Source: Ceratobasidium sp. AG-K (lineage: Eukaryota; Basidiomycota; Agaricomycetes; Cantharellales; Ceratobasidiaceae). From it: a stretch of 64,000 bases of DNA. A program made the position numbers and the translations under genes. Positions 1 to 64,000 of the stretch are shown here, piece by piece. The DNA lies in the NCBI GenBank assembly GCA_037039685.1, contig JAWNGF010000012.1, forward strand, positions 1,240,001-1,304,000, in the 5' to 3' direction. Each line of letters begins with the position of its first letter. Within the stretch, counting starts at the first letter, position 1. The notes under the pieces are model-generated. The model saw only the letters and a program-made list of their open reading frames with translations, searched no databases and was not told the DNA's origin.

Positions 1-294
1 CCCATAATTGCAATGCTACATTATGAACGTTCTACTGGTAATGCATCGATCTCATAAGTGGCCAGTAGAGAAAATGTATTGTCAGCTTCGGCCACCGATA
101 GCTATACTGCAGAACCGCCATTGATTGGCATTTATCTGGGTATATACGTAGCACCATTAAAGTTTCAAGTGTTTTGACACAGGGGGGTTGAGCTGATTTG
201 TGGCTCCTAAGGCCTATGATGATAATTCCTTTCTTCGAGTGCTCGTGTTTGTTTACACGGATAGATTATATACAAGTCGCAGGTAAGCAATTTC
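1..294. other. Downstream flank of ERG24, no gene seen
   Basis: AT-rich sequence beyond the ERG24 stop codon. No convincing exon or RNA gene on either strand. It presumably carries the ERG24 3' UTR and terminator, but no specific signal stands out. Confidence 0.4.
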
Positions 295-3200
295 CTAGTA
301 AACATAGGGAACAATTCTCCACGGCACGATCCGTTTGTAAGTCTCACAGTCCTTACCATACCTGAAATAAGTTTAGTCTAAACCTAGTTCGACTCACGGA
401 GAGATATACTTACTTTTTCGCGCACGCTTGGTCGTCTCGTCTCTGTCGGTGAATCAACAAAACCAGGAAGAATACGGAGTAGAAGTAGGTAATCGGCGCT
501 GCAAAGCCAGTTGGTAGGGACCACAAAGCAGCCATAACCCAGTTGCCCCTAAATTAAATCGTAGGGTTAACCGCGGTCTAGTCACGGAAACACGTTAAAA
601 GCAGCTTACAAATAATTAGGATGCTGGCACAATCCCCACCACCCACTTATCAACAACCTGGTCCCACGTTCGGTCTTGAACAAAGTCAGATCTACAGACA
701 AGTCAGCCTCCAAACTCCAACCCTTCAATAAGCTACACACTCTTTGGGTTCTTTCCGTTTCTGAAATCGTTTTTCTCATTGTTGCTGCCCCTGAAGATCC
801 AGTACCCAAGCGCGTGTACAGCAAAGACCACGCCCGTCCAGAACGGACCAAGCTCAATATGATTGAATGCGAGGTACCGTGCCTGGAGGGAGTATGTTAG
901 GGGTACCCAGGCGATACTACCAATAGACAGCATGAGCCCAAATCCATCCGAGGTGATGTCCATCGTAGTGAGGACAGCTTGCTGAACGACAAGTTAGTAC
1001 TGGACAAAAAATAGGACAATAGCAGTAACTACCACTGTGGACCCCAGACTTCCGGATCGTCCAGGGGCGACCCTCGGATCGTCCAAAAATCCGGGGGAAA
1101 AGTCCGCAGATGTCTGTCGACGGACCCCCGGATTCGATATCCGGAACCTCGGACGGCCCGAATCGCCACCGGGTCCCCGACCTTTCTTCCGGACGTGCAG
1201 GTTACCCTCGGATGGGTTTGCTGGTGGTCGGTCGGCCACCCTCGGACTGTTCGGAAGTTTTAGGGGGGTGTATCGAGTGGAGTGTACACTAGTTCTATTA
1301 GTGATTGTAAATGTAATTACATCTTTTCTAGTCCTAGGGGGTGTCGTATTAGCTGACTGGGACCGCATGATACGCTCGAATAAGTGCGACAAGTATTCAC
1401 ATACCTTGTATTTACTCAGCGCCCGAGCTTCGATCGATAATCCACCACTTGTTGCCGTCGCGAATGCGCCCAATAGCACATTTGATGTTGTCTGCGTCGA
1501 CGACTTCTCCACTTGAAAGCTGACCTTCGTAAGAAACTACAGTGTACTCGTACGAAGTATTGACTTCGGTTCGGGCCTCCAGAATCAACGCCAGCAAAAG
1601 AGTCTGAACGTAGTTGCTGGGGTTGATGGCGGAGTTGGGTGGAATGGGAAGTGCGAAGAGGTGCTGAAGTTGTCCATAAAAGGACTGTAGAATAAAGTCG
1701 GGGGGTGCATTCGGAATACGGGCAAGTCGATCAACCTCGAGCTTGTACTGTTTTATTTTAGAATTGGCTGATTATTCAAGTTGAAAATAAGAATCTTACC
1801 CGAACAAAAGATGCATCGCGCCCGTCCTCTCGTAGCTTATGGTACCCGCGTGCGTGGATCAAATCGCCTCCATTGATGATGCGCATTCGTCCCCATTGCA
1901 TAACAGACGCTGGAACGTACGCCTTGGCTGCTGGAAAGGCGATTTCGTACGCCGTTACTAGGTATTTGGTGATTTTTCAACGCAGCGGCTCTGTTACCGT
2001 CAATTGCTTGGAGCGTGGAGTCAACAGCACGCAAGCGGGGTCTAAATTGTTTCCGGGTGTAAGAAATAATGGAATTAATTGTTGAACTACTTACAGTCTG
2101 GAAGCTGATCCCCCTCGACCGCCTGACCTTCATCTTCAGCATCCCTCGCATCTCTTGGGTGGCGAAGCACGATTGTATCGTGGAGGTCGTACACCTCGCG
2201 AATGACTCGAAGCTGGGCACAGTCTAGGATTTGCCGTGCGATGTTTGCCGAGTAGTACCGCCGGCTTCGGACTGACGCCCCAATGAAGCTGCAGTATCGC
2301 TCCATTGGAAAGGCCCAATACGCCTAGACCGGTCCTAAGAACTCAATCGAGTCAGCGATATGCAATAGGTAATGGACGTTTACCGGGCATGTCTGTAGTC
2401 GATCAGCACTGTATTGGTAGTATATCCTATTTGATAATAAGTTACTGCGCGACGAGTCTTTGTATGCATTCACATACCACTCATAATCCTCAATCCATTT
2501 AGCAAACCCGTTGCATATTGTAGGAATGTCGTCCCTAGAGATAAAACGGCTGATGCACATTTTAACCAAGGTGACAAGGTGGACAAAGTGAGTATAGTAT
2601 GTTCGCTTAGTAAAGCAACGTCGCAGTAAACAAGGGGCAAGTTGAGTTGCAAAAAGCATCCAGGATTTGGCAATAAAGTGGCTGCGCTTATTAAGGTTGG
2701 GAATGCGACATCCAAATACAGAGGGGATTGTGCAGCCCAAATCTTCACATAGATCCCCAACAAGGGCCCACATTACCAAGTCAATCTGGTAGGTTTCTTT
2801 ACCATTGTCAATGCTGTTAAAGTTGTTGGTCCATAATTTGACAAGCTGAGGGATTAAGTTAATCCAGACCATATGCATTACCTTGACAGGGAATGATGCC
2901 AGAATACTGATCAACAAGAGTTTAGCAAGCAAGGTGACACCTTTGACACCATAGGTTGTCGCCAGTCTGGAGCATGCGTGCTTATTTGGTGTTTGGAGTA
3001 CCTTGTACCCTTGCTCCACGGTCTCTGTATGCGTTTGGAGAGGTAAGTCCAAAGGGTTTGTTGTTGTTCTGTTGGGTTGACGCAAGGCACAATACATATG
3101 CATGCCTCCCTTGGCAGTCTGACCGGAAATCGCCTTGTGCATACAGAATTGGCAAAGTAACTTAGCGTTATGACCCAGGAATTCAAGTACCTTGGTGATT

Positions 3201-6200
3201 ACTGGTTTGTTGCCAAAGACCGCCAGAAGATGTGCATGTAGTAAAAAAACCTCTTCATGGAGCATATCAACAGCTTCGACTCCTGTGGCTAATTTGATTA
3301 GTTCGTCGATTAGGGGCTGTAGGAAAGAATTGATGTCCTTAGGGGAATGTGGGCCAGGTATCATGCCAACACATATGATGTTCTCAAGGAGATTTCGTAT
3401 TTTGGGCGGAAAATTGTAGTTTATCAGGATTATTGGCCAACAAGTATCTTTTTGACACTTGAAGGGACAAAGGCCGTTGATCAAAAGGCCAAATGCAAGC
3501 TCCTGGCGGTCCTGAAAGTGATAGTAGGCCTGTTTCTCATTGTTTATTGTCACCTTGGTATGTTTCAGTTTTTTGTATTGTGTGCCAGCAAAAATTTTGT
3601 CTATATTGCCCAATCATTGATAGTTTGCATGGTAATTGAGCTTCTTGCAGGTCAATTTATTACAAAATAGTGCAAGAACTTGGGGAATGGTGGGAACATA
3701 GGAAAATACAGAGTATGGTTGGCTGGCGGGATTCAGTTGAGGGGCTTTGCAGTAAGGGCATTCCTGTAAGTCACCTAGATAGCCGGTATAACAGACGCAA
3801 GAGTTCTTGCAGCAATGATATTTGACAGGTGACAGTGCAGAAAGGGACAGCATCTGTGCACGCACCAATTTAAGCGATTGTAAACTTCCATGGGACTGTT
3901 TGTGGATGAATGCATCTTGCATTGCTTTGTAACTATGTACAGTCGGCTTATGCTGGACTATGAATTTAAATGAAAGTATATTGTCTAAGATATCTGGGGT
4001 AATTGAAAGCAACGCTAAATATTATAAAACTTAGCTAGACTAGTATCAAGCATGCAAAGCAACTCACTGTTCTTTGCTGCATCTAATGTGAACCCTGCCC
4101 GCAGTTGCGCCTTGGGGGAAAGACCGCCCGTTGCTGGTTTATATCCTTTGTTTCCCAGGTTTGATGCGTCGGATCCTGGGTGTCCAACAGTCGATGCTGA
4201 ATCACTGTTGGAGAGGTCGGTTGAGTTCGTTATAGTTTGATTGCCAAACTCTGTATGTGGATGGGCACGCATTACCTGTGCCCAGACAGGTGTCAGATCA
4301 ACTGCCAGTATAGGATCTGGCTCTGGCAGCTTGTAGGTGATAGGGAATGGTGGATCTGGGGGTCCAGGGGAGCTATTGAACATTGGGTGCATGCCCGGCT
4401 CGGACCAAGCAACAGCAGATCCACGACACACGTTGAGCAATTCTCTACTAGATAAACGTCAACAAATGCTCTTGCTGGATTCATGTATATTAGCAAAATA
4501 AATATTAGTTTATAGTCAAGCGGGCTGCTCACCGTATCCTTGCCAGACACTCATCCAAACTGGGACGCTTTTTTCGCCAGATTCCCTGAAGGTGACGCTT
4601 CCGTGTCTCAGTTGTGACTGGCTTAGTGCACCTGCTGCATGGGCAGGGCACTTTCCGTTTTCCCATTGTCACGGCGGAGGGTGTATGCAAGGGAGGCGGA
4701 AATTTTTGGGTTGTGGCAGTGGGTTGCCACTTAAGCACCAGTGGGTGTATATATACAAGCCAGTTCTGTGTGCGCATCCCCCCTTGCTCCCAACCACCCC
4801 CTTGCTCCTGACACCCGTTGTTTGACCGCCTCCAATTGATTCGGCACATTATTTAACTCAAGGTAATTCTCCTTCCTTGTTCTAAATATATGGTTTTTGT
4901 CACTTACTCTGAACCACCATCTACCCCGACATAGCATTCATTTGGCACTTGCCTGCCGAATCCCCCATTCTCAAATTCTTTTGTCATAACTGGTATGTAA
5001 AAGATCTCCTTACATGTTATCTAGTCATTTGACACGCTCTGATGCGTCTGTTCACACATTTATCTTATTTATAGCGCATTTATCATGCCACCGGCAAATC
5101 CTCCCAATGCCGGCGCCACATCAAAGTCTGGCACCAGCAACGGACTTTGCGGTGATGTGATACACGTGGCGAATGGCAGTAAGTATGATCGGTTCTCATC
5201 TCCGATCTCGTGGCTGATCACAATTGGGTCTAGCAACAGTCGAATACATCAGGAACAACACCACCATTGAGATTGTGCGCGCCAACAGCACCGTCGAGAG
5301 GTACCAAATCCTTCCAAAACCCAAGGACCCGACAAAATGCATACTTGAGGAGGAGCTACGGTGCAAGGGTCCCAAAGCCGTCTGGACCCACAGCCAGTAC
5401 CTGGACTTCCAGGTAGGTCCGATTCACTCTGATTTTGGTTAGCGCTAATTTCATCTAGACCAAGGTCCAAACCAATACAACAACCGCACTCAAAGGAAAT
5501 ACAAACATTAAATTGAAGGATTGTCCCTTACAGGCAAGGCTTGATGTCTTCAACGCTGTAAGTCCATTATTTTTGTCATGATCACTTGACAGTCATCTGC
5601 CTTTACAGCTTAAACATGAATACCTGTACTTCTTTCGATTCGCGAACGACTGGGCCGGCCAGGAGCTCATGCGGCGCGTGCTTGAAACAAGCGCAACCAC
5701 AAAAGAAACAAGACTGTCGAGAAACAGGCCGAGGCTGCCGAGCGAAAGGCAAAGGCGAAGGGCAAGCAACCCGTGACTGGTAAGAAGAAGGGCGATTGGG
5801 CTCCCTCGACTGTGACTGGCGCCTCGGATACGCAAGGTAAGTTTTATTCAATCCTCTATTTACATTTTATCGACTCCTGTTTAGCTAACAGAGCTGGCCC
5901 GAGCAACTCCAAGCGCACGGCTACCCCCGGTCCGCCGTCCAAACACCACGAGCCGAACAAAGATGAGGACGACGTGAATAGCAACAAGGAAGTCGAGCGT
6001 CACGAGGTACCCAGTCGCCTCAAGGCGCGTCCCAAGGTGTGTGTGTGAATGCGCCGACAATTTGAAATTGCTATTCTAACCCTAACATGACAGATGCTCA
6101 AGCGCGTCGAGAGCACCGACTCCGAGGCCAATCAAGCGCCTGGCACTGAAAAGCCAGCCTCGCCGGTCACAAGCACCGTTGGACGCACAAGCAGCCCTGG

Positions 6201-9200
6201 ACCGTCGCAGGTAAGCTATCATTAAGTCGGTTATATTCTCCTTATTCGATCCTAATATGATTTTAGGATACTACGGACGATGTTGACGCAGGCGACAAGT
6301 CCTCCAAGGTATGTATAATTCTATACAACCTTCCCAAAATGATTCTGATAGCAACTTAGAAACGCAAGACTCCAGACACGGAGGAAGCAATCGACTCTGA
6401 GGACGATGCGCCAGTTAAAGTGGTAAAGGTGAGTGTTCAATACTATATTTAGTTAATTTACTGACGCCGTCTTGGTAGAAAACCAAGACCTTGGAGGGAA
6501 ACCGCAAGGAAAGCGAAATCGCTACGCCCGTTGAAGTGCCAGCTCCGCCTGCGCTGGTAGCCAATAATGGCAAAAAGAAGGTGAGTCTTTCCCTCAACCA
6601 GCGGCATACCTACTTACCATTTCACTAGAACCAAAAAGCCCCGGCGGTCGAGCCCGACGATCCTATGGACTCGGAAAGCGAAGAGGCGCCGCCTTTGACC
6701 AAAAAGGGCAAGGCGACCAAGGTAAGTGATTGCGCCAGCGCATTTCTGCCTAACTAACGGCACCGAACAGAAGCAGAAAGTCACTCCGATCCAGGAAGAG
6801 GAAAGCGATGTCGATGAGGACACCCCGGACACGGTTGTCCCACCGCCCGCCACTAACGTGACCAACAACAAGGCATGTATTCACATTAATCGATAAGAAT
6901 ACATTACTAACAATCAATACAAGGAAAAGGGAGCAGCGAAAGACGGACAGAAGGTCGCGCCGGTCGCCACTGGAACGAAGGGAAACAAGGTAAGATTAAG
7001 ATACCTGGCCTTACCGTCGCTCACCAGCTTTTGTAGAAACGCAAGGCGCCCGAGCCCGAGGCCAATTCCTCAGACTTGTCTGAAGTCGAGGATGGAGGCG
7101 AGGTTGAGGACAAGTCCAAAGACAAGTCCGAAAGCGAACTCGAAGAGGTCGAGGAGCCCGTCGCATCTAAACCAAAGGGCAAGAACGTAGGGTCGGCCGC
7201 GGGTGGGGAGGGGGCTGGCGACGCAAGGGAGCCGGTAAGCCCCGCCCAGCATCATTGTGTGCGTGTCTGACCCCAAATCACAGGCAAAACTCGTCCAGCA
7301 AGACTCCTGGGATGCCGACTACTCCGCGCAAGTTACGGAGCTCGCCAAGAACTTGACCCCGGCGCAAAAGCGAGCAGCGACTATCGCCGCGAAGAATGCC
7401 CGTGCCACCGCCGATAAGGCTGCCCAAGTCGCCCAGCTCGCCGCCGAGAAGGCCGCTCAACTGGCCCAGGCTGCCGCCGGGCTCGACGCCCCACAGCCGA
7501 AGCGACGTAAAAACGCCCGCACCAAAGCGCCCGCCCCGACGAAGACTCTCGACGCCAAGAAGGAGCTCGTCGAGTCGGTTATCAAACACACCCGGTAAGA
7601 TTTTAATATACTTTGCACAAGTCCCAATAACGACTTTGTCTTAGTACAAGGTCGGGTGCTAGTCGCGCCTAAGGGCCCAACCGACCCACTTTCAGCCCCG
7701 ATTGCTCCATCTTATGGACTTACTTCGTTTCTCGTTCACATTATGGTATGTTTGCATTTTTGGGCGTTTTATCATGTTCACGCTGAATTGCCTTCTACTC
7801 TAGCTTTTTTCGCTTTCTGTGTAGATTTATTTATATGCTTTTACCATCCCCCAGACGATCCGCGACAAGCTCCTGGACCTATCGCGCTTTACCCTCGGAT
7901 TCCCACGGACGCCCCCGATTTGTATTTCCATTCGCATAGCTTCAACTGGCCCATCCTAGATTTTCTTTCGGACTCTCCCGGCTTTCCTTTCGGATCCCCC
8001 GTATGTTACCCCCGGACTTCCCCCACAACGCACTTTTCCTACGGACTCGCTGGTCTTTTCCTACGGACCATCCGAATATATTAATCGGATCGTATTAGTG
8101 TGTATTTACAATGTTATTCGTATTATAAAATTTGTACACTTATTCGAGAGTGACTTGCGAACAATCCGGGAGAAGTGGGTAGTCGGCAAACCCAGACGGG
8201 GAAGAAAATCCCGGACTGTCCGGACCTCCGGACCGTCCGCGGGTCCGGATTTTGCCGCCAGTCCGGAGGAAAGTCCCTATGGCCCGCCATAGTGCACCAC
8301 GCCGGACTTTTTCCCCGGACGGTCCCGGGGCCACTCGCGGATTTTCTGCCCCCGGATCGTCCGGAAGTGGGGGGTCCACAGTGTACCTCATTGTAAAGTG
8401 CATCTACGACATATAGTCCCTGAAAAAGGAGCACGAGAATCATAGAGTCTGTGGGGTACCAGCTGCTACGAGAGGTGAGCTGCTTGCAAGCAGAGCTAAG
8501 ATTGCAGAGGGCCCAGAGGATCATACCTGGGCGCAGCTCGACGAAGGACTTGATATCGAAGGACCCAATCGAAGGATTGAGTTCGCGTCCTATGAACCAC
8601 TGACAAGGTATTGTTATCAATTATTATTTGCGGGTATGATGCCAAGACGATGGTACGCACGTTGTAGACGACGTTCCCCGAGTTACCGCCCAATGCAAGA
8701 AGGCGCGATCCCTCATCTCGAGTCGACATAAGGTAGCAGTACGTTGCGTGAATGACAGAGTTCATGATGGCCGCAGTACATATACCAATCCAATGGTCGT
8801 AGATGAAAGTAAACCCTTGAGGCCCAAAAGCGAGAATATAGGCTGCCGCGAGCCCAAGATTGAGAACGAGTGTGGAGTAGCCTAAGTGTAGTTTAGCCAG
8901 CCATCCATCATACAATTCACAGGACTTACCATTCATCTTATAGTATTTTCGCCCTCCGGTACGTAGCTCGGTTCCTGCTACCCATTTGCCTGGCAGAAAA
9001 TACCACGCAGCAAGCAGGAAGGCGTACCAGGCGTAGTAAGCTGCCGCAGCCTTGCGGTCAAACAGGCTCTTCAGCCAGTCAGTATCGGTAATGGCGCGAA
9101 AAACTCAAATGGGAGCGACCCGAGCGAAGGGGAACAGCTATTGGACGCCGAGCAGTTGAGGTGCAGCGCATAGATGATGACCGGTGTGGCTGTAGAGATG

Positions 9201-9262
9201 ACTGCAGCACCGAAAGGACCAAAGAACTCGAAATGAGTTGTTTGGGGATTGCGAGTGGACAT
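295..9262 (-). CDS. ERG24: Sterol C-14 reductase with a CACTA transposon in one intron
   Basis: Reduces the C14-C15 double bond of sterol intermediates in ergosterol synthesis, in the ER membrane (family knowledge). It starts at 9262 with MSTRNPQTTHFEFFGP. Exons run 9262-8930, about 8881-8670, about 8600-8387, 981-about 737, about 673-607, about 548-414 and about 370-295. Family signatures are GGNSGN, GRELNPSIGSFDIKSF, MDITSDGFG with SLQARYL, ALGYWIFR, GWWGLCQHPNYL, and the C-terminus PWRIVPYVY. The 8386-982 intron, originally about 51 nt, now holds the transposon right after its first three bases, so no coding sequence is lost. One oddity is a run of five A at 9099-9103 where six would keep the frame between FEFF and the downstream AITDTDWLKS. 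This is either a frameshift mutation or a sequence error. If that base is restored, function depends on whether the 7.4-kb intron is spliced. Confidence 0.9.
1033..1056 (+). repeat. Left terminal inverted repeat of CACTA copy A
   Basis: CACTGTGGACCCC, two differing bases, then ACTTCCGGA. It pairs with the reverse complement at 8360-8383. The same end recurs, inverted, as the right end of copy B (to 34375). Confidence 0.9.
1057..1300. repeat. Subterminal CCGGA/TCCGG-rich repeats, transposase side
   Basis: Dense short direct and inverted motifs such as CCGGATCGTCC, CCGGGGG, TCGGACG and CCCTCGGA. In En/Spm elements the subterminal repeats bind TnpA, and a binding role here is inferred. The same block is present and nearly unchanged in copy B at 34108-34351. 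Confidence 0.7.
1412..4666 (-). pseudogene. Tnp2-type CACTA transposase, copy A, two nonsense mutations
   Basis: Starts at 4666 with MGKRKVPCPCSRC, a C-x-C-x2-C start typical of fungal Tnp2 transposases. Exon 1 ends near 4536. Later exons carry a proline-rich stretch and the Tnp2 core (NYNFPPKIRNLLENI, PGPHSPKDINSFLQPLIDEL, FCMHKAISG), and the last exon ends at 1412. Aligned codon for codon with copy B (position B = 35408 minus position A), copy A has CGA to TGA at 3616-3614 and TGG to TAG at 2326-2324. Many missense changes of the R to H/Q/C, E to K, D to N and S to L kind fit CpG transitions. It is therefore a decayed gene rather than an active transposase. The 1412-2320 part is much less mutated than the rest. 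Confidence 0.88.
4667..5084. promoter_or_regulatory. Divergent promoter inside CACTA copy A
   Basis: A 418-bp gap between the transposase start (-) and the accessory gene start (+). It is AT-rich with TATA-like stretches near 4746-4753 and 4886-4891. A shared bidirectional promoter is inferred from the layout only. Confidence 0.4.
5085..7672 (+). CDS. CACTA accessory protein, K/E-rich and multi-exon (TnpA-like position)
   Basis: Begins MPPANPPNAGATSKSG. Two early exons encode a folded-looking part (EYIRNNTTIEIVRANSTVE, EEELRCKGPKAVWTHSQYLD, LKHEYLYFFRFANDWAGQEL). These are followed by about nine short exons rich in Lys, Glu, Asp and Pro, and an alanine-rich helix (QVTELAKNLTPAQKRAA). The end is a short exon ending ASRA at 7672. 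Many exons end in Lys at the donor and begin with Lys-Arg-Lys or a similar triplet. No known enzyme domain is visible. Position in the element suggests a DNA-binding or regulatory partner of the transposase, and its composition suggests nuclear localisation. One missing A near 5705-5709 breaks the frame between TSATTKE and the downstream KTVEKQAEAAERK. CpG sites here are not depleted, unlike in the neighbouring transposase. Confidence 0.72.
7673..8359. repeat. Right subterminal region of CACTA copy A
   Basis: Pyrimidine-rich sequence with recurrent CCCGGACTT, TACGGAC and TCGGAT motifs from about 7880 to 8060. A short AT-rich tract (8085-8150) follows, then a very dense block of CCGGAC/GTCCGG motifs (8160-8359). 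The layout matches subterminal repeats of CACTA elements. I see no real gene, and open frames here are read-through of the repeats. Confidence 0.6.
8360..8383 (-). repeat. Right terminal inverted repeat of CACTA copy A
   Basis: Reverse complement reads CACTGTGGACCCC, two differing bases, then ACTTCCGGA, matching the left end. The duplicated target TAC follows directly at 8384-8386. Confidence 0.9.
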
Positions 9263-9874
9263 GGTGATGAGATATTCAGCATAGGTTGGCGAGCCATATA
9301 TATTAACACGCTCTAAGCTCGTACGATATGTCAACTTACGATGCTGGCAGCAGGATTTCGCGTCAACAATAATATTTAGTCATCTTATACACGTATCAAA
9401 ACAGTCGTGCGATGTCCAACGCCCCTTGTATTCCGGTTGACATGTAAGATAATCGAGAGGTTTCATTGGCTGCAAATCACCAAGTTTGCAATTGTGGTCG
9501 TTCGACTGGCGATACGCTTGTCTGGCCGGCTCGTTCTGTCATTCCGGGATTATGTAATATTGTGCTGTGCACAAGTCTCATTGCCCACTCGAAGGGCGTA
9601 AAGTAGCCCATCGGTAGGAACAGTTTAGTGTCACGTACAAAGAATGATCAAATTGTTGCTGATAACCCTGACTGCAATCGGTACTACTAATCCAGCAACC
9701 TCCACAGACACCGATCTGATCCAGTGGAACAGTGGGGCGCGGTATTAGCAGCCGAACCATACGCAGAACATCTGAGCATCTACATACCCAATCAGATTTA
9801 GGTACATGAAACATTGGAGATAGGAATCCCTGGAGGAATACCAGATGCCCCCCCTCCGTATGAGCACCGTTGTA
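9263..9874. promoter_or_regulatory. ERG24 upstream region
   Basis: About 610 bp between the ERG24 start (9262, -) and the F-box gene stop (9875, -). It should hold the ERG24 promoter. No supported exon, RNA gene or repeat. Confidence 0.4.
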
Positions 9875-11513
9875 TTAGTACTCTACGCTTGCCCTGAAAG
9901 TCGCATCCTCAATATGTCCAAGAAATGAGCACGCCTCTCCCAGAGGGATTCTAAGCGTCGACTCCTTTGACAACTGTTTCAGTACGGTTGGATCTAGCCT
10001 AAGCACTTGCAATTGGGGAACGAGGGGGAAAAGGTCAAGTATTTTGTTCTGCAAGAGTGTTGGCTGGTGTAACTATCGAGGAGATGATGACATACCATAG
10101 GCTCAAGTGGAACGTGAATATCAAGCTCCTGTACAGCAGGCGTCATTGATAAAAACTTCGCTAACGGGCCGGCTTGTATAGCTTCGTCTCTCCAATGTTT
10201 GATTACAAGTCTTCGCAGCTTGGGCAACGGCCTCTCCAATGCAGCAATAATCTGCAGATCTCGGCCCGTGTGGTCATATATACCATCAGTTATCTCGAGG
10301 CTTTCCAAGGTATTAGCGAGGCTCGAAGCAAGCACTGGCTCACAGAAAAATGCTGGAGCATCAAGGTGTGTAAGCGAGGGCAGAAGTACCGACATGTTGT
10401 TTGCATTAGTAACACGATAATAGAGATGCCTATCAGCCCATCCAGGACTAACAGTATGCAGTTTTGGATGACAGCGGAGGAAGATGTGAAGTGGACTCGG
10501 GTCGGGTGCATCAAAAAATGCGTGCCAGTTTGGAGCGATTGTGCCCAGAGCCCGAAAGGTGTGGAGATCTGGAAATGTAGGAGACCCGAGGATGCTGAAA
10601 AGTACATCGGGGAACCATATATATGCTGGACTGGCCAATTGCGCAGGTCAAGTGTAAGAGATTGGAGATTAGGACATGCCCGGAGTAGCCCGATAAGTGG
10701 TTGAAAAATAGTTGTCGTCGTACGTGAAGGCTATGGTATCAGCAACTGAGGTTAGTAGAGCGGCAACTTGATTCAAGCGGTACTTACGCAGCCGTCTAAT
10801 TGACAAAGAGAAATGCAGGAGACCTGTGAACCGGAATATTCTACTCCATTTTTCAGCCATTATAATCACTGGCAAGTTGAGAAGCATACTTAGAGTAATC
10901 CTCTAAATGCCTTCTCACTATAAACTAACAGCCCAATTACTAGGTACGTACCATAACTGCCCACCCGCCAGTTTTCATCTTCGATCGTCCACTGGAGTGA
11001 GGTCAGGCTTGGACAGGCTACTCTCAATGCCTCTGTCACCCCGTTGCGGGGCACACAGTTAGCTCCCCATGCAAAATGCTCCAATCGGTTCAACTGGAAC
11101 AAGATAGCTACAAGTCTTTCAACAGCGGCCTCTGCAAGATGTCCTTTGTAATGGACTGCGCTCTCACGGCTGTGGATGTTAAAGAAGAGCCTGCGTATGT
11201 GAGCCTGAGGAGGTAGCGAGACGTTGTTATCTTGTGACATTTGCTTTGCCAACTCCTCAAGTTGTTGTACGAGTTTCAGACATACGGTATGATATAGATA
11301 AGGGAATGCGGTTGTTTGCCAGGCTCGACAGACTAGCGACGAAGATGCGAGGTCACTCACGGGTAGGATTGACAAAGCCAGAGACAGTGTATCATAGCAC
11401 ATCATCCGAAATAACCTGGATGAATGATTGTTGACCCTCAAGGACAAGTCCGCAGCACTGCGGGAAGGTGCGAATGCAGATGCCTGATCGATTCGTTCAT
11501 CAGCTAGCTTCAA
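9875..11513 (-). CDS. F-box-like protein with leucine-rich C-terminal region
   Basis: The N-terminal exon has an F-box-like segment (ILPVSDLASSSLVCRAWQ, followed by FPYLYHTV), which links substrates to SCF ubiquitin ligases in this family. Later exons give irregular leucine-rich repeats (PSLTSLQW, LPKLRRLVIKHW, TPAVQELDIHVPL). The last intron starts GTATGT after LEPM, near 10092, and the next exon reads in frame to a stop at 9875 (PLVPQLQVLRLDP). The start could be 11513 or the inner Met of RMMCYDTLSLAL near 11405. Basidiomycetes carry large families of such genes, and the substrate cannot be told. Confidence 0.68.
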
Positions 11514-11700
11514 TCACGTGCCATTGGAACCATCCAATCCGCACTGGGACAATCACCCAGCGGAAAAATACCCACTTTTATCTGCACAGTTTCCACAGCG
11601 CAATCCCCAACTGCGTTGTTGCCGACCTACCCTTGATAGAGAAGTCGGCACCAAGCGGCGCATACACGCTGTTATTACTTCCTGAGAGTAGTTGAGTTAG

Positions 11701-12108
11701 TCAATCCTTGTCGATATTGGGGTTTCCTGGTGTCCAACAGCCCAAATTTAAGGTCCAAGGAGCACAGCCTACATCACCTAGGCTATCGCTCGTACTTATT
11801 TCGCACTTCAAGTGAATATATTCATTCGATGTCGCATCAAAAGAATTGCCCGTGAGTGCACCCAAGTTGCACCTTTCTTGTCGTAGATCTCCAGTCCAAG
11901 CTTGTGTATTCACTATCATGAATGATCCTATGCACGAGGATCCGAGAAAAGCGGAGGCCCGTCTCTCCATCGATGTTTTCCCATTGTAAACTCTTGAGAT
12001 AGGATATCCAAAGTGGGACTAACGTTTGAGGCAAGTGCGGAGAAGTTAGAAACTGCAATCTCTTACATAGAGCGATGCCGATATGGATCCATTCAAGAAA
12101 GAACCCAT
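11701..12108 (-). CDS. Small hypothetical protein
   Basis: Possible two-exon gene starting MGSFLNGSISASLY at 12108. An intron near 12066-12020 joins in frame to a 100-residue exon ending GNPNIDKD at 11701. Five or six cysteines are spread over the second half (SSCIG, RCNLG, LKCEI, GCAPW, GCWTP). There is no clear signal peptide and I do not recognise a family. It may be spurious. Confidence 0.3.
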
Positions 12109-12635
12109 GATAGTGCGGTTCAGGTCTTATTTGCAGAAACAAGCAGTCTGTTTGAAATTGGTGGGAGGCGACGGCTTGAGTAAAACCGCCGGAGGTCTCG
12201 ACGCGGCGAAAATCCCCGGAGGCGGGATCGGTCCAGCCTCCGGAGTCAAAGCCGCCCATGATCACGTAATACTTGATTCCTAACCCCATGGGACTGGCGA
12301 CCTCGGATTAATATTGAAACTTTATGGGACAATGCTGCGGTAATATATCAGTACCAGGTTACTTACGATCCACAACTCAGTCTTGAGGATATTCCTACTT
12401 CTGAAAGATTTCTTGTCAATTTACACTTTGGTGAAGTAGTTATCCCTGGACTAAGCCATTTTTGTTGTCATACAGATCCTTTTCTCAACGTCAACATTGG
12501 GTTCGTTGGAATTTCTTCTGTCACTCGAACGTTTTCAACTGACCTTGCGAGAACCTACAGCACCACTTGAACTTGGCTTCTTCGTCTCCGAGTTACTTTC
12601 CAGCCTTTCCCGCCAACACTCTAACTTCGGTCACT
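12109..12635. promoter_or_regulatory. Region with repeated CCGGAGG motifs upstream of the XLF gene
   Basis: At 12185-12245 the 7-mer CCGGAGG, or its reverse complement CCTCCGG, occurs three times within about 60 bp in a GC-rich patch inside otherwise AT-rich DNA. It lies between a possible minus-strand gene and the plus-strand XLF gene. A transcription-factor site cluster is possible but inferred. Confidence 0.35.
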
Positions 12636-14429
12636 ATGCCCGAATTCACCCAGGTGAGCCCAGCATACCACCGAATCATATCCAGCAAATACCCTGTCTC
12701 ATGAGGGAACCCAGGCTCTAGCAAACAAATTAGCTGCTGTCCCATGGTCAATCAAGGTGATGGCGGGTCCAAGGGCAAGCGCCGAGGAACTTTGTTACTT
12801 CTTCGTAAGTCGAACAACTTCAACGAAAGGGCTCTGGTAACGATCCATGCGCATCAGAAATATTTATTCGATGATGCGGAGAACCTGTGTTGCTTCATAA
12901 TAACCGATACTGTAGATGTCTGGGCTGAAGGTGCGCGTTTGTTCCTATGCAACTTGATATTATTAACTTTACTTCCATCATAGTTCTCGATTCCAAGTAC
13001 ACGTCTCATAGGGCAAGGCACTCTCATTCTGTGCATGGTTCTGCCAAACCGAAGCGGGGGTTTGCCTTGCCATATCATGACGCTGACGAAGAAGCCGAAT
13101 GGAGGCGCGCAGTTGTAAATGTGCTCGGAGAGGTTCACGCGGGCGCGACAGATGGAATTGTAGAGATCGGCATACGAGAGTTAGAAGTCTCGGTACGTAG
13201 TCATTATAGCCTATTTGTTAACATTGCGCTGAAATTTTTAATAGGACTTGAGTGTTTACGTATCGGACTCGATAAGGAACTTTCATTGGCGCTGGGACGT
13301 CATGTCCGTCCGACAAATGGCCGGGAATATTCTCTCGAAGCAGCTTTTCATGCCAATCGTAACACTTGCGACCGTTACCTCAAGTCTGGGGCAGTCGGTC
13401 GGTGATGCGTCAGAAGAAACCTTGCGAACCGTAGGACGGTTGCATTCCCATAAATTGACTTCCTAATCTGGTCCCACTGTGTAGTTTGCAGAGCGCAAAG
13501 CCGGTACAGCCAAGGTCATGCCTACCCATCATCTGCGTGGATTCTTTTCAAAACCAGGTATCCGGACGTTGCTAAGTTGTATCGCTCAAGTAGATGGCAC
13601 CCCCAAGGCATCAGGTTCGTTTCGTTCATTCTAATTGCACGTCCAGATGTTACTAATCTTTGGCCAATCATCAGATTTCTCTTTGGGGAATACTAAACAA
13701 TCATCTGTCATGTCCGTTGATATGGTTGACACGAGCCCAAATCATGGTTCAAGCGATTCGAGGCATGGCTTACGGCCCCTCGCTCGAACGCCGAGTGATG
13801 TCTTGGGTCGAGTAAGTTTACAACTGGATCCTTATAAATGCTAGGCGCTAATACCTATCAAGTCTGGGGTGGCAGGGGCATCTCGCAAAGGCAAAGGGCG
13901 TGATAGCAGCACGGACGATGAGGATGAAGGGGCAGCGCGCAAGATGCCGCGAGGTGACACGCCCAAGCGATCTGACGTTCGGTTCGATGGGGAGGCAACC
14001 ACGACACCCTTTTCCAAATCTGGGGCTCCGCGAGTCTACTCCAGTTCTACCACAGTCGAGGCAGACCCCAGTCGAGACTTGAACAGAAGCGTGCTCAACA
14101 CATCGTACAGCCGGACGATCGACGAAGGCGACATTTCCCCTCCCCTCTCTCAAGTCTCCAATCCCCGTCCTACAAGTCCCAAACCGGCCCGACCTTCCCC
14201 TCGCAACACGGAGAAACCCAGGTCGGCTCGCACGCCCTTGCCCCCGCCTCGCGACGCCTCTGATGTTTTCGGAGATAATCAGACCCAGACTCAGGCTAGC
14301 TCAGACGACTCGGATCGCGAGGCCGAACTCGAACGGCGGGTGCGGGCGGCGGGTGCGATTGGCTCTGCTGCCGTTCGCACACCAGCGGGCGGTGGATTTG
14401 GGTCTCGTATGATTCGGAAGAAGTTTTGA
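12636..14429 (+). CDS. XLF/NHEJ1-like non-homologous end-joining factor
   Basis: Seven or more exons. MPEFTQ (12636-12653) is followed by LANKLAAVPWSIK, an exon from 12810 with FIITDTVDVWAEV, then RNFHWRWDVMSV and LFMPIVTLATVTSSL. These match the head and stalk pattern of the XLF family (known role: bridging Ku and XRCC4/DNA ligase IV at double-strand breaks in the nucleus). The C-terminal 230 residues are low-complexity, rich in S, P, R and D, and end in MIRKKF. A basic stretch ending in Phe at the very C-terminus is the usual place of the XLF Ku-binding motif, so that role is likely here but inferred. Introns at 12654, 12757, 12931, 13193, 13429, 13613 and 13811 have GT donors and keep the frame. 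Confidence 0.75.
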
Positions 14430-14693
14430 GTCGCATATCTAGTGGACAGTATGTATCGCACTACATGCTTTATTGAATTCACGTGATTGCGGTACTTGCT
14501 GTAGGGGGTTGGTCGTCCCCTAATTTTACGAGGGCCTGTTTGACGCCATTTCTGGATCGCGGGAGTTCTCGGGGATTCAACTCGCGTGTGACGTCGTGCC
14601 CATGATCATGGACGATAAGAGCGCGATCCTCGGAGCGAGTTGGTACTTACACGACCTTGTTCACTCCAAAGTCCTCTCCAGTAGTTTTTGAAT

Positions 14694-15228
14694 ATGTCTG
14701 ACGCCACTACCCAACAGCCAAGGTAAGTGCCCCTCGCTTCTTGGTTGCGCGGCATGCTTAAATAATGATTTTAGCAAGTGGAACGGCCAATTCCACTCGA
14801 TCAAAGGTACTTTTGTCGAAGTGGTGCGCGAACTATTATAGTGTTTAACATAAGAATGCAATTGACGTTATATTGTAGATCGGCAACCTGTTTGGTTGGT
14901 CAACATGGACGGAATCCGGCAAAAAGGAGCATGCCGAAGGTTCGTCTATTCCCCCAATTCCGTAAATTGAGGCTAACTATCTAATATCAACCACACAGGT
15001 GAAGCCGAAATCACCGCGGCACAGGCTCAAGCATTCGCAGAGGGGACCGTTGATCGTATAGTCGGACGCAAGGACGCCATTGTCGGCGCGATTGTGGGGG
15101 ATGAGGCGCAGCAAATTGCCGGTACGTGTCCCTCTCGGTGTTACAGAATCGACCTAACCTAGGCTGGTTCAGGAAATGTGCAGCACGATAAGGGCAAGGC
15201 TCAGGCCGAGGCCAATGCACCCGCGTAG
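14694..15228 (+). CDS. CsbD-like small stress protein
   Basis: Five short exons beginning [10 protein letters not shown]. The product of about 100 residues carries the CsbD pattern: a G-x-H-S-x-KGT segment, [51 protein letters not shown] and [11 protein letters not shown]. It is soluble, charged, and has no signal peptide or membrane segment. Fungal homologues are abundant small proteins induced by stress, and the molecular role is unknown. The stop is at 15226-15228. Confidence 0.85.
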
Positions 15229-15609
15229 GTGTCAGCGGTGTTTGTCTCATTCGGTCTCTGGAATCGTCAAGTGAATACCCTTCTATGTACTGAACCAAGC
15301 AGGTTTTCAAATGGCTGAATTATACGAATATCAGTGAATCAATTATCATATAGCGGAGGAGATTCGCCTTCAAGACATCCGTTCCAAGCTGCTTGAGTTT
15401 GCATCTCTGAATGTCCAGACCAGAGGTCCGGGACGAGGGCAGGCTGACATAACAAGACCCTGTCGATCAGGCAAGTTGCGCGTTCATCCCGAACCACAAT
15501 CCCCAAGTGTATGCTCAAGCTTCCTGCAAACTTGAGACTACATAGATACACCTTATATTTCACCTGTACGCCTACCCACACTTGTCACCATGGCCGAATC
15601 CACTCCCCA
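15229..15609. promoter_or_regulatory. Upstream region of the arsenate reductase gene
   Basis: About 380 bp with no supported gene. It should contain the promoter of the downstream rhodanese-type gene and the 3' end of the CsbD-like gene. Confidence 0.35.
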
Positions 15610-16066
15610 ATGGCACGAGGCGTATCCCACCCCTTCGTTCAACACACACCACGAATGAGCCCCGAGTCGCTGGCGGAAATCATGCTCACCAAAGTAGCCG
15701 GACAAGATTACCTTGTCGTCGACGTGCGCCGAACCGATTTCGAGGTAAGCCTTTCATTATCGTACTACCGAGTCGGCCATCTCATCTGGGTTTCAGGGCA
15801 TGGTGATTCACGGGGCGATCAACCTCCCCGCGCACTCGTTTTACCCAACTATTTCGACGATCACTACTCTCCTCTGTAACATCCCACATGTCGTGTTTCA
15901 TTGTAATAGTTGCAGCGAGACGGGGCGTGGACCAAGGGTCGCTGGGTGGTACGCGGAACATCTTCAGAAGCTTGGGATTACGAGTTCCAAGGCGTGGGTA
16001 TTGGATGGTGGGATAAAAAGGTTTGGGAGTTTGTATGCGGGGGACAAGTTGGTTGATAATTTGTAG
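15610..16066 (+). CDS. Cdc25/rhodanese-type arsenate reductase (Acr2/Ych1-like)
   Basis: Two exons (15610-15744 and 15797-16066). Rhodanese features are DYLVVDVRRTDFE, VIHGAINLPAHSFYP, an active-site region FHCNSCSETGRGPR, and GWYAEHLQKLG. Family members reduce arsenate to arsenite or act as small phosphatases, and the adjacent arsM and ACR3 genes favour arsenate reduction. Two things are odd. The active-site loop is C-N-S-C-S-E-T-G-R, whereas the usual loop is C-x5-R, so catalytic competence is uncertain. A better-looking start, MAESTPQWHEAYPTP at 15591, is out of frame with the rest and runs into a TGA, so either a base is missing near 15630-15650 or the start is 15610 or the Met near 15656. 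It is convergent with arsM, 88 bp apart. Confidence 0.7.
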
Positions 16067-16154
16067 CGCAATTGGGTCAATCGTATTCTGGTCATGAAAT
16101 ATCATCGTACATTGGCGCCGATCAGGCAATAAGACGTTTGTACATGATAAACAC

Positions 16155-17165
16155 CTATTCGGGTTTAAGAGCGTATATCTGGCACGACGCTATTTGGGTG
16201 TCAACTGACTCAATCCTAGGCACTTAGAATAACGAAAAGTACTCACAGACATACTCGTTGATATCATACTTGAGTGACTTGTTCAGCCCTCCACGAGCCG
16301 CCCTGGATTCTTGGCTCGAGGAGCAGCAGCTCGAGCAACTCGACTTCTCGGTAGACTGGTCGGACGAGAGATAAATAGATAGATCCGAGTTTGTATCCAG
16401 AATTACAACGTCTGCCAGTCACAATCAATATAAGGTCCGCAGCAGTTGAAAGCGCACATACCTTGAAAACCAACCTGGGTCAAAAGCCCCCTGTACGTGT
16501 CCGGATCAATCGCTCCTCCCACACACCCAACATACGAAACAGCATCGAGTCTAATCTCCTCGGGCATTGCCTTCTTCTCCAAAATATCACTAATCGCGAA
16601 TCGACCACCTGGTTTGAGCACGCGATACGCCTCGCGGATCGTCGCCAGTTTCTCATCCCCCGGGACGAGGTTTAGCACGCAATTAGAGATGATGCAGTTG
16701 GCGGTGTTTGACGGCAGGGGAAGAGTGTCGATGGACGAGTGGATGAGTTGGACGTTGGTTAGGTTCCGGGATTGGACGTTTTTGGTCGCTACGGCTAGCA
16801 TGTCCTATCGTGGCGTCAGTTTCAAGCAGCACAGCAGGGAAATGAGTGACCTTGCTCATGTCGATTCCGTACACCTTGCCCGACTCGCCGACCTTGCTAC
16901 TCGCCAGAATAACATCCATCCCGCCTCCGCACCCAAGATCAACAACCACGTCCCCGGGGCGGAGGTTAGCCGTAGCGACAGGGTTCCCGCACCCGAGTCC
17001 CATGTTCGCGCCTTCGAGGAGTTGGAGGTCGTCGGTGGTGTACCCAAACGCAGACGAGATGCGCTGAAACTGGTCGAGCTCGGTCGAGGTTGCGGTCGAG
17101 AGCGAGCGCGCGGTTTGGGAGTAGGCGTCGTGGACGAGGGATTTGATTTCTGTGGCGGTTTGCAT
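16155..17165 (-). CDS. arsM: Arsenite S-adenosylmethionine methyltransferase (ArsM/AS3MT-like)
   Basis: Starts at 17165 ([19 protein letters not shown]). SAM-binding motif I is [17 protein letters not shown], followed by GKVYGIDMS. The family region is [35 protein letters not shown] and [15 protein letters not shown]. The C-terminus has a Cys cluster [14 protein letters not shown], typical of arsenic-binding methyltransferases, and ends IYALKPE at 16155. The enzyme methylates As(III) to mono- and dimethyl species in the cytosol (family knowledge). Introns occur near 16853-16804, 16480-16433 and 16246-16190. It is divergent from ACR3 across 561 bp. Confidence 0.92.
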
Positions 17166-17726
17166 GGTGGAGTTGAGGTTGGTAGGAGGGGTGGAAATGA
17201 GGCAAGTTTATATGCATGTCGCGCTCCAAATGTAGTCCTCGCGGGTTTAGAGGCATGTCCTCGGGGTTTCGGATTTGGGAACTCGGGGTGCGCCTGTGAG
17301 TAAGCTGCTGGTGCCTTGTTGAACATGTGTGGCCAATGAGAGCGCACGCAACTTGATAGTGTGACTGATAGAGCGAGAAAGCGTAGATCGCTGAGTAAAA
17401 GATGTCGTGGCCGCTGTGATGGGCAAGTTTGTCCCCGTCTGTTCTTCGGCGGGCATGCAGAACATCACTCATCGTCGTAACTCGCCCAACACTATGGGGT
17501 TAATCGTCGTGAGGTCCTTGTCGGGTGTCGAGGATAAGCTGACCAATTAAACACGCAATGACGGTTGATCCGCATGAAGCAATAATGAAGAACGTGCGAA
17601 ACAACATTTTTGTGACTGGGGAGGTACTCGGTCAGCCGTTCCCCCATTGGCTGGCGCAAATCCCGCGTTGATCATGACTAAGCCCAACGAGGGCAATTTC
17701 GGCACTTCGGTTTTCGCTCGACCACC
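17166..17726. promoter_or_regulatory. Shared promoter region of arsM and ACR3
   Basis: A 561-bp divergent gap between two arsenic genes. Coordinated arsenic-responsive control is likely from the layout, but I do not recognise a specific operator. Confidence 0.45.
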
Positions 17727-19576
17727 ATGTCGTGTAACCGCACCGCAGAGCCCTCGACGACCCAAAATGTCGACGCAAAGGAAATGGTCGAATTGGACCC
17801 ACCGCTGTTCCGACCGAGTTGTAGAGACTGTGATTTCTGCGAGGGACTGAGGGATACGGATGTCGAGCAGGTGGACAAACAAGAGGATGTGGATGCGTCG
17901 GTGTCTGCAGCAGGTAAGTTTTAGATTGATTTTACGTGATAATTGGCTGACCAACGTCACAGCCATATTCAAGTCTCTCTCTTTTCTCGATCGTTATCTC
18001 GCTATCTTTATCCTGCTCGCAATGATAGCAGGTGTGCTTATCGGCGTCTACAAGGTTCGTCGGGCGTTTCATTCCCAATCCCCTCGTTGACCATAGTTTG
18101 CAGGAAGAAGCCGTCCAGCGCGCGTTCAGCGGTGCATCGTGGCAGGGAACCTCTGTCCGTACGTATCTCCCCATAAGCACCAAAATGATCGCTTATATCG
18201 AACCCTCGCTAGCCATTCTCATCGGCCTCTTGATCATGATGTGGCCAGTCCTGACCAAGGTCCAGTACGAACGTCTGCCCGCCATATTCACCCGCCGAGA
18301 CATTTGGCTCCATATTGGAATTTCGCTCGTGCTCAATTGGGTCATTGCTCCACTCATCATGTTGGGTCTCGCATGGGCGACTCTACCTGAGCCGTCGTTG
18401 GAGCGTGAGAGAAAAGGCGTGCTATTGGTCGGAGTGGCTCGCTGCATTGGTACGTCGCGTCAAGGCTGGAGCTGCGCATCTGACGAATGAGTAGCCATGG
18501 TGCTCATCTGGAACGGACTGGCGTGCGGAGACCCCGAGTACTGTGCCATTTTGGTTTGCGTAAATTCGATTTTGCAGGTGTGTGGCTAGTGTATTCGGTT
18601 GGTTTGGTTAGGCGCTTATGTCCAATATAGGTCGTGTTGTTCTCGCCGTACGCGCTCTTGTTTTTGAACGTGCTTGGAGGCGGTCATACTGCCGCTTTGG
18701 ATCTCGATTATCGCCATACTGCGGCGAGCGTCGGTATCGTGCGTGTTACCCATTATGGTTGCCATCAGTCGGATGCTGACACAAAACGGCCTAGTACCTC
18801 GGAATTCCCCTGGCGGCGGGCGTGGTTACTCGATATGTGATGAAGCGACTGTTGTCTCGCTCAGGATTTGACAGGTTCCTCAAGCTTTTTGGACCGTTTG
18901 CTTTGCTTGGGTTACTGTAAGTTTATAAACGCATAAAATTTCCGTGATTTGACGCCTGACCGTTTCCAGGTACACGATTGTTGTTTTGTTTGCTTTCCAG
19001 GTATGACCCAGCCCACGTTGATTGGTTTTACCTCGATACTGACTCGAGTGCTTGCCAGGGACACCGAATCGTTCAAAACATTGGCTCTGTATTCCGTATC
19101 TTTGTTCCTCTGATCCTGGTCAGCCGTTACTTTACCGCCTCCGTTTTTATTGATGCTGACCCTCAATAGTATTTCATCATCGTCTGGAGCGCCACCTTTT
19201 TCGGACTCTACTTTCTCGGCAAGCGTCGTACGGGACCCAGTCTGGGAGGGTACGAAAAGGCAGTTGTTCAATCCTTTGTACGTACTTTCTAAACCCCGTC
19301 TACGAATACTAATTATCTTTCCAAGACTGCGGGATCTAACAACTTTGAACTTGCAATTGCGGTTGCGATTGCGAGTTTTGGGACCGAGTCGCCAGAGGCG
19401 TTGGCTGCTACGTGAGTCATTTCTATTCCAACCGGGTACGGTTCTAAGATAGGCGCAGGATTGGACCGTTGGTCGAAGTACCTGTATTACTTGGCTTGAC
19501 CTACGTCGCCTTGTGGTTACGTGGAAGGCTCGATTGGGAGCGTGAATCCGGACCGGGGGCGATCTCGCTAGCCTGA
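17727..19576 (+). CDS. ACR3: ACR3-type arsenite efflux permease
   Basis: Plasma-membrane (or vacuolar) arsenite exporter of about ten membrane helices. Exons give FLDRYLAIFILLAMIAGVLI, a long exon with LIGLLIMMWPVLTKVQYERL, IWLHIGISLVLNWVIAP and VGVARCI, then MVLIWNGLACGDPEYCAILV, FSPYALLFLNVLGG, QNIGSVFRIFVPLIL, GSNNFELAIAVAIASFGTES and IGPLVEVPVLLGLTYVALWL, ending at a TGA at 19574-19576. The GLACGDPEYC motif carries the Cys known to be needed for As(III) transport in ACR3 proteins. The cytosolic N-terminus is unusually Cys-rich (SCRDCDFCEG), which could bind arsenite (inferred). It is clustered with arsenate reductase and arsM. Confidence 0.92.
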
Positions 19577-20353
19577 GGTAGAGCGGGTTAGATGGTCGGT
19601 TTGGAGTGAATGGTTCGGTTCCTGTCGACTTGTTCTTACGATTTATCGATGCTTTGTGGGTTTGAATTCTGAGTGAGTCACGATGAGATCGTCACGGTGG
19701 CTTGAATCGGGTTTATCGGACTTGTGTTCATTCATGAGCGGAGGACCGTTTTCACATTCAACGGAGAGACTATCACTTCCCTTCTTCCGAGACCAACTTC
19801 ATAGGCAAGAGGCAGGCGTCCGTACCGCACAACATGTACCTCCTTGGTGTCAGAGCATGTTGACCGCTTAAATAATCACTTCCCTTGGTGGGTATACTCC
19901 TTCGCGGAACATACTTAGAGAGACTTGTATCCACCCGCTCGCTGGCATCTTCAAACTTGCTCTGGTGGTGGCAGTGAAATGCTTCGTCATGGGAGGCTTC
20001 GGATGCATAGTCGTAGAGCGTTCACTCGACCCAAATGATGATACCTCGCCGATTAGACGATTGAGCTACGTGCGGGCTATAGTTGTTACTTCTCCCTTCA
20101 AAACTAGGGTATGTGCTTTAATTATGCGGACCCTACGAAGGGAATCGGAAGATGGGCTTTCTAAGATCATATAATATTCGGGAATTGATGATTGGATGTA
20201 TGCGTAGTTGAATCCACCGCAGCGCGAAACAGAACAATTTATGAGTTCATAGATTCCAAAAAAAATCTGTAACAACATGACAAAGAAAACTATGGGTGGG
20301 CATTGAATTGATAATCACGGTTTAGCTAACCCGGATGTTACCGATCAAGGTCG
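19577..20353. other. Intergenic region with a tRNA-like half
   Basis: About 780 bp. On the minus strand, 20083-20049 reads like the 5' half of a tRNA (GCCCGCACGTAGCTCAATCG), but no matching acceptor strand or B-box follows. Otherwise no gene is supported. Confidence 0.3.
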
Positions 20354-23300
20354 TTATTTGCGAGGTCTCAGTCCAGTCCTGGTCCCTTTGACTTCGCACT
20401 TTTTCTTGCCTCCTCCTCCAGTAGAGTCGTCTGGGGCACCGCGCTTGTTGTTGGTCTTCACCGGGCTAGCGGCTGGAGCACCTGCGGCGTTAGGTGTGGT
20501 TGGAGGCTTCTTGAATGCAGTCTTGTCCAATTTGAGAGCATAACGGCGGGTATTCAAACGATTGGTCTGTGCCATCAGGCCCATCTTCTCCTTGTTTCCA
20601 TTGCCGAGATCCACGTCACCTAAGGAAAGACAAGTGAGTCTGGAGACGTGAGGAATCGGACGAGCAACCTACGCATTCCGACATCCACTGCAGAAGGGTC
20701 AGCCCAGTTTCAAGTCAATCAAGAATGTGGCTGCTTACAATCTTTGAGAATTTGAGCCGCAGTTGGATCCGCAAACTTCAAGTCCGTCTGGATGATACCG
20801 TCCAACTCCTTGGCCATGGCAAGGCGGTCGTCCTTGATATCATCCATATATCTATCTATATACGGAGTTCGATCAGCAAGTGAAATGCCTAATGTTTAAA
20901 TAGCATTCCTACCCATTATCTCGAGGTAACCCAACCTAGTGTCTGTACCGTCGCTCGACGCTGTTTCCCATTTCGCCCAGTCAGCATCGTCCTTGAGGGC
21001 GTCCGGACGGATGAACGACGACTTGTAACTGTCTATCAGTAGCACTTGGCATCAATATCTTGGGAGGAGGCTCTCTTTGAATTGATATGCTTACTTGGGC
21101 TATCGAACAACGGGCGCATGTCTGGTCGAGGTTAGCATTGACAAATCGTTGAAATAGTAATGTCGGCACTTACTCCTCTCCGAGTTGAGAGCGGTGGCGA
21201 ATTTGGAAATAAATTCGGAATATTCTGGCTGCCTACAAAGGTCCTATTTTATGTTGAATTAGGAGTCTGAAAAGGTCGAAAGGAAAGGGGGTTCTTACTC
21301 TAGCTACTTTTTTACGCTGCGTCTCAGTGAGCTTATTCTTGGCCGCATAAGCCCTCAATTGAAAGCGGAATGCCGCAGCGATCTAAACGCAATGACCCAA
21401 TAGATTCAGCGTATATTAGAGGTGTACATACGCCCTTAACGTACCTCGTCGGCCTCAAGCATGTGGTCACACTAAGCGAGCTATTAGGCATACCAATCAT
21501 GATCGTCAGGAATGTACATACCTGACCTGTACCACTACGTTAGTCAACTGGAACCGAAGCTAGTACAGTACGACTCTTACATGACTTGGGGTTAAGAGGC
21601 ATATTGGTTGCCCCTTTACGAGCGGCCGAGTTGGCCTTCCAATCGGGATGCACGCCCACTGCCGAGCCGGTCGGAGGTTTAGGTCGACAATCGGTGTACT
21701 TGAGCGTTTTGCGCTTATTGCCGTCATTAGGATCCAGCCATTCCATGGGATACAGGTCCGAGTTTGCGTGACACTCAAGCTTATATGCATCGCTCTTTGT
21801 TTTGAGCCCAGAAGCTGGGGTCTTAGGCACAAATGAGCACACGCACTTCAAGGAGAGTGAGACCTTACATCGAAAATGCATGCACCAAGTTTTGGGTTAC
21901 CGGCACGTGGTTCGAGCGAATGAATGGCCCGATCCGAAAAATTCGCCCGGGGACCGTCAATTGTCGCTACAGCATCACTTCGTTCAGCACGACGAGCGAG
22001 GGGAGCCGCAGGGAGAAAGGGTTCAGCAAGGCTCGCAAGGTCCAAAAGGTTGCCAAAGTAGTCGGATTCTTCGCATGAGAGCGCCGAGTCTTGGATGCGG
22101 TCGAGGGCGCGCCCAATACGTCCACGGCCTTGTAAGGCAGTTGGGCTCAGTAGATCATCTACCGACCGAACGTTCTTCGCATCCTGAGCGCCATCGAGCG
22201 CCTTCTCCAGACCACGTGCGATGGACCTAGTGGCACGAGCAGATCTAAACATAGGCATGAAAGCTCTCGCCGCACGAACAGCTCCAGTCACTAGTCCTCC
22301 GAATGGGATAAAACTAAGCAAAGTGAGCACCAAGTCGATAATGAGCTGGATCGCTGCTTTTCGCGCTTGCTCTAAGAGATATTAGTAACACGCTACGATT
22401 ATCTAGGAATAAACAACCTTCAAGTGCGTCATACTGCTCCTGCAGAGCCTTGTCGAGTTTTACTTGCTCAACTGTTTCGAGTCGGGATTGATTAGATGGA
22501 ATCTTTGCGTGGTAATCAGAAGCCACACGTACTATACTGCATTGTAGAATAAAGGGTGTCGTTCCCGGCGACAAGCGTCGTTAGCGCCATGTGAAGTATA
22601 GGTCCCAGATATTCTACGGTTTCTAGCGGGGAGGATGTGGCGTCAATTGCAGTAATCTTGAATTCCTCATATTGGTCCAAATAAGCCTGGATACCGTCCT
22701 TGACGTTCGGGAAGAACTTGTCTGCATCAACCACAAGCACATCGTGCCACTGAGTCCGGCAGCTTTGTTTCGGATCGTACGGTGAGAATCCCTGGGCGTT
22801 TTCGCTCGGATCGTACGGCGCCATGCTGCCGATGTGGTGTCGAGCAGATAATGCTGAGACATTCGCGCTCGGAGCAAGGATCCGTCGGATTCGGCCGGTG
22901 CCATCGTCCTCGAACAGATACGTGTTCTCGATGATAGTTTGGTTCGTCTCCGGTACGGCATCATCGTAATGTAGCTCGAGTGTGGAGTTGGTGAAATTTC
23001 CTGGTAGCTGCCGAGGGAACGAGAAAAGGCAGGTCGACGCTGGATCGAGTTACAACAATCAGCCCGACCTGCATATGAGATGGGCATGCCTAGCACTTAC
23101 GATTGCGACCGACGTAGACATTTCCTATGATAAGCTCTGAGGTGTCGAAGCCAAGTGCATCGGTAAGGTGATTGGAGAATCCACCAGGGTCGGTGAGTCG
23201 CCAGTACACGTCGCTCACATCAGCTCCTCGAGTGTTATGTCCACCAGGGCAAGTATTGTGTGCGAAATTGGACCCGGAATTATAGCTAGTAAAAGTTTTG

Positions 23301-26300
23301 AACGGTTCAGTGCGGAAAATAATGACGAGATACTACTTACGAGCACTCCCAGAAGTCATTTCCTTTCCCGGTCTCGTTTGCAATAACCCAATTCAATGCT
23401 ACAGAAAAACAAGTCAGTATCGGTGTGTTGGGCAAGTTCAGAATGAACTAACCCTTGGTTTCCCATTTCTAACATCAATGGAAGTAAGTTTAATGGTAAT
23501 TGGCTACTGGTGCGGCTCAACGTACCTTGTACAGCTGGAACGAGTCTTCACTGAGGGCACTGAACTTCAGATACTCAAATAGGCTGCTCGCCACGGCATC
23601 TAGCGCTCTGACTGCAAGCAAGATCATCACTTGGTAGTTTAGCACCATCGATAGATTCGGATAATACTCCAGAATCTGCTCAACCGCTTGTTCCTACCGT
23701 GGAGTGGTCAGACATGCACTCATACGATGAATAGTACACTTACCCAGAACTCAGCGCTTACGAGTCCGTCCGAGTTCAATGGTTCACCCACTATCGTACT
23801 GACAATTTCGGCAGCGCTCGGTGCAAGCGCTCCACCTCCCCAAATGGCATTTGTGAGGTCAAAGTTGCGACTATCCTGGTCCATGGAATAAACTGAATTT
23901 TACGATTAGACGAGTTAGGCATCAGCTCCGACTAGATATCCCACCCGAGAGTCCCCCTAGACAGAGCATCGTGGCCGCCCGAGCCTTTTCTACAACGGAT
24001 TCTGGCGTTTCGTGGTCGAACACATATCCAGAGGTTGTAACGAAACGTCCCGCTGAGTTCGCGATCGGCGTCGATTCACCATCAGCATCCAGGTCCATAT
24101 CGGTGAACGTGATACGTGAGTCGATGGAGTAGTAGGGGAAGATCCCTTGTCCCAGGGCGGATGCCGCAATACACTCTGATGTCGATCCTAAGCCTGCTAC
24201 GATGCCGCACCCGTCATTCGTACAGGAGGGATTGGACAACCGTCGGGACCTTCCATGATGTCAGTATTTGTGGCTCTCTGACCTTCACTGAGGTATCCGA
24301 ACCTTCCATAGAATGGTACGCCCATCATGATCTGGCTCCTTGGGAAACCAAGTTTGTGTATGGCGGCGACTGAAGTCGTCATTCGCGAGAGACTATTGGC
24401 ATATTCGAGCGTCTGTTCTCGACGCTGTCAAGCTGGTTCACATTATTTATACAGTCCACTCACTGTTCCGGGGAGATCGTGACTGATGAGACTCATGAAG
24501 TCGACCGCCTTGCCGATGTCTGCGGCCACTGTGTTGACACCAGAGCTTGACCAGAAAGAGTGAGGCGTGGATATAGTGAGGTTGAAACTAGCTGCCCTAA
24601 GCCCGGTCGAAGCACCTTGCACAATGTTCCTACGTGACCACGTTCAGGGGGCAGCAGTGGCCAATTAGAATTCGTACGTACTTCCACTGTGTGGCGCTGA
24701 TGCCATTGGCCCACTCGAGGTCAATCCCGTCCAGACCATAGCTTATATGCGCACGTATTAGTTCCATACTAGCGAACAATCAGTGAGGCTGGTACCTTTG
24801 ACATACGGAGGCTCCAGACGTTCCAAGCTTTGTTCTAGCCGAGGCGCTGGTAGCGATGGCCACAAGATTCGCGGGATCAGCGCCGAGCCCCCAGCCTCCG
24901 ACTATGGCAAAGTTAACTGAGATCGCTATGAATCTCTGGAACGACTTACCAGCAAGATAGACTTTGAGAGACGAGTCTTGGGACTTGAGAGCGGCGACAT
25001 CCCTGAGCAACTGCTGATCCTCGGTGGCGACAGTGATGGTACCATCTCGGGCAAGAGCGCCATATGCAAACTGGAAGGACGTTCAAAATCACAGTAATAA
25101 TACGTTGAAAAACAAAACACCCACAAGGATATGTGTGTAAGCCTGGTGGTCAATCACACTAGGTAAGAACGGATTACACGCTCTGCGAGCGGCACTAGGG
25201 AGCGAAGGTTGACCCTCTGTGTGTATTTGATACGAAGTACTCACGATGCAAAATAGTACCCGGCAACGCGAGGCTATTTATCATTGAATTAGTCTGTATC
25301 AGAAATCTGGACCAGAGTTGACGGGCGTACCACTGTATCACCGCGGCAGAAGTTGTTGCCAGCAATGCCTGAGAAGGTAGCTACGGTGCCCGCCGCTGCA
25401 CTGACATCCTTGAGGAATATTCTGATTGAAATTTCAACTATATCTATATTCTGCTACAAGATATCAAAGACCTACGAGGTATGAGGGTCACTGAGCTCGG
25501 AGTTGGCGCCGTAGGCAGGACTACTTGAGAAATCCACCTGCTCGTGGCTTTGCCAGTCCTTGATTGGAGCTGAGATCGAGTATAAGTGGGGTCCAGTAGT
25601 CCAGTAACTCCAGAAGGGAGAGGGACTCACTTCTATTTTCTAGCGACAGATGAGTGTAGCGAATTCCAGCAGGAGATTGGCTATCCCACCCCATTTGCCA
25701 GATCGATGTCGACAAGCTTCCATCCCGAGCAAAATACTACGCAAACCAAGTTATATTATCAGTACGTCCCCAGCGGTGTGTGGCAACAAGTACGCACAGG
25801 TCGATACTCAACGTACTCTCCTGCATCTACTTGTTGCTTGATCATATAGTTTCGATAGAACACATTGCTGCGATATCTTGTTAGTGTCTAGTTGCCTTGC
25901 GAGAAGTCTATATGCATACCGTGGACCACTAGCGCCGCTCCATTTGCTCGCTTTCTCTCCAGCCCCCCTGTGGTAACACATCTTTCAGTCAAATCCAATC
26001 AAACAAAATAAAAAATATTTGAACTCACCACCAGATTGGGTACCAAGTACCAGCTAGGAAAGACGTGCGTTAGGGAGGTGTGTCGTTATACTACTTTGGA
26101 TCCGTACCCTCCTGGTCACCGCCTTCCCCACCACAGCTCGAACACGATCCTGAGCGGTGCGAATAGGGCACGGAGACATAGTTGAGCTCGAATAGGTTGA
26201 ACCCCTCCCATCCACCGTGTAGCTGTTTAGCTCAGAATCAACTAGACGTCCCGAGGAGAAGCAACGCATACATACGTTCATATCATTACTACGCAAGTGC

Positions 26301-27110
26301 GTTGTCAATATAGAGAGCTCTAAGCATATGAGCGGGACTCACGTCATGTTGTTGAGAATGACCACGTTCCCCATCGCTGATACGACATAGTCGTTAGACG
26401 AGTAACAGGCAACCCCTTGTTTTAATACGACATACCACACCACTGCATTGTAATGTGCCGAAGGTTTCGCATCGTGTTGTTGTAGTACAGGCTATCCCAC
26501 ACTCGGGAGCCACGAAGGTAGCCGTTGCCGCCTAGGAACGTTGCTTAATGTTTGAGGTCAAAATGCATTATCTTACTAAACATACCTTTGCCCTACAAAC
26601 ACATTGTACTTTGTACCTCATGCAATTCCCGAGGAGGCAAAACTCACCTTATTCCATGAGCCTGACAAATCACTTCGTTTAGCAAAGCCAAACTACAGCC
26701 AGCATGACCACCTACCATCGAAATAATTGTCTTGGATCTGAATGTTACGAGCCGCCTATGAAGTTGTCAATATAATGGATATGAGACCCATGGCGTACAC
26801 TGACTTCTGTTGCAACCTATCACGCCATAGTTTCCGTTACTCAAAACAATGCGACAACACAGATTCCAAGTGTAGCTTACGGGATGCGAGCCGGTCATAA
26901 ACGTTTGGATGTTCCGCACCCAACTATCGCGAGCATACCGGAAGACAATGCCATGATGGGCTTGTTCAGGAGCTAAATTCCCGTAGTTTCGGGTAGCTAT
27001 ATCAAACTATAAGCAAGTATGTCGGAAAGATATTTGCATCATTTACCGGACTCAGGGTTAGGCCGTCAATCTCGTGCGTCAGGTAAACATCCTGTGAACC
27101 GAGCGAGCCT
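20354..27110 (-). CDS. 5'-truncated multi-domain GH18 chitinase with toxin-like C-terminal region
   Basis: About 30 small exons. The first surviving exon (DVYLTHEIDGLTLSP, near 27093) follows an intron whose upstream side is replaced by telomeric repeats. The N-terminal part (27.1-25.4 kb) looks like a right-handed beta-helix (GIVFRYARDSWVRNIQ, IQIQDNYFDG, GNGYLRGSRVWDS, GSCSSCGGEGGDQEG). It continues in phase into a GH18 domain (RVAGYYFAS, KVYLA, catalytic DGIDLEW, MSLISHDLPG, IMMGVPFYG) that cuts chitin. A further 900 or so residues include a hydrophobic helix pair near 22340-22290, a 27-nt microexon encoding C-D-H-M-L-E-A-D-E (21462-21436), and a basic tail ending GLRPRK at 20354. The plan resembles chitinase-led killer-toxin subunits of fungi, and toxicity is inferred, not shown. 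No ATG with a signal peptide appears between the beta-helix and GH18 parts, so I treat it as one gene. Confidence 0.65.
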
Positions 27111-27130
27111 CAGTTAACCAGCTTTCTAAC

Positions 27131-27220
27131 CCTAACCTAACCTAACCTAACCTAACCTAACCTAACCTAACCTAACCTAACCTAACCTAACCTAACCTAA
27201 CCTAACCTAACCTAACCTAA
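27131..27220 (+). repeat. Interstitial telomeric array, 18 perfect CCTAA units
   Basis: Eighteen uninterrupted CCTAA pentamers, preceded by a degenerate CTAAC at 27126-27130. The C-rich strand read left to right is what a left chromosome end with its body to the right would show. The unit is a pentamer (TTAGG on the other strand), not the TTAGGG of most fungi. It abuts the truncated PLE reading frame on the right and an intron of the chitinase gene on the left. Confidence 0.95.
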
Positions 27221-27223
27221 CCA

Positions 27224-27915
27224 AAAATACGTCGATGCGGCGTGGGAAGCGGGCCGTGAACTCAAGGCCGCAGAAGCAATGTTTTATCGCGACTGCTTGA
27301 AGCCAGAAGTCTGGTGGCCGAAATGGCTTGAGGTGATCGGCTCTCGGTACGAGCAGATCGCCAAGCACGTTGTCCCTGCTCCTGAGGGGGAGGGCAATGA
27401 CTTGCATATCGCCTATGGAGCTCACCCACTCCGAAAAGCTGAACGGGACGCGCTCATCAAGGACGTCGCAGTCCTTGGCGCTCGGATCATTGAACTTGAG
27501 GAGGCCAAAACCATGGCTGAAAAGTACAAGACCGAGAGGAAAGCAGCGCTAAAGGACGCGGCCGATGTCGAAATGGGAGACGTTGAGGAGGTCACGAGCG
27601 AGGGTGTCAAGGCCCTTATCGCCGCTGAGGTGCGCAAGGCTGTCGCCGGCGCTAAAAAAGTAAGTACATGTCCATACCCTCAATGTAATTGTGCTGAGCT
27701 TGACTCGCATCCAGGTCCCTCCTCCCAAGGGCCCCAAGGTCAAGCCCGGCCCCAAGTCTCTTGCCAAGAAGGGCAAGGTCGGCCACACCGATCCGAAAAC
27801 CGGTCTCGCCGCCCCCCTACACTATGGCCCTGCGCAGAAGAAGTCGCGCGCGAAGGGCAAGGGCAAAGAGCAACCCCCCAAGGCCAGCGGATCCGGCAAC
27901 TCGAAGAAGAAGTAG
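27224..27915 (+). CDS. PLE ORF1, N-terminally truncated basic protein
   Basis: Open from the telomeric junction (YVDAAWEAGRELKAAEAM). The first Met is at 27279. Residues to 27659 form a helical, E/K/A-rich region (ELEEAKTMAEKYKTERK). A 55-nt intron (27660-27714, GTAAGT to CCAG) joins it to a strongly basic tail of K, P and G (KVKPGPKSLAKKGKVG, KKSRAKGKGKE) that stops at 27913-27915. The tail has the strong C/G third-base preference of real coding sequence, unlike the same stretch in the unspliced frame. A nucleic-acid-binding partner of the RT is inferred. Confidence 0.6.
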
Positions 27916-27920
27916 CCGGT

Positions 27921-30167
27921 ATGTCATGGCAATATGAGCATCCCCGTACGTATCCTGACGAAATGCTCTTATTACCATTGCGCGCCGCCATCAGACTGTT
28001 ACTGTCGCGTGTCCCCCTCGAGGTTCGGCGACTTGCTAAATTTAGATCTGGTGTGCATGTTGGCCCCGATGTTGTAGTCCCCCCCTCTGTATATATTCAT
28101 TTATCTGCGGGACTTAAATTTATGTGTTTTTCGCCTTTGAACAAGATGCTTCCTTTAGAAGCATATGATAAGTTCACTAATACCATTAAGTGGAAATATC
28201 ATTTCCAAGGCGAGTTACTTAACCCAAATCCAGATGAATACCATCCTGAATTTGATGATGGTAAGCGATCTAACAAAATTGCACCGTACTCATCAAGACA
28301 GCTAGAGGCTGGACTGGCGAAAGGGCAAGAAGCTATTGAGCGCATGCTCGCTGATATACCCACGTCAGGTCTTCCAAGGGATCACGGCCTTGTGAAGTTA
28401 CAACCAGTCAAAGACTTCTTACTAAACCGCAAGTATTTAGTCTTACCAACGGACAAGAACCTCGGCTCAGCTGTAGTAAGCCGTGAATGGTACCTGGAAA
28501 AATGCGGCGATATTCTTAGGGATAGGACATCATACTCACGTGTGATGTTAACAGAAGTCGATTGCTTGCTTAATGATAAGCGCTCGTTGATTGTCTGGCT
28601 AGCTCGCCACGGGACATGGCCTGGTATTACAGAGCAACAACGAAAGTGGCTTGTACACCGCTTACCAAATGATGAGGTTGACCCATATGATGGTGTCCCT
28701 CGGTTTTATGGAATCCCAAAGATCCATAAGAATCCTTGGAAAATGAGACCCATTGTTCCATGTCATTCGGCTATGCAAAATCCTGCCGCGAAAGTGCTGT
28801 CATTTTTGCTAAAGCCCATCGTGCAGGCGCAACCTTACATCCTTGAAGGTAGTAAGCAACTTGCGATGAGGCTCGATAAGCTGCGTCTTCCCCCTGGGAA
28901 GAAAGTCTGGATTATAAGCGGAGATGTCACCGCTTATTACCCCAATGTCCCTCTTGACAGGGCTAGGGTAGTCACCCAGGCTTTTCTATTTGAACATTAC
29001 TTCCCCGGTGTTGACGCACCGGATATGAATAATGAACAACATAGTAACGCGCTACAAGCATGGGGTGTCATGTTCGATATTGCGAACGACAACCTTGTGA
29101 TGAGATTCCAAGACGACTGGTATGTCCAGCGCAAAGGTCTAGCAATGGGTGTAGCGTCATCACCTGATATTGCAAACCTTTATGGCGCTGAGTCTGAAAC
29201 CCGTTGTATCGAACAACTAGGGGGTTCCGTCCTCTTTTACAATAGATACATCGATGATGTGTTGGCCTTTGTCGTTGCTGATGACTTTTCTGAAGCACAA
29301 AAAATTGCCGACTCTATTATCATCGAGTCTTGTGAAATCGTTTGGTCTGTGAGCAAGACACATGCGATCTTTCTGGATATGCTTATCTATCTGGAACCTG
29401 AGTCTGACCGGGTCCACTATAAGCTGTACAAGAAAGCACAGAACAACCATGAACGTATCCCATGGGCATCTCACCACCCCTTAGACGTTAAGAGGGGGAC
29501 CTTCATTGGTGAAATGACCCGCATGGCTACCCTGTCGTCCAACGTTGGACACTATGAGCGCGCCCTTGAGGGTCTACGAGACCTCTACGTCGCGCGAGGG
29601 TACCCACTGCATATGGTGAACAGTTGGCTGAAGAAATTCGCCACTGCAAGATGGCATAACAGACTTTCACCTCGGGAGGAGGAAGAGTCGGGCGGCTTGC
29701 ACGTCATTAAGACGCTGTTCAACCCAGTATGGGCGTTTGTGAAGATATCTGAGGTGCACCGCGCCATCATGGAAGACTGGGTGGATGAACTCCAACCAGA
29801 ATCAACGGTCTCGCAGCAGGCAACTCTGTGGGATGTGGGGGTGAGGAGGGTAGTGCCCCCCCACAAGGCTAGGCGTAAGCGAAAGGCTGCTCGTGTTGGA
29901 GCTGGTATGACTTTCTCTTCAGAAGTCATCAGCGAGAGTGACTCCGATTTTGCGGAGGAACTAGATCCTCTGCCGTCTAAATGGCGGCAGACTGAACGAC
30001 ACACGAAGGCATCGCGCGCTGATCCTAAGTCTCTGAGTCTTCTCATGAGTCGTAGCATGATCTTAAGTCGTAAGAGGCATTTGTCCCTCGGCGACTTAGC
30101 GGCTACCTGGCGTAAAACGGTGCTTGGTTACATTGAGGACGGTCACGAATTGATTGATTTGGACTGA
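27921..30167 (+). CDS. PLE reverse transcriptase (ORF2)
   Basis: 748 residues from ATG 27921, six bases after the ORF1 stop. If the ORF1 intron is retained the frame stays open from 27279, giving a 962-residue fusion. RT motifs in order are VLPTDKNLGSAVV, RFYGIPKIHKNPWKMRPIV, ISGDVTAYYPNVPL (catalytic D), GLAMGVASSPDIANLYG, YIDDVLAF (catalytic DD), KTHAIFLDMLI, and HHPLDVKRGTFIGEMTRMA. FYGIPKIHK and the HHPL-x-KRG thumb motif are characteristic of Penelope-like elements. The C-terminal 150 residues are K/R/E/D-rich with no GIY-YIG domain. The frame has no stop, so this copy may have been active recently, apart from its truncation. Confidence 0.88.
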   Translation: MSWQYEHPRTYPDEMLLLPLRAAIRLLLSRVPLEVRRLAKFRSGVHVGPDVVVPPSVYIHLSAGLKFMCFSPLNKMLPLEAYDKFTNTIKWKYHFQGELLNPNPDEYHPEFDDGKRSNKIAPYSSRQLEAGLAKGQEAIERMLADIPTSGLPRDHGLVKLQPVKDFLLNRKYLVLPTDKNLGSAVVSREWYLEKCGDILRDRTSYSRVMLTEVDCLLNDKRSLIVWLARHGTWPGITEQQRKWLVHRLPNDEVDPYDGVPRFYGIPKIHKNPWKMRPIVPCHSAMQNPAAKVLSFLLKPIVQAQPYILEGSKQLAMRLDKLRLPPGKKVWIISGDVTAYYPNVPLDRARVVTQAFLFEHYFPGVDAPDMNNEQHSNALQAWGVMFDIANDNLVMRFQDDWYVQRKGLAMGVASSPDIANLYGAESETRCIEQLGGSVLFYNRYIDDVLAFVVADDFSEAQKIADSIIIESCEIVWSVSKTHAIFLDMLIYLEPESDRVHYKLYKKAQNNHERIPWASHHPLDVKRGTFIGEMTRMATLSSNVGHYERALEGLRDLYVARGYPLHMVNSWLKKFATARWHNRLSPREEEESGGLHVIKTLFNPVWAFVKISEVHRAIMEDWVDELQPESTVSQQATLWDVGVRRVVPPHKARRKRKAARVGAGMTFSSEVISESDSDFAEELDPLPSKWRQTERHTKASRADPKSLSLLMSRSMILSRKRHLSLGDLAATWRKTVLGYIEDGHELIDLD

Positions 30168-30242
30168 TTCGCTCAGATATGTCTGCATTCTAGCTTTGGG
30201 TATAATTAAATTATGTGTATTTATATTATATTGGTCTGGTTC

Positions 30243-30294
30243 GAACCCAACCACAACCCTAACTTAACCTAACAATAACCTAACGCTAACTTTG
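30243..30294 (+). repeat. Degenerate telomere-like repeats downstream of the PLE
   Basis: Variants of the CCTAA unit (CCCTAACTTAACCTAAC, then AATAACCTAACGCTAAC) in the same orientation as the 27131-27220 array. They fit an older telomeric tract to which the PLE attached. Confidence 0.7.
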
Positions 30295-31016
30295 GGTTGG
30301 CGTTCAGCTCTGTTGTTTTGTAAGCGTTAGTCATCTGGTATGACAAAGCATTATATAAGACTTACCAATCGGTCACGTGACATGTTAGCGCTGGGCGCTA
30401 AAGGACCCTTGGTAGGGCTCGACGTGGACAAAGGGTCTCGACCCTTGGTTCTGTCGGTCCGACTACTCCGAAGCCCGAACTCCCTGGCTCGGTTCCCCGC
30501 ACTTGTTGGCGGGTTGAACTCCGGGGTCGAGGCTATAAGCGTCCTGTTACAGGCCGGGCCGGTGCCGCTGTGTTTTCCTGCTGCGCTTAGCGCCGGGGTT
30601 TCGCGGGCGCCGTCTGTCAGGTGCCTAGTGACGTGGAACAATTTAGCACACGTGGGCTCGCTTAGGCGGACACGTGTAGCCGAGGAGTGACGTGGCCGGC
30701 TGCCAAGGATTCGTTCCTTTGTACCGTGCCGAATGGCGTGGTCTTGGCTGTTGACACGTGTCAACTTCGGCCGCCGAGATCCATGTTGTCATACTATCAT
30801 TCGCTGATAGGTTATCTCGCTTAAATCGCCAAGCCGGCCGCCGTGCCGCTTAGCGTGGGAGTTCCTTGGCTCCCAGCAGATATATAAACAAGGGGATGAG
30901 CACTGATGAGGTGTCATACCGAAAGCGCTAGTATACGTTGTGTGCTAGCCCTTTGCTTTCATCCCCACTTCGCTCGTGCTCGCTGCGCTTCGCACTCGCT
31001 CCGTTCCATCCCGTTT
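30295..31016 (+). mobile_element. PLE-associated terminal segment (possible pseudo-LTR or older truncated copy)
   Basis: GC-rich non-coding segment between two telomere-like tracts, containing a hammerhead ribozyme at 30892-30966. PLEs carry hammerhead motifs in their terminal pseudo-LTRs (family knowledge), so this is either the 3' pseudo-LTR of the adjacent element or what is left of an earlier insertion. Open frames here lack coding character. A TATA-like ATATATAAA at 30880-30888 lies just upstream of the ribozyme. Confidence 0.5.
30892..30966 (+). ncRNA. Type I hammerhead ribozyme
   Basis: Stem I pairs GGGGATG (30892-30898) and AGCA (30899-30902) with TGCT (30954-30957) and CATCCCC (30960-30966), giving 11 pairs with a two-base UU bulge at 30958-30959. 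The core CTGATGA is at 30903-30909. Stem II is GGT/ACC (30910-30912 with 30918-30920) around loop GTCAT. GAAA is at 30921-30924. Stem III is GCGCTAG (30925-30931) with CTAGCCC (30945-30951), with one C-C mismatch. The cleavage triplet is C-U-U, so the predicted cut is between 30953 and 30954. All invariant core bases are present. It lies on the same strand as the PLE. Confidence 0.85.
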
Positions 31017-31033
31017 CTAACCTAACCTAACCT
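31017..31033 (+). repeat. Short telomeric tract at the CACTA copy B breakpoint
   Basis: CTAA, then two CCTAA units and CCT run straight into the CACTA sequence at 31034, which corresponds to position 4374 of copy A. It has the same orientation as the 18-unit array. It looks like a telomere-healing seam. Confidence 0.75.
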
Positions 31034-34000
31034 AGCTCCCCCGGACCCCCAGATCCACCATTCCCTATCACCTACGAGTTGCCAGAGCCAGATCCTATAC
31101 CGGCAGTTGATCTGACACATGTCTGGGCACAGGTAATGCGTGCCCATCCACATACGGAGTTTGGCGATCGAACTATAACAAACTCAACCAACCTCTCCGA
31201 CAGCGATTCAGCGTCGACTGTTGGACACCCTGGATCCGACGCATCGAACCCGGGAAACGAAGGATATAATCCAGCAACGGGCGGTCTTTCCCCCGAGGCG
31301 TGACTGCGGGCAGGGTTCACATTAGATGCAGCAAAGAACGGTGAGTTGCTTTGCACGCTTGATACTAGTCTAGCTAAGTTTGATAATATTTAGCGTCGCT
31401 TTCAATTACCCCAGATATCTTAGACGATATACTTTCATTTAAATTCATAGTCCAGCATAAGCCGACTGTACGTAGTTACAAAGCAATGCAAGATGCGTTC
31501 ATCCACAAACGGTCCCATGGAAGTTTACGATCGCTTAAATTGGTGCGTGCACAGATGCTGTCCCTTTCTGCACTGTCACCCGTCAAATATCATTGCTGCA
31601 AGAACTCTTGCGTCTGTTATACCGGCTATCTAGGTGACTTACAGGAATGCCCTTACTGCGAAGCCCCTCGACTGAATCCCGCCGGCCAACCATACTCTAT
31701 ATTTTCCTATGTTCCCGCCATTCCCCAAGTTCTTGCACTATTTCGTAATAAATCGACCTGCGAGAAGCTCAATTACCGTGCAAACTATCAACGATCGGGC
31801 GATATAGACGAAATTTTTGCTGGCACACAATACGAAAAACTGAAACGTACCAAGGTGACAATAAACGATGAGAAACAGGCCTACTATCACTTTCAGGACC
31901 GCCGGGAGCTTGCATTTGGCCTTTCGATCGACGGCCTTTGTCCCTTCAAGCGTCGAAAAAATACTTGTTGGCCAATAATCCTGATAAACTACAATTTTCC
32001 GCCCGAAATACGAAATCTCCTTGAGAACATCATATGTGTCGGCGTGATACCTGGCCCACATTCCCCTAAGGACATCAATTCTTTCCTACAGCCCCTAATT
32101 GACGAACTAATCGAATTAGCCACAGGAGTCGAAGCTGTCGATATGCTCCATGAAGAGGTTTTTTTACTACGTGCACATCTTCTGGCGGTCTTTGGCGACA
32201 TACCAGCAATCACCAAGGTACTTGAATTCCTGGGTCATAACGCTAAGTTACCTTGCCGATTCTGTATGCACGAGGCGATTTCCGGCCAGACTGCCAAGGG
32301 AGGCACGCATATGTATTGTCCCTTGCATCGACCCGACGGAACGACAACAAACCCTTTGGACTTACCTCTCCGAACGCATACAGAGACCGTGGAGCAAGGG
32401 TACGAGGTACTCCAAACACCAAATGAGCACGCATGCTCCAGACTGGCGACAACCTATGGTGTCAAAGGTGTCACCTTGCTTGCTAAACTCTCGTCGATCA
32501 GTATTCCGGCATCATTCCCCGTCGAGGTAATGCATATGGTCTGGATTAACTTAATCCCTCAGCTTGTCGAATTATGGACCAACGACTTTAACAGCATCGA
32601 CAATGGTGAAGAAACCTACCAGATTGACTTGGTGATGTGGGCCCTTGTTGGGGATCTATGCGAAAATTCGGGCTGCACGATCCCCTCTGTATTTGGATGT
32701 CGCGTTCCCAACCTTAATAAGCGCAGCCACTTTATTGCCGAATCCTGGATGCTTTTCGCGACTCAACTTGCCCCTTGTTTACTGCGACGTCGCTTTACTA
32801 AGCGAACATACTATACTCACTTTGTCCGCCTCGTCACCTTGGTTAAAATGTGCGTCAGCCATTTTATCTCTAGGGACGACATTCCTACAATATGCAACGG
32901 GTTTGCTAAATGGATTGAGGATTATGAGCGGTATGTGAACGCATACAAAGACTCGTCGCGCAGTAACTTATTATCAAATAGGATATACTACCAATACAGT
33001 GCTGATCGACTACAGACATGCCCGGTAAACGTCCATTACCTATTGCATATTGCCGACTCGATTGAGTTCTTAGGACCGGTCTGGGCGTATTGGGCCTTTC
33101 CAATGGAGCGATACTGCAGCTTCATTGGGGCGTCAGTCCGAAGCCGGCGGTACTACTCGGCAAACATCGCACGGCGAATCCTAGACTGTGCCCAGCTTCG
33201 AGTCATTCGCGAGGTGTACGACCTCCACGATACAATCGTGCTTCGCCACCCAAGAGATGCGAGGGATGCTGAAGATGAAGGTCAGGCGGTCGAGGGGGAT
33301 CAGCTTCCAGACTGTAAGTAGTTCGACAATTAATTCCATTATTTCTTACACCCGGAAACAATTTAGACCCCGCTTGCGTGCTGTTGACTCCACGCTCCGA
33401 GCGATTGACGGTAACAGAGCCGCTGCGTCGAAAAATCGCCAAATACCTAGTAACGGCGTACGAAATCGCCTTTCCAGCAGCCAAGGCGTACGTTCCAGCG
33501 TCGGTTATGCAATGGGGACGAATGCGCATCATCAATGGAGGCGATTTGATCCACGCACGCGGGTACCATAAGCTACGAGAGGACGGGCGCGACGCATCTT
33601 TTGTTCGGGTAAGATTCTTATTTTCAACTTGAATAATCAGCCAATTCTAAAATAAAACAGTACGAGCTCGAGGTTGATCGACTTGCCCGTATTCCGAATG
33701 CACCCCCCGACTTTATTCTACAGTCCTTTTATGGACAACTTCAGCACCTCTTCGCACTTCCCATTCCACCCAACTCCGCCATCAACCCCAGCAACTACGT
33801 TCAGACTCTTTTGCTGGCGTTGATTCTGGAGGCCCGAACCAAAGTCAATACTTCGTACGAGTACACTGTAGTTTCTTACGAAGGTCAGCTTTCAAGTGGA
33901 GAAGTCGTCGACGCGGACAACATCAAATGTGCTATTGGGCGCATTCGCGACAGCAACAAGTGGTGGATTATCGATCGAAGCTCGGGCGCTGAGTAAATAC

Positions 34001-34375
34001 AAGGTATGTGAATACTTGTCGCACTTATTCGAGCGTATCATGCGGTCCCAGTCAGCTAATACGACACCCCCTAGGACTAGAAAAGATGTAATTACATTTA
34101 CAATCACTAATAGAACTAGTGTACACTCCACTCGATACACCCCCCTAAAACTTCCGAACAGTCCGAGGGTGGCCGACCGACCACCAGCAAACCCATCCGA
34201 GGGTAACCTGCACGTCCGGAAGAAAGGTCGGGGACCCGGTGGCGATTCGGGCCGTCCGAGGTTCCGGATATCGAATCCGGGGGTCCGTCGACAGACATCT
34301 GCGGACTTTTCCCCCGGATTTTTGGACGATCCGAGGGTCGCCCCTGGACGATCCGGAAGTCTGGGGTCCACAGTG
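31034..34375 (+). mobile_element. CACTA transposon copy B, truncated at its transposase start side
   Basis: Inverted copy of positions 4374-1033 of copy A, exactly 3,342 bp in both. Every matched reading frame obeys the rule B = 35408 minus A, so there is no net indel. It ends with the intact terminal repeat (GGGGTCCACAGTG to 34375). The other half, with the first transposase exon, the accessory gene and the right terminal repeat, is missing and replaced by telomeric repeats. It cannot transpose on its own. Confidence 0.93.
31036..33996 (+). pseudogene. Tnp2-type transposase, copy B, 5'-truncated
   Basis: Lacks the first exon. It retains a 611-codon open exon (31486-33321) with the Tnp2 core (INYNFPPEIRNLLENIICVG, PGPHSPKDINSFLQPLID, FCMHEAISGQTAKGGTHMYC). 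Further exons follow at about 33365-33608 and 33661-33996 (YELEVDRLARIPNAPP to DRSSGAE). One TGA at 31301-31303 lies in the upstream exon where copy A has CAA, so an ancestral CGA was hit on opposite strands in the two copies. Away from this site its CpG dinucleotides are largely intact, which makes it a good stand-in for the ancestral sequence. Confidence 0.85.
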
Positions 34376-35487
34376 TGAAGTAAGGCTAATAGGTATTGAT
34401 GACGCAAAGCAGAGTCCACAGAGCTTGGAAATAGCAAATACCATGATCAGTTCGTCGATGCAAGCAAGTGATAATCAGGTACACTTTAGGTGTTTGCAAG
34501 CGCGCTAGAAAAATCAGCTTCCGAGATCCAGTGGTCGGGAGCGTCTCGTCTTATCTACACAGGATGAGAATTCATCTTGTTTACACTCGCGGTACGATCC
34601 GGAGCACGGCTGTTTGGATTCACAACGCATTTGTATTCTGGCCCAAGGAGGAGACTACATCTGAAAAACGAGATTGGAAGGAATTTAGGGAGCTTGAGTT
34701 GTTTCCGAGTTCTAATGCACGCAATCTATATATGCCCTATGAAAAGGTCACAAAAATAATCGTAAATTTTAAAAGGATTGCAGCCTACAAGTGCCCTTCC
34801 CCTCAGGCACAATATCAGGACATGACTCGAGCTGAGATCCAGTTGCCTCGTATTTTTGTATCCAGCTCACAGTCATTTGGGAATAAGCCAGTCAGCTGAG
34901 GGTGGCTCATTATGCGGATTTCGCACCGAAAGATAGGTATATTCCCCTTGTCTTCGGCCGCCAACGACGCATGCTCCTGCTATCCCCGTTCGATGATATG
35001 TCTGTGCACCGTATTAGCCTACAGGACTTTGTTTTTTTAACTTGAACCTGCTAATTTACATCACTATTTTGCGATCTCTGTGATGAGGAACTAGCCATCG
35101 GGGTTTGTGACTTGTCCTCGAACACAGAGGACGCAGCGAACAGTTCAATGAACGAGCGAGGGGCGTAAGAAGCCGAATACGCATACTCGACGCAAAAATC
35201 ATCGCTTACAGTAATCGGAAACACATGGCTCACTTGCTTGTACGCATAACATCATACGCGGCAATCACCCAAACGCCATACATCAATTCAATCACACACG
35301 CTCCCAATTCATTCAAACGACACGTCATCGCCCACACGTCAAACAGCAATGCATACTAAATAGCAAAGAACAATTACAAACGCCAGGTCCGGACGTTCTC
35401 GTGTCGAATCTTGGCGCATATAGCACCCAATCGAGTCGAGCCTATGGACACTAGGGCTACCATCTCCCCCACCAGCCCAGGGCCAAG
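34376..35487. other. Intergenic flank between CACTA copy B and the proteasome gene
   Basis: About 1.1 kb. A 143-codon open frame (34468-34899) is unlike anything I recognise and has weak coding character. Nothing else is supported. The bases after 34375 are TGA, the likely target triplet for copy B, whose partner is lost. Confidence 0.35.
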
Positions 35488-37507
35488 TTAATCCTTCTTT
35501 AGCTCGCGGCGAATGACAAAGATCCGTTCGCCGGCGGCGGTTTCAGTGGTGACTTCCGAGAGACCATTGACGTTTGATAACTCGCCAGGTGCGATGCCAG
35601 GTGCAAGGATTACGTAGATTTCGAGACCGTCGCCGACCTATTATTATGATCAATGTCGAAGTCGAATTGTGGGGGTGTTATCGATAGAATTCATGCGAAA
35701 ATATCACGGGTCGAGTGCAGGTTCAGATAGAAAGTAATATAGTTAGCCACGTCCCCAAATTAATCCAAGAAATCAGAAATTGAGGGAACGACCGCAAGTA
35801 ACGACGACCGTTGAGGCTCTAGGCCCTCGTAACCCAACTTGGACCCGATCCCGAGTCAAATCGTGCGCCTGAAAGCGAGTCTCGACCGTCCAACTAGCCC
35901 AATGACGAAAAGGGCGATGACAAAAAACGCAAAAGTGCGCGCGAGACAGAACCCGCATCACATCGGTCGCCACTCATTATCCAGCTACCCCTAATTGCTC
36001 CTTGAGGCCTAAAGGCCCCTGTTCTCGTTTCCGACTCGAAACATCTCATCGAAACAGGAATAGACTCGACCAAGAGCTCGGTAAGGCGAACTTGGGAGAG
36101 GAAAGGAACACCCAGAGTCTCGGCGGGAGAAGTGGAACAATATCGGAGAGACGGAGAGCAGGTGGCAGCGTGATAGGTGATTGGACAACGGGCTGAACGC
36201 GAGATGGACTGGACGGATACGACGGGGCAGTGTGCGAAGATAAAAGCAGGAAGCGAATGGGCAGAGATAGAATGAACGAGCAGCAAGGTTTGGGATCTGA
36301 TAGAGTTCACGTGCGACGAACATCCCAAAGAACAGAGAACGGAAAGAAGATAGCAAAAATTGACTCACCTCGATATGTCGTTCTGTCGCACCAGTAAAGC
36401 TATCCGTAACGAGCGCAAGAACGTGAGGAAGTGGGAGGTGGCTGGGGTGCGCGCCTGTTTGATTCTTGAAGTAGATCTATTAACCCGGAAATGTACCGAA
36501 TTGTTTGTAGTAGTTGATGGGGTCGATTCGAGTAACATGAAATGTTCCAGATCGTGTCACACGCAAGATACACCATCACGCGTGCCAGCGCCACATCCGA
36601 CCCATGTCCGACGCGACCATAGTCCGGATATCGAGCCGACGTCGGGGCGACCGGCGGTGATCCGAGCGCAGATTGGCCGACGAATTGTTCCGGAAATGTC
36701 GAGTGAGTTGTTGACGAGCGCGGAAGAACCCGTTGGCGGGTGGAAGAACGTCGGGGTAACGTGGACCGACGACGTCACGCGAGAATCGGGTGGTTATGTA
36801 ATCGAGCGACGCGTAAAAGAGGGTGGGAAAGTAATGGTAACGGTGATTGAGCGATGTGAATAACAAAGTCACCGATTTGGACGCACCTGATTGTCGAGGA
36901 ATGGTTGCACGAGCGATTGCGCGGCCCCAGCAGCACGGCAGGCCTCGCGCTCGTACGACCCAACCGGGTCAAATGAGTAGACAGCGCCAGTGCCTGCAAC
37001 ACAAGTCAGCTGGATCGTGATGATCAGATCACACTTACCATCCTCTTCGATGCCACTCAGGATATTGTACACATAATACGGGAAGAATCGCTGGGCGTAG
37101 AGCATCGTTTGTATTAACCGCGCAATGGACTTGATCGGCATGTCTTTCGAGTGGGCATGGCGGTACCACTTGAAGATATTAGCCATCGTCAATTTCGAGC
37201 CAAATGAGACGCACCTCGAGCCTTTGCTTTACTTTCTTCACAAACATATTCCCGTCGGCAGCAAATCCGTTCACCGCAAGCACCGCCTTGTCCGTTCTAT
37301 ACCAGCTTAGCGAAAATTAAAAGAAATCCGGAGTACTCACAGTCGGAAGACCTTTGGTGCATAGCGCGTTTGTATGCTATAGCCCGTAGTCTGACGAGTG
37401 TCGCCCGCAATCACGGCAAAGTCCTTGCCCGCAATGGCCAGAATTGTCCCGCCGTTCTCGGTATACGGGTTGAAGCTGCGTTCGGTGGCCAATGCAGAAG
37501 GGGACAT
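35488..37507 (-). CDS. PRE7: 20S proteasome subunit beta-6 (PRE7/PSMB1-type)
   Basis: Non-catalytic beta subunit of the 20S core. It starts at 37507 ([20 protein letters not shown]). Exons encode [92 protein letters not shown] with [18 protein letters not shown], and a last exon [10 protein letters not shown] to RRELKKD, stopping at 35488-35490. Two introns are far longer than the usual 50 nt: 36477-36886 (410 nt) and 35638-36368 (731 nt). An in-frame upstream Met at 37549 (MACSRASQ) exists but is not needed by the family alignment. Confidence 0.92.
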
Positions 37508-40063
37508 CGTCTTGCAATAGTTTGGCTGGGACGCGCGGCTGCATGCCATATCTTAAATCATCCAGGGCCCCGGTCACCTCTGACTAATCCCGGCGCTTGG
37601 TCCCGGCTCTGCTCCTCCTCGTTTCCACCGCTTCGCCGTCACTACCCCCGCTACCCGCTCGCGCTGTATGTCCAGCACCAGTGCTACAGCCTATGTATAC
37701 GTCCTCAGGCGACATTATTTCTATCCTGTTATTGGGGTCTTTGCTCCGAGGTGCCTCCGCTATCGAATCTCGGTGTTTTTATACACCTGTTTTGTCCGTT
37801 GCGACTCGCCCCCCCGCGTGGCCAACGTGCGACAACATGTGCTTGGATTTGTTTTTGTGGAGCTGTGAGCTTATTTCTAGCCTAATGCTCTCAGCAACTC
37901 ACTCGATTCAACTCGCTCTGGTATCAAAACACCGCCGTAGGTTCTTCGGAGTAATGTCAATCTGGGGGTACCTTGCAACCATATCCCCAGACTCATAGCT
38001 CACCCACTCGCTCACCCAGTGTCATCCCCGCCTGCCCCTTCCCTGAGCTCGCCGCCATCATCTTCCTGATCTCACGTCCACGCCGCGACACCCTGAGGAT
38101 CACCAACCCCATAAACGGTTCTTCCATTAATCCTGAATCCGAAGTCTCGACATGCTTCGTTCCTGACCCGGCAGTTCTGTGCTTGATTTACACTGCCGCC
38201 AAGAACATCAGACATATTCCAAAATGGATGACACAACTCGCTGGGAGTTTCTCCGAGCGCTTACGGCCTAATCGAATTCTCCGTCTGGATCAAGGTCGCA
38301 TTCAGTTCTGTTCGTACTCGGTGACTGTGCGATGGTTCCGGCCAAGTACGGTGAGTTCTACCATTCATTCATGCAGCAACCAGTCGTGCATTAAAGCCAA
38401 CGGGTACTAAACATTTATCCCAGAGCGCCTATATTATTCCGAATTTAGGTTCATATCGCGCCGCTCGTGACCAATGGAGAAACGTCGCAGAGCAACTAGA
38501 GTCAGCTGTGTTGGCGGGCGCGCGCACAACTCTAGACAACGGATATTTCGGGGTAATGGTTCACGGTACCCTATGCCTCATGCTCATCGTTTAGCACGAT
38601 TCTTTAGACGTGTTCAATGTATTGACGATTGTATAGGTGTGTACCGACCGCCCTCTACGTATCAACTCACATCTCACGCTTCCCAGACGAATTCTAGCAT
38701 ACGTCGGGAACAATTCCAACCGCGCGGCGCACACCGACGCATATCTCCCTTGCGCTTCTCATGCAAGATCCCCATTTGAACCCGTCGAGCACTCATGACG
38801 AACCTACTCCCGTGACAAAGGCCACGCTACAACCCTCGGGTCCGCGGGCAGCCCTGCTCATACTAGACCTAAACCGCACACCCGTTACCCGGCCGGCGAA
38901 TGCGCACATACCATACCGACCCCTAACACTCCCCCTAACTCCAATTGGAAACCCCCTTGGAATGGGTCAAGCGGCCCGAGATTACACGTGGGAGTTGTGA
39001 TAGCGTGCGATTGCGAGTTGAACCTAGGTTTGTGCGAGTGGGATGGGCCGAGGAGTGTTGCGTAAGTTGGGCCTGTATGCGAGTCTGGATCTGAATACTG
39101 ATGGACGTTGCGATATAAGTAGCTAGTCTCCGGTGAACCATTCAGTTTGGATGGCGTGGAAGACGTGTCCGCTATTGAATGCGTGTGAGGCGAGTCTCGT
39201 GGCACCCATCCTGAGTCTCATGATCGGGTGGCCCTCGCGACGTGGTTGGCTCGTGGCCAGTCTTTTGGAACTCGCACTAAGACAATGGTTTCATACTAGT
39301 TCGCGTGGATGCGGTAATGGAATGATGGCTACTCGGATACCTTGAGTGGTTCACTAGATGCATATATGAGACGTTGGCCGACTGATGTGAAGTTGATTTG
39401 GGATACTTCAGCTGGGCGCTTAGTTAGAAAATGTGACAAGTTTGGTGATTTTTGAACCTATACCCATGAGTTACCGTACAAGCAAACTTTTACTCCTTTC
39501 AAGTTGATAATTTATTCGTATTACTAGAAGGACATTGATCGTAAGTCCGCATCAACATTTGGATCCTTCAGTCAAAGCTTGTTCAGAGATGATCTCCGAC
39601 CGGATCGCTGAGTAAGTTGGGGCACCCATAGTGAACGTGGGGTACACGATAAGCTAATATTATCCTCCGCGTGGGGTGACAAACTCATTATCAATTGTAT
39701 TAGCTTCACGCGGGAACTATGGAAAGTTTATGCTCGGAGTGACCTACAACATTGGTAGATCGACTCAGCCGCCAGAAGAGTATATGCTTCTACGATCTAT
39801 TTTGTTTTGTTTAGTAGCCGAAATCATTATACGCCGCGAGTCATGCACGTATGTTCCACGCTAGCCCACGAATATTTCCTTCCATTAAGTAGTCGCTGGA
39901 ACCACCAGATGCAAACGAAATGGATTTTCCGTGTCCCTGAACAGCGATGCGAATATCGCGTAAAGTGGTAGACTAACACGTAAATCTACACTCGATGAGA
40001 AACGACTTAGATTGTTGGGCGTGAAAAAGGCGTATTGTCGCCCAAGCTACCCTCACGTTACTA
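37508..40063. other. Long intergenic region with at most one weak gene
   Basis: About 2.5 kb. The first part should include the PRE7 promoter. Except for a possible plus-strand gene near 38225-38600, I see only unsupported open frames. The 39.4-40.0 kb part is AT-rich with no feature. Confidence 0.35.
38225..38613 (+). CDS. Possible hypothetical gene, two exons
   Basis: An ATG at 38225 (MDDTTRWEFLRALTA) is followed by frame disruption. After a plausible intron (GTGAGT near 38350 to CCCAG near 38423) comes a well-formed segment, SAYIIPNLGSYRAARDQWRN then ESAVLAGARTTLDNGYFGV. I do not recognise it. The first exon does not stay open to the donor in one frame, so it is a fragment, a misread or unreal. 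Confidence 0.22.
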
Positions 40064-41094
40064 TCACTCTCGCGTGAACATAATATCCGAACGCAAGACG
40101 AGCTTTGTGCCTGACTTGACTTCTCTACCTTCGTGTAACATACACGCTCGACCATGTCTAAAAATTCAATTATGATCAGTCGATACAAGCACGGTGGAAT
40201 TGAACACTTACCTGTGAATGAGCACGGACCCGCGTTTCAATGGTGGCATGATTTCTTCAGTTTCCTTCTTCGAACCAGGTACTGGCTTGAAAAAAACAGT
40301 CTACGAATCGAACTTCGGTCATCAGTGCGGGTGGTTGGATGTGCTAGTGGGGGGAATCATTACCTGACCACCTTCCACACCGTCTTCCTGGCCAGTGACG
40401 TACACCAGGACCGTCCATTCGCTCCACCATCCGGTCTCCTTGTCTCGTACACTCTCATCATAGTGTGGGCCAAAGTACTGACCTGGACCATATCTACGAA
40501 CGTATTCTATGTAAAACCTCCGATACTGTTTATAGCACCGACAACTCACTCACTTATACAACCGAATGTTAGAATTACAGCCTACATGAGCAGTATTGGT
40601 CACACGTGTCTCGGAGCATGGCAAAGGAGGCAGATGAGGTGAGAGCGCTCGATAAACCGTCGAAGCAAAGTCATTAGACTGGAATGAAATGCGATCTTTG
40701 ATGTAGTGGTTGAGGTAGTAAGATTTGCATCATAAGTGAACCTCACCAATACACATAGTATGATATTCTACTTACGATTCACCCGGGTTGCTTCTCCCTT
40801 TTTGGGAGGAGGCGTAGCGACCAGTGGCAGCCCGTTGATAAACTTGGAAAATAGCGCGCACTCCTCTGGAGAAAGAAAGTCCTACCGTGCTGTTATAATA
40901 ATCGTCGTCTGGGAGCAGTAGGACGGGGTGCTCACATCGATGACAAATATTTGGTCTTCTATTAATTCACTGCATTCGAGATCCTCCTTGATACTAATCG
41001 TCGGCCAGTGGATGTCGTTCGAGGATGGTGTTACTGCCTTTGTTTGACCAGGCTGAGAACCTTTTTGGGCGGCGTCTTTCTGCTTTCTAGGCAT
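40064..41094 (-). CDS. 2-oxoglutarate/Fe(II)-dependent oxygenase, prolyl-4-hydroxylase-like
   Basis: Starts near 41094 (MPRKQKDAAQKGSQPGQ). Exons give IFVIDDFLSPEECALFSKFI, YGPGQYFGPHYDESVRD with the metal-binding H-x-D, TGWWSEWTVLVYVTG, PPLKRGSVLIHR, HGRACMLHEGREVKSG with the distal His, and KLVLRSDIMFTRE with the Arg that holds 2-oxoglutarate. All the expected catalytic residues are present. The protein is soluble with a basic N-terminus and no signal peptide. Substrate unknown. It ends with TGA at 40064-40066. Confidence 0.82.
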
Positions 41095-42129
41095 TCTTGT
41101 TCAAGTTTAGGTGCTATTGATTTGGAGTAAATTAAGACGATGGACACACAAGAATAATGTGGGTTGTGGAAGGAACCAAAAGCGTGACAAGTCGATCACG
41201 TGCCATTTCCTCATCACGCCCCTGGTTTCCCAATTTGCTTAGCAGCAAACACTGCCGGGCGCAATCAGCCTGCCGACAAGCCCGTGTGAACAGAGTAGTA
41301 CTCAGCAAAATTCGATCTTTCTTCTGAGCGCGCGCTGAGTGCTTGACGACGCTCGTGGGTTTGCGAACGCCACAAGTCTAACTCTCTCCTCCGGAGCCAA
41401 GAGCGTCCCGCGCTCGTCTGAGCTCCCAAGGGCTACTCGCGTTCCCGAACAACAAACGAGACCTAAGGAGATCCGGAACGATATATCCAGGAAGTCTCCA
41501 GTACGCTTGTGCACTCAAGAACGCGACATTGAGCTCGTCGAACTTTACGGTCACCTGGAGTTAACCGGTGCTTACAAGCGCGACGGTACTTTGCCGACGT
41601 GTCTGATTATGCTATCTACTAATAGAATCTGTCTTTGCTCATTAGATGGGTAATTTTTGTGCTTAACTAGCAGGCCTCACAGGGTCACTCGTAATCGGCC
41701 CGCAGAATTCTTCCTGGAGCGATGTGTTTCACTGCACGGTCAGTCCCTCAAAAATAAATATTCTTGGCTTCGATAGAGTACTATGAGCTCTGGTCTCTTC
41801 GTTCCCTAGTCATGCTGACGGAGTGCCGTCCGCCTTCGCGGGTGCTGTAGTTGAGTATCTTTCGTAAATTCCTTCGCTCAGTGCGTTGGCCTTCGCCAAC
41901 TATGGCTCAGTTCAAGCTGATCAGTTGTTCATGGCGCTTTTAGCAGGGTCTTATTACGTAAAACCTGCCGGGCCTTTTTAGCTGGGTGGGAGTTGCCACC
42001 GGTAGCCACATCGACCACCACCACAACCCCTCAGTAACACAGACAAAGCGCCGACAAGTGATCGAAGACAGTACGTGCTCGCGATACGACATTTCATTCG
42101 CGCCCTGGCTAACGGAGCTTAGATTTACA
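41095..42129. other. Intergenic region
   Basis: About 1 kb between divergent genes. A 104-codon open frame at 41339-41653 has no recognisable domain. Both promoters should lie here, but no specific site is seen. Confidence 0.3.
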
Positions 42130-45100
42130 ATGTCCCACCCACCGTTCTGGCTGTCCAAGCAGTTCTTTTATCCGATTGGGAATACCTCAGCTTTCTCACT
42201 CACACAAGATTTGTCACCTGAGCAACCAGCAGATATCTTGCTTCTAGGATGCGGAGATCCGCGACACATATTGTTCACCATATACTCCGACTTAATGACT
42301 GGATCAGGTACGATTGCTTCGGCTGGCATTATGGCGCTCAACTCTAACGCTCATCCCATAGATGTTCGAAAACTGGATATAACTTGCTGCGATATTGAGC
42401 CGGCAGTTTTAGGTGAGAACTAGACGTAAGATACCATGACTTTACACTCGCCGCTCACACCCCGTTCAAGCTCGCAACGCCCTTCTCTTCTCCCTAATCG
42501 ATGCAAACGAGCCTATTGACCGAGTCTGGAATATCTTTTACCACTTCAAAATCGACGATCAATCACTGCGGCTGCTAATACGCCATAGTAAACAACTGTA
42601 TGAGAGCTCGCAGAATATGGATTCCTGGCGACGCTCTCGGTACAATGATTTCCTGAAAGTAACTGATAGCCGCACCCTCGACGAGCTAAATAGCCGCTGG
42701 AAGAAATACGCCGAATTCGACGGGCTCCCCTCCAATCATCTGAAACAATTCCACAAGGAGCAAGCTGACCTCTCGAGATCTGTAACGGAAAAGTACCCTT
42801 TTAATCATAGCCCCAGTCGGTCTGCAGGCATGCTCTGGCACGAAGCAATGACACCGGTCTCGACCCTATTCAGGAAATACTGGGAGACGGGTACCACTTT
42901 CACTCTTGCAAGTGACGTTAAATTGGCAACAAACCTTAATCCAACGTTCTTGTATTCCCTTTCCGGAGATAAATTCAATCCCCATTATGGAACGTTCCCC
43001 ATGGGTTTCCACATTATTCCAGCATTTGCGCCTATCGTTCGTGATCCGGCCGGACCACTTCCGACTACAGGTTCTGCAGTAATTAACGTTTCAAAGCAGC
43101 AGTTCAAAGCATGGTCCCACTCTTTTCGGGCTGCGAAGGCAGCGAAGTCCGTCATTATTCGGTTTTATTGCGGCGAAGCGATTGCGTTTTGTCGTGCCTT
43201 ACATCAAGTCACTATCACCAGTGAAGCGTCTACGGATCTTTTTGTTTCCCCATGGCTTGCTCCTCAAATCAAGCTCGACGGGCTGCCTATCAAAGGTTCC
43301 CAATTTCAAACCTCGTTTGACGTTATTGATACCTCCAACTTGACCGACCACCTTGGCTTACTCAATCTGTTGATTGCGGCCCAACCCCTCCTCAAAAAGG
43401 CACCACTGTCTCAGTCCGTTCTCTATACCGAAACACTATTGTCTTCCGGAGAAGATGCGACACAGTCATTTCTCGCACGTCTCTGTACCGACGTGCCGAC
43501 CCTGGGCGTGTTGCTGGGCATCGTACCTCGAGCATACATTTCAGCTTTCACAACCCACTCCAACGTCCACGAACTCCTGGCTTCCACTCTACGCAAAGAC
43601 GAACCCACCCAGTTCCACGAACGGGTAGCTTGGGTGGCCCCTGCCGGTGGTGACCATTACTCTGTTGGCGAGTCTCAGGTTGCACTGGAAGCCGAAGACC
43701 TTGCCTGTGCTCTTTTTGGTATTTACGATAGGATGTTCGCCAACGAGAATGTTATGGCTTCCCTATTCGCCAAACCGTCAATTTCCGGGCTCAAAGCAAT
43801 GGGAGAAGCCCACTTTCAACGTGAGAGCGCAGCATTGCTTTTCAACGTTATTCGATCTCGAGTCAGTGTGCAGAACGGCACCTGGGATCAGGCGATGGAC
43901 AAGTTCTTGGAGATCGTGGAAACCAGCGGAAGACGTATGACCGAAATGAACAACTATCAGGATCTTTGCCTCCAACTTTATCTTCATGGTGTATTCACTG
44001 TCGATACCCTCAAGCCCGAGTTGCACGAAATGTTTCGCGCCACCCCTCGAGCCAAGCTGTTCGATCATTGGCCAAATGTCCCGCCCGTGGTTTGCGTCGT
44101 CCTGACCGTGCCGCGCAAGAGCTTGAGAGTATTCCTTGATGACCCTGAGCATATCGGAAGCCCAACGCTGCAGGCATTCCTGCGAGTCGACGGCTCTCAC
44201 GATAACACGTACTCCGCAATTCATCCAGTCTGGGGGAGATGTAGTTCGTTGCCTGGCTCCGATGAAATAATTGTACAGGAAGACTCCGATGGGAGGCAAG
44301 GAAAATCTGACCTGGTTATCTCCTTCTGGGCACACACACGAATTTTGGAGTTTCCGGGAACGTATGTCGCACTGGGAGTCAAGTCAACCCCACAAACCAC
44401 TATGATGTTTATTGGATCACTAGGGATGCAACTCGAGGTCTTCCGAGCCAGCGTAACAAATAGACAACATGTCCATATCTTACCTTATCGCCCGACTCCT
44501 GCCTCCGAACCTTCTCAATCACTCCAAATTCACACCGCTCCTGACCTGCATCCATCCCCTAGCACCTGCCTAGCAATTGTTGGCAAGGATAACGCGGGTC
44601 GGGTCAATTCGCTCTCTATGCGCCTGGACATCGATTCCCCAGCTGAACAAGAAAGCTTGCTACAGGGCGTCCAGGTCGTCGCCACGCAGATTGCGCCTTG
44701 TACTACGAAGCTCTCATTTGGAAAGCACTCCCACCATATCTCGTATCCTTATCCAATCCAAGGACACAATCATAAGCTCCGCGTCGCACGGAAATCGCAC
44801 TATATTGAAGTAAATTTAAACGTGCCACGTATTCAAGAATATATGCTAACTCGACGGCTTCCAACAGGTGATTACTCCCGTGTCTAGGCCGTTCGATGAG
44901 GCAGGCTACTTCTTGAACCCATTCCCAGTCATTAAACGCAATGCGCATACTCCCTGGAGTGTTCACCACCTCCAGCTCGACCGACTTCCAGTCCTTGATA
45001 CCAAAATCTCGGGAAAGGTGGAATGGTTAAATGCACACACAGCGCTTCAAATGTCGGACCAAGAAAGGTTGATCAGGAATGGTGGCAGTGAGATCGAAAA

Positions 45101-45872
45101 GGAAGCCTCTGCACAAGCCCTCATGAACGTCAAAGACTCTATTCACGCGATTGTAATGAATGTCTCAGGCGTCCAGGGACACCGTACCCGTGCATTGGGC
45201 CTTTGCGAGCCGGGTAACGGTGGGGTGTACATGATCTTGCTGGTCGGTGGGATCCGGCTTGACCTCGCATCCTCGACCATCGTGGTTGACACCGCCATTG
45301 TTCCGTTGTCAAACGAGCGCATGCACTATCTCATACCTGGTATTCAAAAGCTTCAGGCCTCCAAAAACCTTGTCCAAATCGTTACCAAGGGGCACGAAGT
45401 TGCCGCATGGAAGAAGCTTATCCCTGCGTACGTCGAACGTTGTCGAACATGGAAACACAAACCAAACTGCGAATACCGCTCCAAAGATTCCATTCCCCTC
45501 TCCACTAAAATTGACGAAAATCCGATCTGCACATGCGGGCAAGGTACCGGATTTGGAGGCCCCGACTGGAAGGTAACTGAGTGGAAAAATTTACTCCCCT
45601 ATGCGACGCGCGCCGCTATTTCGCCCATATTTTCGGTATCATATGTTGATCGTGTCATGGGCGAACTGAAGGGCCAAACCCCATCTGCAAAGGGCAGGGC
45701 TGCATACGAACCAAATGCAGACGTCAAACCTTCCACCGCCTGTTGGGCATGTGGTGGACCGGGAAAGCCAAACCTGTCTGCGTGTAGTCGCTGCAAAAAG
45801 GCTCGATATTGCTCACCAACGTGCCAACGCCAGGATTGGAAGGAGCACAAGAAGGATTGTCGTGTATCCTGA
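42130..45872 (+). CDS. DUF4470-MYND zinc-finger protein
   Basis: Starts MSHPPFWLSKQFFYPIGNTS at 42130. Exons are 42130-42306, about 42360-42411, about 42470-44809 and 44868-45872, and all join in phase. The N-terminus has the DUF4470 pattern (ADILLLGCGDPRHILFTIYS, LDITCCDIEPAVL, RNALLFSLIDANEP, VWNIFYHFKID). The C-terminus is a complete MYND zinc finger (C-W-A-C, C-S-R-C, YCSPTC, HKKDC). Basidiomycetes have many such proteins. MYND binds proline-rich peptides, and the overall role is unknown. The 58-nt intron at 44810-44867 has a CTAAC branch site and joins HYIE to VITPVSRP. Confidence 0.87.
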
Positions 45873-46049
45873 TATTCTAGTTGTACTGGATGTATATGCG
45901 TTTTGGACCAGCGTTTTGGTCAAGACTAGTAGGATGTACACTGTCTCATTCTAAATCCGTATTTGATGAAAGACTATACAAACATTAATCAATTTCACTG
46001 GCAGTACGGGTATTCCATCTTTTCGTAGACAGGCATTGTGCTTCCTGTC

Positions 46050-46640
46050 TCAGGCAACTGGGGCCGAGTCCTGGTTTTGCACGGGAACATCGAGTTCCTC
46101 CCATCGGGCTAGAAGAATAAACATGATCGTAGGAATGATTCTAGGTTCAGGGCTTACTCAAGTTCTCGTGAATAGGGTGGCTAAGCAAAGGTCGAACGTA
46201 AGGGTCAAAGGTAGCCCAGTATGGATTCTAATTATAAGTCGTTTGTTAGCTTTGTCAGGGTTTGAATAAACTAAATGCTAATCGATCACCTCCAGGTGAT
46301 ATTTTTGACTGGCTTCATTGAGGAATCTTTCAACAATAGCAAACTTCAAAGGGTCCTTAGGATCGCGATGGACAAACCACGACCTGGAGAATCCTTCGGT
46401 AAGATCACCCTGCACCCTCTTGGTACCTACAATGTTTCTTTATCTATTTGTTTCTTTCGTGAGTGCGTGTCTCCGCCAATGAGGGAAATATCTTACATAC
46501 CTTTGCGATAGACGCTTGCCGCCTCCACTAACTTTGCAGATAATTTATCGGCGTTATCTGCGTTTGAGGCACGCAGATGCACAATGATCGTGCTACGGTG
46601 TGCTTCATTATGTCCAACCTCAACGCATGCGGAGGAGATG
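46050..46640 (-). CDS. ABM-type (dimeric alpha/beta barrel) monooxygenase-like protein
   Basis: Exons on the minus strand give STIIVHLRASNADNADKLSA with KLVEAASVYRK, then SRSWFVHRDPKDPLKFAIVE with RFLNEASQKYHL, then NPYWATFDPYVRPLLSHPIH, and finally LARWEELDVPVQNQDSAPVA with a stop at 46050-46052. The size, near 110 residues, and the pattern of a DPxDP turn followed by a helix with a conserved His match antibiotic-biosynthesis-monooxygenase/Dabb ferredoxin-like folds. No clear start codon in the first exon; an upstream exon may be missing. Substrate unknown. Confidence 0.62.
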
Positions 46641-46652
46641 AGCGTACTACAC

Positions 46653-48305
46653 CATGTCACTTATTCGATCAGTAGTTGTTCTTCAACAGCGTACTCGATT
46701 CGACTCTTCTATTACTTGGTCTCTACGATCACGAGGTGACCCCGTGATCCAAACCCGCTGGCCTCATGATTACATAACGGTTCGGACGCCAGCTCTCCGG
46801 TTGACGTTCACAATCACAATCACATCGCGGTGTTTATGTTATTAGGAACATGAAGATGATCTGATCAGCTGCCACTCTACTCTAATTAGATATGTCTGAT
46901 GAAGTGTTGGTCCTAAATTCAAGGGATCATTAGTCAACCACGTCTACCAGGGGTTTTCCTGGTTTCATGTAAATTACCTGCAGCTACATTGATTTCAGAG
47001 CAGAACACCCCACCACGTGCATATGCCACTCAAAGCTACGCACCATGACTGCACTACTACGGTTGGTAGTCGCAGTAGGCGACAAGCGCATCACCCCAAA
47101 ATTCAGACGGCGTAGAGGTCGAGCATATACTATTATGACCAAGACCATAATCGTACGTTCCCCCTAAGGTTCGTCGGAACCAATCGACCAGTCGATCTGA
47201 TCGCTGGATGTAGAGAACGGACATCTGATTATACAAAAACGATACCGGTGTAAGGTTGCGTCGTTCTTTGTGCTGTTACGGAAATTGAAAGGATTTTGTT
47301 GTGATGTCATCCACCAACTCTCCTTCAAGTTCGGGACGACGAAATGCTTGCTGACGCAGATCGAGCGATTGGGCAGGAGGTGGGTCTAGTAGCCTTCTAG
47401 AGAGGTTTACGCCGGGCTAGTTCCTCTCAGGAGTGGGCGTATGTTGTGTTCAACGCGCTTGTCTGCATTTACACCAGATACAGATGTAAACTTAACGCCG
47501 TATTGGAAGGGCATAAGCACGAGTTTACTGTTTGAGGATTTGCACTACTGGTGCATTGATTCTAGTATATAATCACTCACTAGGTCAATAGTGAGCCAGA
47601 AGTAAGCTCAACGGAACGAACGTTTGGAATTTGTGCCGCCCGCCAGTTCTTGCACTCCAAAGAACCCTTCGATCGAAACTATCATCGTAATTTTCGGATA
47701 TTTTCGATATAATGTTGAGTGAGTCGCTCAAGCTCTTGTCTCCGTTCCCGGAATATGTAACCAGGTGTAATGATGGCACGGGCGCCCATCGCATCCGCCT
47801 ACTTGGTCGCCAGAGGCTGGTGAGCCATGACTAGATCTAGCTACAGACCGAGTCGTTCATGGCCGCCGGTACTGGAGTGGTGAAACAACCCATATAGCCA
47901 TCCCTTTACTAGTTTACAAGAGTTCCTACGTCGTACCCCCTTTGCAGACTCGCCGATGGCGCATATATCCAGATGCCTTTTTCGTTGGCATCTCGCCTCA
48001 TCAACACGACAGCGAAATGTGGGATTGAAATTATTGAGGTACATAATTGAGGTACCTAAATGAATTAAATGGAGTGGATCATGAGCCGACCCACGGTCTT
48101 GAGTGGAGCATTGGCAGTGAGGTCCCGTATGAACGCAAAGTTTATTCCACGGATAAATATCACGTGACACATTTCATCTCAACCCCTTTCGCAACCCATA
48201 ACCTTTCTTCAAAGGCTTGGAGGTCGTCACTTTCATCGGGCGCCACTAATACATATCAACTTCAGACACATATTCACTACTTTTAACCTTATTCTTGCTT
48301 CAGTT
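46653..48305. other. Intergenic region
   Basis: About 1.65 kb, AT-rich, with only short unsupported open frames. No RNA gene or repeat recognised. The last part should hold the promoter of the first kinase gene. Confidence 0.35.
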
Positions 48306-49740
48306 ATGTCGCTATTCAAACCGAAAACGTGGAGCCGAAAGAAAACACCAGTCCGCAGCACTACACTCATTAGAAGCAGCTCAGTGAGTTTCAATGACAA
48401 AGAATGCCCCCAAATATTATCTAAAGCGACTGAGACAAAGCTATGACCCTAGAGTCAGCAAGAAGTTATCAACATGCTCATCGATCAAGGCTGCCGGGAT
48501 GTAACCAACGATCTAGCCGATTCATCTAGTCCGCTGAGGCTTCCTGTGAACGGAGGAGGGCTGGGGGACATTTATCAAGGAGTTTTAAAGGATGGGACTC
48601 AGGTTGCCATGAAATGCATGAGGCTATATACGTCGTCCTCGAATAATTTTCTCAAAGTAGGAACTCCATCACCGACCTCATTTTCACTTACCCAGAGTTC
48701 CAGCGTATGGCCCGGGAGATATATGCATGGTCACGGTGCAACCATCATAACGTGCTTCCTCTCATCGGCTTCGCACAAATTCAGGATCAGCTAGCGATGA
48801 TATCTCCGTGGATGGAATCAGGCACACTGCCTAGCTACCTACAGAAGAACCCCAAAGCAAACCGTTACAAGTTTGTAAGGTAATTTTAAATTATCTGGGT
48901 CACTAGATAACATGTATGCAGTGCAGTCAGGTTATCGAAGGATTGGAATATCTACACACGCATCATGTGGTCAGTCAATTGTGAGCAGCCTATTTCGGCG
49001 CTGTTGACAACTCTTTAGGTTCATGGAGATCTCAAAGGAGTATGTGATTGTACCAGTGGAACAAGTCGATCTCTTTCTAAGGCAAATTGGTAGAATAACC
49101 TCTTGATGGCTGCTGATGGGATCGTCAAATTGATTGACTTTGGAAGCACTGAGATCGACAGCCAGGTCGTAGTCTTCACACCAGATCCTGACCATGCGAC
49201 TCCGACTATACGATGGGCGGTACGTGCACTCGTTTGAATTTCTCAATCTCATTTGACGAGTATTACAGGCCCCCGAGCTCATCGCAGGAACAAACGCATG
49301 CAACCCCGCCACCGACATATATGCCCTTGCGATGGTACGTTGTTGCCCCTCTTTATGGTATATGGTAACTAATAGCGGTCGGCTTCCGCATTATAAGACC
49401 ATACTGGTATATATAACACTCACTTGTACAGTTTCATCGTGACATCGATGCTGATTAGATCCCACTTTAGGAAATTATCACTGGCGACATTCCGTTTTCT
49501 AATATCCGGTCTGATACAGGGGTTATAACCAAAGTACTGGTCAGACAAGAGTTTCCAGTGCGTCCAGAGCACATCCCAGTTTCAGAAAGTGGAGATGTGC
49601 TATGGGACCTACTGGTTACGTGTTGGCGTCAAGAACCCGCAGCGCGTCCAGAGATAACAGACATGAGACGTGAGGTATGCGACTCGATTATGCATAGAGC
49701 ACCGGCGAATCTGAAATTGCCTTGCAGTTTGAGAGCATAA
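48306..49740 (+). CDS. TKL-like protein kinase with HGD in the catalytic loop
   Basis: Starts MSLFKPKTWSRKKTPVRST. About eight exons cover a whole kinase fold: GGGLGDIYQGVLKDGTQVAM with lysine in VAMK, then REIYAWSRCNHHNVLPLIGF, MISPWMESGTLPSYLQ, QVIEGLEYLH, VHGDLKG, NNLLMAADGIVKLIDFGS, APELIAGT, EIITGDIPFSNI, and DLLVTCWRQEPAARPEITDM. The catalytic loop is V-H-G-D-L-K-G-N-N instead of HRD, as is usual in the expanded TKL families of agaricomycetes. The DFG and catalytic Asp are kept, so activity is possible. It is cytosolic with no membrane segment. Confidence 0.8.
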
Positions 49741-50117
49741 GGCCAGCACTGGGTGAGATCAGCTTGAACATATCTTCTACGTGAAATGTAACCATAAACT
49801 CTCCACAACCAGAGATAGTACGTGATTCTTTCGAAACTTGCCAAGCTGAATCTTTACACTGGTCGAACAAAAACAGATAATTCCTCCAATACTAAATCTG
49901 AATAGCCCGCGAACATCTGTGAGGTTGATTTGCACATCTTCTGGCGAGGCGCTGACATCCAGCCTTGAATGCGCATAAATCCCCTCGTTTCCTAGCCGCC
50001 CCCCGACCAGGAAGATGCCGACCCAAACCGGATCAGTAAAACGATGGTAATCCCAGTGTCTTGATACCTTATTATTGATATGGTGACCCCACCTTTTGCT
50101 AGAGCTTTACTCAAATC
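49741..50117. other. Spacer between two kinase genes
   Basis: About 380 bp. Nothing recognised beyond the presumed promoter of the second kinase gene. Confidence 0.3.
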
Positions 50118-51367
50118 ATGGACATGCTCGCAAAGACGGGCTGCCCTGATCTCACGTCCACCCTGGTTCTCGATCGTTGTAGCGAAGCCCCGGTCCAAGG
50201 CGGGGCTTCGGCGGACATATTCCAGGGGGAATTGCAAGATGGAACTCTAGTTGCACTTAAGCGCTCGAGGGTAGACGTGAGACTGGGACATGTCAAACAC
50301 GATCCTGCAAAAATCCGGGTACGTCCTAAATGCTGGAGGTGAGCGGGTTTTATAACCTAGGTATATGCTAGGACGCAGCCAAAGAGCTCTATATTTGGTC
50401 GCGGTGCGATCACGAGAATATCATGAAGGTTTTTGGGATGGCAATGTTTCGGGATCGCCCAACGATGATTTCCCCCTGGATGGGGTCCTCCAGCGCGTTG
50501 CCCGACTATATTAGCATCATTCCTAAAATCGACCGCTCTCGATTAGTAGGTGCTGCACCATGCTGAGAGGGGATATTGACCTTGTTTGCGTAGTGTAACG
50601 AAATCTCCGCTGGACTCGCGTACCTCCATGACAAGAATATCGTTAGTGATAGTTGCTCCACAGTGATCACACTGACCCCTATTTTGCGACAATTAGGTTC
50701 ATGGGGATTTAAATGGGGTTCGTAAGGCCTCCATTAAATGATATAGTCGCAACTGAACTTGGTCAGAGAAACGTGGTGATAGATTTGAATGGCGTAGCCA
50801 AACTCATCGACTTTGGATCGTCCACCATCACGGGCGACACTATCGGATTCTCGGAACCTACAAAAACGCATTTGCAAAGATCTCGTTGGGCGGTACGTCA
50901 ATGCACTTGCCGGTCGTATACTTTCCCTCACCTATCCCGTGAAGCCGCCAGAAATTATTAATAATACCGGTTATGGTGGGAGTTCCGCTCCTGGGGACAT
51001 TTATTCATTAGGAATGGTATGCACGTTTGTTTTCGCCTGGGATCTAACTAATGCAACGGTTAGACGATCCTTGTACGTACCAGGCCATCAGTTACAGTCA
51101 GACTCGGGCTCAAAGAGCTACCAATGATAGGAGACGATGACCGGAGAGGAGCCGTTTGCCGGTTGGCGGGACTTGAGGGTCACGGTAAACGTAATGCTCC
51201 ACGGAGCCATTCCCGAAAGAACCGAGTGTTGCATCCCGACCAAGGATGAGCAAGGCGACACACTTTGGAGTCTCTTGTTGGAGTGTTGGTCGTTTTATGC
51301 ATCGACGCGTCCGACGGCGGCCGAGGTGAAAGAGCGGGTGCGTAGCTGTGGTATAGTGGTTGATTGA
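50118..51367 (+). CDS. Second TKL-like protein kinase, shorter
   Basis: Starts MDMLAKTGCPDLTSTLV. Exons encode QGGASADIFQGELQDGTLVA with lysine in VALKR, ELYIWSRCDHENIMKVFGMA, MISPWMGSSSALPDYI, EISAGLAYLHDKN, VHGDLNG, NVVIDLNGVAKLIDFGSS, PPEIINNTGYGGSS, EIMTGEEPFAGW and LLLECWSFYASTRPTAAEV. It shares the exon plan and HGD loop of its neighbour at 48.3-49.7 kb, so the pair probably arose by tandem duplication. The glycine loop (GGASAD) is weaker and APE is PPE, so this copy may have lower or no activity. Confidence 0.75.
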
Positions 51368-51805
51368 AAGCTCATGAGCTGATCTGGTTATAGTTGGCCA
51401 AGATTCATATAGACCCAGCCAAGCTAGTTCCTGGTAATCATGGAGGGCGCCTGGAGGCGATGGAGACGGCGATATGTCGAATATGTGCACCCCCGTTTGA
51501 CTGGAGTAGCGTCGAGTAAGGGCAGCGGGCAGGATGTCGAGTTCAAGGGTTGTGTCAATTTGTATAATGTTAGCAATATGCTGTCAATCAAGGTTTTGTA
51601 TACCTCAAGCTCGAGTGGGAGTGGGAATCGCCGGGGCTGGACGTGGCGGAGCGATCAGGGTCGGGTATTACCTAATCTCACGCGAGGAGGATGAGCCGGC
51701 ACGTGACCGCGGCTCTTCCCATCAACATCTACGGCGACTAGAAGCCCCGAGCGAGTGAGTTGAATAGAGAATGGTCGAGTTTGCAGCTGATTAGGGATTG
51801 CAGAA
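51368..51805. other. Intergenic region upstream of the coiled-coil gene
   Basis: About 440 bp, with no recognised feature apart from the presumed promoter. An exon upstream of 51806 cannot be ruled out. Confidence 0.3.
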
Positions 51806-54800
51806 ATGGAGTATCCAACGACGCCAGCACCGTCTGGCCGATTAAAGTCAATGTTCCGGTCCATATTGCGGGACAAGAACACACCGAGCTCGGGCCAGAG
51901 CGTGCGATGGAACGGGCGCGATGCCTACAGGACGATCACTCCCAACACCTCTGCAACAAGCAACGAAGGAGTGCCGTCGACGCCCCTACTGGAAGACGAA
52001 GAGAGCACGTCGTTTCTGGACAGACTTCAAAACGACAGCGGCGAACAGCAGGCGGGCAAAATCGAGCAACTGGCAGAAATGGGACGCAGTGTGGGCGCTA
52101 GATTTGCTCCCTCGCCATCCACCACACCGCCGACGCCTGTGGTGTCTGGAGCCCCTCGCTCGGCTCTTCCGCCACTGCCCAGGCCACGCTTCAACCCCTC
52201 GGCGCCTTCCACATCTTCCCCGCTTAGCCGCGACGATTCCAACCTGTCATTTCCCCATTCGGTCTCTCCCGCGCCTGACCACCTCTCGTCACACAGGCCA
52301 TTTGACATGTCGTGTGAGATGGATAGCATTCAGCACATGGACGATAGCTCTGGCATGTCCGACACTGGTGCCAGGAATGCCTCCCGGGCTCGTCGGGGTT
52401 CTGCAGGTACTCTGAACGATATCGAGGGCGACGGAACGACGTTTATTAGTGCGGCCGACATGACGAGCGTGGCAGTCGAGGATGATTCGCATCGACAACC
52501 TATCGAGTTTCCGGTTCGCTTTTCTCCCGGTCGGACGGGTATTGGCGCCCCTGGACAGTCTGTGCGCGGCATGACGACCATGTATCCGCCCGGGATGTAC
52601 AACTTTACCAAGTCTCAGGTCAACCCATCCAACCCTATCCCGTCCTTTTCTGTCGATTTGGAGCCTGAAGAGACCCCGAGGCGAACCACGCGAAGAGACA
52701 CTACTGGCTCCTCGTCGCTCGACTTTATCATCTCTCCCGCCGGCACTTCCTCCGACAGTGCCCGCCCTAGGACTTCATTGCCATTACCTCCCGGTCCACT
52801 TCCTCCATTCGACCCTCCACCAGTCCCCACCACTCGCCCACTCTCCATGTCCCTGCTCCAGTCCCAAACCTTTTCCGGCAAGCCCGCTTCTCTAGCCCGC
52901 TCCAATTCGTACTCGAACATGCTTTCCAAAGCGACCACGACCAAAATGTTCCAAGCCTCGGCTCGAGAACTTCCGACGCTCTATCCTCCCGGCGGCTTCA
53001 AGTTTGACCCCACCATGGTCGACCCGGACAACATCCCTGAACTCTCGCACTTTTTCCCACAGCCCGAAGACGAAAATACCCGGTTAGCCGACACGTCACA
53101 ACCCAACGGTGACGTCTCACACACCAGCGGAGCGGACGTATCCCGCGCGAGCGTCACGATGGGTCACCGGCCAAGCGGCTCGGTCAGCAGCATGGGCTCC
53201 CGCAAGTCGTTCTTTGTCACAGCCCCGGACCAAGCATCCACCTCGACAGTATCCCCCACATCCATCCCCCTCCCCGCCTCCAAATCCACCCGCTCCCGCC
53301 CCAACTCGCTCGCAAACTCGATCTCCTCCACCTCGTCTCTAGCGCCCAACCCCCACTCGCTAGCGGACCTCACCCACCTCATCGAAACGCAATACAAGGC
53401 CGACCTCGCTGCGCACACTGCGTTGGTCCCCATCCTTCTCTCGCGTGCCGAATCTGCTGAAGCCTCGGCCCAACGGTTGGCTGGCGTGGTCAAGGACGCC
53501 CGGACCCGCGTCAAGGATCTCGAAAAGCTCTGCGCGGACCTCGGGACCGAAGTCGGCGCACTCAAACTACAACGAACCGAGCTGATTCAACACCGGGACA
53601 AACTCGCTTCCGAACGCGACGCCGCACACCATGCCAAATCCTCGCTCGAATCCAAGTTGGGCGACATGTCGACCGAGCGCGAGAGCTTGATGTCCGAAAT
53701 CGGGAATTTGAGCATGGACTTGGACACGCTCGCACAGGCCCAGACGACTCGCGGCGTGTTGGATCTCGCGAGCGGCGAGGCGATGCGGGAGATGCGCGTT
53801 CGGTTGGGGAGTGCGGAAAAGGATGCGGCGAGGAGTCGGAGGCGCAAGGTCGAGCGGGACGAGGCACGTGGGCAGCTGTTGGGCCTCCAAGCTCATTTGG
53901 AGGCCCTCGAGGCGGAACGAGATGCGTGGGTTCGGGAAAAAAGTGGGTTGGAGACCGAGTTGCGGGATTTGGAGGTGCGGGTCGAGAGGGAACGGGATGG
54001 TGCTGGTGCGCGGGAAGAGTTTGCGCTCGAGCGGGCCAGGTGGGAAAAGGAGCGCGTGGCGTTGTTGGATCGGTGTGTGCGGGCCGAACAATTGCGGGAC
54101 GCGGCTCCAGGATCCGAGACGGAGCAAAAGCTGCGAAAGCAGTTGGACGGAGTACCGGGCCGAGGTCGAGGCGCAGTGGAAGTTTGCTGAAGAGGCAGAT
54201 GTGACGATCAAGGATTTGAAGAAGCGCTTGGAGGCTGGGTCGGCGGACGAGTGGAAGCGGAAAGAGGTCGAGTGGACGAGGCAGCGTGAGACGTGGTCGA
54301 ATACTCAGGCGACCTGGGCGGTGGAGCGGGTTCGGTTGGAGAGTCGGGTTGGACAAATGAAGGGCGAGGTGGACGGGTTAAAGGCGGAGAGGGACGCGCT
54401 TCGGGCCGAGTTGGAGCATGCGGGCGGATCGGACAAGATGCGCCAGGAAATCGTCAATTTGGAGGCCGAGATGAAGCGCATGGACGAGGACATGGCCGCT
54501 CTCGCCGATCGAGCTCAACACGCCGAGGAAATGTACGTCGCCGCGCAGGAACAACTCGCTTCGTCCGAAACCAAAATCCGGGATCTCGAAAAGCGACTCG
54601 AAACGACCCAAGACGCGAGCCAGGACGTCCACCGATACGAGGCCGAGCTGGAACAACTCGAAGCTGAGCGGACCGACCTCGAGTCGGAGCGAAACGAGTT
54701 GCTCTTGGGCATCGAGCGAGCCGAGAACCAAATGCGGGACATGGAGAACCGGGCGCGCGAGTTGGAGGCGAGGTGTGCGCGGGCAGAGCAGGATCGGGTC

Positions 54801-55992
54801 GAGGTCGTGCGAGATCGGGCCGAGATCGAGGACGAAATGGAGCGGTTGAGGGTCGAGGTCGAGGATGTCAAGCATGAGCGGACGCAGTATGAGCAGGAGC
54901 GGGATGTGGTATGTCGCTTGTTTCTAGCTATTTTCGTGCGCTAACGCTGGTTTAGCTCGCGGAAGAGTTGACGTCGGAACACGAGGCTCGCCTCGCGCTC
55001 GCCGAGGAACATCAACAACTCGTGGATCGGTTCAAAGAGACGGAGCGAGAACGTCGGATTGCATTGGACAATGTGCACCGCCTCGAACGCGTCGTCGAAG
55101 CCCGCAACGAGGAACTTGCCCAGACTGAAGAGTCGGTTCGCATCCAGGCACGAGAAGCAGACCATCTCCGAACGAGCACACGTGAACTGGATCGCATCAA
55201 GATTCAACGCGACGACGCTGTCCAAGCCGAGGCCCACCTCCGCTCCGAGCTCGAGGAGGCGCAAAAGCGACACAGTGCTGAGAGTGCCGAAGTCGCGATG
55301 TTGCGGGATCGCACCACGCAGTTGGCCGAAGAGACGTCCAAGCTCCAGCGGCGCTTGAATGATCTTATGACCGAGAGCGCGGACAAGGAGGTCAAGATCG
55401 TTCAGCTCAACAAGGCAAGGGCGCAGGATTTGGAGGACAAGGAGGGGTTGAATGCTGCCCTTCAAGCAAAGCAACAAGAGTTGGAGCTGGTTAGTCAAGT
55501 CCCATGCTTGTGGTCTGCCTGGTCGTTTATTTGTTGGATTAGATCAAACGCAAACTCGGCGTCAAAGGTACTGCCGGCGCCACTCCCGCTCCTTCGACCA
55601 GGATGCAACGAGGCCCTTACAATCGTCGCGAGTCCACTTCGTCGTCACTTGCATATGAAACTCCTCTCCCTCGTGCGATGAGAAAAGACGTCGAAGAAGT
55701 CCCTCCGTCCGAGTCTACCCCATCGGTCTTATCCTCGTCCATTTCGTCCAACCCCCTCCAGACGAGCACCCGTGCAAACATCTATGGATCCACCCCCGAG
55801 CCGCCCACTACTAGCACCCCGAGCACCGTCAAGCCCACCCGCCGGATGCCAGACCAGGTCCCACCCCGCTCTTCATTGCGCATGCCATCCCACTCGCGCC
55901 TGTCCTCGCTCTCGATCTCGTCTATCCGAGGCGTGCATTTCGCACCTTCAGAAAGTACCGAGGACGAGTCGGACGTGACCGTACAATTATAA
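51806..55992 (+). CDS. Large coiled-coil protein with Ser/Pro-rich ends
   Basis: Starts MEYPTTPAPSGRLKSMFRS. The first 500 residues or so are low-complexity, rich in S, P, T and R, with short conserved-looking islands (FARSPGRTGIG-like and TMYPPGMYNFTKSQ). From about 53380 a very long E/R/L coiled coil runs to about 55490, interrupted by one intron (about 54910-54957). A last exon (IKRKLGVKGTAG) leads into another S/P/T-rich tail ending DVTVQL at 55990. Such proteins are typically cytoskeletal or spindle-pole scaffolds, but no specific family is recognised. One G too many at 54149-54150 breaks the frame between KLRKQLD and EYRAEVEAQWKF. The reading is continuous if that base is disregarded. 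Confidence 0.75.
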
Positions 55993-57253
55993 TTAACCTG
56001 ATTTATGGATTGTTCCTTCGTTGGTTCTACGAATGCATTTGTTTCCATAGCTCGCACATCCTCTTTATTCTCTATTTGGCTGGTTCGTTGCATTTTTATT
56101 TATTGTTATACCCTTGTTCTCTACTTGGTTATTGCGCTTTAATTGCATGTACTATTGCTGTACTTGTAGCGCTACCTTCGTGACTGGTTTCATGAACCAA
56201 CCGCTGGAGACTTTGAAATTCACTTGGCACTCATGTTTGAAATAGATAGATTCGTCCGCTCTGTGACGCTTACCACGACTCTTGCAACGGTTATTATTCG
56301 CGCATACCAAAGTATATGTGACGCATAATTATCTTTTGCGTCGTCAGGAGCACTTCACCAACAAAACTGAGATATAAAGTTGCGACGGATCCAAACCCAA
56401 CTGTGTCTTTAAATTTATATATGATCGCGGCTATCTGATGCATATGCACGTGGTACATGTCATACAGTAATATGACATTTCCTACTAACTCGTACTTGGC
56501 GCTGAACGAGGAAGCGTGCAACTCGAGGAGTAGCTACGAATACCTACTTGACCATTTTGTTAGTTAAAATCTGGCACAAACTCGGGCGCAAACACGTCAT
56601 ATTGCCCCCCTAATGTTACCTAAAAGATGGGTACACCGTTACGGTTTGAACAGCTAGCACTCGCCTCAGACTAGGGCGCGTGGCACCAAGCTAGCAAGGG
56701 GAGATGAGGCCCCGCAATACAGAGCGGGAACACGATTCTAAATCAAACGCCTACTGTGTCGTCCTGTGGATCGAATATTTCCTGCTCTGTTCAGGCCAAT
56801 CTATCCACCAAGTATAGGAGATCAATGTGCAATATTTCCGGAGGACCCTCACCCTGGTAATGGGTCACCATACCCCTTGCGATAGTGACAGTGTGACGAG
56901 TGTCCTTTAGAAGATTCGATGGGCATCGCGTAGTTGTGAGGGCACAGGAGGATCTAGAGCGATAGTGCGTAGAGAATCGATCTGTGCATACATAAGCTAG
57001 GTCCATCAACGGACTGACCTCCCCATCTGATTTCTTCCTCAACAATTATTACAACAAACCCTCGTATGGAGTCCGCTCAACCATCCAACGTGGAGGGTTG
57101 CAGATCTGGCGATATGACATGGTGTGATGCATCTTTGTTGGGTATATAATGGCGTTGGACTGATGCAACCTTGAGCAGTGATTGCCCTCAATTGTCTACT
57201 CAAGTTGCGTCTGGAATAGACCATTTCGTATACGTACCAGACAGAGGTATAGT
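55993..57253. other. Intergenic region
   Basis: About 1.26 kb, AT-rich, with the 3' side of the coiled-coil gene and the promoter of the TPR-CHAT gene. No gene, RNA or repeat is supported. Confidence 0.35.
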
Positions 57254-60200
57254 ATGCAGTTTGGATCGAGGCCAGGATGGCTAATATTCCCACGATATAA
57301 AGGATCGCGAGAAGAGGAAATGAAAGACCCGGAGGATGAAGAAACCCGGCAAGGCTCCGACAATATCTCTCCTGACTTGGTTGTAGAGCGCTCCGGGTCT
57401 ACTAACGACGAGACATCAAGCGGAGAATTGAACAAATCAGTGCTCGAGAACTTGTTGGAAACATGGTTCGTGGATTGGAACAACCGAGGGCTCGTGAAGT
57501 GCGTTGGTATAGCTGATACAAAAAGTATTTTGCTAGCAGTATACAAGAGGGGGAGAAACAGTACCGAGTCCTATTCACACTCGGTGTTTCTGAATATTCC
57601 CAATTCGAGAGCTCAGGCGACGTTGATAAGATCACCAAGGCAATCAACCATTGGGAAGCAGCAATTGCTCTCACACCCACACTCAACGAAGACAAGCTAG
57701 TTCTGCTTAGTAATCTCGGGTCTGCACACTACTCTCGATTCAGGCACCTCGGCAAGATTTCAGACTTGGATGGAGCAATCCATTGTGAAACTGAGGCCGT
57801 TTTGCTTACCTCGAATGGACACTCAAGAAAACCGGAAAGACTCAGCAACCTTGGAGCCTCGTATCAGGCTCGATTCGATCATCTTGATGATATTCCAGAT
57901 CTTCACAGAGCAATTGAGTGCAGATCAGAAGCCGTCTCACTCACCCCCGATGGCCATCCTAACAAGGCAGAATATCTCAGCAATCTGGGAAAATCATATA
58001 CAATAAGATTTAGGCGCCTTGACGAACTTTCAGACTTGAATCTGGCGCTCAAGTGTGGGGTAGAGGCTCTTTCATTAACCCCGAAAGGCCACTCAGGCAG
58101 ACCGGAGTGTCTCAACAGCCTCGGAATTGCTTATGTAACTCGATTTGAGCGGCTCGGCGAGATTTTGGACCTTAACAAAGCGGTAGAGTACGGCGCAGAG
58201 GTTGTCTCACTAACTCCCGACACCGACCCGGGCAAACCAGGATATTTGAGCAACCTGGGAAACTTATATGCGACTCGATTTGAGAATGTCGGCAAGCTCT
58301 CAGATTTGAACAAAGCAATCGAGTATGGAATACAAGCTCTTTCACTTATTGCCGGCGACCATGCAGAAAAACCCGTGATACTAAACAACCTTGGAATCTC
58401 ATACAAAGATCGGTTTGAGTGTCTTGGCAAGCTTGCGGACTTGGACAGAGCAATAGAGTGCCAAGCAGAGGTTGTTTTACTCACCCCTCATAACCACCCA
58501 AGCAAGCCAACAAGGCTCAATAATCTCGGAATCACATACGGATGTCGGTTCGGACACCTCGGCAAGCTTTCGGACCTGAATAAAGCGGTCGACTACAAAC
58601 TGGAGGCTGTTTTGCATACTCCTGACGGCCATCCAGGCAAGCCAGCAAGGCTCAACAACCTCGGAGTCTCTTACGAGACTCGATTTGAACTTCTTGGCGA
58701 GCTTCCCGACATAGGGAAAGCAATTGAATACAAAACCCGGGCCATCTCGCTCACTCCCAACGGCCACCCAGATAGGCCAGAATACCTTCACAATCTCGGG
58801 GTCTCTTATCTTAGTCAATTTGAACGCCTTGATGAGCTTTCAGACCTGGACAGTGCGATCAACTGTAGTGCAGAGGCCGTGTCACTTGCTTCTCAGGGCC
58901 ACCCGCACATGCCGAAGTATCTCGACAACCTTGGAAGTGCGTACGCCACTCTATTTGAGCGCCTTGGGCGGGTCGCGGACCTCGAGAAAGCCATCGAGCA
59001 CGGAACAGAGGCCGTTTTACTCACCCCAGATGGCCACCCTGACAAGCCGGGATATATGAATAACCTAGGACAAACGTACACGGCTCGATATAATTCACTT
59101 GACGAACTTTCAGACCTAAATAGAGCGATCGAGTACGGGACTAAGGCTCTTTCACTCATTCCCAACGGCCACCCAGATAAACCATCAATACTTAGCAACC
59201 TCGGTATGAGATACAGAACCCGATATCAGCGTCTCAATGAATCTTTGGATATCCAGTCCGCGGTTGCATCCTTCAGGAGGGCCGCACAATCCTCTACAGG
59301 CTCACCATCACTTAGGTTTCATGCGTGCCGCCTGTGGGCTCTCTTATCATCGAGCGCATTGCATTCTCCCCAGGCTGCATACAAGCAGGCTATGGAGTTA
59401 CTCCCCCAGCTGATCTGGATTGGCACCACTCTTGATCACCGTTATGAACTGATTGCAGAGCTAGGGGATTTTGCTACGGAGGCTGCATCACACGCGATTT
59501 CCAGCGGCGCCTATGGACTTGCTCTCGAGTGGCTGGAAGCAGGTCGCTCCATCGTCTGGGGACAAATAGCTCAACTTCGTACACCATTTGATCAGCTTTA
59601 CGCTAAGAGTCCCGAGCTTGCTGCTCAGCTTACAGAAATCGGCCAGAGGCTTGAGCAAGCGGGGTCGCGCTCGGCCACCCTATCAGTCGCCGATACTGAG
59701 GATCGCGATCTTAGCGTAGAAGCGAGTACTCGTCAACGACTGGCACTGGATTGGGACACCTTGTTGACTGAGGCTCGTTCTATTCCCGAGTTTAAGGACT
59801 TTCTTCGCCCCCCCCACATCCAGCCAGCTATTGGACGCTGCTAAGTTCCATCCGGTCGCTGTCATCAACATTTACAAGTCTTCCTGCAGCGCTTTGATAC
59901 TCCAACCAGGTAGTGAAATAATCTCGCATGTTCCTTTGATGCATTTTTCTGCCCGCGACGCCACCATGGTGCGCGATCGTGTGGTTGCCTTGGTCAGGAC
60001 CCGGAAGCTTGGTCCGCCCTTGAGGTCAGTTGGGCCATTGGAAAGTTCAATGGAGAGCCTATGGTCCGGCATTGTTAAGCCGGTCTTGGACTTCCTTGGG
60101 TACACCGTGAGTGCAATACTGGTACCAGTTAACATATAATCTAACTACCCACATAGAAAGACTTTTCAGCGGATCAACTACCACGCCTTACCTGGTGCAC

Positions 60201-60942
60201 TACCGGTTTACTCTCATTTCTTCCATTCCATGCTGCTCGGAGTTACAAACAATCCCAGGCTGGTACATTCGACTTGGTAATCTCCTCTTATACGCCGACT
60301 CTCAGTGCTTTGCTCTCGAGCCAGCTGACGGACCCGAGCGCTTATTGCAGCGTACTTGCAGTTGGTCAAGAGCATACACCTGGCTTAGAAAGTTTACCGG
60401 GCGTCAAAGTCGAGCTTGAAGCCATTAAGAAATTCGTCCCGCCCCATCGCTACCTACAGCTAGAAGATAGCGGGGCTACTGTGAGTCGAGTTCTAGAAGC
60501 AATGAACAAATTCAGCTGGGTTCATATGGCCTGTCATGGCAGTCAGGACACGACAGCTCCAACTCAGAGCGCCTTTCATCTCTGTGATGGTGGCCTGACT
60601 CTGGCAACGATTACCAAACAAAAATTCAAAAACAAGGGGCTTGCCTTCCTTTCCGCTTGCCAAACCGCAACGGGCGACGAGAGCGTGCCAAATGAGGCTG
60701 TTCATCTGGCCGCAGGGATGCTGATGGCAGGATACCCGAGTGTGATTGGTACGATGTGGAGCATTGCTGACGAGGATGGCCCTGAGGTGGCGGGTCAAGT
60801 GTATGCGGACCTCCTGAACGATGGAGCGACGGACCACACAAGGGCGGCTAGGGCATTGCACCAGGCAGTAGCTCAGCTGCGTGCAAAGGTAGGGGTAAAC
60901 GCGATTGCAAGATGGGCGCCATTTATCCATATTGGATTCTGA
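57254..60942 (+). CDS. TPR-CHAT protein (caspase-like peptidase with tetratricopeptide array)
   Basis: The start may be 57254 or 57320 (MKDPEDEETRQGSD). After an intron near 57500-57540 come about 12 TPR-like repeats of about 45 residues, each with an L-x-N-L-G-x-S/A-Y core and a DL-x-x-AI-E segment, to about 59250. A helical linker leads to a CHAT domain: GLLSFLPFHAA, VISSYTPTLSALL, the catalytic His in HMACHGS, the catalytic Cys in LSACQTATGDESVPNEAVHL, and SVIGTMWSIADEDGPEVA. It ends HIGF at 60942. CHAT proteins are separase/caspase-clan cysteine peptidases, and TPR-CHAT architectures act in self/non-self and death pathways. The role in this fungus is unknown. A C8 run (59808-59815) breaks the frame, whereas seven C would be in frame. 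One more intron follows FLGYT (about 60105-60157). Confidence 0.85.
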
Positions 60943-62443
60943 ATGGGGCTTCCCTTGGCAGCTTCGATCTGCCAGCACAAATAGTGACTTCAGTGCGTAG
61001 AAGGAATTGTTCGTCAGTCGTAGTATAATAAAAGCATTTATGTTTTCGTATTATACTAGTACGCCGAGCACCAACCTCGGTTTGACCTGCTTGTAACACC
61101 TTTGCCCCCTCCTATTTTAAAAGTATAAGTTCGCTCCACAGCGCAGCTGGATGCCTACTAAACTCCATGATATCATTGATGCATATACCATCTGCGACTT
61201 TTGCAACACTGACCGCCAACAATATGACTCGGTCAGGGCTGCACACCCCTTCTCGCCTGCTGCTTGGACGCATCATCCGAATGCGGTCGTGTGCCGAGCT
61301 ACGCCCAAACTGGAAACCAAGGGTCATGCCTGCCCTATCTCTGCTGCTGCGAAGTTTGCTGTTCCTTCTCCCACGAGTAGCTCAGCATGGCGACGAGATT
61401 GGGTACCCATCAATGAATGCTTCAAAAGTTTCCGTGCCGGCGCACTGTGGACGGAGCTTACGAGCCCGAGTAGCTCGTTTTGTCGTTTTCGTTTTTGGGC
61501 TTCCGCATCCTCTCTTGTGAGGGACTGATAGACTACATGGGCCATTGTTCTCCAGTTGATTCATACGTGAGACTGTGCCATTGAATTTTACCCACATTCA
61601 CGGCATCATTCATCGTGCAGGCTCGTCGGCTGGCTCCACAGTTTGTTATCTTGGCCCGAGGCTATCTTTTTCAAAATTCGCATGGTGACCCAAGGTCGTG
61701 CCCTCATGGTTCCGTTCGCTCGCTTCGATAACTCTTGCGCCCCTTGAATTTCGGATATCTTACCGTCCGTTTTTTTTTTTCATAATCAGATTTCAACCTA
61801 GTCGTAATACCCCTCGAGTATTTTGCTCATATTATCATCATATCAATGAAAGATATGCAGGTATCTATATACATATTATTTGAGGACAATCGAGTCACTT
61901 TGCCATACTTCTGCTACGAACAACGGCCATCACATTTTGAAGGGGCATAAATATAAAACAAGGTTCTCCGATTTAAACGGGGTTCCCGGAGAGAGGGATC
62001 TGGTATAAACGCGTCCAGACTACACATCATGTGGGTCTAGTGCTATACGAATGACTGTTTATAACGGGTGACAGGCGAGGGGATCAAATGCATGGTTGGG
62101 GCGATTATAAGAACCCCATACATCTGGTACTGCTTCAGCAATCCAACTACCACCACCACCTCTTGCTCTTGGTGCTACTAATTCCAAACTATGTTGTGAG
62201 GTCGGCACTTATCGTATTCTTATCGTATCTGTCACTCTTGTCAATCCTAGCGTTCTGAGCAAAATAGTCTGTCGCTCATTCCATCCCATCTCATGTTCTA
62301 ATTACATACACTCGTTTTATTCACTATATAAGCCTACTCTCGTTTGTACCCACTGGTCACCTCATCTGGAATCGCTCTGGTAGCAAGTTAACCGCTCGCC
62401 ATCGCCAGCTCCGACTCGCTCACCGTTCGCGTTCCACTCACAC
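60943..62443. other. Intergenic region
   Basis: About 1.5 kb. Open frames at 61151-61528 (both strands) have no recognisable domain. A T10 run lies near 61770-61779. No RNA gene or repeat is seen. The last 200 bp should hold the promoter of the DJ-1-like gene. Confidence 0.35.
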
Positions 62444-63390
62444 ATGTCCTCCCGTATCCTTTTTATATATACATCCGTCAACAAGGCATTGGCTGGCGCC
62501 TCAACGGGCTGATATCCCCCTGAGGCAGCTCATCCTTACTACGTTCCTAACAAGCGCACGCATATATGCCTTTGATTTGACACACAATTTTAACTCAAGC
62601 GCCTTAGAAAATACACGATCAATTTTGCCGCCCCCAAAGGGCCTAATCCAGAGGTTGACCCACAGTCGGTAGAGTCGTTCAAGGACGACGAAAGCGTCAA
62701 TTTTTTTTGCAAGATCCCGAGGTTAGGCACAAGTTTGCCACCGCCAAAAAAATATTCGAAGTCAATCCCGATGACTACATTGCGGTATTCTATGTTGGAG
62801 GGTAAGCTCACTCTCTCGGACTCACGTGTGCTCTGCTCTAAGAACGGGGCAAGACATGGACCAGTGATTGATTTAGCAAGCGATCCAGAAAACATCGAAA
62901 TGGCTAACGCGGTAAGCAATCGATATATAGTCATTAAGAAATCAATCATCGAGAACGCTTATTAGTTCTATCAAGCCGGAAAACTCACGACTGCAGTTTG
63001 CCACGGCTCCGGGTAAGTGCATTGATTACTGTGAAGAATTAGTAATACTGACATATTGCCTTTAGCGCCCTTGTGGGAGTGACAGACGCGTCGGGGAAGA
63101 GCATATACGCCGGGCGTAAAGCGACCGGATTTTCCAATGAAGAAGAAGAAGATCTTGGTAAGGTTAAGGAGCTCCCTTTCTTGCTTGAGACGCGCATCAA
63201 GAAGCTTGGTGGAGATTACGGCAAGGCTGAAAAGCCCTGGGATGTGAGTACTTCAAAGTGGTAGAACAGAACACCGCACTAACACCCCTCAACCCAGCCC
63301 AAGGTTGTCATTGATAGTCATGTTATCACCGGCCAGAACCCAGCCAGCGCTAAGGTGGCTGGCGAGGCAATTCTCAAGGCGTTGAGCTAA
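62444..63390 (+). pseudogene. DJ-1/PfpI-like (HSP31-type) protein gene with stop and frameshift
   Basis: Family members are methylglyoxal-detoxifying glyoxalases or chaperones. Exon 1 starts MSSRILFIYTSVNKALAG. A TGA at 62510-62512 stands where the family has a Trp (STGW-YxPEAAHPYY). The next exon has NFAAPKGPNPEVDPQSVESF and a T8 run (62701-62708) that breaks the frame before FLQDPEVRHKFATAKKIF. Later exons are clean: DDYIAVFYVGG joined to HGPVIDLASD, FYQAGKLTTAVCHGSG with the nucleophilic Cys, GVTDASGKSIYAGRKATGFS, and VVIDSHVITGQNPASAKV, ending at a TAA at 63388-63390. Exon 1 would splice through a poor donor (GTTCCT). The frameshift may be a sequence error, but the nonsense codon together with it suggests a pseudogene. 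Confidence 0.75.
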
Positions 63391-64000
63391 GCAAATTATT
63401 GTAGATGAGACTCGAATGTACCGACAATTGGCTCGCGATAAAACCAGCATTGTGTGATAAATTGTTCGAGGAGTTATCATAAGGCAATAGCCGTTACCTT
63501 GGTAATTTCCCTTGACACTCCAAGACCACTTGGAGGGCAAAACCATCTGAAACAGCAAAAAGCAGAAACCGGCAGACCCGCCGGTGGTCGGACTGTGGTC
63601 GGTATAGTCGTGAGGCTACACTTTCACAGTAATCAGAAACCAGCAACAGGTTCGTGTAACGGCGACCTTTGAACTGGCCAAACTCAAGGTCCCCTGGTTG
63701 CGCATATAGAGGTCCTGCACAAGAAGAAAGAATGAAAAAAGTGAGAGCTTAAGAGATAATGTAATTGGCGAAACAAGTGTTATCATGCCGTCTACATTAC
63801 CACCATCAAGATTAGATTATAGTCGGTTCCGAGTAATCCTTGGAGCGCGAACTCCGTGTCCCAAAAACGCGTAATTTCTGAGGCATAGATAAAACCATTT
63901 GGAGTAGAAAGTCAAATCCGTATTCGGCAGATCGGGCTGATTGTGGGTATGACGTTTATTAAATGAAGCTGACAACCCTCGGGCCAAGGGCCAAGGATGC
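63391..64000. other. Right edge of the window, no gene seen
   Basis: About 600 bp with no supported exon, RNA gene or repeat. Confidence 0.35.

What the first reader, a model, noticed from the sequence alone, without database searches (positions are those of the whole stretch)
27110..34375. Fossil chromosome end: telomere repeats, PLE, telomere repeats, broken CACTA, joined to a broken gene
CCTAA tracts at 27131-27220, 30243-30294 and 31017-31033 all have the same orientation, the one expected if the chromosome body lay to the right. The rightmost tract runs without a gap into the interior of CACTA copy B, and the leftmost abuts an intron of the chitinase gene whose upstream exons are gone. 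The simplest order is: a break inside copy B, healing by telomere addition, one or two PLE additions at the new end, capping with 18 units, then joining of this old end to a second broken end. The window would then record a chromosome fusion or the capture of a telomere.
Basis: partly seen in the sequence, partly recalled or inferred. Interest (0 to 1): 0.9.

Follow-up and report, generated by a model that had tools for sequence, protein, structure and literature searches.

The report
Real telomere, misjoined in the assembly
The run of telomere repeats inside this fungal contig is most likely a present-day chromosome end, capped by a retroelement that adds itself to chromosome tips, which the genome assembly wrongly attached to a copy of a region from the other nucleus, so it is probably not a fossil chromosome fusion.

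Summary
The sequence observation holds: 18 perfect CCTAA units (27131-27220), a 5'-truncated Penelope-like retroelement without a detectable endonuclease (PLE, 27221-31025), and a CACTA transposon cut at 31033, all oriented as a chromosome end with its body to the right. The fusion reading does not hold up well. Of 17 long telomere arrays found in the 53.6-Mb genome, 14 lie inside contigs and 3 at contig ends. The missing 5' part of the chitinase-like gene exists in an unbroken inverted copy on the same contig; homology stops exactly at the array. That copy is 99.85% identical beside the junction and about 90% 12-18 kb away, the pattern of an alternative-haplotype contig. On contig C4 a 53-kb piece between two facing telomeres is collinear with another stretch of C4, with identical ends and a 98% middle. 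Contig C12 carries second copies of both sides. Best reading: a real, extant chromosome end glued blunt to a haplotype contig (0.9). The PLE-plus-telomere cap is known behaviour of endonuclease-deficient PLEs. The middle tract belongs to the PLE. No reads were available; a real rearranged chromosome is unlikely but not excluded.

The parts
20396..27125 (-). 3' part of a chitinase-like gene (relatives in Ceratobasidium and Rhizoctonia); broken, apparently in an intron, at 27125; part of the left-hand (L) segment
   Evidence: the search for homologous proteins; tblastn of P0001-P0006: P0004 from about residue 357 to 994 lies in the window, residues 16 to about 356 lie beyond the break in the unbroken copy (L044, C12:1431953-1433662); intron position; 99.85% inverted copy stops at 27125
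27126..27222 (+). telomere array, 18 perfect CCTAA units at 27131-27220, C-rich strand reading towards the chromosome body on the right
   Evidence: same repeat and length class as contig ends C1 right, C5 left, C15 left (16 units each)
27221..31025 (+). Penelope-like element, 5'-truncated (corresponds to positions 450-4255 of the C1:7649k copy), 99.84% identical to it
27921..30167 (+). reverse transcriptase part of the PLE, 748 aa from the ATG, within an open frame 27216-30167; the frame in the C1:7649k copy is 1123 codons
   Evidence: Pfam RVT_1 E 3.5e-7 and no GIY-YIG hit at E<=10
30243..30294 (+). degenerate telomere-like tract internal to the PLE
   Evidence: alignments of eight other PLE copies span it
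31017..31035 (+). 3' end of the PLE (CTAACCTAACC) plus about one and a half further telomere units, joining CACTA sequence at 31033-31035
   Evidence: comparison of 3' junctions of PLE copies; CACTA homology starts at 31033
31033..34375 (+). CACTA-type (tnp2) transposon fragment, copy B, truncated at its left; right terminus CACAGTG
   Evidence: Pfam Transposase_21 E 2.1e-25; 96.5% to copy A over 3343 bp
1033..4375 (-). homologous stretch of CACTA copy A, which continues beyond the point where copy B stops
   Evidence: window 4400-8384 matches CACTA copies on C15, C10 and C13 directly beside the part shared with copy B
27125..27126 (.). junction judged to be a blunt false join: the unbroken copy reads on into chitinase-like exons, the window reads into CTAACCCTAACC

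Best explanation
The window joins two things that are not adjacent in the organism. From 27126 rightwards is a real, present-day chromosome end: TTAGG repeats, then a 5'-truncated endonuclease-lacking PLE, then a CACTA element and the chromosome body. Mechanism: the chromosome tip was lost or eroded inside the CACTA. PLE RNA, whose 3' end reads CUAACCUAACC, paired with short telomere repeats at the tip and was reverse-transcribed from the chromosome's own 3' end. The cDNA stopped early (5' truncation), and telomerase capped it with about 18 units. Up to 27125 is a contig from the other haplotype (probably the other nucleus of a heterokaryon), which ended where the two haplotypes become nearly identical, and which the assembly placed blunt against the telomere-ended contig carrying its allele. 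Shown: the structure, the equivalent arrangement at a contig end, the unbroken copy, the identity gradient, and similar junctions at other arrays. Inferred: the PLE addition steps (described for the family), that the two copies are haplotypes, and the assembly step (no reads seen).
For: (1) 17 long arrays were found (16 of 13 or more perfect units; one interrupted). Only 3 (C1 right, C5 left, C15 left) are at contig ends, 14 are interior, and terminal and interior arrays are of one size class. (2) The left flank 23090-27125 has an inverted copy at C12:1433663-1437700 (99.85%, 4 mismatches and 2 gap openings in 4038 columns). Homology stops exactly at the array, and the missing chitinase-like exons follow in that copy. 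(3) Identity falls with distance from the junction: 99.75% near 22.1k, 98.75% near 19.6k, 91% near 14.6k, 89% near 9.6k, no match near 0.6k (one 400-bp probe each). (4) The right side of the window has a direct ~99% copy 306 kb further along C12 (3 of 4 probes), so C12 holds second copies of both sides. (5) On C4 the 53-kb piece 4090273-4143378, between two telomeres pointing at each other, is collinear with C4:4348893-4294995: 100% at both ends (262 and 256 bp), 98.0% in the middle at the predicted position. (6) All 14 interior arrays were tested. 13 of 14 outer flanks have a second copy elsewhere, 8 of them at about 100%; the exception is C3:2897653. (7) The right end of contig C1 shows the same telomere-PLE order. 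(8) Rhizoctonia assemblies have 16 chromosomes per haploid set with putative (TTAGG)n ends, and R. solani AG-8 isolates carry two diverged nuclear haplotypes (PMC7884421 and PMC12774589, passages seen).
Against: No reads, Hi-C or assembly metadata were available. The joins carry no N run (window 0 N; the 20 loci 0 N), which is unusual for scaffold joins. Second copies are common in this genome anyway: 8 of 10 control probes have one, a lower bound, two of them dispersed repeats, so their presence alone is not specific to junctions. One interior array (C3:2897653) has no full second copy of its outer flank, and five others have one at only 85-97%. The inverted same-contig geometry of the window holds for only 6 of the 14 interior arrays.
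Confidence: 0.9

Rival explanations
1. One reading: a former chromosome end (PLE plus telomere) really was joined to a second broken end, leaving a fossil telomere inside a chromosome.
For: Clean, same-orientation telomere-PLE-CACTA structure abutting a broken gene with no gap; one-sided junctions are what a telomere-to-break fusion would give; no N at the join.
Against: It would have to have happened at up to 14 interior arrays while 31 of 34 contig ends lack an array of 13 or more perfect units; the contig carries second copies of both flanks; identity rises to about 100% at the junction; the 53-kb C4 piece behaves as a haplotype bubble.
Confidence: 0.05
2. Telomere-primed break-induced replication: the G-overhang of this chromosome end invaded an internal site at C12:1433663 and copied it, producing a real inverted duplication outside the telomere.
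For: Geometry of the window and of 5 other interior arrays (inverted copy on the body side of the same contig, 34-167 kb inside in five of the six and 1.7 Mb in the sixth).
Against: A copied segment should be uniformly similar, not 99.85% at the junction and about 90% at 12-18 kb; the 53-kb C4 case has telomeres facing it from both sides; other arrays have copies in direct orientation or on other contigs.
Confidence: 0.03
3. Ordinary internal insertion of a PLE that carried telomere repeats with it into an internal site.
For: Other PLE copies lie inside contigs with only 0-3 telomere units at their 5' side, e.g. C7:653143 (100% identical, 3 units).
Against: The unbroken copy reads from 27125 straight into chitinase-like exons, not into the CACTA at 31033; the array has the length of terminal arrays.
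Confidence: 0.02

Closest known systems
[quoted passage not shown] fungal forms, of which Coprina is a named group; Gladyshev and Arkhipova 2007, recalled, paper not held; summarised in PMC3846280 and named in PMC6515669, passages seen)
   Same: Reverse transcriptase without a detectable GIY-YIG domain, sits at a contig end with its 3' end towards the body, truncated 5' end followed by telomere repeats, 3' end resembling telomere repeats.
   Different: Nothing essential seen; its end fits the 5-base TTAGG repeat. Placement in the PLE tree was not tested here.
Chimeric contigs from assemblies that retain both haplotypes (haplotigs; general knowledge)
   Same: Second copies of both sides on one contig, copies becoming nearly identical at the break, interior telomeres, contig ends without telomeres.
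   Different: The joins are blunt, with no N run.
Rhizoctonia chromosome ends with putative (TTAGG)n (PMC7884421, passages seen)
   Same: Same 5-base repeat; related organism by protein similarity (6 of 6 chitinase hits are Ceratobasidium or Rhizoctonia, 51-67%).
   Different: In the three long-read assemblies of that paper 32, 16 and 16 scaffolds have repeats at both ends; here 3 of 34 contig ends carry an array of 13 or more perfect units.
Interstitial telomere repeats left by chromosome fusion (as at human 2q13; recalled)
   Same: Telomere repeats inside a contig.
   Different: That signature is head-to-head; no head-to-head pair within 30 bases was found in this genome, and the arrays here are nearly all perfect, not decayed.

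Membership tests
Endonuclease-deficient, telomere-associated PLE | Reverse transcriptase domain | tested here: met
   RVT_1 E 3.5e-7, 30.6 bits against a cut-off of 29.6; PK-x-HK motif also in 118 of the 120 listed of 232 homologs (that it is a PLE hallmark is recalled)
Endonuclease-deficient, telomere-associated PLE | No GIY-YIG endonuclease | tested here: met
   No such Pfam hit at E<=10 in the 748-aa RT or in the 1123-codon frame of the C1:7649k copy; a very diverged domain could be missed
Endonuclease-deficient, telomere-associated PLE | Location at chromosome ends with telomere repeats at the truncated 5' end | tested here: met
   C1 right contig end; 5 of 6 copies at least 99.5% identical lie behind an array of 14 or more units (directly or with 27-374 bp of an element 3' piece between), the sixth (C7:653143) has 3 units; among older copies (92-97%) only C1:9838k of six has a long array
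Endonuclease-deficient, telomere-associated PLE | RT falls in the PLE clade of a tree | not tested
   No tree was built; assignment rests on homolog set, motifs and structure
Fossil chromosome fusion | The join exists in the DNA of the organism | not testable with these tools
   No reads, Hi-C or related assembly; indirect evidence is against
Fossil chromosome fusion | Head-to-head telomere arrays somewhere in the genome | tested here: not met
   0 matches to TTAGGTTAGG N0-30 CCTAACCTAA; not required for a telomere-to-break fusion
Assembly misjoin of haplotypes | Broken flank exists unbroken elsewhere in the same assembly | tested here: met
   13 of 14 interior arrays have a second copy of the outer flank; but 8 of 10 control probes have second copies too
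Assembly misjoin of haplotypes | Identity of the two copies rises to about 100% at the contig end | tested here: met
   window; C4 53-kb piece; C7: 100% over 260 bp at the junction, 99% over 5961 bp, 98.5% about 5.6 kb away. Five interior arrays have a junction copy at only 85-97%
Assembly misjoin of haplotypes | Gap marker or metadata showing a scaffold join | tested here: not met
   No N in the window or in the 20 loci
CACTA (tnp2) transposon | tnp2 transposase and CACTG-type terminus | tested here: met
   Transposase_21 E 2.1e-25; right end ...CACAGTG in copies A and B; left terminus of copy B is missing

The most novel reading that the evidence does not exclude
The interior arrays are real: in one nucleus of this fungus, chromosome ends capped by PLE and telomere have repeatedly been joined to, or have copied by telomere-primed replication, internal segments, giving chromosomes with many buried, undecayed telomeres.
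Probability: 0.06. Interest if true: 0.85.

Novelty: not a real feature. Interest (0 to 1): 0.22.

Why it matters
As stated (a chromosome fusion) it probably does not exist. It matters as a warning: the assembly, and so any synteny, karyotype or gene-loss inference drawn from it, probably contains false joins at up to 14 places that can be found simply by looking for interior (CCTAA)n. The underlying real biology, a fungal telomere capped by an endonuclease-lacking PLE fitted to a 5-base telomere repeat, is a good but ordinary new example of a known behaviour, with near-identical copies at different ends that point to recent activity.

Tried and rejected
Rejected: three separate telomere-addition events. 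The middle tract is PLE-internal and the right tract is mostly PLE 3' end. Rejected: that a second copy of the junction flank proves the artefact by itself. The control shows second copies at 8 of 10 arbitrary places (a lower bound, since 40 of 138 candidates were scored; two of the eight are dispersed repeats). I therefore rely on the identity gradient, the C4 bubble and the telomere census instead.

My first form of the hypothesis was that the terminal 166 kb is collapsed to one copy. It was dropped: one search shows a second copy of the right side at +306 kb. (19.7-kb query) did not list the known 99.8% copy; 38 of 62 candidates were scored, and searches show the copy is there. Rfam search of 26500-31500 for a ribozyme or other RNA: none at E<=1. 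Solved structures: only weak retron RT matches, E about 0.5. Paper searches for interior telomeres as misjoin markers gave one plant paper in the listing (not opened) and none.

Dropped from counts: C3:2897653's flank was left out because a local comparison had shown it to be repetitive; it was then tested. C1:3660829's copy is only 85% and C10:160023's 89%; both are counted as second copies, not as ~100%. The census counts arrays of 13 or more perfect units plus one interrupted array. By my sum these hold 204 of the 211 25-mer matches, so seven matches in shorter arrays are unplaced, and contig ends with short arrays may exist.
Full report
Setting. The window is C12:1240001-1304000 of an unnamed 53.6-Mb genome in 17 contigs. 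All six listed relatives of its chitinase-like gene are Ceratobasidium or Rhizoctonia proteins, at 51-67% identity, so the organism is probably in or near the Ceratobasidiaceae; I do not name it. Rhizoctonia scaffolds are reported to end in putative (TTAGG)n repeats, with 16 chromosomes in two isolates and 32 in a hybrid (PMC7884421, passages seen; its Methods give TTAGGG/CCCTAA instead). In this genome three contig ends carry CCTAA/TTAGG arrays directly, so it is the telomere repeat here. R. solani AG-8 isolates carry two nuclear haplotypes, about 96.8% identical in AG8-1 (PMC12774589, passages seen).

Observation. 27131-27220 is 18 perfect CCTAA units, far beyond chance. The PLE runs from 27221 to 31025. 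It equals positions 450-4255 of a longer copy on C1 and is 99.84% identical to it. It has a 748-aa reverse transcriptase part (27921-30167) with RVT_1 and no GIY-YIG hit, in the window copy or in the 1123-codon frame of the C1:7649k copy. The tract at 30243-30294 is inside the element: alignments of eight other copies span it. The right tract at 31017-31035 begins with CTAACCTAACC, the element's own 3' end; most other copies end in the same or a slightly altered form. CACTA homology starts at 31033. The chitinase-like gene is cut at 27125, apparently inside an intron.

What is real on the right. The four near-full-length PLE copies all lie behind a long CCTAA array on their 5' side, either directly (window) or with 27, 223 or 374 bp of an element 3' piece between (C1:7649k, C1 end, C4:4143k). 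The C4 copy itself stops at position 4041 and lacks the 3' end. The copy at C1:9902k lies at the right end of contig C1, where the array ends three bases before the contig does. Of six copies at least 99.5% identical, five lie behind an array of 14 or more units and one (C7:653143) has three units. Of six older copies (92-97%) only the one at C1:9838k has a long array. This matches the description of endonuclease-deficient PLEs: they prime on exposed chromosome ends, and telomeric repeats are then added to the truncated 5' end (PMC3846280, passages seen). That the end broke inside the CACTA before the PLE arrived is plausible but inferred. The direct copy of this region on C12 starts to match at window 35146 (C12:1581319). 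The 1.0 kb examined to its left has no match to the window, and a 73% CACTA relative in the opposite orientation lies about 4 kb to its left.

What is wrong with the join. A genome-wide search finds 16 arrays of 13 or more perfect units plus one interrupted array at C10:458843. Three lie at contig ends (C1 right, C5 left, C15 left; 16 units each) and 14 are interior. Interior arrays are 14-22 perfect units, apart from the interrupted one. Thus 31 of 34 contig ends lack an array of this size; shorter ones are not excluded (7 of 211 25-mer matches are unplaced). Head-to-head telomere pairs within 30 bases are absent.

The window's left flank has an inverted copy at C12:1433663 upward. A Ceratobasidium theobromae relative (P0004, 995 aa) aligns from residue 16 onwards to that copy, but only from about residue 357 in the window. 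Single 400-bp probes further left give 99.75, 98.75, 91.1 and 89.3% identity and finally no match. A gradient that reaches nearly 100% at the break is what a haplotype contig ending at a near-homozygous stretch looks like; a fusion or a copied segment does not predict it.

The same contig also holds a direct ~99% copy of the right side, 306 kb further on (probes at 45001, 50001 and 55001; the probe at 60001 showed none among the 40 of 138 candidates scored). C12 thus contains second copies of both sides, which one chromosome of one nucleus is not expected to have.

Other junctions. I tested the outer flanks of all 14 interior arrays: the window, nine and four. Thirteen have a second copy covering most of the roughly 260 bp. 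Eight are at about 100% (window, C4:4143k, C1:7649k, C7:190k, C4:4090k, C10:458k, C5:520k, C8:2206k); the others are at 97, 96, 92, 89 and 85%. C3:2897k has only partial 81-82% matches. Six of the 14 show the window's geometry (inverted copy on the body side of the same contig). The others have the copy in direct orientation (e.g. C1:9838k, C5:520k), in a neighbouring piece of the same contig (C4:4090k, C4:2941k) or on C2 (C10:458k, C8:2206k, C10:160k). The clearest case is C4: the 53-kb stretch 4090273-4143378 lies between two telomeres that point at each other. Its two ends are identical to the sequence at C4:4348893 and C4:4294995 (262 and 256 bp), and its middle is 98.0% identical at the predicted collinear place. 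That is a haplotype bubble placed beside the telomere of the contig that carries its allele.

Control and limits. Ten arbitrary 260-bp stretches were searched in the same way; 8 of 10 also have a second copy, a lower bound, two of the eight being dispersed repeats. The assembly therefore seems to retain much of both haplotypes, and a second copy alone proves nothing; the argument rests on the census, the gradient, the bubble and the coexistence of copies. The joins have no N run, which I cannot explain without the assembly history. PMC7884421 describes building Rhizoctonia scaffolds by comparing contigs from several assemblers (passages seen); such merging could leave no gap marker, but I do not know that it was used here. 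No reads were available.

Verdict. Real chromosome end with a PLE cap (about 0.9); false join to a haplotype contig (about 0.9); real fossil fusion (about 0.05). The PLE is a new member of a known kind; the fusion is most likely not a real feature.

Noticed in passing
G000 C1:3660829-7649041: Outward-facing telomere arrays bound a 3.99-Mb stretch of contig C1, possibly one complete chromosome embedded in a 9.9-Mb contig.
   Followed up: no
G000 C10:458843-628446: A 170-kb stretch is bounded by telomere arrays in outward orientation; its right subtelomere is 98.9% identical over 3.4 kb to the left end of C5. A mini-chromosome or further misjoins.
   Followed up: partly
C7:653143-654223 (L030:4144-5224): A 1081-bp PLE piece 100% identical to the full copies lies inside a contig with 3 CCTAA units on its left and 2-3 on its right, next to a tandem satellite also found beside the C11:461k copy: possibly a recent internal insertion at a telomere-like motif.
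   Followed up: partly
C7:190850-190939 (L038) and window 31033: A second telomere-ended stretch also ends in a truncated copy of the same CACTA family, 99% identical, cut 339 bp further in and capped by a 372-bp PLE piece.
   Followed up: partly
L024, L025, L026: The three longer PLE copies start with a 5'-truncated repeat of the element's own 3' end (374, 27 and 223 bp) joined at the same point to the element start, resembling the pseudo-LTR arrangement described for other PLEs.
   Followed up: partly
C12:1421208-1428088: A 75-76% paralog of the chitinase-like gene lies next to its unbroken copy.
   Followed up: no
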